The notes beneath the pieces are model-generated. The model was not told the origin of the DNA, did no database searches, and saw only the letters and a program-made list of their open reading frames with translations. A stretch of 64,000 nt of DNA from Alentia gelatinosa (taxonomy: Eukaryota > Annelida > Polychaeta > Phyllodocida > Polynoidae): contig OX465583.1 of NCBI GenBank assembly GCA_950022655.1, forward strand, positions 16,143,298 to 16,207,297. Direction: 5' to 3'. Below are positions 1 through 64,000 of the stretch, piece by piece. Within the stretch, counting starts at the first letter, position 1, and each line of letters starts with the position of its first letter. Position numbers and translations under genes: made by a program.

Positions 1-587
1 TAGTTAGCTGGCTGCTAAGAGGGTTACAGTGAATGACCCACAGTCTGGATGTAACCAAACCCTTTGATGAATACACTCATGAATCAATTATGAACATACT
101 ATTTTTTAGTCTATGTGATACACATCAACCGAAATCAAAACTCTATTAATGAGAACCGTTCCAAAGGAAAGCGACCCCCTTACACGAGATGCACCGTTAC
201 ACTGGGAGGCCCTTTATCGGTGTTCTACTGTATTATTTGTCTTATGACCAGAAGTGCTGTCAGTTGGGATCAGAATAAGGTGAAGATAGTTTTTATTTAT
301 AATTTGCTACCTACCTCTCAGAGATCGAGAAAAGATGGGAAACACATCTTTGTAGGCCATGACAAGGGCCTGAGAGTTTGTGGGGATTTCAAACAACTGT
401 TCTTTTTGCGTGGATGAGGCTCAATTTACATTATTTGTTGCTGTACATATGTTTCATCTTTGTCTTATAAATTGATAATTGAGTATAGTGAACATGAAAA
501 CGTAGATTCCCTTGGAAATGTGGAAAACTGTCAACTCTGATTTAAACCTTCAATGTTCCTATGCGCTGAGTTTTATGTGCGAGTTAT
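1..587. other. No gene seen
   Basis: AT-rich sequence. The 100-codon frame from 115 shows no recognisable features. Confidence 0.4.
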
Positions 588-800
588 GTAAACTTCCTCA
601 AACCGTTCCCCAAGTCTCGGAGTGTCTGCGTCTCGTCTCGTCTCGCGAGAGACGCGCGTTATCAGCGGCTGACGTGACGTGACCCCGTGCACCAACTCGC
701 GCGTGTGCATTCCACGGGACTGAGTTGAGGCGCTCAGAACGAGGCTAGCGCATGCGTAATGCAGCTCGACGTGGACGCTTCTCAGAACAGGACACTGCAT
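588..800. other. CpG-rich patch 1
   Basis: CG dinucleotides are concentrated (CGTCTCGTCTCGCGAGAGACG, GCGCGTG, GCATGCG) against CpG-poor flanks. This could be an unmethylated regulatory patch. No gene is visible. Confidence 0.5.
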
Positions 801-1129
801 CTCTCTCTACACAGTGTCAAATTCATACAAAGAACCTAATTTAGGCATGACGGTACTTAGCAGAGATGCAAGCCACTTATTTTATTCGGTTATCTATGTT
901 TTAGGCCAAAACGTCGTGTCTGTAAAATTAACCAACTACAAAACTACAAAAAGTTATTGAAATATTTAGTTAGTTTGTACTGTAATTGTTCATTTTTCAT
1001 GTTTTTTACTATGAATATTGTTTAAGCCTACGTATTCTGATGTGAGTGTGTATGTGTGATAAGGTGTGTGTGTAGGTATATGAGTGTATGTGTGGAGGGT
1101 CGTAGTCGGTAAAGTTTTACAGAATGACA

Positions 1130-2220
1130 TCAGCCTACCATTTGAACCTCGTAGAAATTTAATCTTACAATAAATCATATCTTGCGGAGATTTTCGTCAT
1201 GCCTCGGGAGATTAGCTCTTTTATCTGGTTGTATGAAAGATGCACATTTACAAGAAACAAAACTACGGGGGGTCACCAATAAAACAAGTCAGTTCACTGG
1301 CCTATTCTCAACGTGTGGTGGTAGACTTTGTGGATGCTAAGTGTGAAACAGGAACAAGTAGTTGAATAAATTAAATAGTTTTCTATTGAAATGTCATAAG
1401 CCTTTCATTTGATCCTCGTTATAACTACAAACGAATAGACATAAATAACCTATTGTGGAGATTTTCTTCTAGCTTTGTATAAGAGGTTGTTTTTTTTGTA
1501 AGTGTGGACAATGTTACGTGTACCTGCGCCAGCTTAAATCAGATTCAGGATCTTATGTCAATGAGTGTTTCCTGTTTGGGGTTATTTACACCCAGGTGTT
1601 TGTTAAAAATACTTAGGTTTGTGGTTTTTGTACACAGCCATAGTACGACTCTAGCCAAGGATAAAAAGGCAAGACTTTTGATAAGGCATCTTATTGAAAT
1701 AGTCAGGTGCTGTACTCCAGTTCCACAAAATGCTCATATTCAGAAAAAAAGGTAAGCAGATCCCGCACTGATCATATGAAATGAGATAACAGATCATATC
1801 CAATTCTACTGGCCTGTCTAACAAAACGGGGAAATTGACCCGGCAGCAAAGCTGGAGGTTTATAACTCCACCACCAGGGCAGTACAACAGTCCACGCTGC
1901 GGTGCAACACCATGACAGGTCCTTCTAAACACAAATTCACCAGTCAAAGTGGTCGCTTGAACCATGGCACTTCTTTTTATACTGAAAACGTTACGTAATA
2001 TCAGCAAACCTGTGGACCTTCCATCTATAGCTTTACCCATATTACCTCACAGCAGCAACTTGGCAAGGGCGAGACCTATGAAAACGAAAATAAGAAACTA
2101 GCACCCGCACCCCTTTCATTTGTCAGTTAACAAGAAAAAAGCTAGGGAGAATGCTAAGAAAAGAGTCAGTTTGCCGACCCTATTCTAAACGTGTGGTGGG
2201 AGACATTGCGGATGCATATA
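1130..2220 (+). repeat. Diverged direct repeats
   Basis: CCTATTCTCAACGTGTGGTGG (1302) recurs as CCTATTCTAAACGTGTGGTGG (2179). A CCTCGT...GGAGATTTTC motif at 1138-1198 recurs at 1405-1470. The rest is unremarkable apart from the SINE at 1.8 kb. Confidence 0.55.
1800..1925 (-). mobile_element. SINE-like repeat, copy 1
   Basis: On the minus strand TGCCCTGGTGG, CCAGCTTTGCTGCCGGGTC and AATTTCCCC resemble the anticodon and T arms of a tRNA. The same order occurs at 57.6 kb, so this is a dispersed family. Confidence 0.5.
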
Positions 2221-2609
2221 GTTAATTATAAAAGAGTAAAATAAACTGGAGGTAAAACCAAACAAACCAAACAAACCGACCATGTGTGATCAACTCCTTT
2301 CACTCTCCTAGCAGGGATCTTGAACCAGAAGTCAAAGCAGTGCGAAAGATCTGCGAGGAGACTGTGGTCCCTTGATGTGACATCACAGAGCACGATGGTT
2401 TATATTCCTGTCGAATGCAATATTTCAGGTAATTTTGCATGAATTCGACAGTATTTGATGTTTCAAAACGATAACATGAATTATCCAGACAGGTGCATTT
2501 TTCGTCCTTCACACTGATTCACGCCTCTGTGTAGCCTATACCATCACAACATTGCCCAGAGCAAGAAAAAAAGGAAGATCAGTCCCGGTGCATGCAGTTA
2601 AAAAGTTGG

Positions 2610-2958
2610 ACGCATTGATACTAAAAAGGAAGTGCATCGAGAACCCTAGCCAATGAAAATATGCCATGAGGTTTGGTTACAGAAAAATCTCAAAATGGAA
2701 AGCCAAGTAACGTTACATAGCATACCACAACGAATAGCAAATTATTTTCAGCGGCTACGGATCAAGCGAGGTTCAGGTTTTGTATCACCCCTATCACTGA
2801 CAAATCTGATGTTTGTGACATCATTGCCCATGTGGTGGTCTTTTTTTTCTTCTTTTTTTTGCTGTCTTTTTTTTTATAAACAATACTCGATGGCATTGGG
2901 TACGAGTTCCCAATATCAAATCTATCGGGAAAAGAAATACTAGGGGTGAGATCAAGCG
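2610..2958 (+). repeat. Dispersed repeat B, copy 1
   Basis: The order GAAAATATGCCATG, then CAATACTCGATGGCATTGGG, then GTACGAGTTCCCAA and GGGGTGAGATCAAGC recurs at 22.5 kb. It is non-coding. Confidence 0.6.
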
Positions 2959-2959
2959 T

Positions 2960-3405
2960 GTTATGACAGGCCATTCATGTAAAATATAGTGTCTGTAATA
3001 ATTATTCTCCCTCCTAAAAACAGCAACGGCAGTTTACTTAACTGATATGTTATGGCAGGCCGCTCGTGTGCGAATGCTACCTGTAATGATAGTCCCCGAT
3101 CCTAAAACGGCACTGAGAAGTTTATAAAATTGATACATTTTTATGGCAGGTTGATCGCACCAGAGAACTCTAGTATTATTAAATAGGCCTGAAACTTATA
3201 AACACAGCACCGGGAAGTTTACATAGTTGATACGTTATGGCAGGTTGCTCGTGTCAGAACGCTGTCTGTTAAAATGGGTCTCGTTCTTACAAACAGCACC
3301 AGGAAGTTTACATAATTGATATGTTATGGCCGGCTGCTGGTGTCAAAACGCTGTCTGTAATAAAACAAACAGCACTGAGAAGTTTTCATAATTGATAAAT
3401 GCTAC
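2960..3405 (+). repeat. Minisatellite of about 85-95 bp, five diverged copies
   Basis: Units contain GATATGTTATGGCAGGCYGCT, ACGCTGTCTGTAATRA and ACAGCACYGRGAAGTTTA. Spacing varies from about 85 to 97 bp. Confidence 0.75.
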
Positions 3406-3714
3406 ACAGACGTCGTCTTTGAAGTTAGACGCCAACTTCTTCCCTAGCGACCCCAGCTGCCGGGTCAGTAACCTCAGAAAGGTCGACTTCACCACGAGGA
3501 CATCGTCAGAATGTGCAATTTATTTCTAATTATTGCAGTCGTGGTTTATTTCTGTGCTCAGCATGTTAAAATAAAGTACACGGAGATAAAGTTGACAACA
3601 GATGTTTAAGGGAACGGTGTCGATTGGAAATACCATAACCGTATTCATAGAATGTGCCGATACTAGAAGAATTTGACGTTTCATGTTGACATTGAAATTT
3701 ACCTCCTGCTTTTT

Positions 3715-4075
3715 GTCATTATTCATAGGGACTCTTTCACTCCTCCCCGGCCCCTTCTTTCTCAGCCTCCCATTTACATATTTTTCCCTTCCGAGCTGCC
3801 TCCTGTCTGCCCTCCTTCCATCTTTCAACTATTTGTTCTCCGCCTTTTTACTCTCCCCAACCCAGTTCTTTTCCATCCTTTCCTTTCCTTCCTTTCCTCC
3901 TCCTCCTCATCTTCCTCCTCGCCCACATCATTGGGATTATATCAAAGTTTACACTCTTTGCTCAGACGTGTCACCTCATCCACCTCCTCTGCCCACTGTC
4001 TGCTCTCTTTCACTCATTTCTCTCATTCCTTTCCCCTTTTCTCCACTTCTGCCCTTCCTTTGTAGACTCTAAGGG
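3715..4075 (+). repeat. Polypyrimidine tract
   Basis: It is almost wholly C and T (CCTCCTCCTCATCTTCCTCC). The long frames over it are compositional. Confidence 0.8.
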
Positions 4076-4088
4076 GGACGCAGTATGA

Positions 4089-4462
4089 GGTAAAAAAAAC
4101 AAGAACAGCGCCAAATACAAATATTTCAACGTATTCATACATTCTGGTCAAAAGGTTGGTGCAGAGGGTCCTATTACTACGATTAATATTGATATAAATA
4201 AAACTAACCCTGAACAAAGAGACGGGGAACCGGTTACTCAAAATGGAAATCTGGTGGAAACAACACAAAATGTGAGAAAATTACGTTCGAGTTTGAAGCA
4301 TAACCTTGTCTTAAAAAAACCTAGAAGTGAATTTTTTTTAAATCCCCTGAGTACAGAGGTTCTAAACTATGGAATGCCCAACCTCAAGCACTGAAGGAAG
4401 AGCCCACCAAATATGTCTTCAAGAAACATGTAAAAAAACTAGAGCAAATATCAGACAAGTGA
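4089..4462 (+). pseudogene. C-terminal relic of a non-LTR retrotransposon reverse transcriptase
   Basis: The frame opens at 4089 and reads through LVLKKPRSEFF. It is then continued in another frame by KSPEYRGSKLWNAQPQALK and YVFKKHVKKL, stopping at TGA 4460-4462. The pattern RGxxLWN.LP..LK....FKK.LKK is the hallmark of the extreme C-terminus of Jockey/CR1-like polyproteins. The frame changes in the T8 run near 4332-4339. The catalytic core is absent. It is a 5'-truncated dead copy, probably followed by its 3' UTR. Confidence 0.65.
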
Positions 4463-4787
4463 CCATAATATGTGCCGAAACTTGATGCTAGTTTGCTTTG
4501 AGTACAGGTAACCCAACTCCAACTCAATCATAAATCACAATAATCGCGATATCGTACAAATTACACTAATGTTGAATGAGGATTTGATGGTAATAGAAAT
4601 AATTATGTCAATATATATCATTTCATAATATTATCATTATCATCAACAATATTATTATCAATAATACTAGTTAATCACTACCTACGGCTGAATGTAAAGA
4701 AACTTTCGTTGTTATGCATAACGCTGATGTCGCCTGACAAGATAGGCACATTGAAAACCAAATGTATATTTGAATGCGCCTAATAAA

Positions 4788-4960
4788 AAAAAAGAAAAAA
4801 AAAGAAGGGTGGATCACTGGCCGTGGATCTCGAGGTTTTGGGTTTGAGTCCCAGTTGTGACCTTAGTCTTAGTGTATGTCTCTCATCTGCCTATGATAGA
4901 TGATTGTATGTCATTGACCGTATTATAGTCCAATGAAGACGGAGGGGTCATATCTTATCT
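4788..4960 (+). mobile_element. tRNA-derived SINE-like unit behind an A-rich tract
   Basis: An A-rich tract (4788-4806) precedes GGTGGATCACTGGCCGTGG and GGGTTTGAGTCCCAG. The last is a good RNA polymerase III B-box (T-arm) match. About 100 bp of unrelated tail follows. Confidence 0.5.
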
Positions 4961-5086
4961 ATATAAAATAACCAGTCAACTTCTAGTCAGCCGGAGAGTT
5001 GAAATCTAGCAACTCGTATCTAGTCAGCTCTCAGCAGTGAATCATGAGCAGTTTCATTTGTCGGGTAAATTACATTGCTGAGGTGA

Positions 5087-5154
5087 GGGGGGGGGGGTTG
5101 TTTGTGCTGGAGTGAGTGAAGATGGCGATGGAGAATTGGGGGGGGGGGGGGGGG
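5087..5154. repeat. Two poly-G runs
   Basis: G runs of 11 (5087-5097) and 17 (5138-5154) are present. Confidence 0.9.
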
Positions 5155-5669
5155 TCCCGGTGCCTGATCTGCAATCTCCATCCCTACGCATGCGGCAAGG
5201 CCATCATTTATTACGGCTGAATATTAGACATTCTAAGTTGTGCTGAGTCATGCAAAAGAGAATTTCTGCCACATGAGAAAGCAAATTAGACCGTAGGATG
5301 ACATGCCAAGTGAGAGCCGAGAGGAAACCGGCTGGAAAAAAACAAGCAGATACCCGTTTACAAATGTGCCGCCATGGGAGAAACTCAACAAGGAGGTTCA
5401 GTCTCACAGCAGGATCTCAGAGCTCACACTAAAACCCACACTAGTCATGTACGTAAGCCTAATCCAGGTATAAAGTGTAGTGCGGATCTAGTATTGGCGT
5501 CATCACCTTGTTTTCATGTCACGATATACATGTATCTCAAATATTCGCAAATTTTAAGTTGTTGAAGTTGTCATTGCTCTCCGTGTGAGTTCAAAGGGAC
5601 TATGTACAAGGGTAGACTGGCTGGAAGCGGTTAACTATAGGAATATACTCATCCAGTTGATGTTAAGTT

Positions 5670-5865
5670 CAGCAGAGAAAAAAACAGATTCAAGCGAAGA
5701 GATATTGAATATAAGTGGATACAGCTACTGTAAACAATCATACTGTAGAACAGGATATGGTTATCCATCCAATTCTTGACTAAGGCTCAGCAGAGAGAAA
5801 CAAAATCAAACGAAGAGATATTGAATATTATAAGTAGATACAGCTACTGGAAACAATGAAGCCTA
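5670..5865 (+). repeat. Tandem duplication, 118-bp period
   Basis: CAGCAGAGAAAAAAACAGATTC (5670) and CAGCAGAGAGAAACAAAATC (5788) are each followed by CGAAGAGATATTGAATAT and GATACAGCTACTG. Confidence 0.75.
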
Positions 5866-8800
5866 AGAGCATGAACATCAAATTATCTCCAAAACAAACT
5901 GTAGTATTCTCTATCAAAATCAGGACATTGACCAATTGAAAACAATCTTATTCTTAGATTATTCTGCAGCAGCATATCACATAGACTACGACTAGATACT
6001 AGGTTTGGTACCAGCTTAAGCCTAACAATAGGGCTTTGCTGCTTAAAAAAAATTATGAGGTCATAGATTGCATTTGACTTTCAATCCAGGCCAGATAACA
6101 TAAAAAATGTCAATTTAAAAGCGTTACTACCTAATTCAGGTTGGGAGAGTCACAAATTAAATTTAGTAACATTAACATTGATATTAATGGTAATTGGTGA
6201 TTGAAGATAAGTTGAATGGATCTAAAAGGAGCTCAGGGATTCTTTTCAGCCCAAATGGTAGTTAAGGTGGATGACCAAGACAATTACTGCAATTAAATAG
6301 AGTGAAATGTGGTTCAAGTCAATTTTACTTTGCTGACACACCAAAGTTTATGTTGCATTTATCAGAAATCAATAATATTGGTATTTTCATTGCACATATA
6401 CAGGGTCTGCATTGCAGAATCAAATGGCCTGCAACAAGGAACATGTGGAGTCAATATTGATGCCAATTATCTTTAGCTATAACTACATGAGCTCAGGAAT
6501 TTCTCATCATGTATATACACTAGTCAGTCCATTCTCTGAGAGACCAATTGTTATGTATAAGAGGCAAATTTTTAATTCTGTATTTGAATGTAGTTTTATT
6601 TGGTAATTCATTTGTCTCAGTGTCTTGTGAATTCTACAGGACATAACCTCTATAGTTTGGAGACTTCGTATAAAATTCTGTGCATGGTAGTTCTGGTGTT
6701 TCAGTGGGTTTCATGTACTGGGGAGTGACAAACACTTCTTTAGGCAGCCATCTTTATTTCTGCAATTCCAGTGTAACATGAAATGTGTTCTCCCTACATA
6801 ATGAAGTCTATATATGGCACTGTAGTAAAGTTAGGCTCCAAACACTACAGTCGTCTCATACTGAAATTAAGTTTTGTACATGATCGTAAGCATTTATCAT
6901 GTACTACTACCTCAAGTATATCCATGTTTGCACCATGGTTAAGGCTTGATTCAGCAGCACCTTTTTCTCCATTAGCTTTGATGTACTCTTTCCTCATTAA
7001 GGATAAGGTCAATCCTTGCCTTTGTCTCACTATCAGTGAAACACCAGTCAAATCATGTACATGTAGTTGGTAAACAGACATTTATTATCAGTGGCAGCAA
7101 TAAGAATGCAGGCATAATCATATAATTGGAGGATGATTTGACACTTCAACACTGATCGTTACAGATTGTTTCATTTGTTTCAGACATCTGATCGATACTC
7201 TAATCATATATAGAGCGATCGAGAATTAGGTGTTGTAGATGTTCCTGATATAAAAATACGACTATGAATTACAAAGTGACTGCAGAGAAGTGGTCAGACT
7301 CAGACTAACACGGTTGCAAACATCGTCATTGTACTCGCTCTCCATTCATGGTCTGTGTTGTACACTGCTATTTGGCAAGCTAGCATGAACCAAAAATCGG
7401 TTCAGAGAGTGTACACACCGCATTGCCTTAGTTACGGTGACTTTCAGGCTGTCTTTGTGCTACCACTAACAGCTGTGTATTTTGGCTAGTCATCTAGTTT
7501 GTTTTAGATTAATCTCATATTATATGCAAGAAATTGAAACTATTTTATGGTAATCTGCAACGTGAAATAGGTCCATATTAATTTTTGTCGTTTGAATGTA
7601 CACTCGTTGCCGTTACAGGGAAGTTTGAGTACAAAACTACAGGAAGTAGTTTAGCAGTATGACGAGGCCCACTGACTCTACCCTTAGCAGCGGCGTGTAT
7701 TTACAGTGAGTTTCTGAATAAATATATGATAAAACATCCAACACACTTTACCAATTAATTTGCTTTATTCAACATACATTTGGGGATAATTAGCGAAAGC
7801 ATTGTCTGTGATTGGAGATTGAGGTTAGTGTTCATCTTTGAATGCCTAGTTTGAGAATATGGCCGGTTAATGTTGTTGTCCTTTCGTGTTGGAAGAAATT
7901 AGTTCCTCATTTATCTGTAAACATAATAATTAGAGGAATTTGAGAATGGATTTGCGAATAATGAGTGTAAAGATAAGACTTTTTTTTCCCTATATACATT
8001 ATCCAGCAATAATAAGATTATATCATTTGCCTGAAGTGGAAGTCAGTTACTAAAGTCTTAGAATTAGAATGAGATTTACTATCAAACGTTTGCCTTATAA
8101 TTACAAATCGTCCGCGATATATGTTTCTATGATATTTCCTGATTATGGTATATGCAATGAATTAAAATCATTGGATTTAAAATGTTCTTCAATCGACATC
8201 TCTTTGCCAATTATGGGGATTCGTTAACAAGGGATGCCCGCTAATAAGACATTGCCTACTGATTAATTAGTATTTCAATCATCCTCTGCAATATAGGTCA
8301 GACATGGATTTATATTGAAGAATCAATGACCATTGACCGCTTTCCAAGCGTAGATTCTGCACCCTACTTAGATATCTGCGCCAACTTGCTTGTTTAGGGC
8401 GAGATCTTCCCCATACGCCAATATTCCTTTTTTTTAATAGTTTCTGAGCACTTTTGAGAGAATTTTGTGTTCTATTTGTCAGAGTGAGATCGACGTTTCA
8501 TAGAGTAAACATTATACGTTCTACTCTTGCTGTGTGTGGTGTCAAACCAAGCAAGACCCATGTGCTCATCCAAAGTGGCAGTCTAATCAGCTGTGGATGC
8601 ACAGAATACAGTAGATTGGAGTTGAAGGTGAAACATCTGGACTATCGAAGAAGCTCATTTAACACTCAAAGTTTTCACCAACTTATGATATTTCGGTTGT
8701 TTAACTTTTACATCTTTTGACAGTTTGATTGTTTTGGGGCCCGAATACATGTAGTTTTAGTTTCCATCTGATGTCACTGGGTTGAAACAATATTAGTACA

Positions 8801-9453
8801 AATACATGTATATCCAAAGCGGCAAAATAAGAACTGCTAGGAGAGTGATGCTGAACAGCCTTATAAATGGTACTGCGCATTCAACTAACATTTATAGATA
8901 CCCACCCCCACCACCAACTCCACCTGCACCTACGCGGACAATGATGAGTCCTTCACAGAAAAAATTCACTCCAATAAACGACAGTTCACTTTACTTGTTT
9001 ATTCCTTTATTTGTCAAAACTAGAGCTGCTTTCGATAGAGGCAGTAAGTAGGAATTCAAGATGGCGTCCCTTCCCGCACCCTTTCGTTCTTGTTCGTACT
9101 AGATTTCACCTTTACATTCCACTGACTTTTATTAATCGTCTCGGACACAAAATCACTTTCAGAACATTGCTGATTACATGGGTAGGACTTTAAGTGCTGC
9201 CCTAGTTTAACAACGGCTTTGCTGGGCGGTGATTTTAAAAGACAGATAAGCTTTTTGAGTTCTAAACGGGCATGTAATAGCACGGTGAATGTTTCTACAT
9301 GATTGGACAAAGCGTGACCTTGAAAAGGGAGCAGTTCTAGTTGATAACAAGGTACGGTATTGTAGTAAACAGGAAATGATTAGCTGTCACCACTACAGTT
9401 TATCTAGGAAACGACTATAATAGTCTCTTCTGAGTATGTGTCTGTAGGTGAGT
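5866..9453. other. No gene or strong repeat seen
   Basis: AT-rich, largely unique sequence. Short open frames on both strands look random. A C-rich CCACCCCCACCACCAACTCC patch lies at about 8900. Confidence 0.4.
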
Positions 9454-9475
9454 GGGGGGGGGGGGGGGGGGGGGG
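9454..9475 (+). repeat. Poly-G run of 22
   Basis: This is an uninterrupted G tract and a candidate G-quadruplex site. Confidence 0.9.
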
Positions 9476-10955
9476 CTGGCGTAAGTGACTTTCACTCCAC
9501 CTCTGGCTGCTTGTCTTTCCTGATTCATTTATTCGGGAAGTTGTTATGTCCTGCCAGACATTGTTTACTCTGTTAATCTGTGATATAAACGTACTGTGTG
9601 GCAATGACATCTGGCAAGAATATCTTTGAGGTTAAATTTAGATCTAGAATTATCCTGTCGGTTGCTTGATATGGTTGCTTGATATGCCACAGCATAGTGT
9701 TGCATGTATTTTAATAGTTTTATCGCCTAGATTGATCAAATTACATTGATTCATAATTAGGTTTTTAAAGTCGATCATAAAACTGTTTACGTCTGATCGT
9801 GATGCCACTGAAAACTACGAGACGTTTACTTCACTTGGTGCCAGACAACTACTCAACGTCACTCCACCATAATGACACTTGTGCACTTTATTCAGACAGG
9901 AGTCAGAGAAAACTATCCTTGAATGATTCTCGTCTCCAGTCTATTCTAGGTACCGCAAAATGTAACCATCCATTGAAGGCATATCAGATAATTCACCTTG
10001 AACTTTAAAATCATGTCCTGTTTTTTGAAATTTGAAAAGAGGTGGCACTGTGGTTCAAAATTACAAAGAATGTAAAAAAAATAATAACGAAGTACTATTG
10101 GGAATTGATTGGGGGTTCGATGATAGAAATCTATTTACTGTATTTGATGGTCTTTCCACCAAACGATCCGTTAACTTTTGTTAATCGTGTTCATTTCACT
10201 CAGAGGATTCGCTATAATTTGGTCTGTCGGTGTACATATTATGACGTACATTTCATGACGTGCATGTAAGATCTATGTAGATTTATGACCTAAGCGGGCG
10301 CCAAGCTTTTATAAGACTTTAATTGCCAATCACAACGAACGCTCAACAAACTCCGGAATCTGCACCAAGTGTAAGATGGTGTTGGAGTTAGTTGCAAAGA
10401 GCACAGCCATTGTCAACTCCTGGCAGTGACGTGGAGTCTCTGAATGCTAGTTTTATCTGTTAGGGCCTACTTCTTTCAGGATTTACAGTAGCTAAAATGG
10501 TGTTGTGAAGCGGACCCTTTATTGGTCCTGTTTCAAATAAGTACAAATTTGTTCCTTAACGAATGTATTCTCTATGATTGATCTGGCATCCATCTGTTAT
10601 AAAAAGAATTACCGGATATATTGTAAAATATCCACAATGTCCATACATTATGTGGGACTGTATGTGCATGTATGAAGTTGGGTTATTTATAAAAATATGG
10701 ACGGGTGCCTGCGGACAAGCTTCCCCCTTAAGGACGGGTGTTGGTGGCACTTTATACCGCTAGGGGACGATCACAGAGTCCTTAAAACCCCTTATTCGAG
10801 GGTTTAATCACGTGATAAAATACATAATACTAATTATTCAATTTTGTCTTGATAGAAATACGAATTATGGTGTTAGATCTACATTCTGCGATAATTTGAT
10901 TAATATTGCTCCATTATTTCCTTAGTAAAAACTTGTTTCTAAATTTTTGAGAAAT
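9476..10955. other. No gene seen
   Basis: AT-rich, apparently unique DNA. ACGGGTG is repeated at 10700 and 10733. Nothing else stands out. Confidence 0.4.
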
Positions 10956-11059
10956 GATGCCTCAAGACATCATTCGCCCTGGGTCGGATGATGCCTCGAG
11001 GCATCATTCGCCCTGGGCCGGCTGATGCCTCAAGGCATCATTCGCCCTTAAAGGGTCAA
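10956..11059 (-). mobile_element. Reverse-oriented piggyBac-like terminus with palindrome array
   Basis: Palindromes of the GATGCCTCAAGGCATC type start at 10956, 10990 and 11024, a period of 34 bp. They are followed by 16 nt ending AAAGGG and then TCAA (11056-11059), one change from TTAA. Read on the minus strand this matches the left end of the intact element at 50.2 kb. No transposase or clear partner terminus was found upstream, so it is probably a non-autonomous or relic end. Confidence 0.6.
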
Positions 11060-11622
11060 CTCACCCCTGGTACGAGTTTAGCCATAGGAATAACATGGAT
11101 TTTAGAGAGAAGACAAGACATCAATAGGAAAAATTTAAACGTCCCTAACTGGATTTTTGAGGTGATTTAAATTATTCTGATATTGCAACGTTGTTCTATT
11201 GTCAGTGAAAGGGGTGAGATAAATCCAAAACCGCCCTCGATTCGTAAAATAAACAATACTCCACTCATTTGGATGCATCATGATCGTCACTCTGTTTTGC
11301 TTCGATGATGATTGCTGAGCATCCAAACTCGTGGAGTATCATCTATTTATACGATTCTCGATGCAGTTCTATATAAATGTGGTGCATGGTTTGCCGCCGA
11401 GTGCCACCACACTTTTTGGTTATTCTCGGTATGAAGTAGAAAAATAATGTTATATGCATTTCCCATGTCGATTGTATAAATGAATATTATATAAGCAAAT
11501 TTGGGGGATATGCATGTTACACATATGTGATTATTCGCTGAAAATATTGAAAGAATTGGATAAGATTTAGTGTTTGAGAAATAAATATTTACATTGTTGT
11601 TTTCGTACTACGAGGGAGTACA
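11060..11622. other. No gene seen
   Basis: AT-rich, unique sequence between the palindrome array and the poly-C tract. Confidence 0.4.
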
Positions 11623-11656
11623 CCCCCCCCCCCCCCTCCCCCAACACACACACGCG
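11623..11656 (+). repeat. (C)n joined to (CA)n
   Basis: C14 followed by CTCCCCCAACACACACACGCG. The same C-to-CA compound recurs at 26.2, 38.1, 44.1 (inverse) and 59.2 kb. Confidence 0.85.
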
Positions 11657-11859
11657 TAGTCAGAGGTAGTTCATGGGGTAGAATCTAGTACTTTTCTTTT
11701 GCAACCGAACTTTTGGTGGAAAAAAAGTACTTTCTCAGTCGCTATAGGAAATGATAAACGATTATATAGTTTATGAAACGGGTCCAAGGGCCACCACCTC
11801 AGATAACTATCCGTGCACTGAGATTCTGGCAGCGGGGCGGTGAAGTTTCATTTGCTTGT

Positions 11860-12640
11860 TTTCATGGTGCTGTTGTTGTGTCAGTGGTTGTTGTCATGGA
11901 AATGGGTTGGGGTGCGGGGGGGGGGGGGGGGGGGGGCGCTGGTGGACAAAAGATGAGTGGCGGGGGTCAGTGTTAGTGATGTTGATGGCACTTGTTATTT
12001 AGTGTGTTATTGTGTCAGCGATGGTGGTCACGGGGATGGGGAACAAAAGAAGAAACCAATGAGTTTTTGTCAAGGTCGCCGTTTTCCAGGACATTGATGC
12101 GGATTGAATATCATGTATCCTTCAAATGAGTAAGGGTGGGGCTGGTGGACATATGATGGGTAGTGTGGGACAGTGTTTGGGGTGATGATCCCAGTTGTTG
12201 TCTTGCTGTTACTGTTGTGCCAGTATTTGTTGTCATGGATATGGGGCATGGGGATGGGCTGGTGGGCAAAGGATAGGTAGCTGTGCTTTCGGGGGTAAGG
12301 CTACGCTCCAAAGCTTAGGAGATTCCATTAGTTGCGGTAGAGGCGTTAAATGGTCTGAGAAGGACAGGGGCGGGCTTGACTCTACACGAGCCGTTACAGT
12401 CACGCCAATCATAGGCCCGTCACGCCCAGTGAGCAGTGGCGAGGTGTGACGTACGAACCCAGTATTCAGTCCCAACAGCCAGGGGTAGGGCCAAGGGGTA
12501 GGGCCAAGGGCAGGGCCCGAGGGTGGGACCAATGGGGTTGGACCAAAGGGTGAGGGCGGGGCCAACGGGTGTAGCCAGGGGTGGGGCTAATGGAGCAGCA
12601 GGCGGCGGGCAGGGCCAGGGGCAGGGTAAGGCCTGGCGTC
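11860..12640 (+). repeat. G-rich minisatellites
   Basis: GTTGTTGTCATGGATATGGGG with GGTGGACAAAAGATG recurs two or three times at 11.87-12.28 kb, including a G21 run at 11916-11936. GGGCCAAGGGGTAGGGCC-type units follow at 12480-12640, next to a small CpG patch (12345-12460). Confidence 0.7.
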
Positions 12641-12979
12641 CACCTACTACAATAGAAATTTAGACGTACCGATATGGTACCTATATAAAGAGCAAATATC
12701 AGAGACATATCCGGAATGTGCATATTTTGAAGTGTTATCTTCATTCTAAGAGGCAAGAGGATGTATGAAGAAGGATTGCGGGCAGAATTGATGGGATGAT
12801 GGGAGTTTTGAGTTCTCAGGTTAGAGGATTTCCAGGAAGGAAGTTCGAAATTGAGGACGCTAAACGATCACTGGTGTATGTGCGCAGGCGTAGCATCGAC
12901 ACCATACTTCCTGTACATGTGTACATGTGTACCGAGGACAGGTTCAGGTAATCCGGTCATTGGCGTCAACCACCGTGCC

Positions 12980-13843
12980 TTGTCATGCCAAGCGGTCTAT
13001 TCTCTAACCCCATCTCCTTAAAGAGACTTCTAGGCGAACCCTGCCCCTGTACATGTCCTGTCGTCCAGAACTATTCCCATTCTCCTAAATGCTCCTCCCA
13101 TTCCAGGCGCCTCTCATCCACCCTTGCCAGTAGTCTCTCACCCCTTTCACCCCCTCAGCGTCTCATCCGCCCACCCTCTCACCCCTGTACCTCCGTCATA
13201 CACAGATTGGCAGACTGCAGTTCCCGGTCGTTACTTTACCCCGTTTTAGATCGTCTACTTAACCCGTCCCTGCACCCCAGCCAGTAATGATCAAAGTCTC
13301 TTCTTCATCCTTCCTCACTTCCTCCCTCACCACCTCACAGAGTATCTCTGCGCTAGGTAGCACTCTCCAATCAGGGCTACATTCTCTAAACACAGACGTT
13401 ATGCGTCAAACCGCTACCACTCTGCTACACTCTTGTACATTTCTAACACCCCATTCCTTCACCTACTTCTGATTCCTGGAACCAACCTCCATTTTCCACA
13501 CTCGCTCGGGACACTACTTTACTGTATTCACAGCTTTTCGCTGTCTCTCCATCTTTCTCAGTTTTTGGCCCATTCTCTCTGTCACCCACCCTCTCTCCCT
13601 CTCCCATTGTCTGCCCTTGTCTTTCACCCTCATGGGTCTTCTCTTTCTCCTTTCTCTCTCTCTCTCCCTCTCTCAGGCTGTCTTTTACCCTCTCTTTCTC
13701 CTCTCCCTCTCTGTCTCTATCATAGTATCTCTATCTTTCACCCTCTCTTTCTCCTCTCTCTCCCTCTCTCAGTCTCTGGCCTAGTCTCTCTGTCCTTTAC
13801 CCTCCTTTTCCCACTTCTCTCTCCCTCTCTTAGTCTCTGTCTA
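12980..13843 (+). repeat. Pyrimidine-rich tract with a 65-bp minisatellite
   Basis: C/T-rich throughout. From about 13540, CCTCTCTTTCTCCTCTC and CAGTCTCTGGCCTAGTCTC units repeat at roughly 65 bp. The array resumes beyond the MITE at 14236. Confidence 0.7.
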
Positions 13844-14234
13844 AGTCCTCGTTTACACCTGTCGACGTAAAATGCACCGGTTGATAAAATATGGGGGAAA
13901 TAAAAGTCGGTTGGTGGTGCTCCTCGATAAAATATCGGCAACGATTATCGGTGACACTGCAAGTCGACTAGACAGATGTGCTTAGCACTTTTTAAATCGT
14001 CGTCTGGTGATGCTTTGCTGTGTAATTTGTGGTTCAAAAGTCATTGACCGGGTCTGAGTAGTTACTTACCTATGTTCTGAAGGAAACTGATGTTCCTACG
14101 AGCCTAGAGTAATATTCAGTGCCCCAGGGATAATAGGTTGTTTACACCTACCGACTGTCATAGGGAACGCATAATATACGGTCGACGTTGCTAGATTCTA
14201 AAATGAGTGGTCAGAATCGGTATAAACTGGGCCC
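13844..14234. mobile_element. MITE inserted in a pyrimidine minisatellite, TA target
   Basis: The surrounding CTCTGTC-type array is interrupted here and resumes after it. The ends AGTCCTCGTTTACACC and the inverse of GGGCCCAGTTTATACC match at 11 of 16 positions. TA lies on each side (13842-13843, 14235-14236). A second GTTTACACCTACCGAC copy at 14139 suggests an internal duplication. It is non-coding. Confidence 0.55.
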
Positions 14235-14420
14235 TAGTCTCTCTGTTTTTCACCCTGGCTTTCTCCACTCTCCTGTCTGTCTCTGTCCTAGTCTCACTTC
14301 CTTTGACACTCAATTTCTCCTTCCTCTCCCTATCACTGTCCTCTCCCCCCCCCCCTCTCTCTCTCCCCCCTCTCTCTCTCTCCCTCTCTCTCTCACATCT
14401 TCACGCGGTCTCGTACCCCT
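14235..14420 (+). repeat. Continuation of the pyrimidine minisatellite
   Basis: CCTAGTCTCTCTGTTTTTCACCC resumes the unit cut by the MITE, then decays into (CT)n. Confidence 0.7.
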
Positions 14421-14469
14421 CTGTCTGTGATCTGTCTTTAGCTCGTCAGTCAGCACGTTTACCCCACAA

Positions 14470-14600
14470 ACCACTGCCCGTCCGGGCGTGGGTCTACCCC
14501 TCCCCGCCCACTCCCCCGCCCCTCACCACCTTATCACCCCGTACGCCGGGCAGGAGACCCCACGGGCGGAGCGGGGGTGAGGAAGCACCGACTCCAAAGA
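14470..14600. other. CpG-rich patch at the end of the pyrimidine region
   Basis: GTCCGGGCGTGG and CGTACGCCGGGC lie among C-rich sequence. No gene is evident. Confidence 0.4.
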
Positions 14601-14928
14601 TAGCGAGCCATTCAAAACTATTCCTGGCCCTCTGGTCTCTCTTGATCTTTGAGTTATGTAGATCTGCACTGGCCCCTGAAATATTTCAATCACAAATAAC
14701 AAGTCGATATATCAGTGTATGATATCTAGGTACCTTTATTTCGATCTCTGTGTGCTTGATGTAATGGCAGAGGGATGGTTAGGTGTTTGTCGCTACTTCT
14801 TTGAGACATGATTTATTTATTTAATAGCTTTCTAGTGAAACGTTTGTGAATAAAGGGTAGACTGAGCGACGTTTCATCGAGTTATAGAAGGAGACTAAAG
14901 CCCACACTATTTCGACTAGGAAAGACTT

Positions 14929-15019
14929 TAAGCCTATAAGACACCGAAATTTGTTCCCGATTCATCCCGACTATCGGCTCGGTGAGATTCGGGAATAAAA
15001 TTTCGGTGTCTTATACCTA
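14929..15019. mobile_element. Short hairpin element with TATAAGACACC ends
   Basis: TATAAGACACCGAAATTT is mirrored by AAATTTCGGTGTCTTATA about 50 bp on. The loop contains smaller CCCGA/TCGGG pairs. The total is about 90 bp, a hairpin MITE or a foldable RNA segment. Confidence 0.6.
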
Positions 15020-15734
15020 TTATAGAGGCAGTAAAATTCAATAAATTACTCATGTTTGGCAGAAAAATTTGACGGTTTTATTATAATTCTAAGGAAAAAT
15101 TCATCACGTGAAGATTAAAAAGCGAGGAACATGCTAACATGGAATCTTTTAGATGTACCCGTGACGAATGAGGAACAAGAATTAAATATAGCAGACATTT
15201 TTACTCTCTGACAAAGAATTGATGGATGGATCTGTGCTTGACATTGGAATTCTGCCAATCCATCTACACACAATATCTGGAAGTCAATATACAATATCCT
15301 AGACCGACGTGGAAAGTATTTACATCAAGGTCATGGAATAAGTGCCGATCGAGAAGAATTGTCTTTGATCTTTGTGGGTGTTTCAGAATACCCTGTGAAA
15401 GGTTTAGCTGTGGTTTGACCCCAATTGACCTCTGCTCACTCACTCACGACACCCCCTCCCCATCTTCTTCTGTTATTTAGAATGTCGGTGTCCACAATCC
15501 TGGCCGCAGTATTCAGCGAATTCCGCCTTGCCCTGTCACAAAGGTTGTCAACAAAGTGGAAGAAAGAGGGCATGGGTTTCAACGAAAATTAATCATAAAT
15601 TTTTTCCCTGGTTATCTTGTGTGAAGAGTCATCTCTTAACACCGAAAAATTGTGTTTCACAGTGCGTCGTAGAGTGTCGGAACGGTTTTAATGGAAATAT
15701 AATCGTGATCACGGTACCAACGCGTCGTAACGTG

Positions 15735-15785
15735 CGTCGGTAGCTCAGTGGACTCCTCTTATAAGGAGGTGGTATCCACCAAGCT
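15735..15785 (+). ncRNA. tRNA-like fragment (A-box and anticodon arm only)
   Basis: GGTAGCTCAGTGGA is a perfect A-box. It is followed by CTCCT-CTTATA-AGGAG, like an isoleucine-UAU anticodon arm with a short loop. There is no T arm, so it is not a functional tRNA. It could be a SINE head. Confidence 0.3.
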
Positions 15786-15839
15786 TCTGATGTAATATGA
15801 TAGGCTTCATGATGCACTTTCTGACGCCAAATTCTGATC

Positions 15840-16110
15840 GCATCGGGAAGGCAGATATTGTGGTAGCAATGGATCAGAGTTTACAATGCACTCTACGATG
15901 CTTTACGACACATTTAAGTCCCAACATGCCTCCGATGCGAGTGTTGTATTGTGGGCCCTCTACGAAAATGGAGGATCGGCATTCATCACAGGAATCACAC
16001 GGACCACAGGGAAATGACCTACATTTGTAGTGCACCGATGCCGTATCGTAGGGTGCTACGCTACGACGAAACACAATGCGGGATTTTTTGCATCGTAGAG
16101 CGATGGAAAG
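15840..16110. mobile_element. Degenerate relative of the hairpin MITE group
   Basis: CACTCTACGATGC near 15890 is mirrored by GCATCGTAGAGCGATGG near 16095. TCGTAGGGTGCTACGCTACGAC and CCAACATG elements resemble the 18.7-kb copies. The ends and target duplication are not clear. Confidence 0.45.
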
Positions 16111-16214
16111 TCTTACTTCTTGACGTTGTAAATGGGATTAACACTTAGGGACAAACGTATCTGAGACTGGTGTACTTCACATTTTTTTACCAGTCTACCG
16201 TCCCAGGGAATCAT

Positions 16215-16665
16215 GGCAGATTGAAGTCAAAATCTCATGGAATTCCGTTCCTTGTTAGGGGTGATTGTCGCCGACAATTGCAGGGAAAAAACTTGTCTCA
16301 GCAAAATGGAACCCTATAATCCAAACGAGGAGATTGTGTCCCAGTACCAAATCTCAACAGGATTTGTCTCAGACAAACACTCTGTGAGGTACATGGATAC
16401 CACCATGTGAATCCCACTTTAAATGGAACTCACATGGTGGGATTTATGTACCCCACATGGTTCAAACTCTTATGAGATTCTGTTCCCTTTAAGGGGTAAA
16501 TATCGCCAACAATTGCAGGGGAAAACATGTCTCAGGAAAATGGAACCATACAATTTAGACAAAGAAAGTGTGTTCGAGTACGGAATCTCAACAGGATTGG
16601 TCTCAGACAAACACCCTGTAAGGTACATTCAATCCCATCGTGTGAATCCCACTTTAGTAGCACAC
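16215..16665 (+). repeat. Direct repeat, period about 234 bp
   Basis: ATATCGCCAACAATTGCAGGG and GTCGCCGACAATTGCAGGG, AATCTCAACAGGAT and GTCTCAGACAAACAC appear in the same order twice. CACCATGTGAATCC is mirrored by ACATGGTGGGATT between the copies. A 130-codon frame over it is not recognised. Confidence 0.75.
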
Positions 16666-16811
16666 GTACCTGTAAGTAGTATAGGAAAAAAGGAACTTTC
16701 TGAAGGCAGACACATGACTAACACCAGTTTTCACAAACTGCAAACTGAGATAGACCTGACAATAAATATGTGTTCTGCATTTTACTCGGTCTTGTGGAGA
16801 GGTCAGTCAAA

Positions 16812-17387
16812 CTAAATCTCGACTGGTGGGGACTGGTGGAGCGCTATGGTAGTGGGAGAAAGAGGAGAGCGGAAGATGCGGACTGTGAGTAAAACAGAGG
16901 TGGTAGTGGTGGTAGAATATTTATTGACGTAGTAACGAGGAGAGAGGGAGGTTGGGGGGTGTTGACTAAGACTAAAGCAGTAGTAGTTGGTGGTCCTTGT
17001 AGTCCTAGTAGTGGTGGTGGCAGTAGTTGTAGTACTAGTGCTAGTGGCAGTGGCATTGATGGTATGGATGGAGGTGGCAGAATGCTTGCTGACGTAGTGG
17101 GATGGTAGGTAGTTGGTGGTCCTTGAAGTCCTACTAGTAGTGGTGCCAGTAGTTGTAGTACTAGTGCTAGTGGCAGTGGCATTGATGGTAGGGGTGGAGG
17201 TGGCAGAATGCCTGCTGACGTAGTGGGATGGTAGGAATAGAGGATGGGATAACGGTCCTGACGTGCGAGCAAAACAGTGGGGGAAGTGTGTGATATGTGT
17301 TTGGGGACGTGCGCTAGACGTGTGGGGGATGTACGGGAGACGCGCGCGGGACATGTGGGGGACATGTAGTAGACGCGCGGGGGACAC
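16812..17387 (-). CDS. Thr-rich open frame with two 42-residue repeats, doubtful gene
   Basis: The 191-codon frame contains two in-frame copies of a 126-bp repeat (16985-17110, 17111-17236). Each encodes HYVSKHSAT, then INATATSTSTTTT, then RTTNY. Mucin-like proteins have this composition, but the repeat is also GT/AGT-rich DNA, and a second minus frame is open too. A simple repeat expansion is the safer reading. Confidence 0.25.
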   Translation of the reverse strand: MSPARLLHVPHMSRARLPYIPHTSSARPQTHITHFPHCFARTSGPLSHPLFLPSHYVSRHSATSTPTINATATSTSTTTTGTTTSRTSRTTNYLPSHYVSKHSATSIHTINATATSTSTTTTATTTTRTTRTTNYYCFSLSQHPPTSLSPRYYVNKYSTTTTTSVLLTVRIFRSPLSPTTIALHQSPPVEI

Positions 17388-17640
17388 CCGGCTTTGACGG
17401 CTTTTATTTATGGGACGTTCTGATTGTGGAGTACGGACGACGCATGCGTCAGACTGAGGCGGGCCTTATCGAGGCGCAGGGCGCGCCTAGTCAGGCCGGC
17501 AATCCGGTGATTAGGCCTGTGAGACGGGGATCTGTGACCGGGTGTCGGCCTATTGAACGCGCGGCGCCTGGGATTACGCGTCTTTAGTGGTGGTGACGCG
17601 GCCCGCCTTGTGTTTTACTCAGGACCCCTGCCCACCTCCT
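17240..17640. other. CpG-rich patch 2 flanked by inverted repeat copies
   Basis: GACGCGCGCGGG and GGGGACRTG-like short repeats (17290-17385) precede a GC-rich stretch (ACGCATGCG, GGCGCGCC). A fragment of the 126-bp unit recurs in inverse after the patch (CGTCAACAAGCATTCTACCA at 17660), so the patch is bracketed by inverted copies. Confidence 0.5.
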
Positions 17641-17715
17641 CCTCCCACACCGCCACGTCAACAAGCATTCTACCACCACCAACAACCTTACCATCACCAC
17701 CACCACTACTACCAC

Positions 17716-18674
17716 CACAGAGGAGTTCACGCGTAGAAACATTCGAGCACATGCCAGGATATTGCGTTTGTTTGTTTTGGTAGTTTAACGTTCAATTCGA
17801 CTTACTTTGGGTTTGACCAAATCTATGAGATGAATGTAGGTATAAATCTCACCCCTACGTTTACCGAGGTAAAAGTTCATTTACTTCCCACACCACATAG
17901 ACGTGGTGTGAGAAGGATCGACCTTTGATATAGCAGTTAATCTACCACTGCGTAGGGATATTGCATAGGGGCATCTGTTTTATCTGAAACAAGCCTATAT
18001 TGTATTCATTATCCAACTTTATCGAACTGGTGGCGTACCGATTTGAGTTAACATTATCTATGCACTACTTGTTCATGCACACTATTTTTCCGTATGCACC
18101 GGTTTTTCTCAGCCTAGAGCATACAACATATCAGTACGCACCGGATTAGGAGGATGCTGTCTTTAGGCTTCGTGGACGTTGAATGATATGCACCAAGGAC
18201 CAAGTACCATTCAATGTCCATCGAAGCCTTGACTGTACTCATTTTATTATATATACTAAAAATGGTTGAAATAGCTAAGTATTTACCAAAATGCCATTGT
18301 CAAAGTCGGTGGGCACAGCATCGTGTACTCGTACCGTGGTTTTCGCGAAAACGTTGCTATTGAAATGAACCTGTCCGAAAGTTACTGTGTGATGTCATAT
18401 CTATCGCTCACTCTATCAGAGAATCTTTCATTGTGCTTGCGCTTATCAATCTCTGCTACAACGCTCCGCTATTACTCTCCTTGACGGTGTTGTGACGTAA
18501 TCGGTTGTTTACATTTTGCAAGCTGACTATCGGCAGTGTATGGCGCTATGGCAATGGCCAAGTTCTCTGGTATAGCATGCCGATTATATTTATATTTCTA
18601 ACCTTATATCTCAATGTTTTATATTTATTGATGTATTTATGTACCACTTTCACAAGTTTTGATTGTGTATATTT
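17716..18674. other. No gene seen
   Basis: Unique sequence. CATTCAATGTCC at 18209 and GGACGTTGAATG at 18174 form a small inverted pair. Confidence 0.4.
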
Positions 18675-19856
18675 AAAGCCTGCACCCACCTACCACGATT
18701 CTGGTCCCGATTGGCCTTACGACGGCCTTCCTGACACCATTCCGATTCTATCGTGGGGTCAGCCAAAATCGTGGTAGGTGGAACAGGTTTCTGCGATTCA
18801 CTCTACGATACCTCACGATAGGCTGCGATTGAAAACATCAATCGTAGAGGTCCCGATAATTTCCAACATGTTGGAAATTTCGTAGCCTGTCGTAGGGTAT
18901 CGTAGCAGCCGCTGGTTTTGTCGTGGAGCTATCGTGACCATAGTTTATGTTATTGGTCCTACCAAGGCGTTGCCATCCTCTAAGATTTCAAACTGTTGGA
19001 CCTATCGGGGACCTCCCGATAGGTCCCCATTTCCCCATTTCAAATCGTAGCGATCGGGAAGCATGTCGTGGCCTATCGTGGTAGGTGGGGGTCCCCTCTA
19101 AGAGGGGACCCCCACCTACCACGATTCTGGTCCCGATAGGCCTTACGACTGCCTTCCCGACACCATACCGATTCTATTGTGAGGTAAGCAAAAATCGTGG
19201 TAGGTGGAACAGGTTTCTGCGATGCCGTCTGCGATACCCCACGATAGGCTGCGATAGAAAACGTCAATCGTAGAGGTCCCGATTAAATCCAACATGTTGG
19301 AATTTTCGTAGCCTGTCGTAGGGTATTGTGTGTGATTTATCGGGAAAATATCTCTTTCGGGTGAAATACTTAACGGTAAATTATGAAATTCTGGAATTAG
19401 GTAGGGCGCATATAGATGTATAATTGCTGTAAATATGATATTATTTGAGGAAGTCTAAGTGTCTGAAAATAATAGTTTCATAACAGAATTATGATTCTAT
19501 CACAGTTATATTCTTCAATTTGATTGTTTTAGTGTCTGGAAAATAATATCCTAATATATTGTAAATACCTCTAAAAGAATATTCAGATTCATTAAATATT
19601 TCTAAAATTATAATATATTTCAATATTAAAACTCTGCCTGAGATCTAAATTGGTACACCGATTGAATCGTGACGCAATCGTGACCATGGTTTATGCTTTT
19701 GGTCCTCCAAAGGCATTTCTACGCTCTACGATTTCAAACCATGTCCACGGTTTTAAACTATCGGGGACCTCCCGATAGGTCACGATTTGGCCATTTCAAA
19801 TCGTAGCTATCGGGAAGTATGTCTTAGACCATCGTGGTAGGTGGGTGCCGGCTTTT
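18675..19856. mobile_element. Two tandem terminal-hairpin MITEs (ACCTACCACGAT group)
   Basis: The outer ends are AAAGCC-x-GCACCCACC and its inverse, and each unit starts with CCACCTACCACGATT. Copy 1 runs about 18675-19092, and copy 2 about 19105-19856. In each, an inverse of the end (AATCGTGGTAGGTGG) lies about 90 bp inside, making a terminal hairpin. A central palindrome TTTCCAACATGTTGGAAA sits at 18860-18877, and a weaker copy near 19285. A GGTGGGGGTCCCC hairpin joins the copies. Copy 2 has an AT-rich insert of about 340 bp (19331-19672). ATCGTAG/CTACGAT motifs are dense. No ORF is present. Confidence 0.8.
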
Positions 19857-20169
19857 ACAGTCGATACTTATGCATCGCCTTCCGTATTTTTTCACTGGTT
19901 TGTATGTGTGATATACACTCGGGAACAAGATAACACGCCCGGTGCCCGTACACTGAAATTCGTTGACGTACATATGATACCTGAATATTACCTCCATACA
20001 GTATATGCGTCAGTTTCGTGCACGGGTATATGATACATGTCCTTACAGAGATCCTATAGGTTTACTATGAACACTTTGTATCAGCTGAATAATAAAAGCT
20101 TTTATGATACACCACACAATGTTTGACGTTTTCGGACTTTGCTAACGTATCTCACAATAACAGGCGCAA

Positions 20170-20690
20170 AACTGAGATACCAGAAATGAAGATGCCCGGG
20201 CGACGGTCGGGCTCATGGGTTTCGTATTGATGGCGTATGTAAATCACCGGTGGACATGGCCGCCCGGGTAGTCGTGTCATTTTACCCACCAGGACCCCCC
20301 CACCTCCATCCCCGCCCTGCCCCGTGCGTAATAAGGCCGCCATGATGGCCGCCTAGCGGGACGCCCGCGCATCACAATGCTCACGTGATGACTGTCGCGA
20401 GACGCAGCGAGATTTGACGATGATTGGAGTTCGTGTGTTAGCCGCTGGGTGGCCATCGGCTTGCGTTCACAATCTACTCTTTGGGCTGAGAGAGATTCGG
20501 GCGGGTTCGGGTGTGTTCGGGTGTGTCCGGGTGTGTTCGGATGGGATCTGGCGTGCTCGGCCGGGGTGCTCACTCCAATTAGAGCTATCTGGTCCTGTGG
20601 GGGGTAGAAGGAGGGCTGATCGGGGGTCTGATCAATGTTACCTTGACGACGGAGTGTGATAACAGGGCAGGCAGCTCGGGGGACGTGTTG
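20170..20690. other. CpG-rich patch 3 with a TTCGGGTGTG mini-array
   Basis: It is GC- and CpG-rich (GCCCGGGCGACGG, GGGACGCCCGCGC). TTCGGGTGTG is repeated about four times at 20500-20545. This is a promoter-like composition with no gene identified. Confidence 0.5.
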
Positions 20691-21139
20691 ATAGTGAGCG
20701 AGTCATTACGTTAATAATGATAGTGGGCAAGTAGTTACCTTAATAACACCTCCAAACTATGTGAACTGGCCTCCTGTAAAAAACCTCAAAGTATATCAAT
20801 TCACAACATGTCCAGCCAGCTCCTGCAGTCCACCATCGTATGATTATCAGTCGTATAATGGAGTCGGGGAAGGTTGAACCACAGAGCGACAACTCTCCTT
20901 AAAGCCCAACCTGATGTCGAAACCTATTTCATTTATATCCCAATCTTATATCGGTTTTTGCTGGCATTGTTTATAATCTTTATGTCTTGCTTAGTGAACG
21001 ATAATTACCATGGACATTTTTCATTCAGCTTCCTATCGTTTAAATTTTCACTTGAGGATTCCTGAGCAAAAATCTCTAAATTTGGTTGGTGGTTGTCGGC
21101 AATTTATCGCGAGCTAGCACTGGAAACAGGTCAGCTACT

Positions 21140-21444
21140 CCTGGGACCTGTTTCAGTAGGCTCGTGACATTAGGCCTAGACAGACATCAACAGCAGCACC
21201 AACAGTGCAAGCAACAGCGGAAAAAGACTAGCAAATATCAGAAAATTAGAGTGGCCAATCTTCTTCATATTTGGAACGATTATAGGTTATATGTATCCCC
21301 TACTCATGTTAAAGTGTCATTGCTTAATTCCTACGAGAAGTGAGTAAAACTCCGCGTGTCATCAATTGCAATCTTGTGATCTGTCCTTATGGTGTCACAG
21401 ACGCCATCTAGACATGTCACGAAACTACTGAAACAGGTCCCTGG
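21140..21444 (+). mobile_element. MITE with GGGACCTGTTTC ends, copy 1
   Basis: The end sequence CCTGGGACCTGTTTCAGTAG plus a CGTGACAT tail is mirrored by ATGTCACG and CTACTGAAACAGGTCCCTGG. The interior holds AACAGCAGCACCAACAGTGC and no coding frame. The family is confirmed by an inverted second copy at 24.66 kb. No clear target duplication was seen. Confidence 0.8.
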
Positions 21445-21949
21445 TCAGGTTTCTACTGAAATTTCGTGAACAACTAAATTACACACTTATCATGAAGTTT
21501 CATATTGGCATGTAAGGATGCAGAAACACGTGATAAAAGTAATAATAATATCTATACATCTATACCTCTTGTCCCGACCCGAAAAAATAACATCTTTCTC
21601 CCAAATATTCCTATTGTAATTCTCATATTTTGAAATCCTCTTATTCGACCCCTCACCTCACATTGCCACCGCTGAGGCATTAACCTCATACCGGCACCTC
21701 AACATTATTTAGATTGAAATATATCAGAAAGACATACACACCCATAAGCTTATGATCTTCTAAATATCACAAAAAAATTATTTCCGCCCCTCCCTCGTAT
21801 CTCAACCCGCCCCTGTCCATGCACTCTTCCCCCTCTCATACAGCACGTTGGACTACCAGACACTCCCTTAACTCCCACATCCTCATGCTAAACCAGCCCA
21901 ACTTCCCCGCAATGTTTGACAATTGTCTTCTCTTTGCTTTCCAAATGAA

Positions 21950-22470
21950 GCGCGGGTCCAAACACAGTTATCCGGCAAACCCGCTCTCGGACAGATACAA
22001 GGAGGCCAGGATAAATACAAGAAGGCGTCTTCGCGTCGGATTGAGGGACGCTGTCGTAGCGTCCACCACGAACGCCGCTAACTTCAGACGCTACCGAATG
22101 GGGGCGCCATCGCCCGACTGACCTTCACCTTACCGAGGCACTCAGGCATGAGTGTCTGTATGGACTGCGCTCCCAGACCCCTAGCGGCAGGCGGCCGGCC
22201 ACGTCGAGTAGGGGCAGAAGGATGGAGGGGGTGTACAGGGGGCGCCACCACACACCCCAGGAGAGAAAAGGGTCTCCTGTCCCCCGTGTGCAAATATTTC
22301 CCCAAGCGGCGCCCCGCCTCGATCTCAGGCGGCGCGCGACGGTAACCGCGCGACCCGCAACGATGAGGACGACTGTGTAAACACGGCCAAATCGCGTTGT
22401 GAAGGAGCAGAGGCTGCGGGCAGTGTGAGGGGTGAAGGTATATAAGGGGCGGGTGAGCGATGAGCGGTGA
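21950..22470 (+). promoter_or_regulatory. CpG-rich patch with a consensus TATA box
   Basis: A CpG-dense stretch (21950-22430, for example GGCGGCGCGCGACGG) ends in GGTATATAAGGGGCGGG, with TATATAAGG at 22439-22447. A start would be expected near 22470 on the plus strand. I found no exon downstream, so promoter function is inferred. Confidence 0.4.
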
Positions 22471-22559
22471 GGGGGTATTAGACTTGTTCAAATCTTTGAC
22501 TATGAACATTCCTTAAATGATCAAACAAAATTAGGACAAAGCACTATAAGAAGTCACTG

Positions 22560-22833
22560 CATTGAGATCCGGTGCCACTGAAAATATGTCATGCGTTTTG
22601 GTTGCGGTGAAATCTAAGACAGAGTCGAGTGAGATAACGTAGCAAACCGAAATTATTGGTGTATTTTCATTGACTATGGATCGAGTTTGGTTCGGATTTT
22701 GTCTCACTGACTGATTGGCTAACATTTCTGACATCACCCCTCAATGGGTTCTGGTGGGGTATTTTTTTTACAATACTCTATGGGCATGTGTACGAGTTCC
22801 CAACGTTAGGCCGGGGGTGAGATAAATCATGTA
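22560..22833 (+). repeat. Dispersed repeat B, copy 2
   Basis: GAAAATATGTCATG, CAATACTCTATGGGCATGTG, GTACGAGTTCCCAA and GGGGGTGAGATAAATCATG match copy 1 at 2.6-2.95 kb in order and orientation. Confidence 0.6.
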
Positions 22834-23042
22834 ACCTTCCCTTGCCTGGCCCTGTGTCCAGTTGGAGAGGTGGGGTGTACAGGGTGGAGGGGCAGAACAC
22901 AGGGACTCAGGCCAGTCTAGGAGATGTGAGGGCCAGTAGGGGAGGAGAAGGGAACGGGATCTACGCGGGGCTATGTGTTAACGACCAACGACAACAAATC
23001 TGCCACTCGTCTGACTCGATTAGATTAAGATGGCCGCTGTAA

Positions 23043-23078
23043 GGGGGGGGGGGGGAGAGGAGCGGGGGGGGGGGGGGG
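23043..23078 (+). repeat. Two poly-G runs (13 and 15)
   Basis: G tracts separated by AGAGGAGC. Confidence 0.9.
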
Positions 23079-24660
23079 TCTTTAGAATGCAGGTTTTTTA
23101 AACACATGAAAGCAGTCACCATGGCCTGGATCGTTCGGCCCCCCGCACCTCACGGCCCGGAGAGTTCGGGCGCCGGACCACCCAGCCGACGTGCCGTGAG
23201 AAATAGCCTTGTTTTACTGCGAGCCTCTGAGCCGGAAAATCCTCATCGACCTGATCTCAGAAAAAAGACAAACACCCATAAAAAGGACCGGGTCTCGGAG
23301 GCTGGCGGTACTAAATATTGAAATCCCCGCGACATTACAAACACAAATACCGCCATGAATCACGACCGGACCTCACAGGGCGATGAGAGGAACGGGGAAT
23401 TGTTCTACACTGGACGCTGTAAGATCTAAGAACGGTATACGAAATAGAGAGAAACTGGTTCCGGGTGTCAAATTCGAAAGGTTCAAGGAATGAATCTCTA
23501 AAATCACTTATTGAGGCCTTGGGCAATAAAACAATTTTCTAGATTCTTACCTCGTAACATTCGAAAATCTCACTCGCAACTTATTTCCATATAATTGTAA
23601 ACCTTCAAATATTGTTTAAATTGTGGGGTTCTTTTTCGATCAATGGGAACCATATCCACCCTTGTTGAGTAACATGTATGTCTTCTGCACTCTCATCTAT
23701 GGTCTGATTGGTCTAAATTTCGTCATGTGATCCCCTCGATAGCGAAACAACTACACTGGTTAACGAAGCATAAACATAAAATAACTACACCTATAGTAGC
23801 GGTAGGTAACTAAGGAGCTTTTGGCCATTTAATGATAAATCTATCCTCCCACTGTCCGATGACACTGATACAACACCAACTGACAAAATATCAAGCTGAC
23901 GTTCGAGTACACCGAGGTACCACATCCTTATCTCCGTGGTGGGTAATAAAATGGCACTTCGATTATTTCATCCTGTGCTGGCCATAGGCCAGTGGCGCAA
24001 CTTATCTGCTTGATTACGTGCTGTATTCGGCCAAACAACCATATAGCATACTTTGGCATTAGAGTTCCGGGTGTATGAGCGTAATATTATGTCTACAATA
24101 CACTTTTAGATTATCTACAGAGGAAACGCATTAATTTCAACGTATTCTGTGGTATTCCAGATCCAATTGTGTGGGTTAAACATGGACGTTGCCCCAGTTA
24201 TACTTGTACTAAAGTTAAACGGCACAGGAACACCGCATATGGCTGCACAATAACTCATTGGCAGACCTGGCAAGCATATAACCATGTTTTTATCTATCAT
24301 TGCAAAGACAATTATCAACTCGAAAACCCATACTTCATATTACAATACTCTACTTTGCTACAATCTACTATATCAAGCCTAGATAGCAAATAACTTTTTC
24401 CTTATTATCCATTGTGTGCAAAATGCACTTCGAAAATGTAGGGAGACACTAAATCACTACTCATTATTTAGAAATGACCATATACCATAAACGTTGTATA
24501 CATATTGTTACAATCCAAAATATCGGTATGTGAAACATACAGATTATATCCCTTGGCCTAACAGACCAAGCTGGCTGTGTAACACGCCGATGGAGGCGAC
24601 CCCTTGGTTACGATCAACAGGATCGCCCCCACGCGGTAAACATGGAGCAAGCATATAATC
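23079..24660. other. No gene seen
   Basis: Mostly unique and AT-rich, with a modest CpG-rich start (23120-23300). Confidence 0.4.
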
Positions 24661-25028
24661 CAGGGACCTGTTTCACTAGTTTCGTGACATGTGTAGATGG
24701 CGTCTGTGACACCAAACGGACAGATCAACACAAGTTGTGGCACTTAGGACAAGACAGACCCCAAACACTTTCAAAAGTATTAGGCAATTTCACTCACTTC
24801 CCTCAGGAATTAAGCATTGAAACTTTAACACGAGTAAGGGATACATATAACCTATGATTGTTCTAAATATGAAGAAAATTGGCTTCTCCGATTTGCTGAT
24901 ATTTGACATCAACTGTGACATGCATTTTGAAACCTGACAAACTTTTTTCCGCTGTTGCTTGCACTGTTGGTGCCGCTGTTGATGTCTGTCTAGGCCTAAT
25001 GTCACAAAACTACTGAAATAGGTCCCTG
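24661..25028 (-). mobile_element. MITE with GGGACCTGTTTC ends, copy 2 (reverse)
   Basis: CAGGGACCTGTTTCACTAG at 24661 and its inverse ending at 25028 flank the same interior as copy 1 in opposite orientation (GCACTGTTGGTGCCGCTGTT). It is about 60 bp longer than copy 1. ATC on both sides could be a 3-bp duplication. Confidence 0.8.
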
Positions 25029-25969
25029 ATCTCAGCGTATTCGAGTCAGTCAGCACATTGTAACACCATCTGCAATAAAGCTTGTATCAGGACAAAGCCT
25101 TGGAGTCATTCATTAAGCTTACTATTCACAACCGATAGTAACAATATATCAAATCCATTGCAGCAATAAAAACCTTTGTATACGGAAAATTCACTCTAAT
25201 GATATATCCAGTCTATTTATTTGTATATACATGTTAAAAAACATGTCTATGATTGGAGAACACAAAAATCCACCAAAAACAGTCCCAAACGATATACCTT
25301 ATAATATGCCAATTCCATATGTCATTTATTTAAGAAAGTGGTTAATAACTACAACACACGATGGTTTTGTGGACAGGCGGCTCTGTAAACCACTCAATGT
25401 TGACTTTATTTATACTCACAAACTCTCATGTAATACTACGTGTCGACCTCTCGTGGTTTAGGACTCAAAACCATCGATTATTGTCTTTGCATACTATCCG
25501 TATATATACTTATATGGAAACTGTAGAAGGTATACTTAGTTTTGTTGGCTGAGTCAGTGGTAAGGTTGGCGGGGTATGGCGAGTCTGAATTTATCGACAA
25601 TCAACATGGCAAAGACCTGGACATCGCGTATTTTATTGCTGACGGCGCTTGGTCTTTCCCGGAGGAGTTATGAAAAGTCTGATGTATGGAATGAGCGCAA
25701 AGTTATCGGCATTTAGAAGGCAATAGTGGCCAGCCCCATAAAGAGTGTCGCCAGTGCAGACAGAATACTGCTATTTGGAGCAGCGATTCAGCCACGGCCG
25801 GGTTACAATAAAAAGAAATAAATAGAACATGGGAATTTAGGTGGATACGGTGTGCTCATGTTGTCTAGGGAACTACACTGCATGTGAACGCATACAAATC
25901 AGCTACGGTTGGAGTTCTCTTTCATCGCACAGATTGTCTCATTCAAATGTCGCCTCTCCATTTTCATAT
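25029..25969. other. No gene seen
   Basis: AT-rich, unique sequence. The 76-codon frame at 25231 is not recognised. Confidence 0.4.
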
Positions 25970-26225
25970 GGCCTCTCTGTCTCTCTCCCTCCTAGCTCTA
26001 TCTCTCTGATTGTTTCAGTCTCCCTGCCTCTCTCTGCCCGTCTGTCTCTCTTTCTCTATGTCTGTGTCTGTCTCTCTGTGTCTGTCTCCCTCCATCTCTA
26101 TCTCTCCTTGTCTTTCTCTCTGTTTCCCTTTTCCTCTCTTTGCCTACCTGTCTAACATTAAGACAGAAATATAGATAGGTTTACATACAACCCCCCCCCC
26201 CCCCCCCACACACACACACAGAGGC
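25970..26225 (+). repeat. (CT)n tract and (C)17-(CA)n compound
   Basis: CTCTCTGTCTGTCTC-type sequence to 26150, then C at 26191-26207 running directly into ACACACACAC. Confidence 0.85.
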
Positions 26226-26329
26226 ACAGAATCTGGGGGCCAGTGGTATAGTTTGTGAGCAGAGCTCCATGCTCCCATTTATTTCACGCTATCTGTCTGG
26301 TCCATTACGATGTATAATATACATGAGGG

Positions 26330-26810
26330 GTGGGGGGTGCCGTATAGGGATCGGGAAGTAACCCCCTCCCCGTAACACACAGCGGTAATTTAGGCCCCCC
26401 ACGAGGGGGCGGTTTCGTGTCCAAATCACCGTGGCCCTACACTCCACCAGGGGGCGCACTGGTCGCTCGGCAAATTGGCTCAAAACGCTCCTGACGAGAT
26501 CAGCCAATGGGACAAATTACCGCCAACCGCTGACAACACAAGCCGCTGTGTACCGCGCTGTGATTGGTGCTGAGCTGGACACTGTGTGCCGCGCTGTGAT
26601 TGGTGCAGAGCTAGCTGTTGTATGGGGCTCTGTAATGGGTGCGCAGTTGGTCACTGTATTGGACTCTGTGGTTGGAGCAGAAATAGACACTGTGTGATGC
26701 TCCGTGATTGGTGCAGAGCCCGACAATGTGTGGCGCTATGTCATTGGGGCGAGATTGATGCAGTGTGGGGCTCTGTTATTGGTGCAGAGCTGGCTGCTGT
26801 GTAGCTGCTA
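26330..26810. repeat. CpG-rich patch 4 followed by a 36-bp array of about 7 copies
   Basis: The unit is CGCTGTGATTGGTGCAGAG plus about 17 bp (starts near 26562, 26598, 26633, 26669). CpG is present in the first units (CCGCGCTG) and mostly lost in later ones (GGGCTCTG). The period is 12 codons, so several frames stay open: VIGAEL repeats on plus, SAPIT repeats on minus. ATTGG (inverse CCAAT) is in every unit. Confidence 0.75.
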
Positions 26811-27273
26811 GAGGGAAACTATTTTCTATGCCAATGAGAGTATAATTTCTGAGGAAAGCTCGTTTGAGGGTTTGGGTTTGATTTTTTGTCTCCTCCAAAG
26901 TGTCTTTCAGGCCTATTTTGTCCTCGGGTTCTCTCAAACTAGACTATGAACGATAGGGGTAATAAAACGAAAACGAGTTCTTGTTGAATATGCCGCCAGT
27001 GAAGGTCTCCTTCTGCAGGACTGTCCTCTTTAACGAAAGTTAAAGATAAAACGTGCCCCTTGCTTCATGTGAAACAATATAACATCGAGAATCCTTCACC
27101 CAATGCCTGTTTCTCTATTCCTATATATATTATACCTTGTAATATCTATAGAAATGGCGATAGCCATGTCCAGCCTTATCGAGTAACTTAAACTTGTATG
27201 TTTTCTTCACGCATCTAAGCTCCAAACTGGTTGGCCTAGATAGCGTCATTTGGTCAACCTTGGTATGAAAACG
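26811..27273. other. No gene seen
   Basis: Unique sequence between two tandem structures. Confidence 0.4.
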
Positions 27274-27777
27274 CCATCCTTTGTAAGAAAACCAGTTACT
27301 ACACCCCCAGCTGCGGTATGTAACCATCGAGTGTTCGGCCACTGAGAGGGCTCAGCACTTCTGTCTGTCCGTGTTCATGTTTTATCCTCTAACTAATCTA
27401 CCTGTTCACACCTGATTCACTTAGTTTATCAACACTCTCCTTTACTCAACTTCAGTATTTCCTTTAGTTATATTTCCCCCTTATCCGCTTGATTTTCTAT
27501 CTTTCTCCCTGGCCTCCACTATCCACCATCCTTTGTAAGAAAACCAGTTACTACACCCCCAGCTGCGGTATGTAACCATCGAGTGTTCGGCCACTGAGAG
27601 GGCTCAGCACTTCTGTCTGTCCGTGTTCATGTTTTATCCTCTAACTAATCTACCTGTTCACACCTGATTCACTTAGTTTATCAACACTCTCCTTTACTCA
27701 ACTTCAGTATTTCCTTTAGTTATATTTCCCCCTTATCCGCTTGATTTTCTATCTTTCTCCCTGGCCTCCACTATCCA
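27274..27777 (+). repeat. Perfect 252-bp tandem duplication
   Basis: Copy 1 (27274-27525) and copy 2 (27526-27777) appear identical base by base, from CCATCCTTTGTAAG to CTCCACTATCCA. This is either a very recent event or an assembly artefact. Confidence 0.92.
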
Positions 27778-27832
27778 CTATCCACTATCCCTTTCCCCTT
27801 CCCCTGACTACCCACTCACATATACATCCCCC

Positions 27833-27943
27833 TCCTTCTTCTTCTTCTTCTTCTTCTTCTTCTTCTTCTTCTTCTTCTTCTTCTTCTTCTTCTTCTTCTT
27901 CTTCTTCTTCTTCTTCTTCTTCTCCTTCTTCTTCTTCTTCTTA
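27833..27943 (+). repeat. (CTT)n microsatellite, about 36 units
   Basis: CTTCTT runs almost without interruption, with one CTC near 27923. The Ser-rich and Lys-rich frames over it are artefacts. Confidence 0.95.
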
Positions 27944-28229
27944 CAGAACTCGGCCTGGGGGCCTGGGGCTTCGTTCGGTAAAAAGCAACAATTCCCCATC
28001 TCGTTTTGTAGCATCCTGGTCAGGTCGTTCTATATAAGTACTGACGCAAGAGCGATGAATGGAAACATACTTGCATTTGAAACCGCTTTGATGTCGTTGG
28101 TGATGCTCAAGGGTTTAGTCTGAAATTTCCATCAGTGTGGATATGTGAAATGAAGAGGAACTAAGGCATCCATTGCAACTTCGCCGATAAACTATTACTA
28201 AAGTACAGCTGTTGGGCACCATCGATAGA

Positions 28230-28450
28230 CTTTTAGGCCTAGTTTATGACTGCCGACGGAAAGTTTATTTCATCGGTGGCCTGGAAAATCGGTTGGTGGT
28301 ACCAGATGCAATTCGGGGTTGAGGAATCATTAAACAGGTTTAGATTTCTGCTGTTTACGCTTTAACGATATCTTATCGGGAACGTTAAATAATCGGTCCG
28401 AGGTTGTGGGTGCTCAAAATCGGTACGTCTGGACTTGGCTTAAGAGTAAC
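28230..28450. mobile_element. Possible diverged relative of the 13.8-kb MITE
   Basis: It shares ATCGGTTGGTGGT and GTTTACGC, with repeated ATCGG/CCGAT motifs. Possible ends are GGCCTAGTTTATGAC and GTCTGGACTTGGC. The inverted match is weak. Confidence 0.3.
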
Positions 28451-29559
28451 AAAAGATCGGTGCCATTTTCGTCTGGCCAATGTAAATTGACCTATGGGAC
28501 TATGCTACAGCGCGGAACAGGGGCAGGCCGTGTGTTTACCGACCGCCTCTGAGTGCACGGATCCACTTGCGGAACACGGTAGCAGTATGGGAAGATGAGG
28601 AGATTGCATGGTGTAGACACTCGTGTTGTACTGCAAGAAGAAAGTGGACAGTGGTACACCTCACATGTCTGGGCCCGCCTCACAAAGCAAAATATCAGAA
28701 AGAGGAAATAGTTATTGAAGATATATCATGACAATGCAAAGCAATCGAAAAGAATACCCGAGTGGGAAGAATAAAACTTGAATAGCATGCACAAATAAAT
28801 GCTAGAATGCATATTATACCTACATATAAAATGCAGTTCTAAAATCTATAAATAGATAACAATAGCTGAATAGAATATGTGTGTTGCTTATAAGTATATG
28901 ATCAGTAATAGAAAACAGATTACAGGTGACAGAATTTTGAATTTCTTGGTGACAGTTTACATCATTCGGCTTCGACCCTCGTGAATTTAAAAATGTATGT
29001 CTAACTATTTATCTTTTTCAATTAGCAATGATTTCTTAGCATTATTTCATCAGCTCCCTATAGAGGTGTGTCCTGAGCCTGAGATAGAATTTGGATTTTT
29101 CCCACTGTTATAAGAAGACCATTATTTCTTCATTCTGCGTTAAAATTTACGCAAAATGGTCAGCGCATATAATATAGCTTTCTGAAACCTTCACGTTCCT
29201 TTTGCTTTCTTCATTAATCTGGAAGAAACTTTGGCATTACACCGGTTTGATTGTTTCTTTCCAGTAATCACTGGTACAATCATTATATCATTTTATGTAT
29301 TGGTAGAAACGGTGCTAAGGTTGTTAAAATCTTTTATCAGTTCGACTCATATGCTTTCAAATATATGGTCGATATTCAGATTTTGGCGACAATTCAATAA
29401 AGATTTCCGTTTTTATTATATGATTGCCTACAATCTATGTACAATAAACCGACTCAGTTCCATTACTGAGTTTTTCAATAAGATAACATTGCAGAGTAAA
29501 TACAAACGGGAATTTAAATAGTATTTTTCAAGAAATTTCCATAATTTTTATTGATAACT
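28451..29559. other. No gene seen
   Basis: AT-rich. The 96-codon frame at 29231 is hydrophobic and AT-driven. Confidence 0.4.
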
Positions 29560-30650
29560 TAGCGGTTAAAATTGTATTCTGCCTCCGTGTACATTAATAA
29601 GGGGAGTGAAATAGCACTGAAACACTGGTTAACGGTATATTTTTTTGTAGTTATCAAATATGAAGATAATTCCTCTCTACCATGCCTATAATATAATTGA
29701 TCAGAAATATGTATAGTAGGAGCAGTGCTCATGGAATTAATTGATATGGCTAAAATGTGCTTCTACCCTCATGTACATACATAATTGTCAAAATTTCCAC
29801 AATAACTGCTTATATAATCTTAATATGATTAGGATATGACCACATCCGTCCATGTTTGAAATTGAATTAAAATCCCCCCCTACTACACACTATGGGAGTT
29901 ATACCGGTAAATAATTGCACATGGAAGCAGATTCTGCCTCCATGTACATAGGTTTATCTCTGTTTTCAAAACAGAAATTGGCCTGGGATGGTTCCTATTG
30001 TTGGTAGGTGTTGCTGTGAGTGTTGGTAAATAGGTGTGGGTGTGGTTGTTGATGATAATTAGTGTTGGTGGCATGAAAATAGCTAAAATGTGCTTCTGCC
30101 TCCGTGTACACATATATTCATCAATATTTCAATAAGATCTACTATTATAATTTGAAAAAGATCTAATATGAATAGGATAGAACCACATTTGCCCAATAAT
30201 GAAATTGAATTTAAATTCCCTCACAAACTATGGAGTTATACTGCTAAATAATGCACATGGAGGCAATTCCTGCCTCTGTGTACACACTTCTGCCTCCGTG
30301 GACATAGGTTTATCTCTTTTCATAGCAATTGCGCCTGTAGGAAGAAAGGGAGACCTGAGGCATCATGTAGCAAGCACACAAGCATCGTATCTGATAAAGA
30401 AATCTATGGGAAAATATATGTTTGGTCAAAAGTTAAAGAGAAAAAAAGGAAATGACAACTTGCTAGATTGTGTCATTTTCAATTTAAAATGATATATAAA
30501 ATAATTCTAAATAAACTGCACATATAATTCTTAATATCTCCTGGCATAAATGATGTATAACTCACCATATATAAAGGACACAGGTCAAGTTCAAGGATTT
30601 TTTTCTGCCTCCGTGTACACTGCTGCCTCCGGGTACAACGTTTCAAGATT
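29560..30650 (+). repeat. Diverged direct repeats carrying a TCTGCCTCCGTGTACA motif
   Basis: TCTGCCTCCGTGTACA or a close variant occurs near 29580, 29935, 30094, 30268, 30290, 30604 and 30622. Two units of about 320 bp (29750-30060, 30080-30330) share GCTAAAATGTGCTTCT, TATGAATAGGATAG and CACATGGARGCA in order. Confidence 0.65.
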
Positions 30651-33299
30651 TTGTAGCTCTCATCTGAATGGTACTGGTCAGATTCTTGAAATTAACCACA
30701 ATTGTTGGGAACATGTTCATCAACATGTACATGTTTTCAACTTTTTCAACTTTTTTTTATGGCACTTCTATGGGTCTACTGTACCCAATAATACTCTAAA
30801 CTATAAGCCATTTTAGGAATGCTACCATAAAACTGTCTTGATTGCATGGGAAAAATCCTACAAAGATCTTAGTAATTTTTTTACCATTTTGGACTGAATT
30901 GTCGCCAAATTCTGAGTATCGAGCATCTAGTGTCTTTGTCCTTTCCATCTTCATTTATGTTAAATTTCGAGTCGTCTATTTCACAATAAAGTTCGTTGCG
31001 TTGGTGCTTTTCGTGTTTCTATGGGTCTTTCTTCTGGTATTGTAAATCTTTTCTACCATAACTCCATGCACAATTTGTATACCCAATATTCATTGCCAAT
31101 CCATGCAAGTCTTTAATTATGATTATGATTTAGCTAAATTTCCGGACGTATTATATTCCCTTACAAAAATAATGAGCTCAATGTATATGAAATCCAGGTA
31201 CCCCAATCTCGAAACTCCGGAGTTCAATGACCTGAAATCAGTAACCCTTTAATATTGATGACATTATTCGAAAAAAAAACAACTAGGGTCCACGCTCCAT
31301 TAATTCCTATAATCATTCGATGTTCAGCTTCACTTACAATTAAACTAGTAGTCAATATCATATTCATCACTAATCAGTGAGCGTGGAATATATACATATT
31401 AAAAGGTTTTGGTAAGTTAGTCAATTGGTCATTTTTTGTCACCCACTTGCGCTAAGTCAACCTACTTTTACAACAGCATGTCGAGGGTCAAAATTATCAA
31501 GCACCAGAAGGTTGATGAGGTATTTTGGTCTCTAGTGATTAGTCATTGTGTCTCTGCCCCCTCCAATGTCACAGTGTTAGCATGCAGATAGTATAGGGAA
31601 TTTTTTTTTCAGTAAGCTCAACTTCTATGAGAGGGAGTCTGGTAATAGTCCAGTGTAGGATCTACGAAGACTATTAGGTTGTGTCCAATTGCGGATAAAG
31701 AATGAAGAGAATGCTGTGTTATCATACACAAATAGTCTGCTATCACTGCTTCAATATGGGCTTCCTTTTCTGTGATACAACCTCTGAGTGGACTTCCTGG
31801 TTCGGGTTGTACATCATGATCAGATATGTATGTCGCGGCACTTTCACTATTCAAATTTATATCAAAATCATCACATAAGTACAGTCTTTTCAAACCAGGT
31901 TAGGCCCTCAAATGCCTATTCAAGCCCATATATGACATTTTATGTGTCTTTACTTTATATACCATCCCTTCTAAATATCGCAAATAGATGTACTATTCAC
32001 CTATCATTAGGCCTATTACATTTTCTTTTATTTGGCGTGTTTATTACAATTTCTCCTGAAATCAGGAGTACTTCCAATTGCAGTTTCCAGTTGCACATAG
32101 TCTTCCAAACCAGGCAGTAAACAGGTGCATTAATGATGATGATAGGGAGAAGAGTTTCTTGCAAGATATCCATATTGTCTATAATAACCATAATAACAAG
32201 TTATACAACAGTACTACCTCACAGACAGTTCTTGATACATTGTCTCACTATATCACCTTATACAACTATCATTCACTGTTTTTATTACAGCTTAATTAAA
32301 GTCACAGATACGATCTAGCTTTTCCTGCTCTGATGTGAGTTGTCCCATAGTTTAACACTTCGAGTTTTTCATATTTGCTTGTTGGAACTGTGTTGGTTTC
32401 TTCTAAACATAGTACGACTATCACTGTGGGTTTTACTGGAGCATGTGCCAGGTTTTCTGAGTACCGGACCGGTATTTAGATCAAGTCAATAATTTACTTT
32501 ACACCAGTTCGAAATTGATAGTATGACTAAGTTTTGATTTTGCTAATGCTGGGTCCTTATTAGATATTGGTGTAAACTATTAGATCATCTGCGTACTGTA
32601 GAAATCTTACATCCCCCAGTCCATTGAAATAATTCTTGTTATCATTATGATCATTGTCATAAGCATTATCACTACACTGTTGGTATGGATCTAATTAAGG
32701 TTGAATTACTATTATGGGAAGCTATAATCGTTTGTCTTCAGAGTCTGATTACTCATAGTCTTGTATAACTTTAATACAGGGTAGACTTAACTCTCTTGGC
32801 ATGGTCACAGCGACACGGTGATCTCACATCCCTGTGACCCAAGGAATAAGGATGAACAATGGAGTACAGTTTGGTAACTTTAATATCCTGAGAAGCAATC
32901 CGTTAACATACTGCAATGTAGTCACACCATCATAGTGCTCACTTAGCGTCACACAGTGATACATGTAAAATCATAGTAAAGATACAGACCCAAATCTAGT
33001 CAATGACCAATGTCAATCCATAACTTCAAGTACATCAGATTGTGACTGAATTGTCGTTCATTCTTAGTAATGTCTATAGTCTTTTGAGTATTGAATACCT
33101 GATTATTGTCTATTGCCCATGTTCTGCCTTCATTAACTACATATAATGTAATGATAAATGTTCATGACTCAATCCTTTGTGTTCACACTCTCCTGATGTT
33201 ATCCAATAAGTGTTCTGATCTTATAAGTCTAAAGTATCCTCTCTGTGCTCTCTCTATTGAGAGTTAGTTTCTTACACATTGGTCTGTATGTTACTCACA
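30651..33299. other. No confident gene
   Basis: AT-rich, unique DNA, apart from the minus-strand frame at 31.6-31.9 kb. GGTCACAG...CTGTGACC forms a small inverted pair at 32803-32840. Confidence 0.4.
31618..31893 (-). CDS. Unrecognised minus-strand open frame, protein-like composition
   Basis: The 91-codon frame reads LCDDFDINLNSESAATYISD, then VQPEPGSPLRGCITEKE. It is non-repetitive and acidic. No splice sites or homologous family are evident. A chance ORF of this size is entirely possible. Confidence 0.18.
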   Translation of the reverse strand: MKRLYLCDDFDINLNSESAATYISDHDVQPEPGSPLRGCITEKEAHIEAVIADYLCMITQHSLHSLSAIGHNLIVFVDPTLDYYQTPSHRS

Positions 33300-33515
33300 G
33301 AGGCGATGGCTTTATGCAATGATCATTTACTATGGGTGACTCCACTCCATGCAGAGCGAAGCCTCCAGCACCTAGAATCAAACCCGTCCTCCAGCGAGGA
33401 GCGGCTTTGCTCAGTTCTCTACCAGATCTTATCCTCGTACCCAACTGCTGCTCTCAGCAGTGGTAGCAGAGGTGTACTGCTCTGCTGCTTACATCAGCAA
33501 GTCACGTGACCATTC
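33300..33515 (-). mobile_element. SINE-like unit (alternative: plus-strand exon)
   Basis: On the minus strand CTGGTAGAGAACTGAGC and GGACGGGTTTGATTCTAGG align with a tRNA D arm and T arm at the proper distance. On the plus strand the same stretch is open, starts after a TTACTCACAG acceptor-like site, and would read HLLWVTPLHAERSLQ and so on to TGA. I favour the SINE. Confidence 0.4.
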
Positions 33516-33794
33516 ACTTCCTTATACAGAGGATCAATTCTGAATCTTGCTTCTGGCTATCACCATCTTGCTTTGTACTTAGCGGTTTTAACGCACATCT
33601 GTCTAAACTTATAACAATATCATAATCAAACTACCTTTGTTTTCGAATCATAACATAATCTTGGACCAGTGTGTAGTGCATCACAATAAAATCCTTGCTT
33701 GTCCATTACTTAATTGTCAAAAACTGGTAAAAATGACCAATAATTCTGACTATTTGACGACCTACCTTGTCAGTACTGACAAACACCCGTAGTT

Positions 33795-34015
33795 ATGGTT
33801 GTATTGATGGATGTTAGCCTACTTTGGGTGTTGATTGTTAGTGTTGGATGTTGCTGTTGGCGTTTATGGATGTTTGTGGCGGATGTTGCCCTGGGTGTTG
33901 ATTAGTGTTGGTATTTATAAGTATTGGATCTGGTTGGTGTGGATGGGTGTGGTTGAGTTGATGTTAATGTATTGGGTGTTGCTCTTGCTGTTGGTGTCTG
34001 TAAGTGTGGATATGG
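33795..34015 (+). repeat. TGTTGG-rich degenerate array
   Basis: GTGTTGGATGTTGCTGTTGG-like units repeat on a G/T-rich strand. Confidence 0.6.
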
Positions 34016-34559
34016 GACAAACTTAGCAGGACATAAGTCGTCGAGCTTCCTGTCAGAACTGGACTCAAGTTGGTGGCCTCTGTGCAAAGTCTGCGACAGG
34101 ACCCCGCCTACTTACGACCACCGAGCCCAGTCGACTTTGGTTGAGTTATACCCTGTGCCGGAAGCCCCACCCAGTTAAGTTGAACCTTGATGGTCATAGA
34201 CCACGGGGGGTTGCCAGGACTGCTGTGGCAGATTTTTTGACAGTCAGAAATTCGTCCCGGCAATGCCCCAGCAGTCAAGTCCACTTACGATTCGCAATGC
34301 TGACGATATAAGACCAAATCCGAAATCCGAAGTTGAGATACGACGACGGCATGTTGGGGCTGCCATTACTGCCGAGTGATGGTCTAAACCAAGCAATAGA
34401 CTCCGATTTAAGTCCATCAAGGATGGGTCAAAGTTACTCTAGCCATGGGGTTACTTTGACTCAATTATTTTCTTACTTGTTAATTTAAACTCAAATGAGG
34501 GTTCAAAAAAGCTGTTTTCCATTTTTACTCATTTGCTTGGTTTTCTTTACTCTTATTTT

Positions 34560-35640
34560 CATCATTATCACTGCACGAAACTTACCACTTTACATATGTA
34601 TGCGAAACGCGTCTATCAGTACGATTTTGCGTCCACAAGTTCGACCTATTAGACGTCTCGTAGATGCCTTATCTAGTGGCGTATATACATGTCCATGGTG
34701 CGGTCTTATATACGTCATATATACGCCTGATTCTGTTTATTTATGCCACTATCCAATAATTCCGACCTCTGCCACTTGGGGACATCAGTGGTAGCATATT
34801 TCATTTGCCATTAACCATCCAAGTCTGTTCTATATGAAAAATGCAATCGTATATTACCGATTTATTTTATAAAACCTTTATAAAACCTGATTGAGTATAA
34901 ATTGATTAATTACCAAAATAAACCATGCATTAAGTTGTTTTTTTACTGTTTTTCTGATATTTTTTAAAACTTTAAAACACCATTTCAATGTGTGGACAGT
35001 CAGGCTTACTTTATAATCGCCTCCCCCCAGTGTCTCTGTGCGCCTGAAGTCCTCCTCCCGACTCCGACTCCGACTACGCCCCCGCCTTGTTAGAAGTAGT
35101 GTGAATGCGGCTGCCACCCTCACAGCCACCCGCTCAGCTGCCCGCCCTCAGGACTGAAATCATCTTACACAAGCCGAGCGGCCGCTAATCCGTCTACACA
35201 CACTGCAGGGAGGCGGGGGTCGTGTACTCGGGCTTCACTGTGGGTAGAGTGAGTGTAGAGTGGTGGGATGGTGGGGTGATGGGGGGGCGGTGGGGGGAGG
35301 TGTTGGCAGGTCACGGGGGGCGGGTCAGTGTTGGTGCATCCTCTACCAACACCCACAGGACGGGGCGGGCTGCGGGTCGCAATTTTTTTTTTAGGGGGAT
35401 ATCATATACGCCTGGCATATATATATTGCGCAGAGTATGTTTTATCTTAAATACGCCAGGCGTGAAATACAGCCAAATCGCGCGCATCTACATAAGGAAA
35501 CTGTCTCTTAGACGCCTCATACGCAGGTGCGGATTACAGGCGTATACAAATGAAAACAAGTCGATTTACGGCCAATATGTGCGATACTGCGATTGCGCAT
35601 ACATATATAAAGGCGTTAGTTTCGTGCAGTGTATATTTTA
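34560..35640. other. Two segments dense in ACGCC/GGCGT motifs around a CpG patch
   Basis: TATACGCC, GGCGTATATAC, AGACGTC and ATACGCCAGGCGT recur at 34600-34740 and 35400-35610. These may be decayed inverted-repeat elements. I could not define ends. Confidence 0.3.
35010..35400. other. CpG- and G-rich patch
   Basis: It contains CGACTCCGACTACGCCCCCG, AGCGGCCGCTAA and G-rich GGTGGGGGGAGG runs. This is promoter-like composition with no identified gene. Confidence 0.35.
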
Positions 35641-35680
35641 ACCAAATTAATTCACTTTCATTATTTCGTGGTATTTGCTA

Positions 35681-35745
35681 TCTTAACCTGATGAAGGATC
35701 TTTTATGAATCCGAAACGTTGTTCTAATATAAGCAAATAAATACC
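35681..35745 (+). ncRNA. Hammerhead-like core motif near a polyadenylation signal
   Basis: CTGATGA (35688-35694), a GGAT/ATCC stem and GAAA (35713-35716) reproduce the conserved core and stem II of hammerhead ribozymes. AATAAA follows at 35736. Penelope-like retroelements and retrozymes carry such motifs. I could not find a convincing stem III or cleavage triplet, so it may be a degenerate retroelement remnant. Confidence 0.35.
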
Positions 35746-37099
35746 ATCCTGAACTTTTACTTCAATTCACTGTCTTGAGTTGTGCCTTCCTTACAAACTA
35801 ATTTGCTATCTTATTTTTACACAGCCCCCCTCGAACCCAATCATCATTTTTATATTTTTGATTTATAAGATGTGTATGTCATTTATTAGATGTTTGACGA
35901 TTCTTTTCATTCATTTCAATTCTTATTTTTATCAGCATCTTTTCGTTGCATTAATTTCATTTAAGTTTTTGTTTTGTTGAAATGCATAATGTATGTACAT
36001 ATCTTATATATATATAATTCATGAAAGTACCTTACATCATTCACCATCGCCCACCGGTGAGGAGTAACAGTAGGCCTATCTCTGACCCTTTTTTCATATG
36101 AAGCATGAATCCACTTGCTGGCGAGTAGGGAATGGTAGGCCTATTTCATTGATGTTGTCAAGGAATTGAAAAACAAAATAAAATTTTGTAGGGTAAATAG
36201 AACCAACATCTTTCTTTCCTTAGGCCAAAGTTACCCTAGCTGTGTGGCCCATAGGAATCCCTTTTTACAGTACCGGTACCAATGCAATAGCAATTAATCA
36301 AAAAGGATATTTTGAATAAATGATGACCAAAGGTTCATGCACAGTAAAAGTGATGAAAACCAGATGGGCTTACATGAAAACAGCAAAATTCTATAAAGAA
36401 AACATAATAAAAATTGATGGGGTAAAGTTACCCCAAAACTTTATCATTATTATCACTATTTTCAGGAAGTTTAGACAGAAGTCAGTAGAACCCATGTATT
36501 GCGAATACTCAGAATGAAAATATTTATGAAACCTACTCCATGCCGAGGCGATGGTCTGATACTCAGTGATAGTGATACATCATACGGTGACAGGCCCGGT
36601 GTTTGATACAGCATTCGCCTCGGGGCTACAGCCTGTATTAATTATACTACCGTACGTACCATCTCATCACTCAACATTTAGACTCTCCCCCGTTGAAACT
36701 TAATTGGCAATGTATATTATAATAAGCAGAGATTCAGTCTGGGACACCGGGAACAGAGGACTGATGCACACAAGATCCCTATGAAACGTGAGACAAACAA
36801 ACAATGAAACATGACAAACGTCAGAAACAAAACGTCGAGCTTCCACTAAGTTCCAGTTCCATGTAACATCACGGCATAATATCCGTCAAACAATGTAAAG
36901 TGGAGCACATCGTCTCTCATTAAATACAATGCAGCAAACTTCACTAAGTTAACAGATGGTAGGCCCCTACGGTTCGTACGATTAATTATTTCTTCAGGAT
37001 ATTCTTTACACATAGATCTAGTATATATATTGGTCGCGATAGATCAAAGAAGGTCTGTTACTAGGAAGATAGCAACAAAGTATCTATCGACAGCGTATT
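35746..37099. other. No gene seen
   Basis: AT-rich and unique. The 65-codon frame at 36320 is unrecognised. Confidence 0.4.
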
Positions 37100-37300
37100 T
37101 TCGTACTCTTTGACCTGTCCTTGTTTAGGCGGGAGAAACTTAACGGAATCAGAATTGATACAGCCTCCAGGCACTTCACGGGCTCTTGTGGGCGGGGCTT
37201 GTGCCGTGATTGACCGGTGCCTGGACATGCCGCACGGTCGTAAGAAAAGTGGGCGTGGCTCTAACGACACGACGTGTGTGAACGCGTTTTGTCACTCCTC
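37100..37300. promoter_or_regulatory. CpG patch with GC boxes
   Basis: GTGGGCGGGGCTTG and GTGGGCGTGGCTC are Sp1/KLF-type boxes about 65 bp apart, in a locally CpG-rich sequence. A promoter role is inferred only. Confidence 0.35.
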
Positions 37301-37935
37301 CAGCATATTCTTAATCACACTTGGGCTCGATCTCTGCTTGGAGATTCGTTATTTGTGTTAACCATCATAGTGTATCTGCAAGTTTTGTGAAAAAATCCGC
37401 ACTTAACTATGAACTTGTTGACCACAGATCTTACCTATCAACATTAGAGAAGAATATATTTACGGTACTAGGAGCTGCAGAGAATAGGATAGAATAACTT
37501 AGACGATTAAAATGATTAATAGCTGTACCTTATTGTAGGCCTACCACATTTACTAAATAAAGTGATAGGGCAAAGGCAAAAGGAGAAATAGCTCACTTTA
37601 ATAGATCTTCATGTTCTCACATTGCTTTCGGAACGTTAGATATGTTTTGCTTACATCGTTTAAGATAAAATGTAGTTTCGCTGAATCTAATAGTTATTCG
37701 TCTTTGAAATGCCACCTAGCCCCCCCACCCCTCCACCCCCACCCCAACCCCCACCACACCAGAACTATACCACAGAGTAAAATACTCTGTGCCTATATAG
37801 GCGTACATAGCCACATTTACGAAGATAAACCTTAACTTTGTCGACATACGGGACACTAGTGTTCAGATCGAGCCTGGGCCAAATTGTGTCCTTCCTACGA
37901 TGTCGAGCTCAGAGAGGGGGCGGTGCGGTGGTGGT

Positions 37936-38147
37936 GGGGGGGGGGGGGGGGGGGGGGGGTGGGGGGGGGGGGGGGGTGAAAGGGGGGGGGGGGGGCTTTA
38001 TATATCTACATACCGTATCGTATTAACAATCTATATTTTCAGTTATAGTTTACCTACTAACTTAAGAAGATTTAAGGCATCTATATTAAGATAAAATCTA
38101 ATTGATATTTAAATTAAACACCCCCCCCCCCACACACACACACACAA
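37936..38147. repeat. Long poly-G cluster and (C)n-(CA)n
   Basis: G24 (37936-37959), G16 (37961-37976) and G14 (37982-37995) nearly abut. C11 followed by CACACA lies at 38121-38147. Confidence 0.9.
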
Positions 38148-39525
38148 GTTTGTGTTTCTTTGAATAATTTTGATAATAATACAATTTATTTGGAGATGAC
38201 CTAATGGAGGGGCTTTCCTGACCCACTTTCCATCCTGAATCTTTAAAAAAAAAATATATGTATTCATTTTAATTCGGCACAAGGATGATCTTCCATTATG
38301 TCAATCTGTTTTATTAAAGCATATGCAGTGTTGGTGTACTGATGCACATTATATCTATAGGAACTGGAATTAGGTCATTGATACATCAAGTCATACTAGC
38401 CATCAAGTCATACCAGCGCGGCTATGTTGGATTCAGAACGAGGCTCTGTGCCTGACGCTGTACTAGGATTCACAGAGACAGTTTTTGGTAGGCTCGAAAT
38501 AATACTCCCAGAAACATTAAACAAAATATTAAACTATGGACTTAGGCTGTATGGAAGAGATATAAAGGTCTGACGGTATGTCTTACAAGGTAGGCCTACC
38601 CCATGTCACCTCCTCCTTTGTTCACGGCATGGGGCAGAACTCTCCAGTTACCCTATCAACTTTTGTCACCCTCATCTGTTGATGGGTTTCACTATATAAT
38701 ACATCTAAAATCTATTCCATATGATATTTCTCAGCAGTCAAAGAACACACCCATAATGACTGTATATAAGAGTTATGATTGAAATAAACATGTCCTCATC
38801 AGACTTTTTAATATTGCATATCTTGCTATGATACTATTCCAAAGAGAATTTATATAAGTATCTTAATTCACTATATCACATCATAACAAACCTTATATAA
38901 TTTCCTGCTTGCATCTGAATGCAGTGTTTATTTATCAAGTATATTTATTCTGATAATACAGATTATTCTATTCTATTAAAAATGTTTAATGTTTCAATAT
39001 TTCCCTATTAAGACCAAAAAAAATCTGATTCCGAAAGTCTCTGACAATTCAAAAGACTTAAGAAATATGATTTTCTATGATTTCCCCTGACATGTGGCAA
39101 CCCTCTACAGGGGTTTAACAGCCTAGACAGTGTTCTATAAATAAGATCGGTGTGAAAAGACAGGACAGATGAAACAGAAGTATGATACTCAATGTACATA
39201 CTTAGTAGAAACTGAACGAGAGTTGGTAGTGTTAGTGTTTAATGCACGACGGGCATGTAGTGAGAAGCCTACCTGACCGGAGTGCAATAAACACTAAAAC
39301 TACTGTCTCGAGTTCAGTTTAGTATTTATCCTACCCCGTCTTCAAAAGTTCACTTGTATTCCCCGTGCAATAGATAACACTTAACTGCACGCTCGCCCGA
39401 ATACAGTGACCCAATGTTAAGCCTATGGAGTTTTTGTTATTAGCCGGTAGGCTAAAATAACTAAGCCATAAGTGGGTGGGTGGACGTGTAACGCGCGCGC
39501 GTGTGTATGTGGAGGGGGAGGAGGT
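38148..39525. other. No gene seen
   Basis: AT-rich and unique, with a small direct repeat CATCAAGTCATAC (38385, 38402). Confidence 0.4.
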
Positions 39526-39602
39526 GGGGGGGGGGGGGGGGTCCATGACAAACAATGATGGAGGTTGTATGACAAAACATGACAAAGGGGGGGGGGGGGG
39601 GG
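39526..39602 (+). repeat. Two poly-G runs of 16
   Basis: They lie at 39526-39541 and 39587-39602, after a (CG/GT)n stretch. Confidence 0.9.
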
Positions 39603-41037
39603 TTATGTAGCGTTAAATAGAATGTCGTCAGTTATGCACAGTCCATTAGTGTTCTCTTTGTATATGTCATCCCACTATAGATAGTAATGCATATTTCTCG
39701 GATTTTACAAAAGATAATCTTGATGACTTATGATAGTCCCATCCCAATGGAGAATACATATAGTATACCAGCATTCACCCACTGGCCTGGTTGGGCCAAC
39801 CCAGGGCTTGTGCCAACACTGTAAGAACAAAAATGAAGTTCACAATGGGATGCCCACACTGCCTCGCTTTGAAAATAACTAGGTAACTTGTGAGAAGAGT
39901 AGATTATGCCTGCAAGTTACTACAAGCTACGGCCCCAAAAATATCCCTGAGGATTGAATCTTCTATTTCTATGTGCTCCCGCCCGTTCTGTCGTGTAGTA
40001 TAAATATAATAATGTGTGTCAGTCGCACATTCCATCTTTGACCTTCAGGACACTTCATGGGACATACCAGGACTCATACCTGGTCACCAGCCCTGCCTCT
40101 TCTGGACCCACTCAGCGATGTTAGGTAACACCCAACAGACTCTTATAGATTACAGATACGCTCCAAGCATGCCAGTGATAAAGCCAAATTTATGTCAATA
40201 CTTTATGGTTACCTAGAAAGCAAGTCCAGTGGTCTTCATTCTATCTAAAATAGTTAAGTAAACCTTGAATTTATTTCCTTTTGTAGATTTCAAAATGAAT
40301 AACCTGTGTCATTATCTATAGCCAATATTACATATGAAAAATGAAACGGTAGTTACCCCTACTCGTCTATAAAATAGACTTGATAGTAGTCTAGTGGAAT
40401 GATAAATGATGATAACGATTTTAATGCTTGTATCTTACGAAGATTTTTTTGTCATTCAGGTTATATTTTACAAGCACACTCGTCTCTAACAATTGGGTGT
40501 TTTTCCACGTATTCATGACAACGTTGACAATAAACGAAACACAAATTTTCCTTTTGGTTACAAAAATCTAAGTTGCGGCAGGACATATGACCCTGCATTT
40601 TATCTGATTTCCAGTATATATTCATTTGTAAGTAATATAGTAATATTTATAAATGTCTAATTTGCTAGGGAAAAGATAGGATGACAGTACATAACACAAC
40701 AGGACATAGACATGGACTAGAGATAATATTTATGTTTAGACAAACATAGACGCGTATACAAGTTGCCATCGGTTTGTTTCTGCCATATGGTGCAGACCAA
40801 GTCAAAATACAGTGTTTGATGGTACTACTATAACTTTGTAGTATGAAGAGACCTCTGGTCATTTGACACAGGGGGATATGTTAACCTTGATTAACTTATC
40901 TTGTAAGTCGGGTCGTAAGAGGTGTCCTTTGATAAAACTCCTGTATGCTGTTGACGTACATAGTTTATGATCGTTCTTTGTTAAGCCGTCCCAGATAATG
41001 ATACCTATGTAAGTGGGACTGCTCCGCTATAAAGGAT
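39603..41037. other. No gene apart from the small exon candidate at 40.05 kb
   Basis: AT-rich, unique sequence. Confidence 0.4.
40049..40124 (+). CDS. Candidate small exon
   Basis: CATCTTTGACCTTCAG precedes and GTAACA follows 76 bp that read DTSWDIPGLIPGHQPCLFW and on to HSAML. The splice signals are reasonable, but the stretch is too short to identify. Confidence 0.22.
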
Positions 41038-41264
41038 GGCGTCCACCAACCATGACAAGTCTACGACAATCGCCGACAAGAAAGTTCCAATCGGTGCTTG
41101 TCGCAGCCTTGTCGTAAGAAGGGGGGCTTTACGACAGCGTTGTCGGGGCATGCCGGGAAGTGCACACTCCACCAAAATTAACTATAGTAGACCTCTGCGA
41201 CACGCTCCCGTCACGCCGACACTCCACGACAATGGTCCAGTCGTAGGAAAAATCGAACATGTTC

Positions 41265-42922
41265 CAGGGGCGTCAGAACATTTTAAAAGTGGGGGGGGGG
41301 GGGGGGGGGCGGCAAACTGAAATATTGCTGACTTTTTTCTTGGTATGAAGTCAGACTTTGACATTGGCCTGTTCTACTGGATTTACGTGAATCTGCGAAA
41401 TGTCTGTGAAAAGTCAGGTCTTAGCCTTCATTGCACGCTAAAAAGTCAGACTTCGACATTTTTATGGCAAAAAGTCAAGGCTTAGCCATTATTGCACACT
41501 AAAAAGTCAGACTTTAACATTTTTTATGGTCAAAAGTCAGAGCTTAGCCATTACCACACACTAAAAAGTCAGACATTTACAATTTTCCAGGGTAAAAAGT
41601 CAGGGCTTAGCCACTATTGCACGCTAAAAAGTCAGACATTTACAATTTCCCACGGTGAATAGTCAGGGCTTAGCCATCATTGCACACTAAAAAGTCAGAT
41701 ATTTATAACTTTCAATGTTCAGGAGTCAGGGCTTAGCCATCATTGCACACTAAAAAGTCAGATATTTATAGCTTTCCATGTTCAGGAGTCAGGACTTAGC
41801 CATCATTGCACACTAAAAAGTCAGACATTTACAATTTTCCACGGTGAAAAGTCAGGGCTAAGCCATCATTGCACGATAACAAGTCAGACATTTACAATTT
41901 TTTATGGTGAAAAGTCAAGGCTTAGCCATCATTGCACACTAAAAAGTCAGTCATTTACAATTTTCCACGGCGAAAAGTCAGGACTTAGTCATCATTGTAC
42001 GCTAAAAAGTCAGACATTTACAATTTTCCACGGTGAAAAGTCAGGGCTTAGCCATCATTGCACACTAAAAAGTCAGATATTTATAGCTTTCCATGTTCAG
42101 GAGTCAGGGCTTAGCCATCATTGCACACTAAAAAGTCAGACATTTACAATTTTCCACGGTGAAAAGTCAGGGCTAAGCCATCATTGCACACTAAAAAGTC
42201 AGACATTTACAATTTTCCACGGTGAAAAGTCAGGGCTAAGCCATCATTGCACGATAACAAGTCAGACATTTACAATTTTTTATGGTGAAAAGTCAAGGCT
42301 TAGCCATCATTGCACACTAAAAAGTCAGTCATTTACAATTTTCCACGGCGAAAAGTCAGGACTTAGTCATCATTGTACGCTAAAAAGTCAGACATTTACA
42401 ATTTTCCACGGTGAAAAGTCAGGGCTTAGCCATCATTGCACACTAAAAAGTCAGATATTTATAGCTTTCCATGTTCAGGAGTCAGGGCTTAGCCATCATT
42501 GCACACTAAAAAGTCAGACATTTACAATTTTCCACGGTGAAAAGTCAGGGCTAAGCCATCATTGCACACTAAAAAGTCAGACATTTACAATTTTCCATGG
42601 TGAAAAGTCAAGGCTTAGCCATCATTGCATGCTAAAAAGTCAGACATTTACAATTTTTTATGGTGAAAGGTCAGGGCTTACGTATCATTGCATGCTAAAA
42701 AGTCATACATTGACATTTTTCCACTGTGAAAAGTCAGGTCTTAGCTATTGTTGCATGCTAAAAAGTTAGACTTAGACATTTTTCAATGCTGAAAAGTCAA
42801 GCCAGCTTTTACACTTGGTTGAGTAAAATTTGAAGCTGCTGACCTTTTTGGTCTGGCAAAAAAGTGGGGGGGGGGGGGGCAGTCGCCCCCCCCCCCCTGC
42901 CCCCCCTGTTCTGACGCCACTG
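41265..42922. mobile_element. Nested element with CAG-type inverted ends carrying a satellite array
   Basis: The left end CAGGGGCGTCAGAACA (41265-41280) and the inverse of CAGTGGCGTCAGAACA (42907-42922) form a 16-bp inverted repeat with one mismatch. TGTTC is duplicated on both sides (41260-41264, 42923-42927). Poly-G or poly-C lies just inside both ends (41291-41309; 42866-42897). The CAGNGGCG start resembles hAT elements, but those make 8-bp duplications. The superfamily is therefore left open. Confidence 0.65.
41400..42800 (+). repeat. 63-bp minisatellite, about 22 copies
   Basis: The unit contains ACTAAAAAGTCAGACATTTA, a variable TTTTCCACGGTGAAAAG part and TCAGGGCTTAGCCATCATT. Two larger blocks, starting at GCACGATAAC (41871 and 42249), repeat at 378 bp, which is six units. 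The array therefore has a higher-order period. Stops occur in the frames I read, so it is not coding. Confidence 0.92.
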
Positions 42923-43123
42923 TGTTCGATTTTGTTGTAACCTTGGCGGAAGGCTCCCGACAAGCTTCCCAGTCGCAGCCTATCGTGGCCTTTGTCGTCG
43001 ACTCTTGTCGGGAACTAGGGTCCACCAACCACGACAAGGCTACGACAAGTCCTCCAATCGTAGGCCTGTCATGGACCTTGTCGGAATGCCATTGTCGTAG
43101 CCTTGTCGTGGTTGGTGGACGCC

Positions 43124-44069
43124 CGCCTTAATTCTGTCTTTAGTCGTTCAAGGCATATCCTCACCTTTTCCGAAGCTCTAGTCGTTATGGTCTTGCTGGT
43201 GTCAGCAATAGTAGATTGCAAATGCCTAAACATGTAACCATACTGCACTGCTTTCACGTATAACAGACTTGCACATTCTTGCTTTGAATTATTTCTATTT
43301 AATCAATATTGATTTTATGGGGAAGATATCACACGAGCGACCAGGGGTGCATAAAAGAAGCAGCAGTTAATGATTTATGATAACAGAACGTACATCACGT
43401 ATATGTTTATCAGAGCTCAAGTTCACCATTGAAAAACTGATGTCAGATCGCAATTTAATTCATCCCTCTTGATTTACTACAATCTAGGCAATGATAGAAC
43501 TATATAATTATGTACAGCCATGGTGTTAATGGTCGTGGACGAAGCATCGAATAAAAATATTTTTGCTGAAAAAAAGCTGCAGTCCAAAATTCACACATCT
43601 TTTACGGTTCGCACAGTAAGGTGAGTTTTACAAATAAGCAGTCATTGTACTTCTGTCCAACAGATTTTACATGACAGTACAGTAATGCTGCCGAGCTATA
43701 CTTCAGGTAGCACTTTTGAGCTAATAGACGCCGGATTGTTTCATTTTCTGGTAACCCGACCCAAAATTGCAGGGAAGTCAGGCCTCTAAACAATGTGGAT
43801 CATGACTAGTATGTTTTTGAAACCTCATAATAACAATAATTCATTGTGTAAGACCGCGTTACATAAATAACAGTTCTGATGACGAAAACACAAAAAAAGG
43901 GCCAATTGTTTTCATCGCTCTTTACGTAAAAGATGTATTTGGTTTACTAATTTTTGTAAAATGATATAACATGGCAGTTTACCAGATTTGTTATCTCTGA
44001 TCAAATATGTAACATGCACGTAGTTCTCATCTCGCTCACCAGGTGACCGTGTCGACGTGCGCATGCTCC
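43124..44069. other. No gene seen
   Basis: AT-rich, unique sequence between the nested MITE and the TG/G compound. Confidence 0.4.
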
Positions 44070-44149
44070 GGTGTGTGTTTGTGTGTGTGTGTGTGTGTGG
44101 GGGGGGGGGGGGTGCGTGTGTATGTGAGGTGGGGAGGGGGGGGGGGGGG
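44070..44149 (+). repeat. (TG)n-(G)n compound and second poly-G
   Basis: GTGTGTGTGTGTGTG runs into G14 (44099-44112). G14 lies at 44136-44149. Confidence 0.9.
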
Positions 44150-44179
44150 TGTATGGAGGCGGCGGAGGGGCGAGGCCCA

Positions 44180-44430
44180 CTTTTATAAAAGCCCGGTAAA
44201 TGAATGGGTTTGTGAGCGTGGTGGCTCTGAGCCCCCGGATAGCGGCACGTCTAGGCCGGATGGAGGCAGCTTTAGCAGCTCGATGATATCAGAACCGGCA
44301 ATTTGTAGCCCGCCCGCCAGTCGATCCGCCCTCATCACGCGTGCCCGCCGCGAGATGGCGCCGCGCTCGTTCCGGCTATCCACCGAACCCGGTGCGGTCT
44401 TAGAGGTACGGGGTATCTCCTCTACCGTCA
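44180..44430. other. CpG-rich patch 5, open on both strands
   Basis: It is strongly CpG-rich (CCCGCCGCGAGATGGCGCCG) and open on both strands. The minus frame (44183-44431) reads RADRLAGGLQIAGSDIIELL and KTAPGSVD. It is the head of the repeat array that follows. It could be an exon or a CpG island. Confidence 0.4.
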
Positions 44431-45530
44431 CGACATGAACCTACTTCATCATCACTACCTAGTCCTACTCTACAGTCACAACACAGACCTACTCTATAAT
44501 CACAACATAGACCTACTCGGTCAACTGAGTTTGGTGCAGTCTTAGCTGTACAGGACTTTTCCTCCACAACCACAACATATGCTTCCTTCACCATCTCTAC
44601 AAAGGCCTACTTTACTGTTACAACACAGACCCACTCTATAATCATAAATTAGACCTACCTCCAGATGGGGTCGATTGAACCTGGCACAGTCTTAGTGGTA
44701 CTGGGCTTCATCTACAATATCACTTCGTAGACCTACTTCCCCATCACTATTGATGATAATTACTTCACTGTCACAACACTGACAACAGTCCTACTTTATA
44801 ATCACTACAGTGACCTACTTACAAAGGCAACACATCAAACCTGGCATGGTCTGAATGGTAGAGGTTTCTCCTCAATCATCAAAACCTACTTCACCATCAC
44901 AAAACATACCTATATTCTAGTCATAACCCAGACCTATTTATAGTCAGAGCACAGACCTTTTTACAAAGGTGATCCACCAAACCTGACATGACATAAACAT
45001 ACTCCATCATCACAACATCACTACCTAGAGCTACTCTACAGTCACAACATAGTGGAAGAACTACTCCTGTAGAATTTGGAATTTGGAATAAAAAAAACCC
45101 CCAAAAACCCTAACATATACCTACTCAATAGCCAGTACACATACCTTATTATGAGGCGACCCACTGAACCTGACATGGTCTCAACATAAACCTACTTCAT
45201 CGTCACTGCCTAGACCTACTCTACAGTGACAAAACAGACCTACTCTATAATCACATCACATACCTACTTACCGGGGCAATCCACCAAACCTCACATTATA
45301 TGAGTGATACAGGGTGTCTCCTCTACTATACTCTCTGTTACACACATACTTCACCGTCACTACACAAACTCATAAATTATAACACAGATCTATTCTACTG
45401 TCACTACCTATACCAATTTCACCGTCATAATACAAACCTACCCTACTAACACTATATAGAGCTACTCTATTTCACAGACCCACTCTCCCATCACGACACA
45501 GACCTACTCTGTGGTGACAACTCACTCCTG
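44379..45530 (+). repeat. Degenerate two-level tandem array
   Basis: Short units ACCTACTCTATAATCACAACA (about 20-30 bp) are grouped into blocks of about 150-180 bp. Each block begins like CACCGAACCCGGTGCGGTCTT. The first block lies in the CpG patch. Later blocks carry TG/CA in place of CG. Confidence 0.75.
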
Positions 45531-46129
45531 GTACTGTTGAACGATCAGTTAATACCCCAGATTGATTTAATGATAATGATATGATTATGAAAAGAAGAAA
45601 CTCGCGAAGTGACTTTTATGCACTCTGCTCTAGAGAAACATCCCAAACTGCTATTTCTATAAAAAAAAAAGTGACAAATTTTGTAAAACGCAGCATTAGA
45701 ATTTATTCAAATGTTCTCGCCTCATTCAAGATAGTCGACTTTACCGACTGAAAAGTTTGGAATAATATCAATGTTTGTGATATAGTTCTAGACGCTCTTG
45801 TCTGTACCAGGGACCGGTTTGACATGCTCCTAACCTGGCGGCAGAAAGCCCTAATAAAACCACACTTTGCTGGCCCTACTACGACCCCATGACACCTAAA
45901 CCCCTATTTGCGATGGCGAACTTCATATATTGCCCATATATCCCCAATTAGATCTCTCTCCTCTGAGATCAGTGGTGGTGAAGTTGGAGGAGGGTGGGGG
46001 GAGGTCTGAGTAGGCATTAGTGTGAGGGGGCTGCTGAGTGATACATGGAGCACCATTTACATAGCTGCTCGGGCTCTTTGCTATATGTGCATCCTGGGTA
46101 TTGGCTAGGCGGCCATTAGGCGCGTTATA
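45531..46129. other. No gene seen
   Basis: Unique sequence. Frames here are unremarkable. Confidence 0.4.
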
Positions 46130-46430
46130 GGCCGGGCGGCAGTATGATACGGCGACCTCCTTGTGGCTCGCGCGGCGCCCAAAGCCGCTCAAAGCCCCAG
46201 ACGGGAGGCTCGGGGCCGGACGGGACTCGCGGAGCCGCGGGACGCCGGGCGGACGCCGGGCGGACGCTGAGCGGTCGCCGGGGGGGACGCAGGCAGCGTC
46301 TGGATCCCGAATGATCCACGCGGATCCCGGCGTCCACGGAGCCCATCATAGCGAGCGACGTGCGGGAATGAGGCGTGGTGTCCGCCATCAATTCACCGAG
46401 TTCTTCTTCACAACGTCTCGTCTTATATAG
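46130..46430. other. CpG-rich patch 6
   Basis: GGGACGCCGGGCGGACGCC is repeated with variations, and the patch is open in both directions. It resembles a CpG island. No gene was recognised. Confidence 0.45.
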
Positions 46431-46650
46431 AGAACTCTACTAACTCACGCAATTTACTACACACACATTAGGTCACAAAATTTACTACACATACATGTAG
46501 AACTCTGTTAACTTATGAAACTTGCTTCACATGTAGAACTCACAGATAACTTACAGAATTTACTACAGAGAGTCCATCATAGCGAGTGACTTGCAGGAAT
46601 CAGGTCCCCCGTCTCCCATCAGTTCCCCTTTACAATGTCTCATCTTATGC
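46338..46650 (+). repeat. Direct duplication, second copy CpG-depleted
   Basis: CCATCATAGCGAGCGACGTG (46341 region) recurs as CCATCATAGCGAGTGACTTG at about 46572, followed by matching ACGTCTCGTCTTAT and ATGTCTCATCTTAT. Between them ACTACACACA/GTAGAACTC units repeat. CG has turned to TG or CA in the second copy. Confidence 0.7.
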
Positions 46651-46689
46651 TACATTTACACAAAGTTCATGGCGGTCCCTGTAGCCCTG

Positions 46690-46960
46690 TTTGGCCAAAA
46701 TAAGACTCATAAGACTCAATGTACTTTATCAAGAACGAAGCGATAACCTGTCCTTGGATGTCTATAACACCTGTGAAGAATTGATGCAAATGTATATGTA
46801 TGCACAGGAACTATCAATATTTGACTCTGTACGTTTCATCAAGTTGTGTTTGCTGTATTTGATGTTCACTCGTTTGTGTGGAAGAGCGGCAATGTCATGT
46901 CGAATACAAATTAAATAAACAAAAAAACAAAAAAAACAAAACAAAAAAACAACGTGTGCC
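46690..46960 (+). other. Sequence ending in an A-rich (AAAAAAC) tail
   Basis: A 75-codon frame stops at 46916-46918 and is followed by AATAAACAAAAAAACAAAAA. This is the form of a retroposed 3' end. The frame itself is not recognised. Confidence 0.3.
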
Positions 46961-47049
46961 ACAGGGAAAGTTTTATGGTTTTTTTATTACTTTGGCTTGA
47001 CTTACCCCTAGTTGTGCAGTTCTGTTGAATTTTGCCATGTTCCGTGACG

Positions 47050-47282
47050 TCCTGGGGTCTGTTTAATATCGGACGAACGAGACTTGGAAAGTTCCTACGG
47101 GGGTCGTCCAGTCATTCTCGCTCAAAATAGCCTTGGGATCGTCCAGGAACGAGCCCCGTACGAAACGAGAGAGGTCCCATGAGAAAGTCTCGTTCAACAA
47201 AAATGTCGTCCCATGGAGAAATGTCGTCCACACTGTCCTAAGTCCTCTCAAAGACTTGCATCGGACGACACGCCATAGGGGT
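47050..47282. other. Motif-dense stretch rich in TCGTCC/GGACGA and CTCGTT/AACGAG
   Basis: Short inverted motifs recur every 15-30 bp, in the manner of the hairpin MITEs: TCGTCC or GGACGA many times, and TCTCGTT or AACGAGA several times. It directly abuts the 47.3-kb hairpin. It is probably part of an old inverted-repeat element. Confidence 0.4.
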
Positions 47283-47378
47283 GTTAAGCCAATAAGACAG
47301 CGACATCGACCACCGATTCTCACCGATCCGATCACCGATTATAATCGGGAAGGAGAATGTCGCTGTCTTATACGCTCA
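47283..47378. mobile_element. Short hairpin element with ATAAGACAGC ends
   Basis: ATAAGACAGCGACAT is mirrored by ATGTCGCTGTCTTAT, with CACCGATT repeats and AATCGG in the loop. The left flank AAGCC and the outer ATAAGACA are shared with the 14.9-kb hairpin, while the inner stem differs. Confidence 0.6.
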
Positions 47379-47500
47379 TACAGCAACAGAACAGTTTTTC
47401 TACCTCTTACATATGTGCTGTTCCGTCAACAACACCTGTTTATCTGCTACTTGTTTTATTTTCTATCCATTTCAAACTTCGCAAATTACGCTTTTAACTT

Positions 47501-47719
47501 AATGAGGAATGTAACCTTAAACTAGTACAGCATATGATGTTGCCCATCATGGAGTATGCAGGAATAATCTATTGTTGTACATCACAAAAACACAGAGATA
47601 CTATGCAAAAATTAGTCAATAATTCACCACGCATCGTAGTGGTCTCTTTTGTAAAAATAAAGTTGATCATTGTCCCGATATTCCCCACGCTATTACCAGG
47701 GCTTCAGTGCATATCTTGA
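47501..47719 (+). pseudogene. Reverse transcriptase C-terminal fragment
   Basis: The open frame reads LVQHMMLPIMEYAGIIY, then TMQKLVNNSPRIVV. This matches the L....LP.LEYA....W....Q.LE.VQ..A.RIV block downstream of the catalytic domain in non-LTR reverse transcriptases. No YADD box or 3' continuation was found. The frame runs to a stop at 47719 with a non-matching tail. It is a short decayed fragment. Confidence 0.5.
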
Positions 47720-47839
47720 GGTGCTATCTTCATTTTCAGATATATGATACACTATAGTTCAGGAAATATCGCATCAATGATGTTTCTCAGGGCATATAGA
47801 ACAACAATGTATTTCTAAAAGCTTTAATCCAAGTCTAGG

Positions 47840-48165
47840 TGGGATCTGCAGGCGTCGGGTCGGGGTCTTGGTGTGTTCGGGCGCGGTCCAGTTTGAATGA
47901 CCTACGGATTGTGTATTCCCATAAAAAATATGGGTTCCATCTGGTGCCTCGTCTGAATCTGACGCTGGAGGCTCTGGCGGACGGGGAACCAGTGTCAGAC
48001 AAGGTCGCTGTGGGCGACAGCAGCGACTTCTGGTGGCGCCACCCCTTCCTATCACCCCTTCCATCCCCTCCCACCCCCTTCTATCCCCTCCATCCCCTCC
48101 CACCCCCTCCCAACCCTACCACTCCTCCACACCCTTCCCCCATGCACCCTCACCCTTCATGCAAT
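47840..48165. repeat. Moderately CpG-rich patch followed by a C-rich CCCCTCCCA array
   Basis: The stretch to 48040 is open in three frames. The C-rich part (48045-48165) repeats CCCCTYCCACCCC. This is the same arrangement as other CpG patches in the window. Confidence 0.4.
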
Positions 48166-48189
48166 AAGTAAAATGGCCATCTTACAGCC

Positions 48190-48470
48190 TCTTCAGAGGG
48201 TGTTGCCAACTGGCGCTCTGTGGCCATGCATGCTGTGCTCCCGTGCACTGCCCGCTAATGAGTGTAAGTCCTGGCGTTTAGCCCACTCTGTGCCCCCGTC
48301 TGTTGTGCTGCTATCTCACACTGCCCACTCATCCAGTCTGTTCTGTGCCTGCGCCATGTTGTGCTGCCATCTTGCAGTGCCCACTAATGGGTGTCCAGCC
48401 TGTTCTGTGCCCATGCCATGTTGTGCCCTGTCTCCTACTGCCCTAGCTATTAGTCCTGAAGCAGGCCAGG
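48190..48470 (+). repeat. Minisatellite of about 65-75 bp, dispersed family A
   Basis: Units contain GTCCAGCCTGTTCTGTGCC, CATGTTGTGCTGCCATCT and ACTGCCCACTAATGGG. About four copies are present. The same unit occurs at 56.3 and 56.8 kb. Confidence 0.7.
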
Positions 48471-48899
48471 GGAAGTGTGTTTTGGAGTACATACAATGTT
48501 TTTTTTATTGAGTCTGGAGCTCCTTAATCTTCTGTTTTTAAATCTGCTTGTTGCCAGTTTGTACAGGCTCATCATTTTGAGATATGGGCGTTTTAAATAA
48601 ACATTTGAAAAAATAAAGAAAAGATTGAAAAAAAAAATCGATTTCAACTCAACTTTATAGCAAATTACAAAAGTTATTTTCAAAAGGAATCCCATATTTG
48701 ATAAGCAGAACTACATATGGGAAGATCAATAGTATATTTGACCTTGAAACATCAGGTGAAGGTCAAATTAAGGTAAATTTTGTCTTTCAATACGAAACTG
48801 TAGAATTTTTTAGATGAAATGCAATAGGTTTGCAGACCAGAATAGTTCTACATCATTCCTTTAAATATAGACATCTTACATTCCATACAAGAGCCTTGG
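48471..48899. other. No gene seen
   Basis: AT-rich, with A-rich AAAAAATAAAGAAAAG near 48608. Confidence 0.4.
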
Positions 48900-49027
48900 T
48901 TAACTTTTTTAGTCCTAGCAATGCCTGGAGGCATTCCTCGTCCCCTGCATGGGAATGCCCAGGGGACATGGAATGTCACCAGGCATTCCCACCCAGGGGA
49001 GGAGGAATGTCTCCAGGCATTGTTTAA
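48900..49027 (+). mobile_element. piggyBac-like terminus with palindrome array, or a very short element
   Basis: TTAA (48900-48903) is followed by exactly 16 nt and then AATGCCTGGAGGCATT (48920). Related near-palindromes follow at 48954, 48972 and 49006. The spacings 48920-48954 and 48972-49006 are both 34 bp. A second TTAA lies at 49024-49027. The layout copies the left end of the nearby complete element, but the bases differ. It is either a relic terminus or a minimal non-autonomous element. Confidence 0.5.
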
Positions 49028-49955
49028 AGATATGTATATGTTTATGTGTCATCATCACAACCGTTGTGTTTTATGAGAAATAATGGATAGATTTACACCA
49101 TATTTTCACAATAAATAAGAAATACTATGCTCATCATTATACTCTGTTGGCATTTGATAAGTAACTATAGTAACTGGTATCTAAAGGTTGCTAAGTGATA
49201 CCCATATGACAAACAGGTGCCATTACGGCGATAGTCTCCTCCCCTTAGGGTTTATAGCGGTATTACACATTGTCCTATAGTGCATGTGCTCTCCAATCAG
49301 GCTCTGACAATAAGAGTCAATAGGCATTCATAATGCCAGGTCTCCTAAGGCTAAATATCAACAGACTTGGGAAGTTGACCCAGTTTTGAATTGACAGTAG
49401 AAGTGATTCTCTTTACAGTAGCTTGATCTTAGGAAGGTGCACACAGCCATAATATGATATCCTACAAGGTTGAGATTTGGTTCACGTAACCTAATTAAGA
49501 TAAGGATTATAATCCGTAATGACTAACACAGAAGCACAGGTATGGACATAAATTTATTGAGTTTGAGTTGAAGTACGAGGTAATCTTATAGGTCCATAAT
49601 AACATATAATTAAGATATAAAAGAGAGTTCACTATCTATTGAGAAGCCCTACGAAGTAGGAGAAGTTGAGGAGATGAGACTGAAGAGTTTTTGTAGGGTA
49701 GGTGGGTGGTTCCTTCCTGTTTGGTGTCCCAGGGTTGAAGTGGACACCGGCGGGTTAGATTGGGGTGGTCACGTGACCGGGACCATGTGACCGGAACCTT
49801 GTGAGTGAGAGTCCTTAGCAAAAGTGCTCTGTTTCGCATTATGGCCAACTCTTGCAGTTAGCCCTATGAAATTAATGCTAATTTAAACCACTAGATGAGA
49901 AGCATAAACACCTAGTTTCTTTACCCTTTAATTTTTAGCAACACTGAGTCGTATC
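49028..49955. other. No gene seen
   Basis: Unique sequence between a palindrome array and the 20-bp hairpin. Not recognised. Confidence 0.4.
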
Positions 49956-50007
49956 AAGGCCTGTCCTTCCTTAGTCTGTATAATTAAACTAAGGAAGGAC
50001 AGGCCTT
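49956..50007. other. Perfect 20-bp hairpin
   Basis: AAGGCCTGTCCTTCCTTAGT (49956-49975) is perfectly mirrored at 49988-50007, with a 12-nt loop. A short stem such as this could be a MITE core or a foldable RNA. It is too short for a typical animal pre-miRNA. Confidence 0.7.
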
Positions 50008-50212
50008 TATTATACATCATATACAAAAACCCCATTGAAAATGTTTGGGGATTCAGTAAACCATGACCCATTATATAAAACCTGTCAGATACCATAACTG
50101 TAGTATACAGATTCAAATCTGTGGTATACAGCCTCAAATCCATGGTATATGGGAAAGATAGTCCCTTTGTGTTATAGTGCAAAGAAGTAGTCCCTCTTGT
50201 TATACCATTTAA

Positions 50213-50310
50213 CCCTTTCGCGCCGGCCGATGCCTTAAGGCATCGCAGCGCGTAGCCGGATGATGCCTTAAGGCATCGCCGTGTGTGGCCGGGTGATGCC
50301 TTAAGGCATC
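50213..50310 (+). repeat. Left terminal repeat and 33-bp palindrome array of the piggyBac element
   Basis: Sixteen bases after the TTAA lies the perfect palindrome GATGCCTTAAGGCATC. It is repeated at 50229, 50262 and 50295, exactly 33 bp apart. The spacers are GC-rich (GCAGCGCGTAGCCGGAT-like). Such subterminal repeats are typical transposase binding sites. The role here is inferred from position. Confidence 0.85.
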
Positions 50311-50525
50311 TTTTTTTCCTATTTTGCTATAACGTTGTTTTTTTTCCTTAATACTGGACCTATCAACATGATTTTTTCAGGGAATGTAGGGAATACCTAA
50401 CAATCAATAAATTTGTGCGAAATAATAAAAAGAAAAGGTGATCACGTGACCATATAATCGAATGAATCTGTGAATCGTCACACACAGACGACAATCGGAG
50501 TATCGCCGCACTCCAGTCCGCCAAC

Positions 50526-53441
50526 ATGGAGGACTCAGATGGGTCAGATAAGTGGTCTGGCAATGATTCGGAATGGGAGGATGATTTACCGATATCCACA
50601 CTACTACTTCTCAACCAGAACAACGATAAAGTTAGTGGAAATGCTGAAAATGATGCTGAAACGGACATAACCCCAGAAAATGAACAGGTTTGCGAAGAAT
50701 CGGTTATCGCACGAAGGTGGACACCTATGGTGAAAGGCCTCAACAAGTCGCCGCCCCTCCCAGACTTCGACGATTCCAAAACAGGCATCAACGATAATGT
50801 ACCTAGCTCAACAAAGACACCGATTGTTTTTTTTAATCTTTTCTGCACTTTGGCTTTTCTCAAGCGCCTGGTGAAATGTACGAACGAATATGCCCATCAG
50901 AGAAACACTAAAGGAAAGAGAAGCAAGATGAAATCATGGAAGGAAGTCAACCTCGACGATGTCAAACGGTTCCTGGCCCTGTCTATGCTCATGGGATTGA
51001 TCAGAAAGCCATCCATGAAGGAGTACTGGTCGAAAATAACGGAAATAGCAACACCCTTCTTCAGCAGAGCCATAACAAGGGATCGTTTTGCCAATATTCT
51101 AAGGTAAGAACAAATATTTATTGTTTTGCAGGCCTAATAGAAAAAGTAAACAAACGCAAGTCAAACCCCCGACGCAGGCACGCAGTATAGCTGTCAGACC
51201 AGCTGTCAGTGTCAACAAGAGCTCTCTAGGCTTTGATTGTAAAATGAATTATAGTGTCAATATTATAAACCTATTCAACCTGTGCACAAGTAGATTGACA
51301 TTCAGCTAGAAATGATATATAAATCATTATATTTCAGGTTTATCAATTTCTGGCCCCCTGCGGATGATGACGTTGACCCGACCAGACCGCACCCCGCCTC
51401 CTACAAGCCACGTTCGGGCAATAGAAAAGTCGACTGGTTGTTCTCCATAATAAATTCTGCGGCCACACGTTACTATAACCCTGGAAAAAACCTCTGCATT
51501 GATGAATCTATGGTGCCACACAAAGGAAGATGTTCGAATAAGCAGTACATGCCGGCTAAGCCGACCAAATGGGGCGTCAAGGTCTGGGTGCTGGCTGAGA
51601 GTTTGACAGGTAAGCGGATCTGGGCGAGTTAGAAAATCATGTCGCACAAGGGTTGAACATTAAATATATGAACAGTGACTTATATGAGCATATTCCCCAC
51701 ACTCTGAGATTTGTTCCTGTATAATATTTTGCATTTTGAACGTGAATTAACTTGATGATCGAATTAAACTGTTGCGCCTTACGCGGTTCATATTTTGACT
51801 TGCTTCAACATAGCGTCTACTGTGGAGAAAGGTTGACACGGGAGTGACAGCATCAGATGTTGATTTGAAAATTAATTCGTATGGACTTTTTACGTTATAT
51901 AAACGATCAGGGAAGTAGGTGGGAGCAAAGCCGAGACTCTGAGGTTTATTCCAGTTTATATATTGTCGGGTTCAAACGTGTGGAAGTAATAGTAAATGAA
52001 TTAAAGATATTGACATCGTACCGGGCTGTCGACTCAGTGGTGGGGCGGGTAGGGTAGGAACGCTTGTCAAGTGACAGCAGATCTGGGCAAGTTTGCAAAT
52101 CATTTCGCACAAGGATTTAACATTAAATATATGAAAAGTGACTTATACGAGCATATTCCCCACACTCTTAGGTTTGTTCCCGTATAATATTTTACATTTT
52201 GAACGTGAATTAACTTGATGGTCAAATTAAACCGTTGCGCCTTACGCGGTTCATATTTTGACTTGCTTCAACATAGCATCTACTGTGGAGAGTGGTTGAC
52301 ACAGCACGGACAGTAGGAGATGTCAATTTGAAAATCAATTTGTATGGACTTTTAACGTTATATAAACCATCAGGGAAGTAGGTGGGAGCAAAGCCTAGAC
52401 CTTAAGGTTTATTCCAGTATATATATTATCAGGTTTGAACGTGTGGAAGTAATAATAAATGAATTAAAGATATCGACATCGAATCGGGCTGTCGATTCAG
52501 TGGTGGGGTGGGAAGAGACGCTTACTGTGACAGTGGATCTACTCTGTTTATTCATTTATTTTCAGGTTATGTTGTGCAGGCTTTCCCATACTACGCTAGG
52601 AAAGATAAAAGGTCGACCACAAGCCTCTATGATTCAGTCGTTAGACCACTGCTACAGAAGGGAAAGGTTCTTGGACGAGCACATCATATATACTTTGACA
52701 ACTACTACACGACAGTCGCCATGTTTTCAGATCTTGCCTCCAGGTTCAATACATTTTGTTGTGGCACTGTACGATTGAACAGAAAAGGACTACCAAAATC
52801 ATTGATGGTGAAAAAACACCCAAAAATTGTTAAAAGGGGCGATTGTATCATTTCCAGGTCTAAAGATTTAGTTCTCTCAGTTTGGCGCGATCGGAAAATA
52901 ATTCATTGTTTATCTGCCATACATGGAAGTAATATGTCCACCTGCTTACGAACCCAAAAAGATAAAGACACTGGTAAATTTGCGAAGGGAGAGATTCCCT
53001 GCCCTAAGTCGATACGGGACTATTCAGCGTTTATGGGAGGAGTTGATCTGTATGACCAGCTATTTCATTATTATAATTTCGGGCGAAAGTCACAGAAGTG
53101 GACCCTGAAGATGTTTTTTTATATCATTGAACTTATGAAGGTTAATGCATATGTTATGTTCTGTCTGGCCAACAAAAAGATTTGAGAAGAGCAACCACAG
53201 GATATCCACATTGACACTAGAATCGCCCAGTCGATTAACATCTCGTTGTCTACCTGCCAACCTCGGCCGTAAAAGCTGGTGCGGGGTTTGCTTCAAACAG
53301 AATAGTAATAATGCTCAAAGTAAAAGAAAACAAACCAAATTCGGCTACAGTACTTGTAATTGTCATTTATGTCTGCCCGAGTGCTTCACTGTATATCATT
53401 CCATAGAGAATTACGGGTTCATTCAACATGAGGAAGAATAA
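50526..53441 (+). CDS. piggyBac-like DDD transposase, three exons, frameshifted before the C-terminal cysteine-rich domain
   Basis: This enzyme cuts and pastes the element at TTAA sites. The start is ATG at 50526 in a good context (AACATGG). Exon 1 is 50526-51103 (donor AAG/GTAAGA), exon 2 is 51338-51609 (acceptor TTTCAG, donor ACAG/GTAAGC), and exon 3 starts at 52566 (acceptor TTTTCAG). The reading frame is kept across both junctions. Exon 1 encodes an acidic N-terminus and the start of the DDE_Tnp_1_7-type domain. The three catalytic aspartates are visible: CIDES (codon 51501), IYFDNYY (52697) and GGVDLYDQ (53045, with a second Asp at 53054). The frame hits TGA at 53183. The C-terminal Cys/His region (WCGVC, then CNCHLCLPEC and YHS) lies in the next frame and stops at 53439-53441. 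A one-base slip in the A5 run at 53174-53178 would join the two frames. The combined length is about 575 residues, normal for the family. This copy is probably just inactivated, or the slip is a sequencing or assembly error. Confidence 0.9.
51104..51337 (+). other. Intron 1 of the transposase
   Basis: The intron is 234 bp with GTAAGA at the donor and a TATATTTCAG acceptor. It interrupts an Arg codon (phase 2). Splicing joins FANIL to FINFW, as expected for the conserved piggyBac core. Confidence 0.8.
51610..52565 (+). other. Intron 2 of the transposase, built from two 463-bp tandem repeats
   Basis: This 956-bp intron (GTAAGC...TTTTCAG, phase 1) consists almost wholly of two direct copies starting at 51617 and 52080. 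Each begins GATCTGGGC and ends near GTGACAG. The copies are similar but clearly diverged, for example in AACATAGCGTC against AACATAGCATC. Confidence 0.8.
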
Positions 53442-53456
53442 ATAAATGTCAATAAA
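53437..53456 (+). promoter_or_regulatory. Polyadenylation signals after the transposase
   Basis: AATAAA occurs at 53437, overlapping the stop codon, again at 53441, and at 53451. This fits a short 3' UTR. Confidence 0.55.
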
Positions 53457-53654
53457 CCCACCTGAACTGTATATATGATGTCTTGTCTTTAGTGTCAGTG
53501 TAAATCGATGACAGTTGATCGCAGACAACGCGCTGGCCCAGCCTCAGTATGAGACGCCATGGCGAAGTCAGTCCGGGTGATGTCCAGATTAATAAATTCA
53601 TTTTTAATTTCTCCACTTGTCCAAACCGCGAAATATATACATATAGATGAACCT

Positions 53655-54850
53655 AAAACTCTCTAGTTTGTTCCTATATAAGTCTCTGATCGTTTATCTA
53701 ATGTTAAATCCTTATGCAAAATGATTTGCTAACTCGCCTAGATCCGCTGTCACTTGACAAGCGTTCCCCCCTACCCGCCCCACCACTGAGTAGAGTGCAA
53801 AGTTCTATGTCAATATCTTTAATTCATTTACTATTACTTCCACACGTTTGAACCTGACAATATATATACTGGAATAAACCTCAGAGTCTCGGCGTTGCTC
53901 CCACCTACTTCCCTGATGGTTTATCTAAGTCCATACGAATTAATTTTCAAATCAACATCTGATGCTGTCACTCCCGTGTCAACCACTCTCCACAGTAGAC
54001 GTCATGTTGAAGCAAGCCAAAATATGAATCGCGTAAGGCGCAACGGTTTAATTCGATCATCAAGTTAATTCTCCATCAAAATGTAAAATATTATACGGGA
54101 ACAAACCTCAGAGTGTGGGGAATATCCTCGTATAAGTCACTGTTCATATATTTAATGTTAAATCCTTGTGCGAAATGATTTGCTAACTCGCCTAGATCCG
54201 CTGTCACTTGACAAGCGTTCCCCCCTACCCGCCCCACCACTGAGTCGACTGCATGGTTCAATGTCAATATCTTTAATTCATTTACTATTACTTCCACACG
54301 TTTGAACCTGACAATATATATACTGGAATAAACCTCAGAGTATCGGCTTTGCTCCCACCTACTTCCCTGATGGTTTATCTAACGTTAAAAGTCCATACGA
54401 ATTAATTTTCAAATTGACATGTTCTACTGTCCGTGCCGTGTCAACCGCTCCCCACAGTTGACGCCATGTCGAAGCAAGTCAAAATTTGAACCGCCTAAGG
54501 CTCAACGGTTATATTCGATCATATAGTTAATACTGGTCCAAAATGTTAAATATTATACGGGAAGAAAGCTCAGAGTGTGGGGAATATCCTCGTATAAGTC
54601 ACTTTTCGTATATTTAATGTTAAATCCTTGTGCGAAATGATTTCCTAACTTGCCTAGATCCACTTGTTGTAGTCGGCGTCTCCCCCCACCACTGAGTTGA
54701 GTGTGTGGTTCGATGACAATTTTCTTCTACTTTCACATGTTTAAACTGGACAATATTTATATAGGAACAAACCTTACAGTGTGGAGATTCGTTGTATATA
54801 TGTCTCCACTAATTTCCTGAAGGTTTAAACCTTGTCCCAGACCATTTTCT
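53655..54850 (-). repeat. Inverted copies of the intron 2 repeat, downstream of the transposase
   Basis: The same sequence as the intron 2 repeat is present in reverse. The recurring junction CTAGATCC falls at about 53741, 54194 and 54657, giving two full copies (about 453 and 463 bp) and truncated pieces on each side. Exon 3 is therefore flanked by large inverted repeats. Confidence 0.8.
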
Positions 54851-54859
54851 ACATGTTGT

Positions 54860-55887
54860 CTTTGCACTGCGGTGAAGGGAGTTGCTGGATTTGAAAGTGA
54901 CAACCACAAACACGCCATGCTGGGGCGAAGCCACATATATAACTCCTTGGTGAAATCGGCTCCTACAGATCCAGCACAGAATATATTTATAATGACATCA
55001 CAGGGGACAGATTCAGCAGGCTTTTCTGTTCCTTCCAGTATAATCCAATAGCGATGTCATAACGTCTTGTAGGGGTAAATCGACCAAATCCTGGGTGAGG
55101 TGATTGCTAAACAACTCGGCTTTCGTAGTATTGGCTTCATTGACACCGCACTTAGTAGAATGTCGATAGGTTCGGCGCCTTGGTAAATATCCATTTTCTC
55201 CCGTTATTTAGCGTCTATATGAATAAACCAGACACTGCCAGAATCGTGAAGACTTGTAGAATATTCGCAGGGTGATGATTAGAGAAGTCAATGCATTTTG
55301 TATGGTTATGACAGCAGCAAAGTTATATCACTGCAGAACCGGGACTTCGCAGGCTGGCGTTGTCAATATAAACCACTGTCACACTTATTTTGCGATCGAT
55401 GTCTCAACTTGGTACTGTCCATAGACGTTGATCTGCTGACTATTTCTTCATAACAACCACCCACATACGTAGGGAATACTTATATTTTGTTCATCCTCAG
55501 CTGGTAGAGTGATATTTGAATGATTCATAACATAATGGCAGATTTTCCCGTTGCAATATCCAATTCGACTGAAGGGCCAGAACCGCCAGTCAACGGGACG
55601 CCACTGTTCACCCGCATAAACTTATGAAGAAGGAGGAACTAAAATGGCGATATCTTTTTATTGGTTTGATAGAAATCTCCCATATTTCGTACACTTAATC
55701 TATATAACAAGGCGGTCATTGGGATACCACACTTTATTGCTTTGGTTGGGGGAAACATATTTATTTTCATTGATTTCAGGACTGGACTGCTCTCAGCTGG
55801 CAGATCAGGGCGCCACCACCCGGCCCACTGGGGTATCGCTGACCGAGTTACCCGGCGTATAGCCGTTTCCCGCCCCAGGGGGGCCCA
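54860..55887. other. Right interior of the piggyBac element, no gene recognised
   Basis: Unique sequence lies between the inverted repeats and the right end. It becomes GC-rich in the last 110 bases (55790-55887). I see no coding region here. The short open frames read as chance. Confidence 0.5.
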
Positions 55888-55902
55888 GCGCGAAAGGGTT
55901 AA

Positions 55903-56329
55903 TATGGCAGCTATTAGGTTTAATTTAACGAAAAGATGGATGTTAAATGCAACAAACGATGGTTTGTGAATTATCACTACTCAGTTCTGTGCTTAATAAG
56001 CCTAGAATGAGTAAATAATCATAGATTTGACAGGGTGTACCATAGGCACGAGTCTTTTCTTAATTTATTAGAATTAAATCATTTTTTATTTTCCAATAGT
56101 TATAACTTAAAATGCTGAGCTCTTACAAACTGGCATGAAGCAGATTCGGAATCAGAAGATTCAGAGGCTTTAGGAACAATCATAACACATCGTATGTACT
56201 ACCAAACACACCTGACCCTTCAGACTGGCTTTGACCTCATATTTGTACCACTATATTGGGTTAAGTCCTGTTGTCCAGGCCACTCTCTGCCTGGCCTATG
56301 TTATAATGTCACCTTAAACCCGCCCTGCT
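55903..56329. other. No gene seen
   Basis: AT-rich DNA flanking the right end of the piggyBac element. Confidence 0.4.
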
Positions 56330-56910
56330 GATGGAGGTCCTGGTGTCCAGCCTGATATGTGTCCTCGCCATGTTGTACCACCATCTCATACTGTTAAAGC
56401 CCAATACCTATCTACAGAGTAAGGGTTGAAGGATTAATTCCCAAATCGTATAGGAGTCGGGGAACTTGTCGCAGGCGAATTACGTAACCCTTCGCTCCAC
56501 CGGCGGACATTGAGGAGACTAGATTTATCAACATGTTGATAAACCTTTTTGCCACCGATTTAGGAATATACAAATGACAACTTGTCGGCGACAAAATATC
56601 ATCTGAAAGAGGTGGTTAACTAGTCGTTGCCTGAAATTTGCCTAGCTGTCCTACATGTACCGACTAGGGCCGACTCCGTTAGGATGCCTTGCCTGAGACA
56701 AATTACCGACCGTTTGTCGCCGACAAACGTACATGAATGTTCCGAAATCGTTAGATGTGTATTGGGCTTAATGGATGTAAGTCTCTGTGTCCAGTCTGCT
56801 GTCTGTCTCACACTGCTCGCTAATGGTTGAACATCCCAGTATCCAGCCCACTCTGTACCCAGGCCATTTTGTACCACTATCTCACACTGCTCCCCCACCA
56901 TAATGGGTCT
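56330..56910 (+). repeat. Family A units at two places around a palindrome
   Basis: GTGTCCAGCCTG plus GCCATGTTGTACCACCATCT (56350-56395) and two more units (56770-56905) match the 48.2-kb minisatellite. Between them lie the perfect palindrome TTTATCAACATGTTGATAAA (56524-56543) and paired GTCGGCGACAA/TTTGTCGCCGACAAA sequences, suggesting an inserted element. Confidence 0.6.
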
Positions 56911-57599
56911 GCGTCTTGATGAGGTGCCAGACTGAGTTCAGTGATTACCCTGTGACTCTCTGAGACCCCCTCTCTCACTGCGCACAGGCATACTTCCACC
57001 AGCCGACAAAATGATCAGCAATTTTTAGAAAAAAAACCTTATGTGCAAATAGTGGGGACCGTGGTGTAATTACTAATAATCTGAGCCAAAGATCAGCGGT
57101 AGGCATTTTAACATTTTATAGTATCTTCAAATATTCATATTTCTGTATGCCCTAGCACCCCCTCTCTCTCCAATCTCGCTCTCACATACTGCCATAAAGA
57201 GTATCGATTTTATAATCATATACACTTTGAATAGTAAGTACTGTTATACCATATACTCCACATGTATATGGCACAGGGTGGCGTAGACTGTTAAACATAA
57301 ACGTGTTGAGACATTGATGGAGCGCGGCTGCTCGTTTTGACACGATTTGTGATATGAGATGAGATGTTGTAGCGTGTTAGCTTTATATATTATATGTATT
57401 CGTGATCGAATATGCTGACCTTATGCCCGTGGGTTTATTTCCGCCCGGGGCAGGTACTACTAGGGATACTCTAGTATATCTCTAGGAAAACAAAGACTTT
57501 GCTAGACTTTGCTAAAAGAGCCGCCATGCACTCTGGTCGTATTCATACATGAGGAAAGTGTGCATACATCCGACAATGGTTTTTATGCTTTAGAACACA
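56911..57599. other. No gene seen
   Basis: Unique, AT-rich sequence. Confidence 0.4.
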
Positions 57600-57745
57600 G
57601 ACAATGGCCGATTTTACTGGCCTGCCTTTCAGTGATGGGGAAATTGACCCAATCGCAAAGCCGGATGGTCAAGTTGACCACCAGGGCAGTAGGGTAATCC
57701 TCTCTACCATGCAAGACCCGGACCGGTCCTTCTCCACAGTGATTC
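57600..57745 (-). mobile_element. SINE-like repeat, copy 2
   Basis: On the minus strand CATGGTAGAGAGGATTACCC, CTGCCCTGGTGGTC and GGGTCAATTTCCCC give a D-arm-like and a B-box-like element. It matches the 1.8-kb copy and ends against the MITE at 57747. Confidence 0.55.
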
Positions 57746-57746
57746 A

Positions 57747-57973
57747 CCTGGGGCCCGTTTAATAATCTAGGATTGTACATGTGGACCCTTTTCTGTATGC
57801 CATAGAGACCTAGGGATGATACAGGTCAATTTTATTCAACACTTATGGACGAACTTATGGATGGCTAATACAGTCTTATCAAACAGATTTAAATATCATT
57901 AACCGATAACCGTTGTAGGAGGTACAGAAAAGATTCTTCATGTACGATCCTACATTATCAAACGGGCCTCAGG
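57747..57973. mobile_element. MITE with GGCCCGTTTRATAAT ends
   Basis: The inverted ends are about 36 bp long with few mismatches. CCTGGGGCCCGTTTAATAAT at 57747 is mirrored by ATTATCAAACGGGCCTCAGG ending at 57973. GTACATG motifs close the repeat. The element is 227 bp, with no ORF. GGGCCCGTTT ends are common in invertebrate MITEs. Confidence 0.75.
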
Positions 57974-58282
57974 TTGCTTGATCTGGCTGCATCGCCTCCT
58001 TGTATGATCGTAGAAGGTTATGTATTATCAACGAACCGTGACACTTCCAGTCACATATTACCCTACAGCAGGATTCCATCCAGCAGCGCCATGTCACATG
58101 GAAAAGATGAACACCTGCTTGATACACACGCACTATTAATATGTAAACATTTAATCTCACTCCTGCCATTTTTGTTATATAGGATTGATATTGGGAACTT
58201 GTTCTCCATGCCCCTACGAGTATTGCAGTCTGTTATCCATGGCCTATATCCTATGTGTCGCCCATACTTTTAATGTGTACAG

Positions 58283-58577
58283 GGGTAAGATAAATACAGG
58301 GAGCAACACATTTTGGTCAAAGTTGTTGTTCACCAACTCATTTGACCACTACGTGATATTCACTCGCCTGTTACCACGTTCATATCACTCTGCATCAAAC
58401 TCATGGCTCCAGAACGATGACTTTGACGAGAACTTGTTGGTTTTTTCTTTAAGAACTTACCTCAATAGAAGAGATAGTATACCATCAAAGAATGGTGTAT
58501 ATACTAGGAGTGACGTCATTCATGTGCGGTCACCATTGAATGACAGGGTAAATTGGGCAAATCCTGGCTCATCAGGG
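58283..58577 (+). CDS. Candidate coding exon, family not recognised
   Basis: The acceptor is GTGTACAG at 58282, and the donor is CAGGG/GTGAGA at 58578. The frame is open for about 295 bp and reads NTFWSKLLFTNSFDHYVIF and later DDFDENLLVFSLRTYLNRR. Codon use is mixed and non-repetitive. ORFs of this length occur by chance in 64 kb, so the splice sites and composition are the only support. No family was recognised. Confidence 0.25.
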
Positions 58578-58584
58578 GTGAGAT

Positions 58585-58965
58585 GATACCCTTCCCTTAC
58601 TCCTCACTTCCATGACTCCCTTACTCCTAATTCCATGACTCACTGCTTCTTGCCGGATTGGAAGATTCCATAACTCATTACTGCCCCCTTTATGGCTAAT
58701 TCCATGGCTGCTTACTGCCCACTTAAATGACCAATGCCATGGCTGCTTATTGCCCACTTTAGGGTAAATTCCATGGATCCTTACTGCCCACTTAATTGGC
58801 AAATTCCATCGCTCTATATAGCTTATTTAATGGTTACTTTCATGGCTTCTTTATGCCCACATAGTGGTTAATTCCATGGCCCCTTACTTCCTGCTAGATG
58901 GTTAATTCTATAGCTCCTTACAGCCCACTTACTGGATAAATCCATGGCACCTTACTCCTTACTGC
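58585..58965 (+). repeat. Minisatellite of about 45-55 bp
   Basis: AATTCCATGGCTGCTTACTGCCCACTT-type units repeat about seven times with drift. Confidence 0.7.
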
Positions 58966-59206
58966 CCACCTAATGTCTGACACCACCATACAGGAATTGA
59001 TTTGCCAGTGGGCATTACTGATGGGCGATTTATGGATGTTGATGTGGGTGTTCGTGAGGGAATGGGTGTTGGTAGTGCAGGAGTGAGTAATCGAGGAGAG
59101 GGGTGGGCGGGATGGGGCGTGGGAAGAAACAGGGGCTGAGCACGTGACCATAAACGTCACGGCGTTTGGTTGGATGGACCTTAGTTCTGCGCATGGGGTC
59201 CTTCAC

Positions 59207-59207
59207 C

Positions 59208-59238
<31 letters not shown>

Positions 59239-59245
59239 ACCACAG
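59207..59245 (+). repeat. (C)18-(CA)n compound
   Basis: C at 59207-59224 runs into ACACACACACACAC. Confidence 0.9.
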
Positions 59246-59672
59246 TGCCCTAAAGACATAACTCTCACCTAAACACCCAGAGCGCCCCCAAAATATCTAA
59301 TCAGACTTCCAGGGCAACAAAACGGCGCCATTGCATATGAATCACACCACAACGCCCCCTTGACGGCAATTGCCAGAACAAGCCCAATTTTCGGCGAGAT
59401 GGGCGATATTTGGGGAATTGGGGATGACCTATTGTTTGTGTGGTTTTGGCACGGGAGGGTGCTGTGAGCAGTGGGACGCATGTGCACTTCGCGGAAAGAA
59501 CGTGGTTTCTCGCCAAAAAGGTGTCCAAATAGAGAAATGTCGTCTGCAACTTCTCACATTTATGAGGTTTACTATAACAACAGCGGAATGTCTGTTCAAG
59601 CAAAGCATCCAGTAAAGTCAACATCGGTTTTCGTAGTGTAGGCTAGCGCGGATCTCTGTGTGTTTTCAGGAG

Positions 59673-59900
59673 TCAAACATGGAAGGGTACTTTTAATAAA
59701 ATGTATTCATCTTGTGGGGACGACCTTACGTCCTCAGTTTCCTTTCGATAAAGATAATCAACGTGATCGTAGAGGCGTAGAGGGAATTGAATATTTTTAA
59801 ACATCCGAGAGATGCGAGGACGTGGCGATAAATATGCTTCACTTGTATATCGAAGATTGATTAGATGTCTACCAAAACTGAAGCATACTTGTTTGTCCAA
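59673..59900 (-). CDS. Unrecognised minus-strand open frame
   Basis: The 75-codon frame (RISRMFKNIQFPLRLYDHVD) lacks low complexity, and a GAC/GTAAGG donor-like site lies inside it. No family was recognised. It could be an exon or chance. Confidence 0.18.
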   Translation of the reverse strand: MDKQVCFSFGRHLINLRYTSEAYLSPRPRISRMFKNIQFPLRLYDHVDYLYRKETEDVRSSPQDEYILLKVPFHV

Positions 59901-60048
59901 AGGGGGAATTATTCAGTTCAAGCACGTTGTTAGGTACATTCCATTGGTATCGAGTAAGATCTCTCATGGTTGACAACATGCGGTTGTCTTGTTCATATCG
60001 AATCTAGATTAATAAGTTTCATCCTGTTCTTTTGTTTCTTTTTTCCAG

Positions 60049-60090
60049 ATAGTTAGAGATGAACTCCGGGAAGAGAAAAATAAGAAATAA
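60049..60090 (+). CDS. Possible short terminal exon after a strong acceptor
   Basis: A long pyrimidine tract ending TTTCTTTTTTCCAG (to 60048) is followed by an open reading of 13 codons, IVRDELREEKNKK, then TAA. AATAAA-like sequences follow. The acceptor is strong but the coding span is too short to judge. Confidence 0.25.
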   Translation: MVRDELREEKNKK

Positions 60091-60209
60091 AAGAAAGTCA
60101 TCAAGACATAAAATACAGGAAGATAGATCAACAATACGATAATGTACAGGAAATAAACCATGACATAGTCTGACAAGATCACACAACAGTACTTAGAGGT
60201 CGAATACAG

Positions 60210-60377
60210 GCAACAGATTTTAGTTCAGAGTTAGATCAAGATCTCATATTGGATCCACCTCAAGAATTTGATAACATCCTGAGGAGTGATGCCCATTGTA
60301 GATTAATACATAACATTTCAAAGCGGCTTGAGCAGTATTCCAGAGGAGAGTTTGATACAGCAAGTTGGTTAGAGGAG
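60210..60377 (+). CDS. Candidate coding exon, family not recognised
   Basis: The frame is open from 60174 to a TGA beyond 60400. With acceptor ATACAG and donor GAG/GTGTGT it gives a 168-bp exon, phase 0 at both ends, reading SSELDQDLILDPPQEF and later ISKRLEQYSRGEFDTASWLEE. The composition, mixed acidic, basic and hydrophobic, looks like a real helical protein segment and is free of low complexity. The acceptor's pyrimidine tract is poor. I do not recognise the protein. It could join the exon candidate at 58.3 kb, which also ends in phase 0. Confidence 0.4.
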
Positions 60378-60399
60378 GTGTGTATGAATACATTTCACT

Positions 60400-61369
60400 G
60401 AGATAGACATTATCAATAAAACTTGAAAACACAACAACATGTGACTAATTACAACCAGTGGGTGTCTTGCTTTGAAGGTGACCTAAATAAATTAACTCAC
60501 ACGCCGCCCGCCGGCCGAGAGAACGCCGTCACATACCAGCAGTCGCTCAAGCCGATCGCACGTCTACCAAACAAAACTTGAAAACTAATTAAAGCTGTAG
60601 GCAATACCTTCGTAAAAATTAAAATTACTATTTTCTAATAATATATAGTTAATGCGTAGTAATATCCGAGCGTGAGTGAAGATATTGCGTAGGGTCCACT
60701 ACAAGGAGGATACATACCCTACAATCAGAAGCAGGTTAATATAGTATCTATTATTATTTAAGCTTGGTGCCTATGTGGAAGTGACTATTGTGTATAGCTC
60801 AGAGTGATCCTTGTCACTCTTTGTAGGGCCTTTTTATGCCAGTTTATATAGTCTCTGTATGAGGCTATTCTGGTTACTTATGTATCCTTTTTGACCCAAT
60901 ATTTTGCTGTTTTACAACAATACGGGATCTATGTTGCTTGTGGTTTCGTCAGGCCTAGAGAGGTGGGCTTGTTCACTTTTGTCGATATTCTATTGAATAT
61001 TAGAACCCCCTTTGGTTTTTGATTTGGAGAGTTGCCTCTCTCTCCAGAGTTGTGTCCCTCTTTTTCGAATAATTATTAGAAAAAATAATTGTAAATGACT
61101 CTACTCAGTAGAATACGGCTCTCCATATCGAGACTTCGTCTTAGGTGGGTAAAAAAATGGATAGTAGGTATGGATGATGGAGACAAAAATGCAACGTCCA
61201 AAAGAACTTCAAGTACGGCGTGAACCGCCACAGAAAGAATTAAGCAAAAAATAAAAATACCCCCACTAAGGAAAACAATGCGCCATTTTGGATTGGTGAT
61301 TAACTATGACCTCAACGTCCTTGCTCCAGCTCGGACTGACCTCGATGACCTTGAGGAGGTGAGTGTCTT
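60400..61369. other. No gene seen
   Basis: AT-rich after a short CpG-rich stretch at 60500-60570 (CGCCGCCCGCCGGCCG). Confidence 0.4.
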
Positions 61370-61765
61370 TTACCGATTAGAAGGGGAGGCGGTGAAGGCG
61401 GCGCGAGTGGCGTGCGGGAGAATGAGGAGTCACAAGATGCTGTCTGATTTACGTCCCTCCCGAGCAGCTCGGCGCATGCGCGTACAGGTCCTGCTTCCAG
61501 AGCCAGCCTCGTTGTGACCTCTGAGCTGCTCAGGAGTGACCTGCTCGGCCTCGTTCATGATCGCCCATCGAGCTGCTCCACAGCTGCTCCTCGAGAGCTG
61601 CGCGCGTGTTGTTGGATATGATGAGCTGTGGGCGGTGAGAACCGAGTTACGGGCGGGGAGGACCGAGGGGCGGGCGGGGAGGACCGAGTTATGGGCGGGG
61701 AGGACCGAGGCGCGGGCGGGGAGGACCGAGGCGCGGGCGGGGAGGAACGAGCTGAGGAGCCGTCC
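61370..61765 (+). repeat. CpG-rich patch 7 with a 21-bp array
   Basis: GGGCGGGGAGGACCGAGGCGC is repeated about five times (61645-61750). Upstream to 61370 the sequence is CpG-rich and partly open, with nothing recognised. The 7-codon period keeps two frames open. Confidence 0.7.
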
Positions 61766-61789
61766 TGTTGGGCGCCTTCTGTCTCACTG

Positions 61790-62310
61790 CCCGTTCCACT
61801 GCTTATCTCACTGCCTATCTCCTATCTAACTGCCTCTCCATTGTCTGCCTACCCATCTCTCATCCACCGTCTGCCTGCCTGTCTACTATCTATCTGCCTG
61901 TCTACTGTTTCTCTGCCTGCCTGTCTACTGTCTGTCCGTCTATGTACAACTTACCCGTCTATCTACTGTCTGCCTACCTGTCTACTATCTATCTGCCTGT
62001 CTACTGTTTCTCTGCCTGCCTCTCTACTGTTTGTCCGTCTATATACTACCTGCCCGTCTGTCTACTGTCTGCCTACCTGTCTACTATCTATCTGCCTGTC
62101 TACTGTTTCTCTGCCTGCCTCTCTACTGCTTGTCCGTCTATGTACTACCTGCCCGTCCGTCTACTGTCTGCCTGCCTGTCTACTATCTATCTGCCTGTCT
62201 ACTGTCTGTCTGCCTGCCTGTCTACTCTATGTCCGTCTATGTACTACCTGCCCGTCTGTCCACTGTCTGCCTACCTGTCTCCTCTCTACTTGCCTGTCTC
62301 CCACCTAGGG
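61790..62310 (+). repeat. CTGCCTGTCTACT array with a 99-bp higher-order period
   Basis: CTGTTTCTCTGCCTGCCT recurs with starts near 61907, 62006 and 62105. Cys/Leu/Ser-rich frames of up to 226 codons over it are repeat artefacts. Confidence 0.85.
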
Positions 62311-63589
62311 CACGAACATCATTTTTACTTCGTGCCTTGTACCGGGACCCAGTGATTCAAATTTGCAAACCAAGCATACAAGGTGGTTGACTTATAGTCA
62401 TGGCAGTCTGCCCCCATGCCCACTCTCCCAGCAGATCTTTCATGACGCTCGCACTTACTGATCTCTGCCTCAACCCAACGCTGGTTTCCACTAGAGACAG
62501 TGAGAACCAGCTACCATTTCAGATTCAAAACAGGGAAACTGTCAAAAGTTATGAAACTCAAACAACTCATATATTATGAGTTGCGAAATACTGTAATTGT
62601 TAAATGAGCTTCACAGACAATCCAGCTCTTTTCCAGCTATAAACCCCTTTATATTGTGAATCCACAGTTAATCAGGCTGCCCCTTTGTCATGTTAACAAA
62701 CAAAACCCTGCGGCACATGGAGTGCTTTCCACTAAAGAAAGTAATCCCTAAGACCATGTCTGGCTTGACATAACAAATAAAAGAAATGACAGTTTATTAT
62801 TTATCATATAAGTATGTACATCTCTATATATAAGTAAAAACACAAAATGATCCTCAAAGGGTTCAGAATTTAGTATATGGCCCGATGTCGCGGATCGTCG
62901 TCAAATGACCATTTTTCTTCTCCGCTTAATACTAAGATGAATATAGTAGATGTCTATGATTGTATCATGTCTGCTGACAAGTGATGTTTGGTCAGAGTTT
63001 GGAAGGGAACCATGGTTTTGCCTATGTGAGATCATAAATAATGGAGCTAGACGGCCAAAACCGCTCCAAAAGAGAGTTTTTTTCACAATAGAATGTAAAT
63101 ACTATACTTGCAACTATCAGCATTAGTAGAAAATGATGATAATCTTGACAGTTATTGTTCTTAACTGGGGCCCCGTAGGTTAAGGATTTCTTTAAGATCA
63201 TTTACACATATTTGGGCAGTCTGGTATACATTATGCATGGAAAAATGTAAATGTCTATTTTTAGTGTTGGAACGATTGACTCCCAAAGGAGGTAACCCTA
63301 CCAATATCTACATATAGCACAGACAGGAACAAAATATGTCCTGGTAAGCCTTCACATATATGTATGAAAATAAATTATGATTTCCCTGACTGTATGTTTA
63401 TTCTATTTTTCGGTTACTCAAATCATAACAAACACCTTGTCTCTAACTTGTATCTTGCTGACAGCCAATCCATCATTGCACGAAGAAATATAATGTTGTA
63501 AATTCACAAGTAGTATGTAGTCAACAATTCATAGACAACATTAGTGTGATAGCAATATGACGTTGGTAACACGGCCTGCCAACCCTTAG
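62311..63589. other. No gene seen
   Basis: AT-rich and unique. Short frames only. Confidence 0.4.
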
Positions 63590-64000
63590 AAACGTAGTCA
63601 CTTCATGCTGTAGGTCACTTCACATAATAAACACAACTCGTTTCTTGAAGATAGCTTCACGTAGATGCTTCAAATACTCCATTCACGTAGTCACTTACGT
63701 AGTAGACACACTTGGTTGCTTCACATAGTCACTTCACGTAGTCACTTCACATCATATAATCGCTTCACGAAGTCACTTGACAAAGTCGCTTCATGTAGCC
63801 ATTTCCCATGGTCTCTAATAAACGTACTCGCTTCACGTAGTCGATTCACGTAGTAAATGCACGTACGCTGGGGCACGTGTAAGTCAATAGGCACTGGTCT
63901 CGGGCGGGTGTCGTCATTCTGTAGTCTATTGGTAATCTGTCGCTGGTCAGCCCCGGGCTTCTGGGAGTCGCGCGGGGCTTTACCCTGAAGACGACACGAA
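63590..64000 (+). repeat. CTTCACGTAGTCA array leading to a CpG-rich end
   Basis: CTTCACGTAGTCACTTCACG-type 13-14 bp units (63610-63860) are most regular near 63720-63850. They abut a CpG-rich stretch (CTCGGGCGGGTGTCG, GTCGCGCGGGGC) that runs off the window. Confidence 0.65.

Follow-up and report, generated by a model that had tools for sequence, protein, structure and literature searches.

The DNA analyzed here, referred to as the window, is a stretch of 64,000 nucleotides (64 kb). Positions 50209-55902 hold a transposon of the piggyBac superfamily with an array of palindromes at its left end. Its features are listed below, with the base pairs of each element end numbered inwards from the first base after the TTAA.

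50209..55902, forward strand: whole piggyBac-superfamily transposon, 5,694 bp counting both TTAA
50209..50212, forward strand: left TTAA, target-site copy
50213..50228, forward strand: left tip, bp 1-16, with a GCCGG box at bp 10-14 (50222-50226)
50229..50244, forward strand: palindrome 1, perfect, bp 17-32
50262..50277, forward strand: palindrome 2, perfect, bp 50-65, with a GCCGG box at 50255-50259
50295..50310, forward strand: palindrome 3, perfect, bp 83-98, with a GCCGG box at 50288-50292
50526..51103, forward strand: transposase exon 1 (open reading frame with GT/AG borders)
51338..51609, forward strand: transposase exon 2, with the first catalytic Asp (CIDESMV)
52566..53185, forward strand: transposase exon 3 up to the stop, with catalytic Asp 2 and 3 (FDNYYTT, GGVDLYDQ)
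53232..53438, forward strand: cysteine-rich zinc-finger domain (CRD), in another frame after a stop
55789..55898, reverse strand: right end, with GCTGG at bp 10-14 (55885-55889) and GCCGG at bp 43-47 (55852-55856) and 75-79 (55820-55824)
55899..55902, forward strand: right TTAA, target-site copy

The terminal inverted pair (50209-50226 and 55885-55902) matches at 17 of 18 positions, TTAA counted, and CCCT follows the TTAA at both ends; TTAA-CCYT occurs at four sites in the whole window. In the rule described for the piggyBac superfamily, the terminal inverted repeats are 12-19 bp long and begin with CC[C/T]T (PMC2872659); the element agrees with this rule and has a TTAA on both sides. On the left, the palindrome GATGCCTTAAGGCATC stands at 50229, 50262 and 50295, each time with 8 of 8 pairs matching and with steps of 33 and 33 bp, and GCCGG starts at bp 10, 43 and 76. 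The palindromes are thus present in several copies on one end and absent from the other, where a scan of 55789-55898 found no 16-mer palindrome of at least 6 pairs. For the boxes on that right end, shuffles that left the first 14 bp unchanged gave GCCGG at 43 and 75-77 in 2 of 20,000 cases and any ladder in 29, in a test framed only after both ends had been looked at.

The transposase is encoded in three exons and matches DDE_Tnp_1_7 (Pfam E 3.8e-78), with all three catalytic Asp. The original prediction that a transposase is present at one locus only was borne out by a tblastn search of the window with the exons of this element (E up to 1). The reading frame is lost before the CRD, one conserved Cys of the CRD has become Tyr, so that one zinc ligand is gone, and the stretch preceding the domain appears to be missing when compared with four close homologues. 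This copy of the transposon is decayed. The Pfam match of the CRD is weak (16.3 bits, under the cut-off of 24). Searched against solved structures as a single sequence, the CRD tail returned no match; as a profile it weakly matched piggyBat (E 0.019), and the moth CRD did not appear in that result, which is not proof of any difference. Structure matches of the P0001 model mostly cover residues 1-247, so the CRD is hardly tested by them. By sequence, piggyBat is the best relative of the transposase with a solved structure. We read the CRD type as resembling a variant arrangement described in PMC8086355, a likeness that is weak by score.

Repeats occur within and around the element. Intron 2 (51613-52515) is filled by a repeat of about 231 bp with a 463-bp tandem period, and inverted copies of the same repeat follow the coding part (53650-54665), the main pairs being 86-93% complementary. 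Because these copies flank it on both sides, exon 3 lies inside a long inverted repeat, and a transcript across it could form long double-stranded RNA. The transposon is also flanked, at 48216-48585 and 56102-56890, by direct and inverted repeats of about 72-81% identity, which would fit an insertion into an older repeat region. Approximately 200 bp outside the element there is a hairpin (49953-50010) with 23-bp arms, 96% complementary, and a 12-nt loop. Further away, 41406-42799 consists of about 22 repeats of a 63-bp unit with one frame open over 368 codons. No Pfam family turned up at E 0.01 for ten of the window's 45 listed open frames, and a tRNA search of the window found none. Introns and named homologues suggest that the host is an animal.

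The original prediction placed one terminal signature, a TTAA or TCAA followed by 16 nt and a palindrome, at three loci of the window. Two of them stand (50209 and 11059), and the third (48900) is not supported. The features of the other two loci are as follows.

10956..11059, reverse strand: second end, of another family (TTGA at 11056-11059, tip at 11040-11055)
11024..11039, 10990..11005 and 10956..10971, reverse strand: palindromes of the second end, with the box GGGCGAAT just outside each
48919..49022, no strand assigned: 104-bp foldback, judged to lie outside the piggyBac end system

Read on the minus strand, the end at 11059 begins with TTGA and continues with CCCTTTAAGGGCGAAT, followed by palindromes at bp 17, 51 and 85 (7, 8 and 6 of 8 pairs) with steps of 34 and 34 bp. 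The predicted signature is confirmed here with one correction, in that the TCAA of the plus strand (11056-11059) is TTGA when read inwards. Another TTAA lies 8 bp from the first palindrome. In order to locate the border of this family, we compared 10950-11075 with the genome and scored 40 of 2,153 candidates, including the window itself. Homology ends at query position 110-111 (11059-11060) in 30 of the 39 other scored copies, which fixes the border there. The same tip with an intact TTAA recurs in the genome, for instance on contig C1 at 26,094,077, in a copy that also appeared in the border test. No partner end was found, as there is no TTAA-CCYT on the plus strand in 1-10954; the best loose match, with 6 of 20 mismatches, was not accepted. 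In sister elements with tips of the AAGGG type the partner TTAA end mostly lies at 301-383 bp. The prediction also held that the bases have diverged while the spacing has not. Between 50209 and 11059 the distance is fixed and the tip has diverged (9 of 16 positions shared), but the palindrome is conserved (14-15 of 16).

Perfect 16-bp palindromes are not rare in the window (7, of which 3 lie outside both arrays). The rule that TTAA (up to one mismatch) and CCC be followed after 13 nt by a palindrome with 7 or more pairs has two matches, 50209 and 11059, against a mean of 0.07 and a maximum of 1 in 60 dinucleotide shuffles. With the CCC rule dropped, an exact TTAA gives three matches (30692, 48900 and 50209; shuffle mean 0.48, maximum 2). 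Allowing one mismatch in the TTAA gives eight (shuffle mean 4.2), a number reached in 3 of 60 shuffles, so that this version carries no signal. Across the 44 palindromes of at least 7 pairs, TTAA, TTGA or TCAA occurs at distance 16 six times, with a mean of 1.85 and a maximum of 7 at the other 40 distances; three of the six cases are other sites (10023, 20091 and 30712).

At 48900, a TTAA is followed by 16 nt and then by AATGCCTGGAGGCATT (7 of 8 pairs), with related sites 52 and then 34 bp further on. These sites belong to the foldback at 48919-49022, which matches itself at 84% over 105 columns, has 16-bp palindromes or near-palindromes as its outer arms, and folds with a z of -11.8 (0 of 200 shuffles equally stable). 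The background of the window accounts for a TTAA at 16 bp from such a palindrome. There is no CC tip on the left side and no TTAA in register on the right, so the rule of TTAA plus CC[C/T]T fails at this locus, which we left out as a piggyBac-type end and which is probably a false member of the group. That it is a decayed or rearranged member seems to us quite improbable. It does have in common with the true ends the half-site ATGCC...GGCAT and a TTAA at 16 bp, and palindromes centred on GG exist in true ends with GGACGCAT tips. Against this stand the missing tip, the foldback structure, the position of the nearest TTAA on the right side, just 2 bp from the other outer palindrome, and the lack of any match to 48919-49022 in the 241 kb of 40 fetched genome loci.

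We searched the whole genome (1,234,393,884 bases or 1.23 Gb, 101 contigs) for the palindrome and its distance from the tip. With up to two mismatches, the palindrome has 35,797 sites, compared with 151 for a reversed-pattern control. TTAACCC lies exactly 16 bp from GATGCCTNNAGGCAT in 4,383 places (2,078 + 2,305), a count slightly inflated because this pattern is one base shorter than the other two. It lies 4-15 bp from GATGCCTNNAGGCAT(C) in 57 places (27 + 30) and 17-46 bp from it in 323 (172 + 151), and the reversed control gave 0 for all three patterns. Thus, for 92% of the TTAACCC-palindrome pairs within 4-46 bp (4,383 out of 4,763) the distance is exactly 16, and the core idea of the original prediction passes the genome check. 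With a looser TTAA pattern (9,417 + 7,105 places), the first 100 places include 17 with TTAA-CCC, and the distance is 16 bp in 16 of these. Judged by eye, many of the remaining TTAAs in these 100 belong to CCCTTTAAGG tips as their inner TTAA, lie at the centre of a neighbouring palindrome or fall in the AT-rich inner flank.

One may ask if the palindromes are host regulatory or cruciform sequences beside which transposons landed by chance. The arrays do fold well as single strands, but thousands of sites have the palindrome inside a TTAA-CCC end at the same distance, and the ends are matched; we regard this explanation as extremely improbable.

The tips differ between end families while the distance of 16 holds. 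This bears on the possibility that the fixed distance reflects common descent alone, one ancestral end having multiplied with its distance unselected. Copies within a tip class are near-identical, as such descent would give. Because the copies share descent, the independent evidence amounts to a handful of tip classes and not to thousands of ends. Nevertheless, the distance stays 16 across tip classes that differ, and the palindromes of piggyBac and MER85, which are unrelated, follow the same plan. We consider descent alone an unlikely explanation. A docked transposase would be expected to keep the distance between palindrome and tip fixed.

Two further observations concern the diversity of these ends. 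A minority of genome ends (L040 and others), some with tips such as CCCTTTAACAGC, have the palindrome at 17 bp and may form a separate family. The two centre letters of the palindrome also seem tied to the tip, with GG accompanying GGACGCAT and TG accompanying GGGCGAAT.

To describe the ends without regard to the TTAA, we took the first 40 of 49 listed palindrome loci, selected by palindrome alone. The elements with related ends in this sample are mostly short. TTAA (up to one mismatch) with CCC occurs within 40 bp of the palindrome at 30 of the 40 loci, at exactly 16 bp in 27 and at 17, 27 and 35 bp in the other three. The remaining 10 loci have no TTAA-CCC within 40 bp, and one of them reads TTAA then CCT at 16. 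Near position 3000 of the locus L019 (G000:C1:12348990-12355010), the palindrome is part of a 35-bp satellite in eight copies, with no TTAA-CCC end within 40 bp. The arrays contain 1 to 4 palindrome units in 38 of the 40 loci. Of the 67 steps between units, 22 measure 33 bp, 28 measure 34, seven measure 35 (six of them in L019) and 10 have other lengths; none measures 44 bp, and the window element steps by 33. The original prediction gave the repeat as 33 or 34 bp. Both values do occur, but no single number applies, since the step follows the tip class. Twenty-six loci have both an end at 16 bp and at least two palindromes; in these, the step is 34 in 24 of 24 cases for tips of the AAGGG type and 33 in 8 of 8 for the GGCGCC type, 33 in 6 of 7 for the CCCATT type and 34 in 3 of 4 for the CACGCC type.

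Of the 27 loci with an end at 16 bp, 24 also have a partner TTAA-CCC end, which lies at 301-383 bp in 23 cases and, doubtfully, at 652 bp in one. None of the 24 partner ends carries a palindrome of the same kind, and the right end of the window element has none either, so these elements depart from the plan of Trichoplusia ni piggyBac, in which both ends have the same palindrome. The 7-base tip box does recur in partner ends at +33 (a mean of 5.46 of 7 positions, against 1.79 overall) and at +66 (mean 4.08), as measured on 23 partner ends and the right end of the window element, a set of mostly short elements whose copies share descent. In partner ends of the CCCATT type the box lies at +31 and +62 instead.

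These ladders bear on whether only the first palindrome matters, the inner units being slippage copies without a role that spread by descent. The units are indeed tandem copies that vary in number between arrays, and in piggyBat the innermost site is described as reducing activity (PMC11707139). However, the palindromes stay alike while the spacers differ, each tip class keeps its own step, and partner ends without palindromes have a 33-bp box ladder. We find it rather unlikely that the inner units are idle.

The plan of these ends is not new in kind. Comparison with known piggyBac ends, which the original prediction had proposed, turned up the same plan, a 13-bp terminal repeat, 3 bp and a palindrome, in moth piggyBac and human MER85/PGBD3 (PMC12324416, PMC3459987). 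In moth piggyBac, the core domains hold the first 16 bp, and a dimer of CRDs sits on the palindrome at bp 17-33, where the DNA bends (PMC7351741). The ends described here share with it the TTAA, the 16-bp tip and the palindrome that follows; by analogy, the left tip at 50213-50228 is a putative contact of the transposase core. They differ in that piggyBac is described with one palindrome per end and they have two or three on one end only, and in that the palindrome letters are unrelated. The palindrome of human MER85/PGBD3, also 16 bp long and placed 3 bp inside a 13-bp repeat, is bound by the transposase, and replacing it costs 80% of binding (PMC3459987). As here, many short elements have the palindrome near one end only. 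PGBD3 differs in having three scattered copies and MER85 in having one, with no head-to-tail ladder in the available account. The coral CMITEs and AmiPB1 also resemble our elements, with a TTAA, the tips CCCTTTCCC and CCCTTTAAG, and several tip families that share a better conserved interior (PMC2872659), although those elements are about 100 bp long.

The published plan of a tip followed by a palindrome also applies to piggyBat of Myotis lucifugus, whose left end has three box-plus-palindrome sites in 44-bp steps (PMC11707139, PMC13405395). Its right end has no such site; there, one box lies at bp 12-15 and another at bp 44-48, and two more are in reversed orientation (PMC11707139). In its transpososome the left end is bent at bp 25 and 69 (PMC13405395, a preprint). 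The palindromes of piggyBat are imperfect and its step is 44, unlike the 33 or 34 bp found here, where the modules of tip plus palindrome consequently abut. The step is about one helical turn under that of piggyBat (33.5 + 10.5 = 44), so that the rotational phase would be kept; this is arithmetic only.

We also looked for this arrangement beyond the genome. The tip-palindrome pattern, confirmed on the window, had no match in viral contigs. Two palindromes 15-21 nt apart were found in no viral contig and in one genome contig, where they proved to be a bacterial tandem duplication of 32 bp that lacks a transposon tip and was judged unrelated. Six pattern matches to the homologue P0003 in viral contigs included no relative.

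Taken together, we are highly confident that the segment 50209-50310 forms the left end of a piggyBac-superfamily transposon, now decayed, that this end is one member of a very large group of such ends, and that it works as follows. The TTAA is the target-site copy. In the next 16 bp, which include CCC and a box specific to the family, the catalytic core of a transposase dimer would take hold of the DNA. Each palindrome would be held by both C-terminal CRDs of a single dimer, with a bend in the DNA near bp 25. One module of about 17 + 16 bp would account for the step of 33-34 bp, and two or three such modules would follow one another head to tail. The palindrome-free end carries core boxes only, on a 33-bp ladder, which would make the synapsis lopsided, as in piggyBat. 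The short elements were presumably moved by transposases of this lineage. The ends, the constant distance, the ladders, the restriction of palindromes to one end and the transposase with its lost frame can be read directly from the sequence, and the roles of the protein parts, the number of dimers, the bending and the source of mobility of the short elements are inferred.

What appears to be new are the abutting modules of 33-34 bp, the corresponding ladder of boxes on the end without palindromes, and the use of one palindrome across several tip families. Among the papers listed by our literature searches, we recognised no description of the head-to-tail ladder. More broadly, we propose that several piggyBac end families radiated within one genome around a common CRD palindrome nearly always 16 bp from the TTAA, while tips and core boxes drifted and the modules stayed compact and abutting. 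This scenario is plausible, and we hold it with slightly more doubt than belief. If it is true, the specificity of the CRD is held fixed while that of the core drifts, and one CRD could load many families. Such a transpososome would be a compact one, its core-plus-CRD modules placed directly next to each other every 33-34 bp. Two or three dimers would load onto the end with palindromes, opposite the other end, where the boxes keep a 33-bp ladder.

Ends with diverged tips and a fixed distance, present in thousands, constitute a natural experiment on the construction of a piggyBac transpososome. They raise the questions of which spacings are tolerated, why the two ends are unlike, and whether or not inner dimers must sit on a fixed helical face. 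As piggyBac elements are widely used in gene delivery, these questions about transpososome architecture are practical ones.
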